A stretch of 35,892 bases of DNA. Origin: an uncultured Lentisphaerota bacterium (lineage in GTDB: Bacteria; Verrucomicrobiota; Kiritimatiellia; RFP12; UBA1067). The first letter of the stretch is position 1. Each line of letters starts with the position of its first letter. Shown here piece by piece: positions 1-35,892 of the stretch. The notes under the pieces were generated by a model that ran no database searches, was not told where the DNA came from, and saw nothing but the letters and a program-made list of their open reading frames with translations. Location of the stretch: contig ONRL01000048.1 of assembly GCA_900320225.1 (NCBI GenBank), forward strand, positions 1-35,892, written 5' to 3'. The position numbers and the translations under genes were made by a program.

Positions 1-1
1 C

Positions 2-691
2 TACTTCAACAACTACGGCTTCAAGCTCGACGACATCACCGTCATCGACCATCGCAGCGGACGCCTGCTCGTGAACGCCTGCCGCTTCAACAAGAGCAAT
101 CCGAAGATCCGCGCGTACACGGGCATCGGCACGGTTGAATGGCGGAACATGATCTACTCGAACTTCCCGGCCGACGCCGAACAGCCGGGCGCGCTCGACT
201 TCGAGGTCGACCAGGACTGCGCCACGGCCGATGACTGGGAGTTCCTGCCAGGCGGCAAGCCCTACGTGCTCGACGCGAAGCCGAACGCGTTCGCCGGCAA
301 GCCGGACTGCCAGGGTGCGCGCTTCGGCGTGTCGCGGAAAACCCTCGCGCGGAATTTCCCGAAGGCGGGGCCGGGGAAGGAGCTCGTCGTGCGCGCCCGC
401 GCCACGCGGCCCGACACGAAAGCCGTGGAGATCACGCTCATCCACGCGAACGGGAAGGTGTGGGGCACCGATCTGCCCCTGACGCCGGAGTGGGCCGACA
501 TCCGCGTCCCGCTCTCCGACCTGCGCTATTTCAAGCACTGGGGAAACCTGCCGCCGCTCGAGCCGGGCGACGCGCCCGACGCACGGCTTCTCCAGACCAT
601 CGGCATCTGTTACGGCAAGTGGCTTTGCCGCGATACGCTCGACCACGAACACGGTTTCGAGATTTCCTCCATCCGCATCGTGGGGCGCTGA
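2..691 (+). CDS. C-terminal part of a secreted protein, putative carbohydrate-binding beta-sandwich (5' end outside window)
   Basis: The reading frame is open from base 2 and runs to TGA at 689-691, so the start lies upstream of the window. A GTG at 71 lies inside continuous coding sequence and is probably not the start. About 229 residues are visible. The last 110 or so look like a galactose-binding-like beta-sandwich: alternating strands, then a segment reading IGICYGKWL followed by HGFEI and a final strand. Such domains often end large secreted glycoside hydrolases in this kind of genome. No catalytic motif is present in the visible part. The next gene starts 12 bases downstream on the same strand, so the two are probably cotranscribed. 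The parent enzyme cannot be identified from this fragment. Confidence 0.7.
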   Translation, partial: YFNNYGFKLDDITVIDHRSGRLLVNACRFNKSNPKIRAYTGIGTVEWRNMIYSNFPADAEQPGALDFEVDQDCATADDWEFLPGGKPYVLDAKPNAFAGKPDCQGARFGVSRKTLARNFPKAGPGKELVVRARATRPDTKAVEITLIHANGKVWGTDLPLTPEWADIRVPLSDLRYFKHWGNLPPLEPGDAPDARLLQTIGICYGKWLCRDTLDHEHGFEISSIRIVGR

Positions 692-702
692 CAGGGGGGC
701 GG

Positions 703-1488
703 GTGAACCTCTGCATCTTCTTCGAGGGCACGGGACAGGGCGTGGCCGGGCGCATTACCAACGTGACGCGCCTGCGGGACGCGTGCGTCGACGACGCACG
801 GCAGAAGCTGCATCTTGAGGCAGGCCTCGGGACGCGCTTCGGCGCTTACCTCTCGGGGAAGATCGCGGGCGTGGACTGGCGGGGGGCGTTCAAGGACGCA
901 CGGCGCTGGTTCGAGGCCAACTACGAATCGTTTCCGAAGGACGGCATTACCACCCACGTGTTTCTCTTCGGGTTCTCGCGCGGTGCGCTTCTGGCGCGAC
1001 ACTTTGCGGAGTGGCTGGACAAACTGGGGCGGACGGTGTCCTATCTTGGCTTGTGGGACACGGTGGATGCCACCGTGGGGCTTGACGTTTCCGAGACGTG
1101 TCCGCCGAACGTCGTCGCCGCGCGTCATGCCGTCGCGCGTGACGAGACGCGTCGCTTCTTCCAGTACGTTCCGCTGAAGTCGTCCAAGAAGAACCAGGTC
1201 AAGGAAATGCTTTTCCCGGGCAGTCACAGCGACGTGGGTGGACTGTACGAGGATAATCACTTGATGGCCGATCTCGCGCTTGCGTGGATTGCAGCGGGCG
1301 CGAGAAGGGCGGGGGTCCGTTTTCGCTCCAGCGTTCGGCTCGTACAGCGGATCAGCGAACAGGCGACGGTTCTGCATGATTCGCACGGACTCGTCTCGAA
1401 CCTGTGGGGTGCGTTCGAACGTGTTCGCCGCAATGTCGCAGGCCTTCGCCTGCATCCGGCTGTGAAAGGATTTAGGCAAAGAAACTGA
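703..1488 (+). CDS. DUF2235 family alpha/beta hydrolase (Tle1-like phospholipase fold)
   Basis: A 261-residue protein. GTG at 703 is preferred because a G-rich run (693-699) precedes it and the family N-terminus begins there; a longer open frame upstream overlaps the preceding gene. Family hallmarks are an N-terminal EGTGQG and TNVTRL, a nucleophile elbow GFSRGA with Ser92, an Asp in LWDT (Asp119), and PGSHSDVGG with His175. This is the expected Ser-Asp-His triad order of DUF2235. The family includes type VI secretion phospholipase effectors (Tle1) but also many stand-alone cytoplasmic hydrolases of unknown substrate. I see no signal peptide, VgrG, PAAR or immunity gene nearby, so an effector role is not supported. 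The protein is shorter than Tle1 effectors and is essentially the hydrolase core alone. Family call firm, substrate unknown. Confidence 0.85.
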   Translation: MNLCIFFEGTGQGVAGRITNVTRLRDACVDDARQKLHLEAGLGTRFGAYLSGKIAGVDWRGAFKDARRWFEANYESFPKDGITTHVFLFGFSRGALLARHFAEWLDKLGRTVSYLGLWDTVDATVGLDVSETCPPNVVAARHAVARDETRRFFQYVPLKSSKKNQVKEMLFPGSHSDVGGLYEDNHLMADLALAWIAAGARRAGVRFRSSVRLVQRISEQATVLHDSHGLVSNLWGAFERVRRNVAGLRLHPAVKGFRQRN

Positions 1489-1686
1489 AGGCAACGGAAG
1501 AGCCGAAGAAGTAATCGGTTGTATTGCGCGTCACAGGAGCCGTACGGACACGAAACCGAACTTCAGCGCGACGTCGATGCGTTGCGGGACGCGGTTCCCT
1601 TCGGGCGAAAAAGCCAAACGCGCCGTCTGCACTTTTGCCCCCGACACGAGAAAGACAAAATCACAAACGACGAGTTCATTTGCAAT
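1489..1686. other. Convergent intergenic region, no gene recognised
   Basis: About 200 bases separate the DUF2235 gene from the end of the opposing NYN gene. Short open frames cross it, but none has a ribosome-binding site or recognisable protein. No strong hairpin followed by a T run was found. Confidence 0.5.
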
Positions 1687-2745
1687 CTATTTGCCTGCGA
1701 GGAGAACGGTGATGCGGCCGGTCTTCTTGTCGCTGCTGATGACCTTCTGACATGTCAAGGTGCTGATGATCGGCGCGATGTCCGATTGCGGCACATGGTA
1801 TGACGCTTTCATGACCATTTGGAGCGATCCTGTGTCGAGGACCTTGAGATGCCCGCTTCGCAGGTCTGCGGTCAGCGTCAGCACCATCTCGCGGCGGTAG
1901 GCCTTTCCGGACGTGACCGTTGGAAGAATGAGCCCGTCGTTCGGAACGAGCGTTTCAAACTCGTTCTTGTCATACCAGACCGCGCCGCAGAGCCCGCAGA
2001 CGTCGATTTCAACCTGAATCTTGCCGGCCGTCACTTTCAACAGGCTCATTGAAGAGCCGCAGTCCGGGCAGATGCATCCGCGTTGCTGGTGCAGTTTTGC
2101 CGTCTCAAGGAGTTTCTTCAGCCCGTCGGCGGCGAAGACCTTGTTGAGCACTGAAAGCTTGCAGGACACTCCGCCACACGAAGGGCAGATTCTGCACGGG
2201 TGGTTGGATTTCGTCCGGGATGTCGTCAGTTTGCCCCCGCACCGCGGGCAAGCCGTGTAAAGCGTCTTCGGGCTCTTGGGAGCGGCGGGTTTCGGAATCT
2301 CAAAGAACCTTGAGCAGGCCGTCCTGAAGCTCTGGGGTGTCTTTTCGTTGCCCATTCCATAAACCAGCTTTCCGCCCTCGCGTATTTTGGTGGCCAATGC
2401 CGTAAAGTCGCTGTCGCTTGAGACGATGAAGATTCCCTCGCACGGGCTTTTGTAGAGGAACTCCATCGCGTCAATCACGAGCGCGATGTCGGAAACGTTC
2501 TTATGCGCGACATTGCTGGTCTGGGGACGCGCGACGATGCCGAATTCACGCTGGGCCTGTACCCAGCCGCCGGTGGACGAGAAACACTTGACCATTCCGT
2601 ACGCGCGCCGGGCGATCGGTTCGCCGATTGAACAGGCCTTGCGGAATATCGCACCGGCTGCCGAGGGGCTGATATTGTCCGCATCGATGAGGACGGCTAT
2701 CGACATGCGGTTCGCGGGATCTGCTGGTTTCGCTAAGGATGACAT
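1687..2745 (-). CDS. NYN-domain (LabA/PIN-like) putative RNase with C-terminal zinc ribbons
   Basis: A 352-residue protein from ATG 2745. Residues about 14-150 form a NYN/LabA domain of the PIN-like nuclease fold: AVLIDADNIS at the first strand, later VSDIALVIDAME, then VSSDSDF with the paired acidic residues that bind metal in this fold. NYN proteins are known or predicted RNases. The C-terminal half holds Cys clusters: CPRCGG, then CRICPSCGG, then CPDCGSS with CGLCGAVW, the last resembling a TFIIB-type zinc ribbon. Zinc ribbons may add nucleic-acid binding. ATG 2745 was chosen because a -10 box lies six bases upstream in the leaderless arrangement also seen at 15051. TTG 2763, ATG 2751 and ATG 2706 are alternatives, none with a clear Shine-Dalgarno. 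It is a single-gene unit. Confidence 0.82.
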   Translation of the reverse strand: MSSLAKPADPANRMSIAVLIDADNISPSAAGAIFRKACSIGEPIARRAYGMVKCFSSTGGWVQAQREFGIVARPQTSNVAHKNVSDIALVIDAMEFLYKSPCEGIFIVSSDSDFTALATKIREGGKLVYGMGNEKTPQSFRTACSRFFEIPKPAAPKSPKTLYTACPRCGGKLTTSRTKSNHPCRICPSCGGVSCKLSVLNKVFAADGLKKLLETAKLHQQRGCICPDCGSSMSLLKVTAGKIQVEIDVCGLCGAVWYDKNEFETLVPNDGLILPTVTSGKAYRREMVLTLTADLRSGHLKVLDTGSLQMVMKASYHVPQSDIAPIISTLTCQKVISSDKKTGRITVLLAGK

Positions 2746-2751
2746 GGCCAT

Positions 2752-2780
2752 AGTATAGTACAACGGCTGGCGTTTCGCAA
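2752..2780 (-). promoter_or_regulatory. Promoter of the NYN gene, probable leaderless start
   Basis: On the minus strand: -35 TTGCGA (2775-2780), 17-base spacer, -10 TATACT (2752-2757). The expected transcription start falls on the A of ATG 2745. There is no Shine-Dalgarno. Confidence 0.55.
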
Positions 2781-2804
2781 GCCTTGGTCAGAAATGAAAA
2801 CGAA

Positions 2805-2852
2805 GAGCCGCCAAGATGGCGGCTCTCCATGCAACGGGCGAGACGCCCGTTG
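2805..2852. repeat. Two adjacent perfect intergenic palindromes (REP-like)
   Basis: The first palindrome, 2805-2825, has 8-base arms GAGCCGCC/GGCGGCTC around AAGAT. The second, 2832-2852, has 9-base arms CAACGGGCG/CGCCCGTTG around AGA. They lie between the end of the DUF4340 gene and the NYN promoter. The 25 bases from 2807 recur identically at 17933-17957, so this is a dispersed repeat and not only a local hairpin. Either hairpin could stabilise the exporter operon's mRNA 3' end. No T run marks it as a classical terminator. Confidence 0.75.
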
Positions 2853-2872
2853 TCCCAGTGCTGTAAGACCGA

Positions 2873-4141
2873 TTACTTCTTCGAAGCGGGTTTGGATTCG
2901 GGTTGAACCGCAGGTTTGGAATCGACCTTCTTTTCAACAGGCTTCGCTTCGACCTTCTTCGGCTCAGGCTTTTTGGCTTCGGCGGGTGCCGGAGCCGGTT
3001 TGGCGGCGGGTGCCGGAGCCGGTTTGGCGGCGGGCGCCGGAGCCGGCTTTGCGGCAGGCGCGGGGGCCGGTTTTTTTTCGGCTGGCTTTGCCTCAGGATT
3101 CTTTTCGGCTGGCTTTGCCTCCTCCTTCTTCGGCTCTTCCTTGGCCTTCACGAGGTCCTTGCGTGTCTTGGACATCGACTCGGCGGAGTAGGACGAGATC
3201 GTGTACGTCCACTTGCCAACCTTGTCGTTGAAGTCCTTGACCGTCTTCTCGCAGGCGGCGTTCTCGGTGGCGTTCGTGCCGACGGGCTTGAAGGCGGCGG
3301 ACACCTTGAACGCGCTGTCGGCGCCGATCTTGTTGCCGACCTTGGCGGTGTAGGTGATGCCGTTCTTCAGCGTGGCGGTGTAGACCGTGCCCGTGGCGAA
3401 GCCAAGTTCGGCCTCGGTCTTCTTCGGGTCGACGACGTCGGAGAAGTTCAGGTAGGAGAGCGCGGAGTCGAGCGAGTAGGTCTTGGAGGTGTCGAGCTCC
3501 TCCTTCGGGCCGAGCCCCTCGAGCGTCCAGGTGGAGTCCTTGCGCGTGAGCTTGACGGACTCCTTCCCCTTGGCGTACGTAACCTCCTTGACGTCGCTGG
3601 CCGTAATGCCGCCGATCTTCGTGTCGACCCATTTCTTCGGATCGCCGTTAAAGGCGTCGAGCGCGTCGTTCACGACCACGGTCGTGCCCTCGAACGCCAC
3701 GTAGCGTCCGTCGGGGTAACCGCCGCCGCCGAACTGGGCCATTTCACCGCGCGGTGCGCTGCGGTGCTGTTCGCCCATCTCGAGCTTCGCGAGCTCCTTG
3801 CCGGCGGCGTCCTTGAGGATGACGACGGTGGGGGCTGCGTTCGAGATGCCGGCGGCGGGTTGTCCGGCCTTGAGTTCCTTCAGCTTGAGAAGTTCGTCGA
3901 GGATTTTCTTGCCGTCGGCCGGATAGCCGTGGAGGGCGTCCACGGTCCAGCCCGCCTCGCCGCTGGCGAGCGTGAGGGACTTCGCGCCGGTGATTTCCAC
4001 GCGGGTGACGTCCGAGATGTTGAAGGCGGGGAGGATCTTGTGCCCGACGACGTTGGGGGTCTTTTGCGAACGGCCCTTGAGCAGGTATGCCGCGCCGAGA
4101 AGCGCCGCGGCGGCGATCACGAGTATGAGAAGTTTTTTCAT
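2873..4141 (-). CDS. DUF4340 domain protein of a Gld-type ABC export operon, Lys/Ala/Pro-rich tail
   Basis: A 422-residue protein with a cleavable or anchoring N-terminal hydrophobic segment (residues 4-20) after KK. The body (about 30-330) matches the DUF4340 pattern: repeated beta units comparing a value to a threshold, such as VTRVEITG and VKEVTYAKGKESVKLTRKDSTWTL. DUF4340 genes regularly follow GldF/GldG-like ABC components, as here. From about residue 335 the sequence is low-complexity, rich in Lys, Glu, Ala and Pro, including repeats of KPAPAPAA. Such tails often extend through periplasm or cell wall. The start is supported by AAGGAAA upstream. It is the last gene of the operon, 41 bases after the GldG-like gene. 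The precise role of DUF4340 in this exporter class is not established. Confidence 0.8.
   Translation of the reverse strand: MKKLLILVIAAAALLGAAYLLKGRSQKTPNVVGHKILPAFNISDVTRVEITGAKSLTLASGEAGWTVDALHGYPADGKKILDELLKLKELKAGQPAAGISNAAPTVVILKDAAGKELAKLEMGEQHRSAPRGEMAQFGGGGYPDGRYVAFEGTTVVVNDALDAFNGDPKKWVDTKIGGITASDVKEVTYAKGKESVKLTRKDSTWTLEGLGPKEELDTSKTYSLDSALSYLNFSDVVDPKKTEAELGFATGTVYTATLKNGITYTAKVGNKIGADSAFKVSAAFKPVGTNATENAACEKTVKDFNDKVGKWTYTISSYSAESMSKTRKDLVKAKEEPKKEEAKPAEKNPEAKPAEKKPAPAPAAKPAPAPAAKPAPAPAAKPAPAPAEAKKPEPKKVEAKPVEKKVDSKPAVQPESKPASKK
2982..3073. repeat. 24-base tandem repeat inside the DUF4340 gene (about four copies)
   Basis: Units begin at 2982, 3006, 3030 and 3054 with exact 24-base spacing. 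They encode KPAPAPAA octapeptides on the minus strand. The copy at 3054 is the most diverged. Slippage during replication is the simplest origin. Confidence 0.85.
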
Positions 4142-4182
4142 GTCAATTTCCTTTGCGATTTTGGGTCATCTGCACGGCGCGT

Positions 4183-6051
4183 TTACCGCTTGCGGCGGAG
4201 GAGGGCGTGGACGATGCCGAAGAGGACGACCAGCAAGGGCACGAGGCAGATGTTGAGCACCTTCAGGCGGAAACCGAGGTTCTCGATGTCGGCGTTCAGT
4301 TCCTTGCGGACGTTCTTGAGCTCCTTCTGGGTCTTCGCCTTTTCGCGGCGGGCCTCGCCGATGGCGCTCTCGAGTTCCTGCGAGATGAGCTTGCGGTCGG
4401 TGCCGTGCTTACCCTGGAGGAGGTCGTTGAGCTTCTTGTTCGTCTCGTTGAACTTCTTCTGGAGGTCCTCGGCCTTGGCGCGGAATTTCTTCTCGGCCTC
4501 GGCGCGGAGCTCGCGCACGACTTCGAACGGACGGTCCGACGGTCCGCGCGAGCGCAGGCCGATCAGCTCCTCGCGTCCGGCGAACTGCTCGACGATGTTC
4601 GCGAAGAGGGCGAGGTTGTCGCCGCGGAGCGCGGCCTGCTGGCCGAAGAGGGTGTCGACGACCTGCACGCACGCCTCGTCCGCGAGGAAGTCGGCGTCGG
4701 CGAACAGGAAGACTGAGCTCTCGCCCGAGGCAACGACCTTTGGAACGGCGTTGGTGGAGCCCTCCTTCCAGTCCGGTCCCTTCGGGAACGCGGTCTTGAA
4801 GGTGCCGGTGAGGCGTCCGGCGAGCGTGCGGCGCACGCCGTCGGGCTTGATCTGGTCGCGGATGGCGGCGGGGCCCATCTGGAGCATGGACGCTTCCACG
4901 AGGCAGGCGCCGTTCGTGGAGGTGGTGAGGATGGGCGTGAAGGCGAGGCCGTCCTTGGCCGTGACCTCCAGCGCGCCCGCGTAGGGAAGGAGCAGCTGGG
5001 AGAGGCCGGCGGTGAGGACGTCCTTCGCGATGTTGGCCTTGCCGAGGTCGAGCAGCGTGGCGTCTGTTTCGACGGCGCCGTTGCGTCCGCGCATCTGCAC
5101 GGAGGCCTTGTCGTCGGCGACGCACTTCGAGGTGTCGAACGAGACGCCCCAGGCGTCGAAGAGCTTGCCGAGGGTAGAGGGACCGCCCTGTCCGCCCATC
5201 TGCATCATCATCGGGTTCTGCTGCTGGCCGCTCGCCTGGAAGTCCTTGAAGCTGAACGGATCGACGCACGCGATGAGGCGCCCGCCCTTGATGACGAACT
5301 GGTCGATGGCGAAGAGCGTCTTCTCCGAGAGGTCCTTCGGGTGGACGACCACGAGCGCCTTCACGTCGTCGTCGATCGACTCGGCGTCCTTCGCGATCTC
5401 GCGCACGTCGTAGTCCTTCTTCAGCTCGGAGAAGGCGATCCAGCCGCGGGAAGGCCGCTGGCGCTGCATCATCATCGGGTTGGGCTGTTCGCCCAGCACG
5501 CCGGGGATGGCGGAGAGCACGCCCACGACGGGGCGCTCGGGCCAGACGGCGCGCGTGATGTGGCGCGTGATCTCGTATTCGAGCGTGGACTCCATGCGCG
5601 GGTCGAAGCCGGGGATGGTCTGCTCCTGCGTGCCGCACACGGCGACGAGGCCGAAGTAGATGGGCGCGCCGAAGGGGTTCGCCTGCTGCGGCTCAATGCC
5701 GTACTTGACGGCCCACTCCTCCTCGTCGGAGTCCTGTTTCGGGTCATAGATCTCGAGCGTCACGTTGCCGTTGCCGGCGCGTTCGTACTCGCCGAGGAGG
5801 TCGCGCACCTGCTCGGCGTAGGTCTTGAGGGAGGGGGGCATGTCCTTGGCGCTTTCGCTGAAGAAGAACTTCAGCGTGACCTTGCGGTCGAGTTTCCCGA
5901 GGACGGCCTTGGAGCCGGGCGAGAGCGTGTAGAGCTGCTCGGCGGTGAGGTCGACGCGCGCGGAAAGCGCGGAGAGGATGTAGTTCGCCGCGCCGACGAT
6001 CACGAGGATCAGCGCCAGCAGGACGAGGGCGAAGGCTTTCTTGTTCTTCAT
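4183..6051 (-). CDS. GldG-like ABC transporter auxiliary protein
   Basis: A 622-residue protein with one N-terminal membrane helix (about residues 7-27), a large extracytoplasmic part, a charged coiled coil (about 490-590), and a C-terminal helix near 598-615 ending in RRKR. The region after the first helix, with RVDLTAEQLYTLSPGSKAVL and VTLKFFFS, is characteristic of GldG and related ABC-type uncharacterised auxiliary proteins (PF09822). The domain is thought to act with the permease and ATPase encoded just upstream. An AAAGGA motif precedes ATG 6051. Two methionine-rich NPMMMQ motifs lie near residues 195 and 280. In Bacteroidota GldAFG supports gliding; no other gliding genes are visible, so a generic exporter or envelope role is more likely. 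Confidence 0.85.
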   Translation of the reverse strand: MKNKKAFALVLLALILVIVGAANYILSALSARVDLTAEQLYTLSPGSKAVLGKLDRKVTLKFFFSESAKDMPPSLKTYAEQVRDLLGEYERAGNGNVTLEIYDPKQDSDEEEWAVKYGIEPQQANPFGAPIYFGLVAVCGTQEQTIPGFDPRMESTLEYEITRHITRAVWPERPVVGVLSAIPGVLGEQPNPMMMQRQRPSRGWIAFSELKKDYDVREIAKDAESIDDDVKALVVVHPKDLSEKTLFAIDQFVIKGGRLIACVDPFSFKDFQASGQQQNPMMMQMGGQGGPSTLGKLFDAWGVSFDTSKCVADDKASVQMRGRNGAVETDATLLDLGKANIAKDVLTAGLSQLLLPYAGALEVTAKDGLAFTPILTTSTNGACLVEASMLQMGPAAIRDQIKPDGVRRTLAGRLTGTFKTAFPKGPDWKEGSTNAVPKVVASGESSVFLFADADFLADEACVQVVDTLFGQQAALRGDNLALFANIVEQFAGREELIGLRSRGPSDRPFEVVRELRAEAEKKFRAKAEDLQKKFNETNKKLNDLLQGKHGTDRKLISQELESAIGEARREKAKTQKELKNVRKELNADIENLGFRLKVLNICLVPLLVVLFGIVHALLRRKR

Positions 6052-6067
6052 TTGCGGAAATCCTTTC

Positions 6068-6811
6068 TTACGAGGCCTTGCGGCAGTCGGTGACGCACTG
6101 CGCGGCGGCGAGCATGAACACGATCATGCCGACGTAGTAGCCCACGTCGGCGAAGTCGAGGACGCCGCGGCCGAGGGACATGTAGTGCTTGAGGAGCGAG
6201 CAGGACGACAGGGCGTCCACCACGCCGCTGGGCACGCCCCAGCCGGCGATGGCGCCGAGCACCGGATCGAAACCGATGATCAGCAGCGTGAACAGGATCG
6301 CGAGGGCCACCACGAAGCCGATCACCTGGCTGCGCGAGAGGGACGAGGCGAACACGCCGATTGCCGTGGCGGCGCCGGCGAGGAAGAAGCTCCCCACGTA
6401 GCCGCAGGCGACGGCGCCCCAGTCCGGGTTGCCGAGGTAGGCCGTCGTGATCAGGATCGGGAACGTGAGCGCGAGGCCCACGCCGATGAACGCCCAGGCG
6501 GCGAGGAACTTGCCCACGAGCGCCTCGGTGAGGGTCAGCGGCATTGTGAGCAGCAGCTCGATCGTGCCGTTGCGGCGCTCTTCCGCCCACAGGCCCATCG
6601 TCGCGGCCGGCACGAGCAGCAGGTACACCCACGGGTGCCAGATGAAGAAGGGCGTGAGCACGGCCTGGCCGCGCTCGTAGTAGTTGGAGAGGCCGAACGT
6701 GAGGAATCCCAGGAGGACCAGGAAGGCCACGAGGAACACGTAGGCGACGGGCGAGTCGAAGTAGCTCTTGAACTCGCGCCGGAATACAGACAGCGTTTTG
6801 CAGGGGCACAT
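6068..6811 (-). CDS. ABC-2 type permease (GldF-like)
   Basis: A 247-residue integral membrane protein with about six hydrophobic segments. The N-terminal FRREFKSYFDSPVAYVF and the cytoplasmic loop EERRNGTIELLLTMPLT are hallmark features of GldF/NosY-type ABC-2 permeases. It would form the membrane channel driven by the ATPase encoded two bases upstream, and its start is preceded by a strong GGAGGG overlapping the end of that gene, indicating translational coupling. The substrate is unknown. The length is normal for the family. Confidence 0.9.
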   Translation of the reverse strand: MCPCKTLSVFRREFKSYFDSPVAYVFLVAFLVLLGFLTFGLSNYYERGQAVLTPFFIWHPWVYLLLVPAATMGLWAEERRNGTIELLLTMPLTLTEALVGKFLAAWAFIGVGLALTFPILITTAYLGNPDWGAVACGYVGSFFLAGAATAIGVFASSLSRSQVIGFVVALAILFTLLIIGFDPVLGAIAGWGVPSGVVDALSSCSLLKHYMSLGRGVLDFADVGYYVGMIVFMLAAAQCVTDCRKAS

Positions 6812-6813
6812 GG

Positions 6814-7536
6814 TCAGTTACCCTCCTTTTCCGTGAGTTTGCGGAACACGACGTCGAGCTTGCCGCTTTCGTCCATCGCGCGGAGCTTGTCCGGCGTGCC
6901 GTCGGCCTTGATCTCGCCATGGGCGATGATGAGCGCGCGCGTGCACACCGCGTCGACTTCCTCGAGGATGTGCGTGGAGATGATGATCGCCTTTTCGGCG
7001 GACATTTCCTTGATCATCTCGCGCACGACGAATTTCTGGTTGGGGTCGAGCCCGTCGGTGGGCTCGTCCATGATGAGCACCTGCGGGTCATGCAGGATGG
7101 CCTGCGCGAAACACGTGCGCTGGCGGTAGCCCTTGGAGAGCGTGTCGATCGTCTGGCGGGCGACGGAGGTGAGCTTGGCCCGTTCGATGGCCGCGTCGAC
7201 GCGCGCGCGCACGTCCTTGCCATGAAAGCCGCGGATGCGGGCGACGAAGGTGAGGAACTCCGTCACCGTCATCGCGCGGTAGCTGGGCGCGTTCTCTGGC
7301 AGGTAGCCGAGGCAGGCCTTCGCGCCGATCGGGTCCTTGATGATGTCGTGGCCGCAGATGGCGGCCGTGCCGGACGTGGGCGGGATGAAGCCCGTGATCA
7401 TCCGCATCGTGGTGGATTTCCCCGCGCCGTTCGGGCCCAGGAAGCCGAGCACTTCGCCTTTCTCGACGGCAAAGGAGATGCCTTTGACCGCCTCGAAGCT
7501 GCCGAAGCGCTTCTTCAGGTTATCAACCTTGAGCAT
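6814..7536 (-). CDS. ABC transporter ATP-binding protein (GldA-like)
   Basis: A 240-residue nucleotide-binding subunit. Walker A is GPNGAGKST (residues 34-42), the signature region is TLSKGYRQR, and Walker B with catalytic Glu is LIMDEPTDGLDP, followed by the switch His in STHILEE. All catalytic elements are intact. The first gene of a four-gene unit with permease, GldG-like and DUF4340 partners, it powers export or envelope remodelling by that complex. ATG 7536 is the family-consistent start, and a good promoter lies about 80 bases upstream. Confidence 0.93.
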   Translation of the reverse strand: MLKVDNLKKRFGSFEAVKGISFAVEKGEVLGFLGPNGAGKSTTMRMITGFIPPTSGTAAICGHDIIKDPIGAKACLGYLPENAPSYRAMTVTEFLTFVARIRGFHGKDVRARVDAAIERAKLTSVARQTIDTLSKGYRQRTCFAQAILHDPQVLIMDEPTDGLDPNQKFVVREMIKEMSAEKAIIISTHILEEVDAVCTRALIIAHGEIKADGTPDKLRAMDESGKLDVVFRKLTEKEGN

Positions 7537-7577
7537 GTTTTTCCTCTTGTTTGTCCTTACTGAAATGTCTCTTCGCC

Positions 7578-7598
7578 GGGACGGGGCACACCTGTCCC
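7578..7598. repeat. Inverted repeat in the exporter operon leader
   Basis: Arms GGGACGGG and CCTGTCCC surround a five-base loop. One position pairs as G-T read as plus-strand RNA, and is a mismatch in the minus-strand transcript. It lies in the 5' leader between promoter and ATG 7536. It could be a leader hairpin or a degenerate copy of the intergenic palindrome family. Confidence 0.5.
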
Positions 7599-7613
7599 AG
7601 AAAAGTGGCAGAT

Positions 7614-7643
7614 ATTTTACAAAATCGCAGGGCGGTTTGTCCA
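7614..7643 (-). promoter_or_regulatory. Promoter of the Gld-type exporter operon
   Basis: On the minus strand: -35 TGGACA (7638-7643), 18-base spacer, -10 TAAAAT (7614-7619), five of six matches each to consensus. Predicted start near 7607, giving a leader of about 70 bases before ATG 7536. Confidence 0.6.
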
Positions 7644-7680
7644 GTACGTGACCAAATTGTAATGTCCTGCGGCGTGCGCC

Positions 7681-8307
7681 CTACTGGTGGGGGCGGTAGA
7701 GGAGGAGGGGATGGCTGGTGCGGAGCGTGAAGGAGTCGGAGGTCGTGCGGTTGAGGGTGCCGCGCCAGAGCGGAGAGAGATCCACGCCGTCGAGGGGCCA
7801 GGCGAGCCCGCTTGAGGTGACGCGCGTGCCGGGAAGGGGAGCGAACACCGAGACGGCGTCGCCGGGACGGCAGGGGAAGTCCTGCTCGCCGCGCACGGCC
7901 GTGAACGTGCCGTCGTCGGTGAGGATCTTCGTCTCGGGGACCTCCTCGGTGAAGTCGATGAGATGGAAGATGTTGGCGAGCGCGTGGTCTTCGCGCCGGC
8001 CGGTCGTGCCGAGGAGGGTGATTGAGAGCGCGCCGTCGGGGCGGGGGAGTGAGATTACGAAGCGGAACGCCTTGCAGAGGTCGTTGGTGTCCTGTTCGGC
8101 GTCAAGGACGAAGCGCGCGCCGAGCGCGGCGCGGTCGGCGGGGGAAATCGAGTCGCCGTCGCCCACCACGTAGTCGGGTTCGCGGCCGAGGGCGCGGGCG
8201 GCGGCGAGCGCGCCGTCGCACGCGACGAGCGAGTCGGCTGCGGCGAGGACGTGGCGCGGCGCCGCGTGGCGCGGCGGGACGCCGTTGGCGAGGATCGCGA
8301 CGCGCAC
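7681..8307 (-). CDS. Thiamine pyrophosphokinase
   Basis: A 208-residue protein that would transfer pyrophosphate from ATP to thiamine to give thiamine diphosphate, in the cytoplasm. Family motifs are visible: LANG at the first strand, VACDGA, VVGDGDS, EQDTNDLCKA and LGTTGRREDHALAN, which carry the metal- and substrate-binding residues. GTG 8307 is used because it begins the family N-terminus, and GAGGTG lies just upstream overlapping the tadB stop. It follows the TadB-like gene after only two bases, so it appears to be the last gene of the Tad operon. That is an odd place for a vitamin cofactor enzyme and probably reflects operon capture. No thiamine riboswitch is seen nearby. Confidence 0.9.
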   Translation of the reverse strand: MRVAILANGVPPRHAAPRHVLAAADSLVACDGALAAARALGREPDYVVGDGDSISPADRAALGARFVLDAEQDTNDLCKAFRFVISLPRPDGALSITLLGTTGRREDHALANIFHLIDFTEEVPETKILTDDGTFTAVRGEQDFPCRPGDAVSVFAPLPGTRVTSSGLAWPLDGVDLSPLWRGTLNRTTSDSFTLRTSHPLLLYRPHQ

Positions 8308-8309
8308 CG

Positions 8310-9200
8310 CTACACCTCGATCCGGGTGATCTTGCGGATGATGAGCCAGCCCACGATGACGAGGCCGAGGGTGAGGCCGATGCAGCCCATGCCCATGAGG
8401 GAGAAGATGAACGGCTTCATCGTGGCCGGCTTCAGCACGGTCATGGCGAGGCCCAGGACGAGCGGCATGCAGGAGACGATGAGGCCCTGCATGCGTCCCT
8501 GCGCGGTGAGGGTGCGCACGCGGCGCTCGATGCGCATGCGGCCGCGGATCGTCTCGGAGATTTTCTCGAAGATGTCCGTGAGGTTGCCGCCCGTGCGGCG
8601 GGCGATGTCGATGGCCGTGCAGACGAGGGTGAGGTCCTCCGACCCCACGCGCGCGTCGAGCGAGGTGAGCGCCGCGTCGAACCCCATGCCCACGCGCAGC
8701 TGCTGGAGGAACACGGTGAATTCCTGCGCGATGGGCTTTTCGCCGGTCTCGACCACGCTCTCGAACGCCTGGTTGATCGAGAAGCCCGCGCGGAGGGCGT
8801 TTGACATCGTGCCGAGCGCGTCGACGAGCTGTTCGTTGAACTTCAGGCGGCGCCGCGCGCGCAGGAAGCGCACGTAGCGGCCGGGCAGGGTGAACACGAA
8901 CGCGCCGGCCGCGAGGCCCAGCACGACGCCCGTGATGGTGGAGATGGCGCTCGTGAAGCTGAAAAGCGGGATGAAGAAGAGGAAGAACGCGGCAAGCGCG
9001 GCGAGGCGGCCGAGGCGGGCGATCTTGGCCGGCGAGACGAACATGAACACGTCCTCGAACTGCCGCGACGTCTCCGCGCCCATCGTGCGGGCGTAGTTGT
9101 CCGTGCCCTCGGTGAGGGCCGCGACGAACATCCACGCGAACCCGGCGAAGGCGAGGGCGACGGCGGCCACCGTGGACCAGAACAGGGTCGTTCCGTTCAT
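8310..9200 (-). CDS. tadB: TadB-like inner-membrane platform protein of a Tad/type IVc pilus
   Basis: A 296-residue protein with an N-terminal membrane segment, two further helices around residues 75-125, a cytoplasmic GspF/T2SSF domain (about 150-260: LVDALGTMSNALRAGFSINQAFE, then LTLVCTAIDIARRTGGNL) and C-terminal helices. This is the TadB/TadC architecture. It would form the platform on which the CpaF ATPase acts to polymerise pilin. ATG 9200 overlaps the cpaF-like stop in an ATGA, so translation is coupled. Tad systems normally encode both TadB and TadC; only one such gene is present in this cluster. Assignment as TadB and not TadC rests on its position directly after the ATPase. Confidence 0.85.
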   Translation of the reverse strand: MNGTTLFWSTVAAVALAFAGFAWMFVAALTEGTDNYARTMGAETSRQFEDVFMFVSPAKIARLGRLAALAAFFLFFIPLFSFTSAISTITGVVLGLAAGAFVFTLPGRYVRFLRARRRLKFNEQLVDALGTMSNALRAGFSINQAFESVVETGEKPIAQEFTVFLQQLRVGMGFDAALTSLDARVGSEDLTLVCTAIDIARRTGGNLTDIFEKISETIRGRMRIERRVRTLTAQGRMQGLIVSCMPLVLGLAMTVLKPATMKPFIFSLMGMGCIGLTLGLVIVGWLIIRKITRIEV

Positions 9201-10942
9201 GCGCGCCCCGCGATTTCCAGATGGACCTCGCGGTCCGCGCTCGGGTCGAACATCGCGGGGTCGAGGCGGAGGCCGCGGCTCTTCAGGTGTTCGTAGAAGG
9301 TGGGCACGGCGCCGGTGGGGCGGAACGCGCCCGTCACGATGCCGCGTTCGTCCACGCCGGTCTGGCGGAACGCGAAGATGTCCTGCATCACCACGTTCTG
9401 CCCCTCGAGGCCGGTGACCTCGGAGATGGCCACCACCTTGCGGCTGCCGTCGGAGAGGCGCGACTCGTGGATGATGACGTCCACGGCGCTCGCTATCTGC
9501 TCGCGGATCGCGCGGGAGGGCAGCTCCATGCCGCTCATCAGCACCATCGTCTCGAGGCGCGAGATCACGTCGCGCGGCGAGTTGGCGTGCACGGTCGTGA
9601 GCGAGCCGTCGTGGCCGGTGTTCATCGCCTGGAGCATGTCGAGCGCCTCGCCGCCGCGGCATTCGCCCACGATGATGCGGTCGGGGCGCATGCGCAGGCA
9701 GTTCTTCACGAGGTCGCGGATGGTCACCGCGCCGCGTCCCTCGATGTTGGGCGGACGCGCCTCGAGGCGCACGACGTGCGGCTGCATGAGGCGGAGTTCG
9801 GCGGCGTCCTCCACGGTCACGATGCGCTCGTCGTGGGGGATGAAGCCGGAGAGCAGGTTGAGGAGGGTGGTCTTGCCCGAGCCGGTGCCGCCGGCCACGA
9901 TGATGTTCTTGCGCATGATCACGCACGCCTTCATGAACTCGGCGGCGTTGCGCGTCCACGTGCCGAAGCGAATGAAGTCCTCCACGGTGAGCGTCTTCTT
10001 CGCGAACTTGCGGATGGTCACGGTGGGCCCTGTGAGGGAGAGCGGCGGGATGATCGCGTTCACGCGGCTGCCGTCGGCGAGGCGCGCGTCCACGTAGGGC
10101 TGCGACTCGTCGATGCGGCGGCCGATGGGCGAGACGATGCGCTCGATGATGGCCATCACGCTCGCGTCGTCGAGGAACTGGAGGTCGGTGAGCTGGAGCT
10201 TGCCGCCGCGCTCCACGTAGACGCGCTGCGGGCCGTTCACCATGATCTCGGTCACGCTGTCGTCGGCGAGCAGCTCCTCCAGCGGGCCGAGCCTCAGGGC
10301 CTCGTTGAACACCTCGCGCTCGAGGCGCGCGGCGTCGATGCCCTGCGGCAGTTTCCCGGCCGTGCGCACCTGCTCCACGATCTCGTGGATCTTCTCGGTG
10401 GCCTGGCGCTCGAGCCCGGCGCGGTCCACGCCCGCCACGGTGAGCCGCTTGAGGTCGAGGCGCGCGATGAGCTCGCGCTGGATCTGCTCCTTCACCTGCC
10501 GGCGGATGCCGGCCATGGGATCGGGGGGCGGAGGGGCGGGGGGTGGCTCGTCGGCCGCGCGGGAGCGCGGCCCTCCCGCGTCAGGCTCTTCGGCCGCGCG
10601 GGAGCGCGGCTCTCCCGCGGGGGGAGTCGCCGTCTCGGCGGCTTCCTCGGCGGGGCTGACGCGCATCATGTTGCTGCCGATCTGGACGATGGCGTCGGGC
10701 GGCAGGTCCACGTGCCCGTCGATGGGGTTGCCGTTCACGTACGTGCCGTTCGCGCTGTGGAGGTCCTCCAGCCGGGCCACGTGTCCGTGCAGCACGAGGA
10801 GGGCATGGCGGTCCGAGACGTCGGGATCGGGCAGCCGCAGGGCGCAGGCTTCGCCGCGTCCGATGAGGTAGTTGCCGTCGTCGAGGCTGTAGCGCTTGGC
10901 CGTTTCCTCGTTGGGCCTGATGAGGTCGAGCGTAAAGGCCAT
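9197..10942 (-). CDS. cpaF: FHA domain fused to CpaF/TadA secretion ATPase
   Basis: A 581-residue fusion. Residues 1-95 are a forkhead-associated domain with Gly28-Arg29, Ser43, Arg45-His46, Asn65-Gly66-Thr67 and Asn70-Gly71, the phosphothreonine-binding set. Residues about 95-145 are a Pro/Ala/Arg-rich linker encoded partly by two palindromic repeats. From about 150 to 500 follows a PilT/CpaF-type ATPase: DDSVTEIMVNGP, Walker A GGTGSGKTT (about 350-358), RPDRIIVGECRGGEA as Walker B, and TVHANSP. It would power Tad pilus assembly at the inner membrane; the FHA domain suggests control by Thr phosphorylation. GGAGGTC precedes ATG 10942, one base after the cpaB stop. All ATPase motifs look intact. 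Confidence 0.93.
   Translation of the reverse strand: MAFTLDLIRPNEETAKRYSLDDGNYLIGRGEACALRLPDPDVSDRHALLVLHGHVARLEDLHSANGTYVNGNPIDGHVDLPPDAIVQIGSNMMRVSPAEEAAETATPPAGEPRSRAAEEPDAGGPRSRAADEPPPAPPPPDPMAGIRRQVKEQIQRELIARLDLKRLTVAGVDRAGLERQATEKIHEIVEQVRTAGKLPQGIDAARLEREVFNEALRLGPLEELLADDSVTEIMVNGPQRVYVERGGKLQLTDLQFLDDASVMAIIERIVSPIGRRIDESQPYVDARLADGSRVNAIIPPLSLTGPTVTIRKFAKKTLTVEDFIRFGTWTRNAAEFMKACVIMRKNIIVAGGTGSGKTTLLNLLSGFIPHDERIVTVEDAAELRLMQPHVVRLEARPPNIEGRGAVTIRDLVKNCLRMRPDRIIVGECRGGEALDMLQAMNTGHDGSLTTVHANSPRDVISRLETMVLMSGMELPSRAIREQIASAVDVIIHESRLSDGSRKVVAISEVTGLEGQNVVMQDIFAFRQTGVDERGIVTGAFRPTGAVPTFYEHLKSRGLRLDPAMFDPSADREVHLEIAGRA
10551..10619. repeat. Two near-identical 30-base palindromic repeats inside the FHA-CpaF linker
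   Basis: Copies at 10551-10580 and 10590-10619 differ at one base. Each contains 8-base inverted arms CGCGGGAG and CTCCCGCG around a 7-base centre. In protein they encode two copies of the PRSRAA motif. The copies are in frame and in the unstructured linker between FHA and ATPase domains. Confidence 0.85.
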
Positions 10943-10943
10943 T

Positions 10944-11768
10944 TCAGCGACCTCCGTTCAGTTCGCCCTGGCGTTTCTGGTTGAGGGACTCGATTTCCCC
11001 GCGGATCTTCTCGAAGTCGACCTGCGGCAGTTCCTTTTCGTAGTAGGTGTCGTTTCGGTTGCGCAGGGCGAGGGAGATGCGGCCCTTGATCTGCTCGGCG
11101 AACACGAGCATCTCCGCCTCGCGGGGCGTGACCTCGAGCGTGACCATCGAGTAGGATCCTGCGCCGAACGCGTCGCTGCGCGCGATGGAGGACTTCGCCG
11201 TCTCCTTGCCCGTGGCGAGCACGAGCACGTTCTGGAGGATCGTGCAGGTGACGATCTCCTGGATCATCGTGCGGCCGTCCGCCGCGAGCTTCGGGAAGGA
11301 GAAGCTCGCGATCACGTCCACGTGGTCGTTCGGCCTCACCATGCCGCTCACGGCGGCGGCGCCCGCGCAGTTGACGGAGACGGCGCGCATCTTCTTGCGG
11401 ATGTCCGCCGCGAGGCCGCCGCCGATCGGGTTGCCGCCCTCGATGTCCGCCCAGAAGAGAAGCTCGCCTTCCTTGTGTCCGTTGAGGACCTTGCGGCCGA
11501 TGACCTCGATGACGTGTTCCTCCGTGAGGGCCTGCCCGCGCAGGCCGCTCGCGGGCACCGTCTTGAGCCCGAGGTCGGACTTCGCGAGAATCGTGCCGCT
11601 CGGCACCTCGCGCGCGAAGCACAGGACCTCGATCGTCTGGTGCTTTTTCAGGAAGGCGGACTTGAGCTGCTGGATCTCGGCGTCCTTCGACGCGAGGTAG
11701 GTGCGCGTGAGCACGGCGGCGAGAAGGCCGACGGCGATGGAGACGACGAGAACGATTTTCTGTTTCAT
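10944..11768 (-). CDS. cpaB: CpaB/RcpC family Tad pilus assembly protein
   Basis: A 274-residue protein with an N-terminal membrane anchor (about residues 5-22), then a SAF domain (about 45-110: AREVPSGTILAKSDLGLKTV, followed by VIGRKVLNGHKEGELLF), then the RcpC domain with MRAVSVNCAGAAAVSGMVRPNDHVDVIASF, the hallmark of CpaB. It sits in the periplasm, where the family helps connect the Tad platform to the outer-membrane secretin. GAGGA precedes ATG 11768. It lies one base ahead of the FHA-CpaF gene. A secretin (RcpA/CpaC) gene normally next to cpaB is not in this window. Confidence 0.9.
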   Translation of the reverse strand: MKQKIVLVVSIAVGLLAAVLTRTYLASKDAEIQQLKSAFLKKHQTIEVLCFAREVPSGTILAKSDLGLKTVPASGLRGQALTEEHVIEVIGRKVLNGHKEGELLFWADIEGGNPIGGGLAADIRKKMRAVSVNCAGAAAVSGMVRPNDHVDVIASFSFPKLAADGRTMIQEIVTCTILQNVLVLATGKETAKSSIARSDAFGAGSYSMVTLEVTPREAEMLVFAEQIKGRISLALRNRNDTYYEKELPQVDFEKIRGEIESLNQKRQGELNGGR

Positions 11769-11778
11769 GGGGTCCTCA

Positions 11779-11791
11779 TTTTATCATAAAA
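11779..11791. promoter_or_regulatory. AT-rich palindrome upstream of cpaB
   Basis: TTTTAT-C-ATAAAA is a perfect palindrome in an otherwise very GC-rich cluster. It overlaps the end of the preceding gene and lies just upstream of the cpaB ribosome-binding site. It could be an internal -10 region or an operator; no matching -35 is obvious. Confidence 0.3.
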
Positions 11792-12131
11792 CTCCGTGGC
11801 GGAGAAGTTCGGTGACGGTTGTGCCGCCGGGAAGGTCCTCGGCGAGGATCGCCGCGAGGTCGTGTCCGCGCAGCAGGAGCTTGAAGGTGGGCGTGCAGAC
11901 GGGCGCGGGCGTCCAGCCCTCCGCGACGTAGGCGGCCTCGCGCGCGGCGGCGGCGGACGCCGCGGTGCCGGGCGTCTGCCACACGTTCACGACGGTGCGC
12001 TCGCCGGCGAGTTCGATCCGCCCGCCGCCGGCCGGCAGGGCCGGCGCGCCGGTGCGCTGGAAGAACCAGCCGGACGAAACTGCGAGGGCGCACGCGAGAA
12101 GGGCGGCTGCAAGGCGGCGGCGGGTTTTCAC
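11784..12131 (-). CDS. Small secreted or anchored protein of the Tad cluster, unknown function
   Basis: A 115-residue protein starting at GTG 12131, which overlaps the previous stop codon as GTGA, so it is translationally coupled. It begins KTRRR followed by a hydrophobic segment (about residues 7-20), consistent with export or an N-terminal anchor. The remainder has strand-like segments (RIELAGERTVVNVWQTPG) and a C-terminal part reading FKLLLRGHDLAAILAEDLPGG. I recognise no family. Its place between TadE-like and CpaB genes suggests an accessory of the Tad machine. A longer upstream open frame overlaps the previous gene and is disfavoured. Confidence 0.6.
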   Translation of the reverse strand: MKTRRRLAAALLACALAVSSGWFFQRTGAPALPAGGGRIELAGERTVVNVWQTPGTAASAAAAREAAYVAEGWTPAPVCTPTFKLLLRGHDLAAILAEDLPGGTTVTELLRHGVL

Positions 12132-12571
12132 GGCACCACCCCCTTGGCCGCGAATTCGGGAATCTTCATGATGGGCATGTGGCATTCCTCCACCCCCCGG
12201 AACGTCGTCTCGCCGCCCCAGATCCACTCGGCCGTGCCGGGTTCGAGGTCGACGGAGAAGTTGAGGGACTGCGTGCGGAACTCGAGGGGGCGCGCCGAGG
12301 CGTCGGTGAAGAACCCCGTCGTGGTGACGGGCTGGATCTCGGGTTCGGTCAGCACGTGCCGCAGGGTGGGCAGCGGCGAACCGTCGACGCTGCCGGACGC
12401 GTTGCCCTGCGCCTCGTAGCCGGCCATGCGGCGCACCATCGTCTGAAGGCGCATCGACTCGGGGATGATCGCGCCGAACGCCAGCAGTCCGCCCAGGATC
12501 AGCGCGAACACGAGCATGCCGATCGCCATCTCGATCATGGCCTGGCCGCGTCTGGACGCCTCAGTGCGCAT
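12128..12571 (-). CDS. TadE/TadG-like pseudopilin
   Basis: A 147-residue protein with the short basic N-terminus, RRGQAMIEMAIGML motif and following hydrophobic helix (about residues 14-33) of TadE-type pseudopilins. The Gly-Gln step followed by a Glu is the probable prepilin peptidase site. The globular remainder is strand-rich. It is a candidate minor pseudopilin of the Tad pilus. ATG 12571 overlaps the end of the TadG-like gene by 11 bases, with GGAGGAGG upstream. Only one residue pattern supports the family, so the call is class-level. Confidence 0.75.
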   Translation of the reverse strand: MRTEASRRGQAMIEMAIGMLVFALILGGLLAFGAIIPESMRLQTMVRRMAGYEAQGNASGSVDGSPLPTLRHVLTEPEIQPVTTTGFFTDASARPLEFRTQSLNFSVDLEPGTAEWIWGGETTFRGVEECHMPIMKIPEFAAKGVVP

Positions 12572-13994
12572 GGCGCGTGCCTCCTCCCGGCGCGCCGCCG
12601 CCGGTCGGGCGGCGGCACTGGTCCTCCCCGTTTTCCGCGAGCCATTTGACGCCCGCCGCGCGGAAGGCGGGATCCTCCCATTTCCGCAGGACGTTGCAGT
12701 AGGTGCAGCCCTTCGCGTGGGCGACCGAACTGGGCGGCTGGACGTGGTCGCGCGTGTGCGTCACCCACGCGCGGTCCGCCATGTTCAGACTCCCCTCGTC
12801 GAACGCGCCGAGCATTACGAGGCGCACGTCCGTGAACGCGGGCGTCACGAGGGGGAACTCGCCGTTCCACGTGACGGTGCGGTCGTCGATCGAGCCGAAG
12901 GGCTTCGCCGCGGCCGTCCACACGTTGGAGCGGCCGGACACGCCGGGCGTGAAGGGTTCGAGGAACTGGAGGACGCGCGTGGCGGCGAACGCGCCCTGCA
13001 CGTCGTACTTCTCCTTCACGTCGGAGATCAGCGGCAGGCGCGCCGCGTCGGCGCGGTGCATGCGTTTCCAGGCATGCCAGCCGGCGCCGTAGGCGACCCA
13101 GGCGAGGTGGCGGTTCGTGATCACGCCGCACTGCTGGAGGGTGAAGTCGTTCACGTTCGGGCAGTCGTTGCGGTCGGCGAGCTCGAGCACGGCGGCCCGC
13201 GTCTGCTGCTCGGTCCAGTCGCGGTTGAAGTCCGCGAGGGCCCCGCGCACGGTGCGGACGTCCGTGCCGAAGAACTCGGGGTTCTCCGGGGAGTTGGCTC
13301 CGGAGAAGGGGATCTCGCTCCAGCCGGCGAAACTCGCGAGCAGGTCGTTCATCCCGTCGCGCAGGTAGAACCAGCACCAGTCCTCCCCGGCCACGGCCTC
13401 GTAGAAGGCCTTGGAGTAGAGCGGGTGGGACGACCGGATGGCGAAGTTGAAGAACTGCGCGTTGTCCACGCCCGCGCAGACGCCGTCGCGCGCCGCGCCG
13501 CGCAGCATGTCGGCGTAGTCCTCCGCCTTCTCCGGCCAGAGGTCGGTGCCGGACAGCATCGGCGCGCGGGACGCCGCCTCGGCGACGAGCGCGGCCATGT
13601 CGGCGTCCGGCTTGTCCACGCCGTTCTTCAGCGCGGCGCGCTGGGCGGCGTAGAACCCCATGAGCGGGCCGGCGAACGCGATGCGCTCCTGAAGGGCGGT
13701 GACGCGTTCGCAGATGTTCGTGGCGGCGTCCCACGCCGCCGGGTTCAGCGAGGGATCGCCGATCTTGCAGAGCACGTCGATCTTGGCGAGGTTGAGCGCG
13801 CCGAGGGCGTTGAGCGTGATGCCCTGCCAGCGGGCGGCCGCGAGCGCGGCCGCGTCGCCGGCGTTCTGGAGACGGTTCTTGCGGTGCGAGGCGAGGAAGG
13901 CGTCCACGCCCACGAGCGCGAGGAGCAGGAGCCCCAGCAGCATGAACGCCAGCACGAGCACGACCTGCCCGCTCTTTCGCGCGCGGTCCTTCAT
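12561..13994 (-). CDS. TadG-like pilus assembly protein
   Basis: A 477-residue protein starting at ATG 13994 in an ATGA overlap with the upstream TadE-like gene. The N-terminus KDRARKSGQVVLVLAFML, then a hydrophobic helix, then RLQNAGDAAALAAA is the signature of TadG/Flp-associated proteins, where the helix precedes an Asp-Ala-Ala-Ala-Leu-Ala-Ala segment. The long remainder is extracytoplasmic, Trp- and Asn-rich, and includes a C-terminal CTYCN pair of cysteines. No von Willebrand A MIDAS motif is evident, unlike many TadG proteins. It probably acts as a large minor pseudopilin or tip component. Confidence 0.72.
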   Translation of the reverse strand: MKDRARKSGQVVLVLAFMLLGLLLLALVGVDAFLASHRKNRLQNAGDAAALAAARWQGITLNALGALNLAKIDVLCKIGDPSLNPAAWDAATNICERVTALQERIAFAGPLMGFYAAQRAALKNGVDKPDADMAALVAEAASRAPMLSGTDLWPEKAEDYADMLRGAARDGVCAGVDNAQFFNFAIRSSHPLYSKAFYEAVAGEDWCWFYLRDGMNDLLASFAGWSEIPFSGANSPENPEFFGTDVRTVRGALADFNRDWTEQQTRAAVLELADRNDCPNVNDFTLQQCGVITNRHLAWVAYGAGWHAWKRMHRADAARLPLISDVKEKYDVQGAFAATRVLQFLEPFTPGVSGRSNVWTAAAKPFGSIDDRTVTWNGEFPLVTPAFTDVRLVMLGAFDEGSLNMADRAWVTHTRDHVQPPSSVAHAKGCTYCNVLRKWEDPAFRAAGVKWLAENGEDQCRRPTGGGAPGGGTRHAH

Positions 13995-14545
13995 TGCAGG
14001 TAGAGAGGATAGTGGCTTTCGATGCCGGCTTCGCCGCGGACTTCGTGGAGGTCCGTGTCGTCCGAGTCGTAGAGGGGGCGCCGTTGCCACACGCGGACGG
14101 TCAGTTCGGCGTTTTCGCCGCCGGGCTCGTCGGCGGACCAGCCCAGCTTGTCGGACTCCCACAGCTCGAAGTCGAGGATGCCCTTGGTGTCGCCCTCGTT
14201 CTCGGCCTCCAGGTAGCTGCCCATGCGGCTCACGAGCGTGCCGGTGGCGAGGTCGTCGCCCTTGTCGTCGTGCGACAGGCACTTCCCGGCCATGCTCGCG
14301 GTCGCCACGCGCACGGTCTTCGTGACCATGAAGTCGTTGAACCCCACGGTGCGGGCGCGCGCGGCGCGGGCGGCGGCGTAGTTCACCACCGTGTGCGCGG
14401 TGAGCAGGTTCGCGTATTCGTAGACCAGGAAGAAGACGAGGCAAAGAAAGAACATGACGACGACCGTCTCGACCATCGCCTGTCCTTTCCGCCTGCCGGA
14501 CCGCGTGCGGGCGTCGGCGCGGAAGCGCGCCGGCCATGCGGTCAT
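13991..14545 (-). CDS. TadE-like pseudopilin
   Basis: A 184-residue protein. A long basic N-terminus (about residues 1-21) leads to KGQAMVETVVVMFFL and a hydrophobic helix up to about residue 45, followed by NYAAARAARARTVG, typical of TadE proteins. The remainder is a short globular periplasmic domain. TadE is a pseudopilin processed by the TadV prepilin peptidase, not seen here. ATG 14545 overlaps the Flp stop as ATGA. The gene lies in a chain of overlapping Tad genes, so expression is probably coupled to pilin. Confidence 0.82.
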   Translation of the reverse strand: MTAWPARFRADARTRSGRRKGQAMVETVVVMFFLCLVFFLVYEYANLLTAHTVVNYAAARAARARTVGFNDFMVTKTVRVATASMAGKCLSHDDKGDDLATGTLVSRMGSYLEAENEGDTKGILDFELWESDKLGWSADEPGGENAELTVRVWQRRPLYDSDDTDLHEVRGEAGIESHYPLYLQ

Positions 14546-14763
14546 TCGCCGAGTCTCTTGATCGTGTTCTCGTCGATCGACTCGACGGCGTCCTTCGCCT
14601 TGTTGCCCTCCTCGTCGGAGATGGCCGCCGCGGCGCCCGCCACCTTCTTGCCGGTCGCGCGGCCGAAGTACGTGAACACCGCGATCAGCGAAATCGCGAC
14701 CAACGCCACGATGATGATGTACTCCACCATCGTCTGGCCCTTTTTGCTCTTGCGTGCCTTCAT
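14542..14763 (-). CDS. Flp-type pilin
   Basis: A 73-residue pilin: short basic leader KARKSKKG, Gln-Thr-Met-Val-Glu-Tyr at the cleavage region, a hydrophobic helix (about residues 14-32) and a charged C-terminus. The Glu-Tyr pair after the processing site is diagnostic of Flp pilins. It is preceded by AGGAGG at good spacing. Flp would be the main structural subunit of the Tad fimbria. A longer in-frame open region upstream belongs to the neighbouring small pilin-like gene in another frame. Confidence 0.88.
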   Translation of the reverse strand: MKARKSKKGQTMVEYIIIVALVAISLIAVFTYFGRATGKKVAGAAAAISDEEGNKAKDAVESIDENTIKRLGE

Positions 14764-14777
14764 TTTTCTGCCTCCTA

Positions 14778-14936
14778 TTAGGGATATTCGCATGTCACCA
14801 GCGTCGTCGTGCGCGCGGCGGACGATTTCGCCGCCTTGACGAACCACGTCAGGGCGAGAACGACACCCAGCAGAAAGGCGAACACGATGACGTATTCGAC
14901 CGCCGTCTGCCCGGTTTTGTATGCGCGTGTGGCCAT
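14778..14936 (-). CDS. Second small Flp/TadE-like pilin, 52 aa
   Basis: A 52-residue protein read from ATG 14936 to TAA at 14780-14778. It starts ATRAYKTGQTAVEYVIVF and continues as a hydrophobic helix to about residue 31, then a short tail with one Cys. The Gly-Gln-Thr-Ala-Val-Glu-Tyr motif is nearly the same as in the Flp gene 14 bases downstream. The gene is short enough to be missed by length-filtered gene calling. It is the first gene of the Tad operon and has no Shine-Dalgarno, consistent with a very short leader. It may be a second major or minor pilin. Confidence 0.8.
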   Translation of the reverse strand: MATRAYKTGQTAVEYVIVFAFLLGVVLALTWFVKAAKSSAARTTTLVTCEYP

Positions 14937-14947
14937 GTGCGGAACGT

Positions 14948-14956
14948 AGTATAGCA
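14948..14956 (-). promoter_or_regulatory. Extended -10 promoter of the Tad operon
   Basis: Minus strand TGC-TATACT, an extended -10 (TATACT at 14948-14953), with no good -35. Predicted start near 14941 leaves a leader of about five bases before ATG 14936. It is divergent from the promoter at 15016-15044. Confidence 0.5.
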
Positions 14957-15015
14957 AAAATCATCCTTCACGAACATGCCCGACGCGTTTTTTTAGGCGG
15001 ATTTTCGCGGGGGGC

Positions 15016-15044
15016 TTCACCTCTGCGCGCCGTTATGGTATAAT
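15016..15044 (+). promoter_or_regulatory. Promoter of the GRP permease-sialidase operon, probable leaderless start
   Basis: -35 TTCACC (15016-15021, four of six), 17-base spacer, perfect -10 TATAAT (15039-15044), then exactly six bases to ATG 15051. The predicted start is at or next to the A of ATG. No Shine-Dalgarno is possible. Confidence 0.65.
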
Positions 15045-15050
15045 TCGCGC

Positions 15051-16055
15051 ATGTACTACTGCAACAACTACACCCTCGCCGTCGTTTTCTGCGTCATCAC
15101 CATGCTCTGCTGGGGCAGCTGGGGAAACACCCAGAAGCTCGCGGGGCGGACCTGGCGCTATGAACTCTTCTACTGGGACTACGTGATCGGCGTCCTGCTG
15201 TTCGCGCTCGTCTCGGGACTCACCTTCGGCAGCCATTTCGGCGGCGAGGCGTGGAGCTTCCTTCCGAACCTGAAGCAGGCCTCCGCCGGGAACATCGGCA
15301 GCGCCTTCCTCGGCGGCATCGTCTTCAACGCGGCGAACATCCTGCTCGCGGCGGCGATCTCGATCGCGGGGATGAGCGTGGCCTTCCCCGTGGGCATCGG
15401 CCTCGCGCTCGTCCTCGGCGTGGTGGTGAACTACGTGGGCGCGCCGAAGGGCAACCCCGCGCTCATCTTCGGCGGCGTGGCCCTGATCGTGGTGGCGATC
15501 CTCTGCAACGCGTGGGCGTACCGCCTGAAGGAGTCGGGTAAGTCGGTGCCGATGAAGGGCATCCTCCTCTCCGTCGTGTGCGGCGTGCTGATGGCGTTCT
15601 TCTACCGGTTCGTCGCGGCCACGATGGACATGGACTTCGCCGCCGCCGCGCCGAAGGCGGGCATGATGACGCCCTACTCGGCGTTCTTCGTGTTCGCATG
15701 CGGCGTGTTCGCCTCCACGTTCGTGTTCAACGCGATCGCGATGCGCCATCCCGTTTCGGGCGAGCCGATTACCGAGAAGGAGTACTTTAAGGGCGGTTTC
15801 CCCGTGCATCTCGTGGGCGTCCTCGGCGGACTCATCTGGGGCCTCGGCAACGGCATCAACCTCGTCGCGGCGGGCAAGGCCGGTACGGCGATCTCCTACG
15901 GCCTCGGACAGGGCGCGACGCTCGTCTCCGCCCTCTGGGGCATCCTCGTGTGGCGCGAGTTCAAGGGCGCGCCCCCGAAGGCGGGCTTGCTCAACCTCGC
16001 CATGTTTGTCCTGTTCCTCGCGGGACTGGGCCTCATTATCGCCGCTGGTGCCTGA
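15051..16055 (+). CDS. GRP-family sugar permease (DMT superfamily)
   Basis: A 334-residue membrane protein with about ten hydrophobic segments. The start YTLAVVFCVITMLCWGSWGNTQKL, then WRYELFYWDYVIG and later ISIAGMSVAFPVGIGLALVLG, are highly characteristic of GRP/GlcU-like sugar uptake proteins found in Bacteroidota and PVC bacteria, often labelled multidrug DMT permease. It probably imports a monosaccharide with a proton or sodium ion. It is cotranscribed with the sialidase-like gene 25 bases downstream, so the sugar released by that enzyme is a plausible substrate, but this is inference. ATG 15051 is supported by the promoter position and the conserved N-terminus. Confidence 0.88.
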   Translation: MYYCNNYTLAVVFCVITMLCWGSWGNTQKLAGRTWRYELFYWDYVIGVLLFALVSGLTFGSHFGGEAWSFLPNLKQASAGNIGSAFLGGIVFNAANILLAAAISIAGMSVAFPVGIGLALVLGVVVNYVGAPKGNPALIFGGVALIVVAILCNAWAYRLKESGKSVPMKGILLSVVCGVLMAFFYRFVAATMDMDFAAAAPKAGMMTPYSAFFVFACGVFASTFVFNAIAMRHPVSGEPITEKEYFKGGFPVHLVGVLGGLIWGLGNGINLVAAGKAGTAISYGLGQGATLVSALWGILVWREFKGAPPKAGLLNLAMFVLFLAGLGLIIAAGA

Positions 16056-16080
16056 CGCGACTGAGAAAACGGAGGTTAAG

Positions 16081-17850
16081 ATGAACATGAAGGGAATGGT
16101 TTCCTGGTGCGTGCTCGCGTATGCGGCGCAGGCGCTGGCGGGCGGCGCGCGCCTCTCGCCCGTCACGGACGCCGAGGTGGGGACGTGCGCGAACGGCGTG
16201 GCCGTGTTCGACGACCGTCCGTACCAGATGACCGCGGCCGCTGCCGAGCGCCTCGCGGGCAAGACGTTCTTCCGCCGCTCGATCGAGGGCGGGTTCGCCG
16301 CCGAGGTGACGGGGGCCGGCGAGCTGTTCGTGGTCACGCCCACGGAGAAGGCCAGCTCGTACCTCTCGCAGGGGAAGACCCTCGCCGCGCTCGGCTTCGA
16401 GAAGTTGCCGGGCGAGCCGTTCCAGGCGTTCGGCGAACACAAATGCGACGTCGCGGACATCTGGCGCAAGGAGATGAAGCCCGGCGAGAAGCTCGCGTTC
16501 GGCAAGTGGGCGCTCGTGTGCGGGTTCGACCCCGCCGGACAGCCCCAGCCCGACCCGGCCGACAAGGAAAAGGAGGACCGCATCCTCGCCTACCTGAAGG
16601 GGACGCCGAGCGAGATCGAGTCGCCGCGCGACATCCTGAAGAACAAGCCCGACTACGTCGTGTTCGTGCCGAAGCAGCCGCGCGCGAAGGAGAGGCGCGA
16701 CCCCGCGAAGCCCGGCGACACGTACAACGACCACTTCCAGGTGATCTGCAATCCCGCCAACCAGCACCTCTACGCCTTTTGGACGCAGGCCTCGCGCGAG
16801 GCGGACATCGACCAGCACATCGCGTTCTCGAAGAGCGTGGACAAGGGCGTCACCTGGACCACTCCCGTCGTGCTCGCCGGCTCGCCCAACAAGAAGAACC
16901 CGGCCCTGCTCGCGAGCTGGCAGCAGCCGATGCTCTCCAAGAGCGGACGCCTCTACTGCCTCTGGAACCAACAGACCACGAGCCGCGGGCCGCACTGCGG
17001 CATGATGTTCGGCGCGTTCTCGGACGACGACGGCGACACGTGGAGCGCCCCCAAGCTCGTGCCGTTCACGGAGCGCATGGACGCCGATCCGGCGGACGAC
17101 CACATCCCCCCGAGCTGGTGCAACTGGCAGCGTCCGCTCCGCCTCGGCGAGAACGGCAAGTACTTCGTGGGCTGCTCGCGCCACGGCAAGGCGCCCTACG
17201 ACGAGCGCCACGGCTGCAAGATCGAGTTCTGGCAGTTCGAGAACATCGACGAGAACCCGCCCGTGCAGGACATCCGCATCAAGTACCTCTGCACGAACCG
17301 CCACGCGCTCTCGGCGAAGGACCTCGAGAACGCCGGCGGGTTCCGCGCGAGCGAGCCCGCGCTTGAGGAGGCCGCGCCGGTGAAGCTGCCGGACGGACGC
17401 CTCTTCGCGATCATGCGCTCGTCCGTCGGCTCGCCCGTGTGGGTGCAGAGCCGCGACGGCGGCGCCACGTGGAGCGAGCCGAAGATCCTGAAGGACGCCG
17501 AAGGGAAGCCGTACCTGCATCCGCGCTCGCCGTGCCCGATGTACGACTGGAAGGGCCCCGAGGCCGCGAGCGGAAAGTACTTCGCGCTCGTGCACCAGAC
17601 GTTCGACTTCAACGAGCCGAAGCGCAACGCCTACCAGCACCGCGGCCCGCTCTACCTCATCGCGGGCGAGTTCGACCCGAACGGCGAGCAGCCGGTCAAG
17701 TTCAAGGCGCCGAAGCTCTTCGCGCCGCGCAAGGGCGGCAACTCGTTCTACACGAGCTACTGCATCGTGGACGGCAAGGGCGTGCTCTGGTACAACGACA
17801 TGAAGTTCTACCTCTGCGGCCGCGTCGTCGGCCCCGAGTGGTTCGAATAG
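16081..17850 (+). CDS. Secreted sialidase-like six-bladed beta-propeller protein
   Basis: A 589-residue protein with a signal peptide (residues about 1-20, ending AQALA-GG). At least three Asp-box (BNR) motifs are visible: VDKGVTW (about residue 253), DDDGDTW (about 317) and RDGGATW (about 460), which mark the sialidase/neuraminidase propeller fold. GGAGG precedes ATG 16081; a longer open frame upstream overlaps the permease gene and is rejected. About 200 residues before the first Asp box form an extra domain of unknown type. The catalytic Arg triad and Tyr/Glu pair cannot be assigned with confidence, so it may be a sialidase or another exo-glycosidase with this fold. It is paired with a sugar permease. 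Confidence 0.8.
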   Translation: MNMKGMVSWCVLAYAAQALAGGARLSPVTDAEVGTCANGVAVFDDRPYQMTAAAAERLAGKTFFRRSIEGGFAAEVTGAGELFVVTPTEKASSYLSQGKTLAALGFEKLPGEPFQAFGEHKCDVADIWRKEMKPGEKLAFGKWALVCGFDPAGQPQPDPADKEKEDRILAYLKGTPSEIESPRDILKNKPDYVVFVPKQPRAKERRDPAKPGDTYNDHFQVICNPANQHLYAFWTQASREADIDQHIAFSKSVDKGVTWTTPVVLAGSPNKKNPALLASWQQPMLSKSGRLYCLWNQQTTSRGPHCGMMFGAFSDDDGDTWSAPKLVPFTERMDADPADDHIPPSWCNWQRPLRLGENGKYFVGCSRHGKAPYDERHGCKIEFWQFENIDENPPVQDIRIKYLCTNRHALSAKDLENAGGFRASEPALEEAAPVKLPDGRLFAIMRSSVGSPVWVQSRDGGATWSEPKILKDAEGKPYLHPRSPCPMYDWKGPEAASGKYFALVHQTFDFNEPKRNAYQHRGPLYLIAGEFDPNGEQPVKFKAPKLFAPRKGGNSFYTSYCIVDGKGVLWYNDMKFYLCGRVVGPEWFE

Positions 17851-17862
17851 CCCGCACAGTCC

Positions 17863-17949
17863 GGTAGGGACGGCGTTCCATCGTCGTTCGCGGCTCGGCG
17901 GGACGCCTCGCCCCACCAATTCTTCTGCTCACGCCGCCAAGATGGCGGC
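17863..17949. repeat. Composite intergenic palindromic repeat
   Basis: An imperfect inverted repeat has outer arms at 17863-17879 and 17900-17917 (GGTAGGGACGGCGTTCC against GGGACGCCTCGCCCCACC). A perfect palindrome follows at 17933-17949 (GCCGCC-AAGAT-GGCGGC). The 25 bases from 17933 are identical to those from 2807. It fills the gap after the sialidase-like gene and may stabilise its mRNA end. Confidence 0.7.
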
Positions 17950-17991
17950 TCTCCATGTTGGATTGTCGGGGCTGGTGCGGGGAATTCCCAA

Positions 17992-18020
17992 TTGACGCGA
18001 ACATGGGAATCGGCTATCAT
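17992..18020 (+). promoter_or_regulatory. Promoter of the phosphodiester glycosidase-like gene
   Basis: -35 TTGACG (17992-17997), 17-base spacer, -10 TATCAT (18015-18020), five of six matches each. Predicted start near 18027; the leader carries AAGGAAAAGAG directly before ATG 18051. Confidence 0.65.
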
Positions 18021-18050
18021 AGTGGTGATGTCCTCATTCAAGGAAAAGAG

Positions 18051-21000
18051 ATGAAAAGAAGCAGATTGATCTACGCTTTGGCGATGGCGGCGGCGGGGTG
18101 CTCGTGGGGCGCGGTGAGCGACTACGTGCGCACGGAGATCCCCAACTACAACGGACACGAGGGATGCACCCTCGTCACGTACGTGAAGCCGCCCACGGCC
18201 GAAAAGACCGGACGCGCCTGGATCATGAAGTTCGACATGACGAAGGGTTACCGCCTGCGGACGTACTTCGGCAACGGACAGGGAGGCCGGGCGAGCATCG
18301 GCACGATGGGCGAGAACCTCGTCGCGGAAGGAGAGCGTCCGATCTGCGGCACGAACGCCGACTACTTCTACACCGCGTCGAACATGGCCTACTCCACCGG
18401 CATGACGATCATGAACAGCCGCATGGTCTACCCCGGCTTCAACAACGCGAACCCCGCCACGCACTACTTCTTCATGGAGACCGGCGACCGCCGGTACGCG
18501 CACGGCAAGCCCGTGCGCACGGACGGCAAGACGTCCGGGTTCGTCGCCCACGGCTACGACCTCGTGACGGCCGACGGACGCAAGATCCGCAACGCCGTGC
18601 GCACGAACTGGTGTAACTACCCCGTGAAGGAGGGGCAGATCAATCCCGTCAACACCGCATACGACACCGTGGGCAAGGTGGAGGGGACGATCGGCAACTA
18701 CCAGAGCCGCACGCAGTACCCGCGCGTGATGATCGGCTACGGCACGAACGAGGTGGACGGCGCGCAGCACGAGATCGTGGCGATGTTCGTGAACGACGGA
18801 CGGCAGGCCGACTGGTCGTACGGCGTGACCGACGTGGACGCCGCGCAGATGATGATCGACGAGGGGTGCTGGGAGGTCGGCGAGTTCGACGGCGGCGGCA
18901 GCGCCGCGTTCTGGGCGGCGTCCGGCCCCGACAGCGTCTATCCCCGCGACACCACCGCGAACGGCGGCTACCTGAACCTGCCGAGCGACGGTTACCCGCG
19001 CAAGGACGCGAACGGCATCTTCATGCTCGCCCCCACGGACGCCCCCGCCACCGTGACGATCGGCGCGAACTGGTACTACGACCTCGACGAGGCGCTCTGG
19101 GCCGTCGCCCCCGGCGAGACGATCACCGTCACGAACGCGACGCCGCTCGCCGGGACGAACGAGGTCTTTACATCCTGCACGATCGCCTCGACGGCGGAAG
19201 TACCCTCCGCCACGCCGATTGCCTGCCCGGCCGGCACGGCACTTTCCGTGGCGGCGGGCGTGCGCGTGTGCTTCTCGAACGCAATGTTCACGGGCGCCTC
19301 CACCACGCTCCGCGCGGCAGGCACCGTCGCCGTCGCGGGATACGTGAGCTTCGACCGGGTGGACGTGGCCGCCGGCGGCGCGTTCGAGCTGGCGGGGCCG
19401 CTCGAACGCGCCCTCGTGGTCAACAACCCGGCCGCCGCGGCCGAGGGCGACGTCTTCGGCACGGCCACGGGGAACTTCGGCGCGGGCGTGTGCCTGCTGC
19501 GCCATCCGTCGGACGCGACGCTCGTTGCGCGCGCCGTGTCGAACGGCTCGGCCGCCAACCTGCGTTGGGTCCGCGCGACGGACACGAGCGGCGGCCTGTC
19601 GTCCGCCAATTACGTGCAGGACGGTCTCGTGGCGCAGTTTGACGCGCTGGAGAACACGGGCGTGGGGCAGCGCGACGCGTCGGCGACCGTGTGGAAGGAC
19701 CTCGTGGGCAACGGGAAGCTCACGCCCGCCGGCGCCGCCGCGTGGGGTGACCGGTATCTCGATGCAACGACCACGAAGCAGTCGATGACGGACCTCGCCC
19801 GCGTCTACAACTGGTCCGTCACCGCCGAGTTCGCGGTCAACGTGATCTCGAACGCCGCGCCGGCCGCCGCCGAGGCGGGCAAGAGCTACTGGCCGACGTT
19901 CTTCGGCGAAGGGCAATACCGCGTCCACAGCACGGGCGTCAAGAAAGGCTCCGCGCCGTCGTCGGGCTACCGCCTCTTCATCAACGGGAGAGATCCGCGC
20001 CCGACGATGACCAGCTTCTGGATTGGCACGATGGGCACTACGTCGGACGGCACGAACTACCGTATGTACCGAGACGGCACGTACGCGGTTGGGGTTGTGG
20101 ACAGCGGTGCGCTGAACATGAACAAGCTCGGAACCACCTGGACGCTGAACGAAAACGGCACGAGCGGCTTTTTCCACAACCACTGCTACGCGTTCCGTCT
20201 CTACGACCGCGTGCTGACGGCGGAGGAGCTCGAGCAGAACGGCGCGCTGGACGGACTCCGCTTCTTCTCCTTCACCTACACGGGCACGGGCGCCGCCGTG
20301 GACTGGTCCGCCGTGCCCTGGACGGCACCCGAGCGGGCCTCGACGACGGCCCCGAACGCGGCGACCCACTACGCGCAGGTCAAGAACGCGACCGTGGCCG
20401 TACAGGCCGCGGACGCCGTTTCGCTGAAGGGCCTCTCGCTCGAGAGCGGCGCCACGCTCGACATCGCGTCGGATGCCACGGTGGACGTGAAGGTCCTCTA
20501 CGTGGGCGGCGCGCGCGTGCCGCGCGGCATCTACACGGGCACGGGGACGTTCGGCACGCAGGTGGACTGGCTTGCGGGCGGCGGCGTGCTGCGCGTGGCG
20601 GGATCGTTCGCGGCGAGCGTCCCCACGAAGCTGGCGATCCCCGCACCCGACGGCTGGTACGAGTTCGGCCTCACGGCCGCGGAGGGCGGCGGCTACGGCT
20701 ACACGAAGGGCTACCCGGCGAGTCCGAACACGACGCTCCACTGGATCAAGGCCGACCGGCCGCATTGGCAGGACTACGCGTTCGAGCCGGGCGCGAAGCT
20801 GCGGCTCGTCGGCTACATGTTCCTGGAGCAGATTCCGGCGGGTGTGTTCGACGAGATCGACCTCTCGCATGCGGTGTACATCCTCGTGCACGCGCCCAAG
20901 CCGTACGCGGACGGCTCCACGTTCACGCTGCCGGCCGGCGTGGAGGCGCGCTACCAGCCGGGCACGGGCTGGGTGGAGGAGGGCGGTACGAACTGGCTCG

Positions 21001-22145
21001 TGTCGGCGGGATCGAGCGCCTTCACGGGCGACCTGGAGGTGGCGGGGACCTGGCGCATCTACGGCGACGGCACCCAGTACGCCAGCCAGCAGTACGATGG
21101 CGCGTTCGGCGGAACCGGCACGCTGAAGTTCGAGAACTTCTCCAAGCAGGCGCGGTTCACCTCGTCGTTTGCGCTGAACGGCAAAGTGACGGGATTCGAG
21201 AACGCGCAGCTCCTCTGGATCGACGCGCTGGCGGTGACGAGCCGCCTGAGCGGCGTGGCGTTCTCGAACTGCGGCGAGACCTACCAGACGAACGCGTCGT
21301 ACAGCGCCACGGGCATCTTCTTCGGCAAACACAACAGCGGCGCGACGGCCGACCACGAGCTCTACATCGCGTCGGTATCCGGCGGCGCGCGGTCGATCGT
21401 GGACGCCAAGGGGCGGCGCTGGCGGTGCGGCGGCGTGATCGCCGCGTGGGGGTCGAACACGGTGCACGTGGGCAAGCTCACGAATCCCCTGCACATCGTG
21501 GCGCGGCGTCAGGACCAGGACTGCAACCGGGGCTGGTTCGGCAGCGCGAGCGCCGTGGGGCCGGGATTCTTCGCGTTCGACGAAATCGCCGCGGGGCTCT
21601 TCCTCTCCACGAACGTGTACGTGACGGCAGGGAGGGTGACGGGCTCGCCCGTCTTCGACTGGACGTACCAGTCCGGAGCCGTCAACCAGACGACGTTCGA
21701 CGTCACGAACACGTGCTCGTCGACGGCCGTCGCGAAGGCGACGGACGTCGCGATGCTGCCCGCGCGTCTGGGCGGGTTCGCGGGTTCGGTGCAGCTCACG
21801 GACGCGGCGGAGCGGACGTATCCCGTGGCGATGGACTTCACGCGCGGCACGAACGCGCTCTACAACGTCGGCGGCTGCATCGGGTCGGGCACGCTCACGG
21901 CGGCGCCGGCGGCGGGCACGCTCGCCGTCACGTTTGCGGCGAGCGGGGATGCCGTGCCGGGCGACTACGCGGTGGCGCGGTTCACGTCGGGCGGCGGACT
22001 GTTCGCGAACTGGTCCGTCACGCTCAACGGCTCGTCCGCGCGGAGCGCCGATCTCGGGAAGGGCTATCGTGCCACGGCGGTGAAGGATTCCACCGGCATC
22101 TGGCTCAAGGTCCGCAAAGGCGGCCTCCGGTTCATCATCCGGTAA
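18051..22145 (+). CDS. Giant secreted phosphodiester glycosidase (NAGPA-like) with lectin-like and autotransporter-strand modules
   Basis: A 1364-residue protein with a signal sequence whose AAAGC at residues 13-17 could be a relaxed lipobox. Residues about 20-325 match the phosphodiester glycosidase/NAGPA domain (PF09992): GTNADYF near 101, VMIGYGTNE, MFVNDGRQADWSYGVTDVDAA and EFDGGGSAAFW near 277. This family cleaves GlcNAc-1-phosphodiesters in animals and acts on polysaccharide phosphodiesters or teichoic acids in bacteria. Residues about 520-740 look like a concanavalin A/LamG-type lectin domain ending AFRLYDRVLTAEEL. A segment near 785-850 (GLSLESGATLDIASDATVDV, GGGVLRVAG) resembles autotransporter beta-strand repeats. 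The C-terminus is GLRFIIR. No beta-barrel is evident. ATG 18051 is supported by AAGGAAAAGAG; the longer open frame is rejected. Confidence 0.82.
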   Translation: MKRSRLIYALAMAAAGCSWGAVSDYVRTEIPNYNGHEGCTLVTYVKPPTAEKTGRAWIMKFDMTKGYRLRTYFGNGQGGRASIGTMGENLVAEGERPICGTNADYFYTASNMAYSTGMTIMNSRMVYPGFNNANPATHYFFMETGDRRYAHGKPVRTDGKTSGFVAHGYDLVTADGRKIRNAVRTNWCNYPVKEGQINPVNTAYDTVGKVEGTIGNYQSRTQYPRVMIGYGTNEVDGAQHEIVAMFVNDGRQADWSYGVTDVDAAQMMIDEGCWEVGEFDGGGSAAFWAASGPDSVYPRDTTANGGYLNLPSDGYPRKDANGIFMLAPTDAPATVTIGANWYYDLDEALWAVAPGETITVTNATPLAGTNEVFTSCTIASTAEVPSATPIACPAGTALSVAAGVRVCFSNAMFTGASTTLRAAGTVAVAGYVSFDRVDVAAGGAFELAGPLERALVVNNPAAAAEGDVFGTATGNFGAGVCLLRHPSDATLVARAVSNGSAANLRWVRATDTSGGLSSANYVQDGLVAQFDALENTGVGQRDASATVWKDLVGNGKLTPAGAAAWGDRYLDATTTKQSMTDLARVYNWSVTAEFAVNVISNAAPAAAEAGKSYWPTFFGEGQYRVHSTGVKKGSAPSSGYRLFINGRDPRPTMTSFWIGTMGTTSDGTNYRMYRDGTYAVGVVDSGALNMNKLGTTWTLNENGTSGFFHNHCYAFRLYDRVLTAEELEQNGALDGLRFFSFTYTGTGAAVDWSAVPWTAPERASTTAPNAATHYAQVKNATVAVQAADAVSLKGLSLESGATLDIASDATVDVKVLYVGGARVPRGIYTGTGTFGTQVDWLAGGGVLRVAGSFAASVPTKLAIPAPDGWYEFGLTAAEGGGYGYTKGYPASPNTTLHWIKADRPHWQDYAFEPGAKLRLVGYMFLEQIPAGVFDEIDLSHAVYILVHAPKPYADGSTFTLPAGVEARYQPGTGWVEEGGTNWLVSAGSSAFTGDLEVAGTWRIYGDGTQYASQQYDGAFGGTGTLKFENFSKQARFTSSFALNGKVTGFENAQLLWIDALAVTSRLSGVAFSNCGETYQTNASYSATGIFFGKHNSGATADHELYIASVSGGARSIVDAKGRRWRCGGVIAAWGSNTVHVGKLTNPLHIVARRQDQDCNRGWFGSASAVGPGFFAFDEIAAGLFLSTNVYVTAGRVTGSPVFDWTYQSGAVNQTTFDVTNTCSSTAVAKATDVAMLPARLGGFAGSVQLTDAAERTYPVAMDFTRGTNALYNVGGCIGSGTLTAAPAAGTLAVTFAASGDAVPGDYAVARFTSGGGLFANWSVTLNGSSARSADLGKGYRATAVKDSTGIWLKVRKGGLRFIIR

Positions 22146-22202
22146 ATGCAATTGCGGTGGGGACGATACGGAAGTGGCGTTTGGGGGAGTGGGACCGAAG
22201 TG

Positions 22203-22231
22203 TTGTAATCTGACGGGGAATGGTGTATACT
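22203..22231 (+). promoter_or_regulatory. Promoter of the SGNH/beta-helix/glycosidase operon
   Basis: -35 TTGTAA (22203-22208, four of six), 17-base spacer, -10 TATACT (22226-22231). Predicted start near 22238, giving a leader of about 50 bases before ATG 22288, with TTGGAGG as Shine-Dalgarno. Confidence 0.55.
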
Positions 22232-22287
22232 GTGCGCGTTGATTCTGGTTCCGTTCGGTGGTCGAATGGAATGTTCTTGGAGGCAAG

Positions 22288-23358
22288 ATGGGAAAGATTA
22301 TTACTCTTGGAGTCATGTTGTGCCTCGGTGCGGCCTGCGCCGAGGTGAAGTCGCAGGATGCCTGGGAATGGCATGACGGTTCCGCCCTGCCGCAGGAGGG
22401 GCGCGGCTTTTCCGACACGGCCACCCCCTACGTCCGCATTCCCGATCGCCTGCGCGGGAACTGCTCCGGCGCCGTCTGGGGCCTCAGCCGCAATTCCAGC
22501 GGCATCTGCTACCGCTTCTCCACGGACTCGCGCCAGATGCGCGTCAAGTGGACAGTCGGCGATCCGGTCCTTTCCACCCACAACATGACCGGCGCGGGGA
22601 GGAGCGGCGTGGACGTCTATGGCTGGGACGAGGGAACCAAGACATGGCGGTTCGTGAAGGGGAGCCGCCCCAAGAAGACCGACAACGAAATCTCTTTCCC
22701 CTGGACGCCTGGGCGGCCCTGCATGATCTACCTGCCACTCTACAACGAGGTCGTGCGGTTCGAGGTCGGAGTCCTGAAGGGGTCCAAGGTGGCGCCGCTG
22801 CCGCCGCGCGCGAGCGGCGTGTCCAAGCCCGTGGTGTGCTATGGTACTTCGATCACGCACGGCGCGAGCGCGTCGCGTCCGGGCCTCTCCTGGACGGCCC
22901 AGGCCGCACGCCGCGCCGACGTGCCGTTCGTCAACCTCGGCTTCGCGGGGTCGGGGAAGATGGAGCCGTCCATGCTCGACGTCGTGGCGGAGATCGACGC
23001 CTCGCTCTACGTGCTGGACTGCCTGTGGAACATGTCCCCCAAGCTGGTGGAGGAGCGTTTCGAGCCGTTCGTGCGCGAGCTTCATCGCCGCCGCCCGACG
23101 ACGCCCATCCTTTGCGCCGAGGACTGCAGCACGTTCCGCGACAGGACGGAGAAGGGGATCATGGTCGAGAAGATCGTGGCGAAGCTCAAGGCGGAGGATC
23201 CCGTGGCGTGGAAGGACCTGCATTTCATTCCGAACACCGAACAGATGGCGCGTGACTGCGAGGAGACCGTGGACGGATGCCATCCGAACGACTGCGGCAT
23301 GCGGCAGATGGGCATCGGCTTCGGGAACCGGTACAAGCAGATCCTTGGCCTGAAGTGA
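22288..23358 (+). CDS. Secreted SGNH/GDSL esterase with GxDLY N-terminal domain
   Basis: A 356-residue protein with a signal sequence (LGAAC at residues 13-17, lipobox-like). Residues about 25-175 form a GxDLY-type beta-sandwich (SGVDVYGWDEG), and about 185-350 an SGNH hydrolase domain: GTSITHGASASRPG with the nucleophile Ser, NLGFAGSGKM with the Gly block, and DGCHPND with Asp-Cys-His near the C-terminus. GxDLY-SGNH proteins are predicted carbohydrate or acetyl-xylan type esterases. It would act outside the cytoplasm removing ester groups from a polysaccharide. It is the first gene of a four-gene unit, 45 bases ahead of the beta-helix gene. Confidence 0.87.
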   Translation: MGKIITLGVMLCLGAACAEVKSQDAWEWHDGSALPQEGRGFSDTATPYVRIPDRLRGNCSGAVWGLSRNSSGICYRFSTDSRQMRVKWTVGDPVLSTHNMTGAGRSGVDVYGWDEGTKTWRFVKGSRPKKTDNEISFPWTPGRPCMIYLPLYNEVVRFEVGVLKGSKVAPLPPRASGVSKPVVCYGTSITHGASASRPGLSWTAQAARRADVPFVNLGFAGSGKMEPSMLDVVAEIDASLYVLDCLWNMSPKLVEERFEPFVRELHRRRPTTPILCAEDCSTFRDRTEKGIMVEKIVAKLKAEDPVAWKDLHFIPNTEQMARDCEETVDGCHPNDCGMRQMGIGFGNRYKQILGLK

Positions 23359-23403
23359 CCGATTCGGGATTGGATTTGTGCAATAAAGAAAAGGAACCCC
23401 TAA

Positions 23404-26400
23404 ATGAAGATTGGAATCTTGCTTGGCGTGACGGCGCTCGGTTGGACCGTGTTGGCAGCGAACACATGGTACGTGGACGATGCCAAATACGGCGCGTCTG
23501 GAACGGGTGAATCGCTGGAGACGGCGTTCGGCACGATCCAGGAGGCCGTCACGCGCGCCAGTGCCGGCGACACGGTGCTTGTGGCGCCGGGCACGTACAA
23601 CCGAGGTTCGACCAAAGCCTCGGGCGACAGTACGTCCAGCCGCGTCGTCATCGACAAGGACATCACCGTCAAGTCAATCGAGGGCGCGGCCAAGACGATC
23701 ATCGTGGGTGCGCCGGACTTCACGGGGGAACCGTTGCACGGGCTGGGACCAGATGCCGTGCGCTGCGTGGCGATGTCGGCGACGGGATCCGTGTTGGAAG
23801 GGTTCACGCTCACGGGCGGATACGTCTACCAGTCCACGGGGTCGGATAGTTTCACGGTCCGCGGCGGCGGCGTTAACATTGCGATAGGGAATAACAGCAA
23901 TCTACATAAGCCGTTCGTCGTGGACTGCGTGATCTCCAACAACGTGGCGACGCGCGGCGGCGGCGCGTTCGGCGGCACGCTCGTCAGATGTTTCGTCGCG
24001 GAAAACAGGGTCTACAACACCGCCAGCAACACGACGCGCAACGGTGCGGGCGCGCGCAGCGGCCGCTACTACAACTGCGTGTTCACGCGCAACGACGACC
24101 CCAACGCGCAGTGCGGCTCGACTGTCTCGTGGATCATCGCCATGGTGAACTGCACCGTGATGGGGAACCACAGCAACCCGGCCGTGGCCACTGACTTCAG
24201 CACTTCGTCGCCGGCATGCGTCTGGAACTCGATCATCCACCACAACGCCGGCAATCTTTCGTCTGCAATGGCGCGGGAGAGCAGCATTGTTTCCGGAACC
24301 GACTATCTGGTCGTTTCGCCAATCGTGGACGACTGGCGGCCGATCGCGGGCAGCGCGGCGGACGGGGAGGGGAGCCTGGAGGGTCTTGCGACAATCCCCG
24401 AAGAATACCGCGACAAGGATTTCTACGGCAATCCGCGCATGACGGACGGGACGGTGTGCGTCGGTGCGGCGGAAGGTGCCGTGACGCCGAAGGGCGGTCG
24501 GATCACGTTCGCCAACACGGACATCACGTTGGACGGACATCCAATTTCGCGACCGACACTCTACCACCACGCAGCCGAATGGCCTGCGCAGGTGTACCTG
24601 AAGCCAACGGAGGCAGCCGAAGGGCTGGCCTTCTTTGGCACTGTTGCCGAGGAGAAGATCGGGTCGGCCTCGGCCACATGGTACACGCTCTTCAACGACC
24701 GCGCGGGCGGCCGCTGGATGACGTTGCCCGATGCGGATACGACCATCAACCTCACGCCGGTGTTCGCGACGCTCCTGTGGGTTGATTGTGCTTCGACGGC
24801 AGCCGAGCCGGACGGTTCGGCAGCTGCGCCGTTCCCCACAATCCAGCAAGCCGCGGACGCGACTGTCAGTGGAGTCAATAGCGGTTACCGCGTAATTCGC
24901 GTGCGGCCCGGCACGTACGACACGGGCTGGACGGAGAACGACTGGGGACGGGCGCGCGTGATCGTGTCCGCGAAAAACGCCTTGCTGACTTCTGAGCAAG
25001 GTCCCGAGAACACGATCATCGTAGGCGCGTCCGACCCGGATGCGCCGGCGTCCGACAACGGCTGCGGACCGAACGCCCTCCGGTGCGTGTTTGTCGAGGG
25101 GGACAAGGCCCATGTGGGCATCAGCGGCTTTACGCTGACGGGCGGGCATTCCCAGATCGTAACGAGCGGCGGCGACTCGAAAGGCCACGGCGGCGCGTTC
25201 AGGTTCCAGGAGCGGACGCGCCAGCAGGCGCTCGACTGCATCATCACGAACAATGTCGCGTGTCGGGGTCCGGCCGGGATGTACGGCTGGTGCCAGCGGT
25301 GCCTGATGGCCGACAACTACGACCAGTCCGGGATAAACGCCATCTTTCGCGAGGGGAGATTGTCGTCCTGCGTCCTGCGCGACAACCTGAACGCCGCACA
25401 TACGGGCATCGGGCAGAACGTGTGGGCGTACCAGTGCACGGTCCTGGGCGTCGCCGGGAAGCAGAACGTCTATACTGCCAGCAGCGGCTCGTTCACCATC
25501 CTTGCCGCAAACTGCCTCTTCCTTGACGGCAACAACGGCAACGACTCGATCGGCCTCGTCGCCGGGTGTTTTGCGGACACCACCGGCAACAAAAGCCGGA
25601 CTTACGGCATCACCTACGGCGCGGCGTGCGTCGTGGACAAGGACGCGCGCGATTTCCGTCCGCTCGCCACCACGCCGCTCGTGGGCGGCGGCGACACGTC
25701 CCTCAGAGAATGGGCGCACTACACGGTATCGGATTTCCAGAACCGTCCGATCGTCTTCACGGACGGCAAGCCGACGATCGGCGCGTATCAGCACACGGTG
25801 GGCGCGGTGGTCGTGATGCCGCCGTCAGAAGGAGGCGTCATGAACGTCACGACGAACGCGCTGGAGGAGGGCGTGACGCTGTCGGGCACGATGTCCTCCA
25901 CCGAACGCAACCTGCTTGGCATCTCCGTCGGCGGAGAATATCAGGAAGGCGTGTTCAACTGGACGGTGGCGGGCGCGGAGGACATGCCGCCGGTGGAGGT
26001 GCGGGCCGTTTGTTCACCAGACTGGTATGTGGATGCCGTGAACGGCAACGACGCCAACAACGGGTGGACGGCGGCGACGGCTAAGAAGACGCTCGCGACG
26101 ACGGCCGCGCTTGCGGTTTCTGGCGACGTCGTCCACGCGCTGCCGGGCGTGTACAACGTGGGCGAGACGTTGGCGCCGGAACGGTTCTACACGGCAGAGA
26201 CGCTGCGGATCAAGTCGCGCGTGGTGGTGCCGCGGGGCGTGACGCTCGTCGCCGACGGCCCGCGGGACGAGACCGTGATCGAGGGCGCCCCGGCGACGCT
26301 TGCGCGCAATCAGGGTTCCAGCGGCGACACGTCGATGGGATCGTTCGAGACGTGCCTTGCTGACCATGGCGTCGGGTCGAACGCGACGCGGTGCGTGACG

Positions 26401-27486
26401 CTGCTCGCGGGTGCGCGAATCAGGGGCTTCACGTTGCGCGGCGGGCGTACGGACGTCGCGAACAGCGCCACTGCCGACAACCACACGGGCAGCGCCGTGT
26501 TTGGATTGGATTACCGGACTTGCTTTGTGGAGGACTGCCTCATGGAGGACAACCGTTCCGGGCGCGCGACCCTCGCGCGCGTCACGGCCGACCGGTGCGT
26601 AATCCGCAACAACTACTGCATGTGGAACCGTCCGGGCGCGACATACTCGCTTCTGCGCAACTGTCTCTTCACCGAGAATCACGGCGACCGCATCGCCGAC
26701 TACTGCTACGGCTTTTACAACTGCACGTTCCACAAGAACTACGGGTACAAGACAACTTCCACGGGCGTGTACATCCTCAGCGAGGCCGCGGAGGCGGGCG
26801 TTTCCGTGCCGTTCGTGAACTGCATCTGCACGCAGACCTCCAACGTGAACAAGTTCGGCGATCTCCGAAATTCGATTTTCCTTGAGAACATCACCGTGCA
26901 GGGCACGAACTCGTGCGAGAACCTGATGCGCGTGGCGTCGGCGGACGAGCTGCTGGACGCGAACGGCGCGCCGCTGAAGGGGTCGATCGCGGTGGACGGC
27001 GGCGATATTTCCTGGTACGACGCGGCGGCCGGCGACAAGGACGTGAACGGCGGCCAGCGCGTCTACAACGGCGCGATCGACGTCGGTGCCGTCGAGTACG
27101 ACTGGCGTCCCGACTACAAGGCTCTCCTGACGGACTCGCGGCGGCTGGCGGTGACGGCGGCCTCGCCGGAGGTGGAGGCGGCGGTTGGCGGCGTGTACCT
27201 GCCGGGCGGCGAGCTGACGGCGGAGGTGTCCGACACGCGTGCGGCTGGCGGCACGGGGTGCGAGCTGACGGCGCGCGTGACGGGCACGGGCACGCTCGCG
27301 GTGCGCGTGGGCGACGTGACGGTACGCGAACTGACGGCGGCGGACGGCGAGACGTCGCTCAAGCTCAGGACGACGGGCCTTGCCACGTCCTTCGTCTGCG
27401 CCTACACGCCCGGCGAGAACGAGACGGGCGGCGCGTACGTGGGTCCGTTCGCGGTGGCGAACGGTCTGACCCTCATCTTCAGGTAG
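23404..27486 (+). CDS. Secreted protein with three tandem right-handed beta-helix (pectate lyase-like) modules
   Basis: A 1360-residue protein with signal peptide (1-18, VLA-AN). Three modules of the DUF1565/pectate-lyase-like type repeat, each opening WYVD or LLWVD then an A..TI/TL strand, a PGTY or PGVY turn (residues 62, 502, 914), a RCV strand (120, 560, 996) and GFTL(T/R)GG (133, 575, 1008). PGTY to RCV is 58 residues in modules 1 and 2 and 82 in module 3, so module 3 has an insert. Linkers of about 100 residues separate them. The last 120 residues are a beta-domain ending GLTLIFR. No conserved lyase catalytic residues can be assigned, so it may bind or cleave polysaccharide. AAGGA precedes ATG 23404. 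Confidence 0.83.
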   Translation: MKIGILLGVTALGWTVLAANTWYVDDAKYGASGTGESLETAFGTIQEAVTRASAGDTVLVAPGTYNRGSTKASGDSTSSRVVIDKDITVKSIEGAAKTIIVGAPDFTGEPLHGLGPDAVRCVAMSATGSVLEGFTLTGGYVYQSTGSDSFTVRGGGVNIAIGNNSNLHKPFVVDCVISNNVATRGGGAFGGTLVRCFVAENRVYNTASNTTRNGAGARSGRYYNCVFTRNDDPNAQCGSTVSWIIAMVNCTVMGNHSNPAVATDFSTSSPACVWNSIIHHNAGNLSSAMARESSIVSGTDYLVVSPIVDDWRPIAGSAADGEGSLEGLATIPEEYRDKDFYGNPRMTDGTVCVGAAEGAVTPKGGRITFANTDITLDGHPISRPTLYHHAAEWPAQVYLKPTEAAEGLAFFGTVAEEKIGSASATWYTLFNDRAGGRWMTLPDADTTINLTPVFATLLWVDCASTAAEPDGSAAAPFPTIQQAADATVSGVNSGYRVIRVRPGTYDTGWTENDWGRARVIVSAKNALLTSEQGPENTIIVGASDPDAPASDNGCGPNALRCVFVEGDKAHVGISGFTLTGGHSQIVTSGGDSKGHGGAFRFQERTRQQALDCIITNNVACRGPAGMYGWCQRCLMADNYDQSGINAIFREGRLSSCVLRDNLNAAHTGIGQNVWAYQCTVLGVAGKQNVYTASSGSFTILAANCLFLDGNNGNDSIGLVAGCFADTTGNKSRTYGITYGAACVVDKDARDFRPLATTPLVGGGDTSLREWAHYTVSDFQNRPIVFTDGKPTIGAYQHTVGAVVVMPPSEGGVMNVTTNALEEGVTLSGTMSSTERNLLGISVGGEYQEGVFNWTVAGAEDMPPVEVRAVCSPDWYVDAVNGNDANNGWTAATAKKTLATTAALAVSGDVVHALPGVYNVGETLAPERFYTAETLRIKSRVVVPRGVTLVADGPRDETVIEGAPATLARNQGSSGDTSMGSFETCLADHGVGSNATRCVTLLAGARIRGFTLRGGRTDVANSATADNHTGSAVFGLDYRTCFVEDCLMEDNRSGRATLARVTADRCVIRNNYCMWNRPGATYSLLRNCLFTENHGDRIADYCYGFYNCTFHKNYGYKTTSTGVYILSEAAEAGVSVPFVNCICTQTSNVNKFGDLRNSIFLENITVQGTNSCENLMRVASADELLDANGAPLKGSIAVDGGDISWYDAAAGDKDVNGGQRVYNGAIDVGAVEYDWRPDYKALLTDSRRLAVTAASPEVEAAVGGVYLPGGELTAEVSDTRAAGGTGCELTARVTGTGTLAVRVGDVTVRELTAADGETSLKLRTTGLATSFVCAYTPGENETGGAYVGPFAVANGLTLIFR

Positions 27487-27489
27487 GTT

Positions 27490-29301
27490 ATGCGAAAAAC
27501 GTTAGGCTTGTCTGTGGCCGTTTTGTGCGTCACGTTGTTCGCCGACGAATCGGCGAGCCATGCGCGCGTGCGCATCCGAACGACGAAGGGCGTGGAGACG
27601 CGGCACGTGCCGCTCGTGCGCACGGGCGAGAACGCCGCGCGTTTCACGTTCCGACGGGCCGATTTGCCGCAAGGCGCCAAGTGGCTGGACGTGGTGCCGG
27701 ACTTCATGACCGCGCGGCGCGGCGAGGAGGGCTACTGGATCCAGGGGCGCGGACTCTACGGCACGTTCGACAAGTTGGCCGGCACGAACGTCTGGCGTCG
27801 CCAGCAGATGCCCATCTACGGCATGAAGCGCGGGAACCGTCTCGCCTGGGCGCATGTGCGGACGTACCGTTTCGACTACGACCTGACGGTGACGGCCGCG
27901 GACGGTACGTTTGAGATTTTCCCGCGCATCCAGTTCGACCGCGTGCGCCGGTTCTTCGACCTCTACGCCGACATCGAGATCGACTTCCACTTCCTTGAAG
28001 GCGACGCCGCCGACTACAACGGCATGGCCAAGGGCTACCAGGCATACCAGTTCGCGCACGGCGTGAAGCCGATCAAGGAACGGATCAGGGATTACCCCGA
28101 CCTCGCCTACATGTGCGACGCGATGGTGATCCGCATCCAGACGCACGGTGCAAAGACGATTCCCGACAAGCCGACGGACTTCACGAAGGAGACCGAATGG
28201 CCCATCAACGTGTACATGCCGTTCGACAAGGCGGAGGAGTTCGTGTCTGCGATCCACGCCTCGGGCATCGACAAGGCGGCCATCGTCTCGGCCGGATGGA
28301 ACAAGGGCGGCTACGACGGACAACTGCCGGAGCACTTCCCCGTGGAACCCGTGTTCGGCGGCGAGGCGGGCCTGCGGAAGCTCATCCGCCACACGCAGGA
28401 TCTCGGCTATCTCATCATGCTGCACGCCACCTGCACCGAGGTGTACCGCATCTGCCCGCGCTTCGACGAGAACGACATAGCCAAGCGGCGGGACGGGTCA
28501 TGGGACTGGAACGGACTCTACTTCGGCGGAAGCTGCTACTGGGTGTGCGAGCGGCGGAGCTGGGAGAACTGGATCCCCGAGGAGATGCGGCGGATGCGCG
28601 CGCTCGGCGTGAAGGGGAGCCACTACGTGGACGTGTTCTCCGCCACGTACCCGAACAGGTGCGCCGATCCGCGCCACCCGGCCACGCCCGAGCAGATGGC
28701 CGGATACCAGAACAACATCCTTGCCGAGGCGAAGAAGGTGTTCGGCGGCGTCACGTCCGAGGGCGGCTACGACCATGTGGCGGCGAACATCGACTGCATC
28801 AACTACGTGTCCGTGGAGATGAAGAAGATCCACGACGGAAAGACGAAGGGACTGGAACTGGTGAGCGGGTGCCATCCGCTCTGGGAACTCGTCTACCACG
28901 GCGTGATCCTCTACACGCCCGACCGCCTCACGCAGAACCACACGCGCGGGCAGAACCATCCGAAGAAGGACGAGTCCGGCACGCTCGACTGGCTGGAAGG
29001 GGACGGCATCGTGGATCCCGCGATCTCACTGAAGATCGTGGAGTTCGGCGGACGTCCCATCTTCTATTCCTACAAGACGAAAGACGTGCCGGCGATGAAA
29101 CGCGCGTGGGACGAGTTCGTCCCGGTGCGGCATCTGCAGAAGGAACTGATGCTGTCGCATCGGACGCTGGCGCCTGGCGTCACCGCCACGCGCTACGGAA
29201 ACGGCGAGACGGTGGTCTGCAACTATTCCGACAAACCCTATCAACAAGGTCTGGAAACCGTGCCGTCGCTCGGCTACCGGATCTTGAAGAGTGAAAGATG
29301 A
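27490..29301 (+). CDS. Putative secreted glycoside hydrolase (GH101/DUF5696-like TIM barrel)
   Basis: A 603-residue protein with signal peptide (about 1-18, TLFA-DE). After an N-terminal beta-sandwich (about 20-165) lies a barrel-like region with conserved-looking acidic and aromatic stretches: AAIVSAGWNKGGYDG, YLIMLHATC, GSHYVDVFSATYP and SEGGYDHVAANIDCI. This order resembles GH101 (endo-alpha-N-acetylgalactosaminidase) and DUF5696 proteins common in gut PVC bacteria, where Asp and Glu in the D-V-F and S-E-G motifs would be catalytic candidates. The resemblance is by pattern only. The start is three bases after the beta-helix stop, with AGGTAGG across it, so the two are coupled. Substrate unknown. 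Confidence 0.6.
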   Translation: MRKTLGLSVAVLCVTLFADESASHARVRIRTTKGVETRHVPLVRTGENAARFTFRRADLPQGAKWLDVVPDFMTARRGEEGYWIQGRGLYGTFDKLAGTNVWRRQQMPIYGMKRGNRLAWAHVRTYRFDYDLTVTAADGTFEIFPRIQFDRVRRFFDLYADIEIDFHFLEGDAADYNGMAKGYQAYQFAHGVKPIKERIRDYPDLAYMCDAMVIRIQTHGAKTIPDKPTDFTKETEWPINVYMPFDKAEEFVSAIHASGIDKAAIVSAGWNKGGYDGQLPEHFPVEPVFGGEAGLRKLIRHTQDLGYLIMLHATCTEVYRICPRFDENDIAKRRDGSWDWNGLYFGGSCYWVCERRSWENWIPEEMRRMRALGVKGSHYVDVFSATYPNRCADPRHPATPEQMAGYQNNILAEAKKVFGGVTSEGGYDHVAANIDCINYVSVEMKKIHDGKTKGLELVSGCHPLWELVYHGVILYTPDRLTQNHTRGQNHPKKDESGTLDWLEGDGIVDPAISLKIVEFGGRPIFYSYKTKDVPAMKRAWDEFVPVRHLQKELMLSHRTLAPGVTATRYGNGETVVCNYSDKPYQQGLETVPSLGYRILKSER

Positions 29302-29316
29302 CATGGAGGCATTGAA

Positions 29317-30882
29317 ATGAAAGAAAGAACACTGGTGTGTGCGCTTGGCGTGGCGCTGGCCGCCGGATGCATGGCGGGAACGTTCAACGGCCTGACGGCC
29401 GACATGGCGTCGCTCTGCCGTCTTTCCGACGCGCGTTCGCGCTCGATCAGTCCTGAGAACTTCACCGGCGCGCGCAACGCCGGCGCGCTGGCCGATCCGG
29501 TCGCGGACAAGGACAAGCGCAATGTCGCCAACGCGTCGGGCTGCGCTCGCGAGCTCGGCAAGGGCTGGAAAGTGAACCCGTTCGTCAAGATCGCGCCCGG
29601 CGAGACGCTGACGCTCGCGGACATCGAGGGACCCGGCGCGATCCAGCACATCTGGATGACGCCCACGAAGCTCTGGCGGCATTCCATCATCCGCATGTAC
29701 TGGGACGACGAGGCCACGCCGTCGGTGGAGTGCCCCGTGGGCGACTTCTTCGCGAGCGCCTACAACAAGTACGCGCAGGTGTCCTCCCTCGCCGTCTGCG
29801 TGAACCCCGGCAGCGCGTTCAACTGCTACTGGCTCATGCCGTTCCGCCGCCGCGCGCGCGTGACGATGGAGAACGTCGGCAAGGAGGAGATGCGCCTCTA
29901 CTACCAGATCGACTACGCGCTCACGGACATCCCGTCCGACGCCGCCTACCTCCACGCGCAGTTCCGCCGCTCGAACCCGACCAGGGGATCCGTCCACACG
30001 CTTGTCGACGGCATTTCGGGCAAGGGGCACTACGTGGGCACGTACGTCGCGTGGCGCGTGCACGACACGGGCTGGTGGGGCGAGGGCGAGATCAAGTTCC
30101 ACCTCGACGGCGAGGAGAAGTTCACTACGCCCTACACGGGGCTCGCGCAGGTCATCAAGCCGGACGATCCGGCGGACTTCACATCCTTCGGCCTCTACCG
30201 CTGGCACGTGACGGATCCCGTCCGCTTCGAGAAGGGCCTGAAGGTGACGATCCAGGACCTCGGCTGGAAGGCGCGCGGACTCTACAACGCACAGGCGTCC
30301 GACATCGCCTCCACAACGTTTTGGTATCAGTCGGAACCACACGCCCCGTTTCCGAAACTTCCCTCCGCGGATGATCTCGTCATGCGCCATGTGTATACCG
30401 AAAAGCCGCCGCGCATCGTGAAACTCCCCTCGACCGCAATCCTCTTCGAGGATTTTGAGAAGGGGTACGGCAAATGGAAAGTTACCGGCGAGGCGTTCGG
30501 CCCCGGTCCCGCGCGCGGCACGCTCGCAGACCAGAATCCGGTCGACGGCTACAGCGGCCAGTTCCTCGTCAACACGTTCTTCCAGGGCGACGACACGAAG
30601 GGAACGCTCACCTCGCCCGCGTTCACGATCGAGAAGCCGTTCATCAACTTCCTCGTGGGCGGCGGAAACTACAAGGACCAGACGTGCGTCAACCTCGTGG
30701 TCGACGGCAAGACTGTGCGCACGGTGACCGGTAAGAACGCCGAGCGTCTGGAGTGGACGCACTGGGACGTCAGGGAATTCAAGGGGCAGACAGCCATGAT
30801 CGTGATCGTGGACGACCGCACCGGTCACTTCGGCCACATCAACGCCGACAGCTTCTACTTCGACGACTCCCCGCACAAGTGA
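29317..30882 (+). CDS. DUF2961 (GH172-type) protein with C-terminal GH32-associated beta-sandwich, apparently missing the GTEDY segment
   Basis: A 521-residue protein with a signal sequence (LAAGC at 14-18, lipobox-like). Residues about 30-340 are DUF2961/GH172: GPGAIQHIWMT, PSVECPVGDFF, YWLMPFRRRARVTMEN, GKGHYVGTY, then WWGEGEIKFHLDGEE and FGLYRWHVTDP. GH172 contains alpha-fructofuranosidases/difructose anhydride synthases and D-arabinofuranosidases. Normally the DG step leads into a GTGTEDYF loop with a catalytic Glu; here DGEE (residues 264-267) runs straight into KFTTPYTG, so this loop is absent although the first Glu (Glu256) is present. Residues about 370-520 (EDFEKGYGKW, GTLTSPAFTI, VDGKTVRTVTG) match a beta-sandwich found in GH32 fructanases (DUF4980-like). 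It closes the operon. Confidence 0.85.
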   Translation: MKERTLVCALGVALAAGCMAGTFNGLTADMASLCRLSDARSRSISPENFTGARNAGALADPVADKDKRNVANASGCARELGKGWKVNPFVKIAPGETLTLADIEGPGAIQHIWMTPTKLWRHSIIRMYWDDEATPSVECPVGDFFASAYNKYAQVSSLAVCVNPGSAFNCYWLMPFRRRARVTMENVGKEEMRLYYQIDYALTDIPSDAAYLHAQFRRSNPTRGSVHTLVDGISGKGHYVGTYVAWRVHDTGWWGEGEIKFHLDGEEKFTTPYTGLAQVIKPDDPADFTSFGLYRWHVTDPVRFEKGLKVTIQDLGWKARGLYNAQASDIASTTFWYQSEPHAPFPKLPSADDLVMRHVYTEKPPRIVKLPSTAILFEDFEKGYGKWKVTGEAFGPGPARGTLADQNPVDGYSGQFLVNTFFQGDDTKGTLTSPAFTIEKPFINFLVGGGNYKDQTCVNLVVDGKTVRTVTGKNAERLEWTHWDVREFKGQTAMIVIVDDRTGHFGHINADSFYFDDSPHK

Positions 30883-31084
30883 TCGGGAAATGGATGTTGG
30901 CGAATGATGCTTTCCATGTCTAATTGTCGTAGAGGTGGTATCTTTTGCCGTTTTTCCGATCGCAGAAACAGTCGTTCTCCACGAATTAGTGGGGAGGCGC
31001 ACGAGGGCATTGACAGAAGTTTGTCAAGAAATCGTCAAACCCTCACGTAGTAGGGTATGCGCTCCGCGTGCGTTGTTTGATTGG
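30883..31084. other. Convergent intergenic region with several inverted repeats
   Basis: Three inverted repeats lie between the operon end and the opposing 1545-aa gene: CTCCAC/GTGGGGAG at 30977-30996, TTGACA-six bases-TGTCAA at 31010-31027, and ACCCT with AC/GT inner pairs against AGGGT at 31039-31056. The last, read on the minus strand, is followed by TTTG and could be a weak terminator of the minus-strand gene. No gene is seen. Confidence 0.45.
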
Positions 31085-34000
31085 TCAGCGGACGTGGATG
31101 ACCGTGCGCGTGTGGTAGACGGTGGCGCGGGCGGACTGGCTGACCGTGTAGTTGGCGTTGTCGATGTACGCCACCACGTCGTAGGTGCCGTGCGATTCCA
31201 CCTTGTCCGTGATCACCAGCTCGCGGCCGGTGGCGTTCGGAATCGGCACGCCGTCCTTGCGCCACTGGTACGAGACCGCGTCCGGCGCGTAGACGGAGAG
31301 CACGATGTCGCCCGCGCCGAGCAGGCGCTTCGTCAAGGCGTCCGGCTGGACGATGATCTCCGGCCCGTTGCCGAGCGACGCCGCGCCCGTTGCGAGCGGA
31401 CGCACGAGTACGTAGATGTTCTTCACGCTGTAGTTGACGGCGTTTCCTTCCTGGAAGGTCCAGTCGGGATCCTTCTTGGCGGTGGAATTCGGGTTGTTCC
31501 CCACGCCGAGGCCGGGGATGCGCGTGTTGAGTTCCTTGCCGGCGCCGCTGTGGCCGAACGCGACCATCGAGAGGATCGTCTCGTGCTCCAGGTAGTTGTG
31601 CACCTGCATCGACCCGTGGCCGTTGGCGAGCTTCGCGTCGGGCATGCTGTCGCCGAAGTCGTAGTCCGAGGCGCTGGCGCCGGGTACGTTGCGGGGGTTG
31701 CTCGCGCCGTAGTTGTTCGGCCAGAACTCGAGGTTACCGGTCGCGTAGTTGCCGGTGTGCACGGGCAGGGACCCGGCGCTCGCGCCCGCGTAGACGGAGA
31801 GGTTCGTGACGTAGCACTGGTGGTTGATCTGCCGCTCCACGCTCGGCACGCCGATCTTGGAGGCGTCCTCGCAGAACGTGTCCATCGCGGCGCACGTCCA
31901 GCGCCAGCTGTTCGTGTCCTGCAGCTCCATGCAGTACGCCACGCGGTCGAAGCGCATGCCGCCGTCGAAGCGGCTCTCGTCCACGAGGTAGTCCGCGCCC
32001 GGATGGCTGTAGCACACGCGGTCCGTCACCTTCAGCTCGTTCAGCAGGCGGTAGCCGGCGAGTTCGGGGACCGCGTTCGTGAGGAACGCGGGGACGGCTC
32101 CGTCGCGCGCGACGACGGAGAGCGTGACGTTCGCCGCGTACGGCGCGAGCGAGACGACGAGCGCGTTCGTGGTGTCGACTTCCAGCGGCTGCGCGAGGGT
32201 GAGCAGCACGTCGCGCGGCTCGCCGGCGGAGGGCGACACGTCCGCGATCCGGACGGACGGATCTGCGAAGGCGTAGCGCTCCGCCTTCTGCAGGTCCTGC
32301 GGCACGGCGGACGGGAAGGAGACGCACACCTTGTCGCGCGCGGCGCTGACGATCGCGCGGCGGGGCAGGCCGACGTCGTTGATCGGCAGCGGGTCGAGCC
32401 GCTTCGCGCGGCTCACGAAGATGCGCAGGCGGCGGTAGGAGTAGCTACCCGCGTTTGACGCGTGCGTCCAGTCGGGGTCGTTGGTGGGACGGTTCCCGAT
32501 GCCGACGCACACGGACGCGCCCGTGTTGTAGTTGTTGACCGCGAAGAGCGTCTGCTTCGCGCCGTAGTTGTGCACCTGCACGCAGCCGTAGCCGGCGGAG
32601 CCCACACTGTCCATCTGGTCGCCGAAGTCGTAGGTGCTGCCGCTCGCGTCGGGGATGCCGATCTTGTTGCCCTTGCTGTAGTTGTTGGAGTGGAACTCGA
32701 TGTTGCCGGTGGCGATGCCCTTGCCGGTGATGATGCCGGAGACGTTGGACTCCACGTCGAGGTTGGCGATCTTCTGCTGGTAGGTGAAGTTGGTGGGGAT
32801 GACGAGGCGCGTCGCGTCCTGTGTGAAGGCGTCGAAGGCCGTCCAGACGTACTGGGTTGTCGTGGAGTTGTTCGCGACGAGCTCGAAGAAGTAGGCAACG
32901 CGCGCGAAGTCCTTTCCGATCTTCGCGGTGTTGTCCGTCACGCGGTAGGAGAGGTTGCTGGTCGGGTCGTTCATCCAGCCCTTGACGGGGATGTCGTAGT
33001 CGAGCACGAGCTCGTAGTTGGCGGCGTCGGGCACACGCGCGACGACGTCCGCCGGAACCTCGCCGAACGTCGCCGGCGCGGGGCCTTCCTTCGCGAGCAC
33101 GTAGATGCGGCGCATGGCGTAGGTGCCCGCGTTGTCGGCGTGCGTCCAGTCCGAGTTGGCCTGGCCCACGCGGTTGCTGATGCCGAATCCGATGAAGGCG
33201 TTGTTGTAGCCCCAGCGGTTCATGCCGAAGAGCGTCTGCTTCGCCGCGTAGTTGTGGATCTGCATCGAGCCGTAGGAGCCGCCGGCGCTCTTCGTGTCGT
33301 CGAAGTCGAAGCCGGAGTCGCTGCCGCCGAGGCCGAGCTTCCCCTTCGCGGTGTAGTCGGTGGGCCAGAACTCGATGTTGCACGTCTCGAGGCCCGTGCC
33401 GGTCTGGAGGCCGGAGACGTTCGATGCGACGTCCGTGTTGCGCAGCTTCTGCTGGAACCAGGTGCCGGTGGAGGAGAAGGGGATGCCGATCTGCGTGGCC
33501 TTCTCGGTGAACGCGTCCGTCGCCACCCACACGTACCTGACCGAGGTGGGGGCGTTGGGCATCGTGTACTCCGCGAAGTAGGCCACGCGGCTGAAGGCGT
33601 TCGTGGCCATGGACTCGTCGATGAAGAAGGCGTCGGGGTTGTTGATGAAGCGTCCCTTCTGGGGAATGTCGAAGGCGTAGACCACCTGGAAGCCCGCGGT
33701 GAGGCTCGCGTTCACGCGGCTCGAGATGTCCGACGGCAGGCCGCGGTCGACCACGGCGACCTCGGTGCGCGCCAGTGCGTTGACGTGCGGCGACTGGTCG
33801 CGCACGCCATCGACCGCGAGCGTGACGGCCCCCGCCGGCAGCACGTCGGTGAGGACGTGCACCACGCGCGCATCGACGGTGGAGCGGCGGACGGAGCGGA
33901 CGGCCACGGCGCCGCCGTTCACGGCGAAGCACGTGGCCAGGTTGGCCTCCGCGACGGGCTCGGAGAAGGTGATGGTGATCTTCTGGCGGGAGAAGCCGCA

Positions 34001-35722
34001 TTCGGCGGAGACGACGGCGGGCGGCGTGCGGTCGGCCGCGTCCGGCAGCACGTACACCTGGATGCGGCGCACGTCGTACGTGTTGCCGTTCTCCACGAAC
34101 GTCCAGTCCGTCGAGCGCGAGTCGCCGCTGCTGTTGCCGATGCCGAGCTGGGTCTTCTGCGTGGGGGAGCTCTGCGCGTCCGGCACGGCCCAGTGGTTGA
34201 AGGCGAAGACGGTCTGCTTCGCCGCCACGTCGTGCACCTGCATGCTGCCGTAGTTGCCGTTCGACATCTGGTCGCCGAAGTCGTAGAGCGAGCCGCTCGC
34301 GCCGGGGACGTTTTTCGCGTTGCCCGTGTTGTAGGAGTTCGGCCAGAACTCGATGAAGCCCTGCCCCCGGTCGCCAGTCTGGACGCCCGGCACGTTGCTC
34401 CACACCTTGAGGTTCTGGACGTACTGCTGGAAGGTCTTGCCGCGCGCGCGGACGGGCACGCCCACGAAGGCGGCGTCGTTCGTGAAGGCGTCCATCGACA
34501 CCCACACGTACTGCAGGTCCTCGTTCGGCTTGCGCAGCTCCACGTAGTACGCCACGCGCGCGATGCTGCCGAATTCCATGTGGTTGTCGACGGCGTAGAA
34601 GGTCGCGTCGATGCAGTTGGCGCCGGCGGCGGGCGGGTCGTAGCTGTAGACGAGCTTGTACTGCGCGAACTCCGAGGCGGGGACGTAGTTCTCCACGCCG
34701 CGCGGATGCTCGAAGAAGAAGGAGAGCGTCTGCGCGGACGTCATCGCGGAGCCGTCGACGGCGTTGACGAGTCCGGAGACGGTCAGCGCGTGGGAGCCGT
34801 AGGCGCCCGGGGCGGCGAGCGTGAGCGTGACGGTGCGGCTGTCGCCGGAGGCGTTGAGCGAGGCGGAGGCGATCGTGCAGCCCGAAAGCGCGTAGTTCGC
34901 GAGGTTCTCGGCGGAGGCCTGCGTGACGGCGGTGTTGACGCGCAGGGTGACCGTGGCGCGCGTGGCGCTGTTTCCGGTCGCCAAGACTGGGGCTGGCGCG
35001 TGGGCGGTGGCGACGGCCGCGGGGTCGGGATAGAGTTCCTGGATCGCGCCGAACCAGGCATTCGCCATCACGTCGTAGCCCGCTGCGTTCGGGTGGAGGA
35101 GGTCGGTGTTGAAATATCCCGTGTTGTCGCCGACTGCGGTGTGCATGTCGAGGATGGTGATCTTCTGTCCCTTTGCGACCTGTGTGGCCACGACGTTGGT
35201 CAGGTTGGAGTTGTACGTCTGGATGCGTGCGTAGCGCGTCGCGTCGCCGCGCCACAGGATCGTGGTGGCGATGACGTGCGCGGAGGGCTGCAGGGCGAAG
35301 AGGCGGTCGAGGAGCGCCGTGGTACGCGCCATGTTGTTCAGCGTGTCGGCGCCGGAGTCGTTCGTGCCGAGGTGGAGGAGGATGACGTCCGGCGACTCGA
35401 TGGTGCTGAACCAGGTGGGCAGCTTCTCGAAGATTCCGTTGCCGCCGTAGGTGCCGTCGAGGCGCCAGCCGCCGTGGCCCTCGTGGTCGGGGTCCATGCC
35501 GTTCGTCTTGTCCTGGTTGGTGGTGTTGGAGCCCACGTAGTCCACGTTGTACCCGGCGTTCGCGAGCAGGGTCCAGAGCGGCCCGCGGTAGCCGCCGGTG
35601 CTGGTGGCGCCGGCGCCCTCGGTGATCGAGTCGCCGAGCGGCATGATGCGGAGCACGGGGTTTGCAAACGCGAACGGGGCGGCCAGGCAGGCGCCCAGGA
35701 GAATTGTCAATGGCTTATTCAT
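31085..35722 (-). CDS. Giant secreted SGNH hydrolase with four tandem unnamed repeats of about 200 aa
   Basis: A 1545-residue protein with signal peptide (1-20, AFA-N). Residues 22-235 are a complete SGNH hydrolase: PLGDSITEGAG with Ser32, HLGTNDSG, and DLLHPNAAGYD with the Asp-His pair. An SbsA/Ig-like domain follows (about 240-335). Then come four repeats at about 345-560, 675-880, 895-1105 and 1215-1440, each with RVAYY(V/F)E(L/Y), YVW or WTC then DAFT or DTFC, IEFWPN, YDFGD, GSMQVHNY and GIGN...DWT, and ending in a strand like RRI-V-VL. Ig-like linkers separate some. An Ig-like domain (1455-1535) precedes the C-terminus TVIHVR. It probably de-esterifies a glycan outside the cell. GGAGG precedes ATG 35722. 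Confidence 0.85.
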   Translation of the reverse strand: MNKPLTILLGACLAAPFAFANPVLRIMPLGDSITEGAGATSTGGYRGPLWTLLANAGYNVDYVGSNTTNQDKTNGMDPDHEGHGGWRLDGTYGGNGIFEKLPTWFSTIESPDVILLHLGTNDSGADTLNNMARTTALLDRLFALQPSAHVIATTILWRGDATRYARIQTYNSNLTNVVATQVAKGQKITILDMHTAVGDNTGYFNTDLLHPNAAGYDVMANAWFGAIQELYPDPAAVATAHAPAPVLATGNSATRATVTLRVNTAVTQASAENLANYALSGCTIASASLNASGDSRTVTLTLAAPGAYGSHALTVSGLVNAVDGSAMTSAQTLSFFFEHPRGVENYVPASEFAQYKLVYSYDPPAAGANCIDATFYAVDNHMEFGSIARVAYYVELRKPNEDLQYVWVSMDAFTNDAAFVGVPVRARGKTFQQYVQNLKVWSNVPGVQTGDRGQGFIEFWPNSYNTGNAKNVPGASGSLYDFGDQMSNGNYGSMQVHDVAAKQTVFAFNHWAVPDAQSSPTQKTQLGIGNSSGDSRSTDWTFVENGNTYDVRRIQVYVLPDAADRTPPAVVSAECGFSRQKITITFSEPVAEANLATCFAVNGGAVAVRSVRRSTVDARVVHVLTDVLPAGAVTLAVDGVRDQSPHVNALARTEVAVVDRGLPSDISSRVNASLTAGFQVVYAFDIPQKGRFINNPDAFFIDESMATNAFSRVAYFAEYTMPNAPTSVRYVWVATDAFTEKATQIGIPFSSTGTWFQQKLRNTDVASNVSGLQTGTGLETCNIEFWPTDYTAKGKLGLGGSDSGFDFDDTKSAGGSYGSMQIHNYAAKQTLFGMNRWGYNNAFIGFGISNRVGQANSDWTHADNAGTYAMRRIYVLAKEGPAPATFGEVPADVVARVPDAANYELVLDYDIPVKGWMNDPTSNLSYRVTDNTAKIGKDFARVAYFFELVANNSTTTQYVWTAFDAFTQDATRLVIPTNFTYQQKIANLDVESNVSGIITGKGIATGNIEFHSNNYSKGNKIGIPDASGSTYDFGDQMDSVGSAGYGCVQVHNYGAKQTLFAVNNYNTGASVCVGIGNRPTNDPDWTHASNAGSYSYRRLRIFVSRAKRLDPLPINDVGLPRRAIVSAARDKVCVSFPSAVPQDLQKAERYAFADPSVRIADVSPSAGEPRDVLLTLAQPLEVDTTNALVVSLAPYAANVTLSVVARDGAVPAFLTNAVPELAGYRLLNELKVTDRVCYSHPGADYLVDESRFDGGMRFDRVAYCMELQDTNSWRWTCAAMDTFCEDASKIGVPSVERQINHQCYVTNLSVYAGASAGSLPVHTGNYATGNLEFWPNNYGASNPRNVPGASASDYDFGDSMPDAKLANGHGSMQVHNYLEHETILSMVAFGHSGAGKELNTRIPGLGVGNNPNSTAKKDPDWTFQEGNAVNYSVKNIYVLVRPLATGAASLGNGPEIIVQPDALTKRLLGAGDIVLSVYAPDAVSYQWRKDGVPIPNATGRELVITDKVESHGTYDVVAYIDNANYTVSQSARATVYHTRTVIHVR

Positions 35723-35747
35723 GTAAAACCTCCTTCAAGGCAACATT

Positions 35748-35777
35748 ACTATAGCATAATTTTGCCCGTTTCGTCAA
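35748..35777 (-). promoter_or_regulatory. Strong promoter of the 1545-aa SGNH protein gene
   Basis: Minus strand: -35 TTGACG (35772-35777), 18-base spacer, extended -10 TGC-TATAGT (TATAGT at 35748-35753). Predicted start near 35741 gives a leader of about 19 bases containing GGAGG. Confidence 0.65.
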
Positions 35778-35892
35778 ATCGCTTGCGTCAGTTGCAAGGA
35801 TTCCAAATCCGGGGGATATGTGTTTCATCGCCTTCGCCGGACTTTTCAGTGAGGCGCCAATGGGCGTTTTCGGAGAAGCCGCCCCCTTCCCC
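35778..35892. other. Window edge, non-coding as far as visible
   Basis: Upstream of the promoter no protein or RNA gene is recognised. A short inverted repeat GCGCC/GGCGT before TTTT near 35850-35870 on the plus strand might be a weak terminator of a gene beyond the window. Confidence 0.3.

Follow-up and report, generated by a model that had tools for sequence, protein, structure and literature searches.

A chimeric GH172-like gene without the GTGTEDYF loop in an uncultured Kiritimatiellia bacterium

Near the end of the window (the whole 35,892-nucleotide stretch of DNA analysed here), a gene encodes a secreted GH172-like protein which retains the first catalytic glutamate of its family and lacks the segment carrying the second. 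The locus raises the question of whether the product is a glycan-binding protein, an enzyme with a rebuilt active site, a copy that is decaying, or an error of assembly. The features on which the answer depends are as follows (A denotes single-domain GH172 proteins of 384-386 aa and B denotes larger GH172 paralogues of 700-755 aa).

23404-27486, beta-helix protein, in a likely operon with the next two genes
27490-29301, DUF5696 protein, in the same likely operon, before the GH172-like gene
29317..30882, + strand, exported GH172-like chimera of 521 aa (ORF translation), with PF11175 in two stretches
29347..30382, + strand, A-type part, residues ~11-356, orthologue of the single-domain proteins; DNA identity to relative G009 is 96% before the deletion and 90% after it
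30082..30084, + strand, codon of the retained catalytic Glu256 in WWGEG, aligned to alphaFFase1 E270 and to the first of the catalytic Glu residues in DgGH172c
30119..30120, + strand, deletion breakpoint, where every intact orthologue has 84 bp (28 codons) more, including GTGTEDYF (DNA alignment)
30382..30404, + strand, A/B fusion junction, between the end of A similarity and the start of B similarity
30404..30879, + strand, C-terminal beta-sandwich of B type (residues ~363-521), sharing 74-76% identity with the C-terminal end of the larger paralogues
Sequence of the window allele: GGCGAGGAGAAGTTCACTACG

The gene, its surroundings and the 84-bp deletion

The protein passes the PF11175 gathering score (243 bits vs 27), with a match that is split into two stretches and skips profile positions ~159 to ~174. 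It possesses a signal peptide at about residues 1-20, and its ORF lies 15 bp beyond the stop of the preceding gene, immediately 3' of a GGAGG ribosome-binding site. According to spacing and strand, it is likely the last gene of an operon with other secreted proteins. The assembly is a metagenome-like, 95%-complete draft of 351 contigs, for which Kiritimatiellae MAGs from goat omasum and sheep rumen are the closest named public records, and the chimera is its only GH172 locus; a search of it for an intact second A or B copy yielded only a 76-bp fragment. The window flanks gave no DNA match to the A or B loci of relatives beyond the gene itself, and synteny with those loci was rejected since the DNA similarity is confined to the gene.

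Around the first catalytic Glu the translation reads ...TGWWGEGEIKFHLDGEEKFTTPYTGLAQVIKP..., while the intact orthologues of G009, G003, G015, G039 and G038, which belong to the same genus or family, read WWGEGEIKF[H/Y]LDGEENPTICGTGTEDYFCGSYNFEIGGRAKYREFTTPYTG at the same place. All five have ...DGEENPTICGTGTEDYFCGSYNFEIGGRAKYREFTTPYTG... where the window has ...DGEEKFTTPYTG... In the DNA alignment to relatives, window positions 29347-30119 and 30119-30382 both match and are separated by a single clean 84-bp gap that keeps the frame, with flanks overlapping by a microhomology of 1 bp, the A at 30119. The in-frame loss of the GTGTEDYF loop suspected in the earlier note is thus borne out against five intact orthologues, in which the second catalytic Glu indeed stands 21 residues after the first, and the reading frame was rightly called intact, as it runs over 521 codons without stop or frameshift.

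The allele is confined to this genome, as a degenerate pattern for DGEEKFTTPYTG was found in 1 of 115 family genomes, namely its own. A motif scan covered the fetched loci, with 114 distinct GH172-like ORFs, of which 111 passed, and the window ORF was the sole true failure; two other candidate loop-less ORFs were rejected, because the regular expression was mis-anchored and both carry GTGTEDY. DNA identity to G009 drops from 96% to 90% across 30119. Recombination exactly at this position is not supported by a permutation test (26/300) or by the sites shared only with G009, which run on to 30213, and it is also disfavoured by the relaxed synonymous conservation of the part after the breakpoint, which is seen in other pairs too.

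Among relatives of solved structure the closest is ExoMA1 (PDB 8ic8, E 1e-92), a GH172 exo-alpha-D-arabinofuranosidase from Microbacterium arabinogalactanolyticum, with which the window protein shares the WWGEGEIKF and FGLYRWH motifs and a predicted double jelly-roll. ExoMA1 differs in carrying an insert between the two stretches that align, which is absent from the window protein, and in lacking the C-terminal sandwich. The match breaks exactly at the suspected site and leaves ExoMA1 residues 236-258 unmatched, so that the alignment with a characterised GH172 enzyme agrees with the loss. Compared with GH172 alphaFFase1 (7v1v) and DgGH172c (8ah3 is a Dysgonomonas GH172 entry), the protein has the family and the first catalytic Glu in common, but has no equivalents of E291, D292 and W298 of the former or of E254 and D255 of the latter. 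The intact A orthologue of G009 (C48:15672-16817) is 94% identical over residues 5-275. Intact A orthologues (e.g., that of G009 and G039 C89:152-1312) carry the same type of export signal, whereas they possess the loop, end at residues 384-386 and are without the sandwich. A literature search for GH172 pseudoenzymes or for GH172 in Kiritimatiellae found no paper in the collection searched.

Catalytic residues and predicted fold

The first catalytic Glu is kept, as the earlier note stated, being E256 encoded at 30082-30084, and so is the pair of Trp residues in front of it, which belong to the -1 subsite. The deleted 28 residues hold the GTGTEDYF loop, and with it the second catalytic Glu (equivalent to alphaFFase1 E291 and DgGH172c E254), the adjacent Asp (equivalent to D292 and D255, respectively) as well as some of subsite -1, and the stretch that aligns with alphaFFase1 W298 is missing too. 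For alphaFFase1, the nucleophile is proposed to be E291, with E270 as the acid/base, while W298 lies in subsite -1; E291Q keeps 0.8% of activity on the pNP substrate and 2.2% on inulobiose, E270A retains <=0.6%, and Asp292 mutants about 1% (PMC8605356). For DgGH172c, E254A caused a >10^5-fold drop, and the activity of E233A was undetectable (PMC10115798).

As predicted from its sequence, the window product is accordingly almost certainly unable to hydrolyse glycosides, and the gene would be a GH172 descendant rather than a GH172 enzyme by mechanism, because the second catalytic Glu is deleted. The active sites of GH172 sit at the interface of two trimer subunits (PMC10509167), and a dead subunit could in principle help a live one, but the sole GH172 locus of this assembly would leave no active partner for a mixed trimer. 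Of the two outcomes that the earlier note had offered, the loss of enzyme activity is the expected one, while nothing speaks in favour of a re-engineered site. That alternative, in which E266, E267, a tail residue or a residue of the neighbouring subunit would act as nucleophile, draws on the presence of the E266-E267 pair and on nothing further. An equivalent catalytic Glu was sought elsewhere by alignment and none was found: the same pair is an ordinary feature of orthologues with a normal loop, it follows E256 by 10-11 residues rather than 21, and the -1 subsite has also lost its Asp and Trp, which makes a rebuilt active site highly improbable.

Modelling of the structure, which the earlier note had proposed, kept the match to 8ic8 (Z 38.0, rmsd 2.2 over 321 residues), a predicted double jelly-roll with low confidence at the deletion (pLDDT about 46-63) and at the fusion linker (34-48). 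In the AlphaFold model of intact G009, the lost residues lie, partly at low confidence, between strands 254-261 and 300-306. The deletion would therefore remove no core strand, and the double jelly-roll probably still forms, because the lost residues belong to a loop that joins two strands of the core. This argument is a weak one, since AlphaFold models are prone to show the family's native fold regardless of what has been deleted.

Origin of the C-terminal sandwich

Intact A orthologues stop at residue 384-386, shortly past ...FPxLPxADxLVxxP, while the window ORF continues into a second domain. The gene is a chimera, a point missing from the earlier note, in which residues ~363-521 derive from the CBM-like sandwich of paralogue B (e.g., G003 C303). 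In the B proteins themselves the loop is intact (GTGTEDHY or GTGSEDYY) and is accompanied by a long N-terminal part; the window protein has neither. The fused beta-sandwich that had been noted as complete is not native to the protein, and its origin from a paralogue is itself evidence of rearrangement. The sandwich has no match in Pfam and no significant sequence match in the PDB, the one to CBM61 2xom being non-significant (E 0.35), and its model resembles CBM61, CBM29 and a CBM8 entry at Z ~8, a level common to many sandwiches. No other fusion of A with such a tail occurs among the matches listed from 346 class genomes.

At the fusion, the peptide spanning the junction, MRHVYTEKPPR, is not identical to either parent, and a GC3-poor stretch at 30307-30487 crosses the junction (60-73%, vs about 90% elsewhere in the gene). 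The longest exact match covering the fusion is <=13 bp, and so short a shared word speaks against an assembler having joined A and B there. A simple deletion between an A gene and a following B gene was rejected as the origin of the fusion, because G039 has B upstream of A on the same contig and strand, an order from which one deletion would not yield A-B.

In G039 (L159; RGIG6996, sheep rumen), both GH172 types, with A intact, sit in a cluster at G039:C89:152-7458 (- strand) in the order B, GntR-type regulator, sugar transporter, FGGY sugar kinase and A, the regulator being of the GntR/periplasmic-binding type. This cluster may be a candidate D-arabinose utilisation locus in Kiritimatiellae, as it would fit the use of a pentose such as D-arabinose.

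Decay, binding or assembly artefact

Two lines of evidence bear on whether the gene is still in use. The A part shows a pairwise dN/dS to G009 of 0.07-0.09, and its private changes before the breakpoint comprise 5 synonymous changes against 1 nonsynonymous one in about 740 bp, so that the gene appears to have been under purifying selection until recently, or to be so still. After the breakpoint there are 6 synonymous and 5 nonsynonymous private changes over about 263 bp, numbers too small for a test, and the C-terminal part has a dN/dS of 0.33 vs G003, compared with 0.14-0.20 between B genes of different species. On the other side, A gene copies have been repeatedly broken in this clade, as indicated by two cases. 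The sister species G010 (L119, G010:C204:1857-2868, - strand) carries a 113-bp frameshifting deletion just upstream of the Trp-Trp-Gly-Glu motif, and the window's own genome holds an orphan A-type fragment of 76 bp (G000:C311:10678-10767; L003, L120), 88% identical to the window and 91% to G009, which is the remnant of a further A-type copy. The fragment sits in a short gap between unrelated genes.

A deletion keeps the frame by chance in one of three cases. Given these odds, the restriction of the deletion to one genome, the G010 frameshift and the orphan fragment, the earlier assertion that this is not simple decay is unproven. Points against decay do exist, namely 521 codons without stop or frameshift and the constrained A part, and an in-frame deletion together with an in-frame fusion is less likely under pure decay than either alone. 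Nevertheless, in view of the one-in-three odds and the breakage across the clade, the favoured reading is a dead allele that was broken not long ago, followed by a binding pseudoenzyme and then by an artefact.

The best reading of the sequence is therefore a real, lineage-specific and rearranged allele that is catalytically dead. More fully, we assign a probability of roughly 0.58 to a real, recently rearranged secreted GH172 copy of the exo-alpha-D-arabinofuranosidase type, loop-deleted and fused, catalytically dead and most likely being lost. The loop with the nucleophile Glu, the Asp beside it and part of subsite -1 would have been lost through a deletion of 84 bp, in frame, with hardly any homology at its flanks and of the type produced by end joining or slippage. 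In addition, the native stop would have given way to the CBM-like sandwich from the C-terminus of another GH172 paralogue in the same genus. Such a copy would most likely be on its way out, with at most weak glycan binding, and would most likely be one-off damage rather than a new system.

Less than half as probable is a functional pseudoenzyme, in which the loop-less GH172 domain would serve as an extracellular binder of D-arabinan or fructan and the acquired CBM-like sandwich would add affinity. The intact frame, the retained E256 and Trp pair, the low dN/dS of the A part, the likeness of the sandwich to CBM61, CBM29 and a CBM8 entry and the position of the gene at the end of a likely operon of secreted proteins are all consistent with this. 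However, the deletion and the fusion are private to one genome, part of the sugar-binding subsite (Asp292 and Trp298 equivalents) went with the loop, the synonymous and nonsynonymous private changes after the deletion are nearly equal in number, and the C-terminal dN/dS is raised. The more specific proposal, that nucleophile loss and a paralogue's CBM-like sandwich turned an exo-alpha-D-arabinofuranosidase into a natural secreted glycan-binding pseudoenzyme, is somewhat more doubtful again. Less likely than either is an assembly or library artefact, in which the contig would join normal A and normal B pieces or skip 84 bp. The draft nature of the assembly, the occurrence of both anomalous joints in a single gene and a single assembly with no second observation, and the lack of an intact A or B elsewhere in it would suit an artefact, but the shared bases at the deletion (1 bp) and around the fusion are far below assembler k-mer lengths, the frame is kept at both joints, the GC3-poor stretch spans the fusion point and the junction peptide is exact in neither parent.

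The gene represents a naturally occurring GH172 variant from which the loop was deleted. Should its product fold and bind, this would show that the double jelly-roll can do without the nucleophile loop, and the protein could be used directly to bind D-arabinan-type glycans. The likelier case of a dying copy calls for caution, as Pfam-based annotation would label a non-enzyme as a GH172 enzyme.

Finally, some further genes in the window lie on the - strand. Tad/Flp pilus genes (FHA-T2SSE ATPase, RcpC/CpaB and TadG-like) are present at 9200-14537, and the DUF4340, ABC_transp_aux and ABC-2 membrane genes at 2873-6811 resemble a gliding-type (GldG-like) ABC transporter set. At 31085-35722, a gene encodes a protein of 1545 aa in which a GDSL esterase domain at the N-terminus precedes several long, repeated modules.
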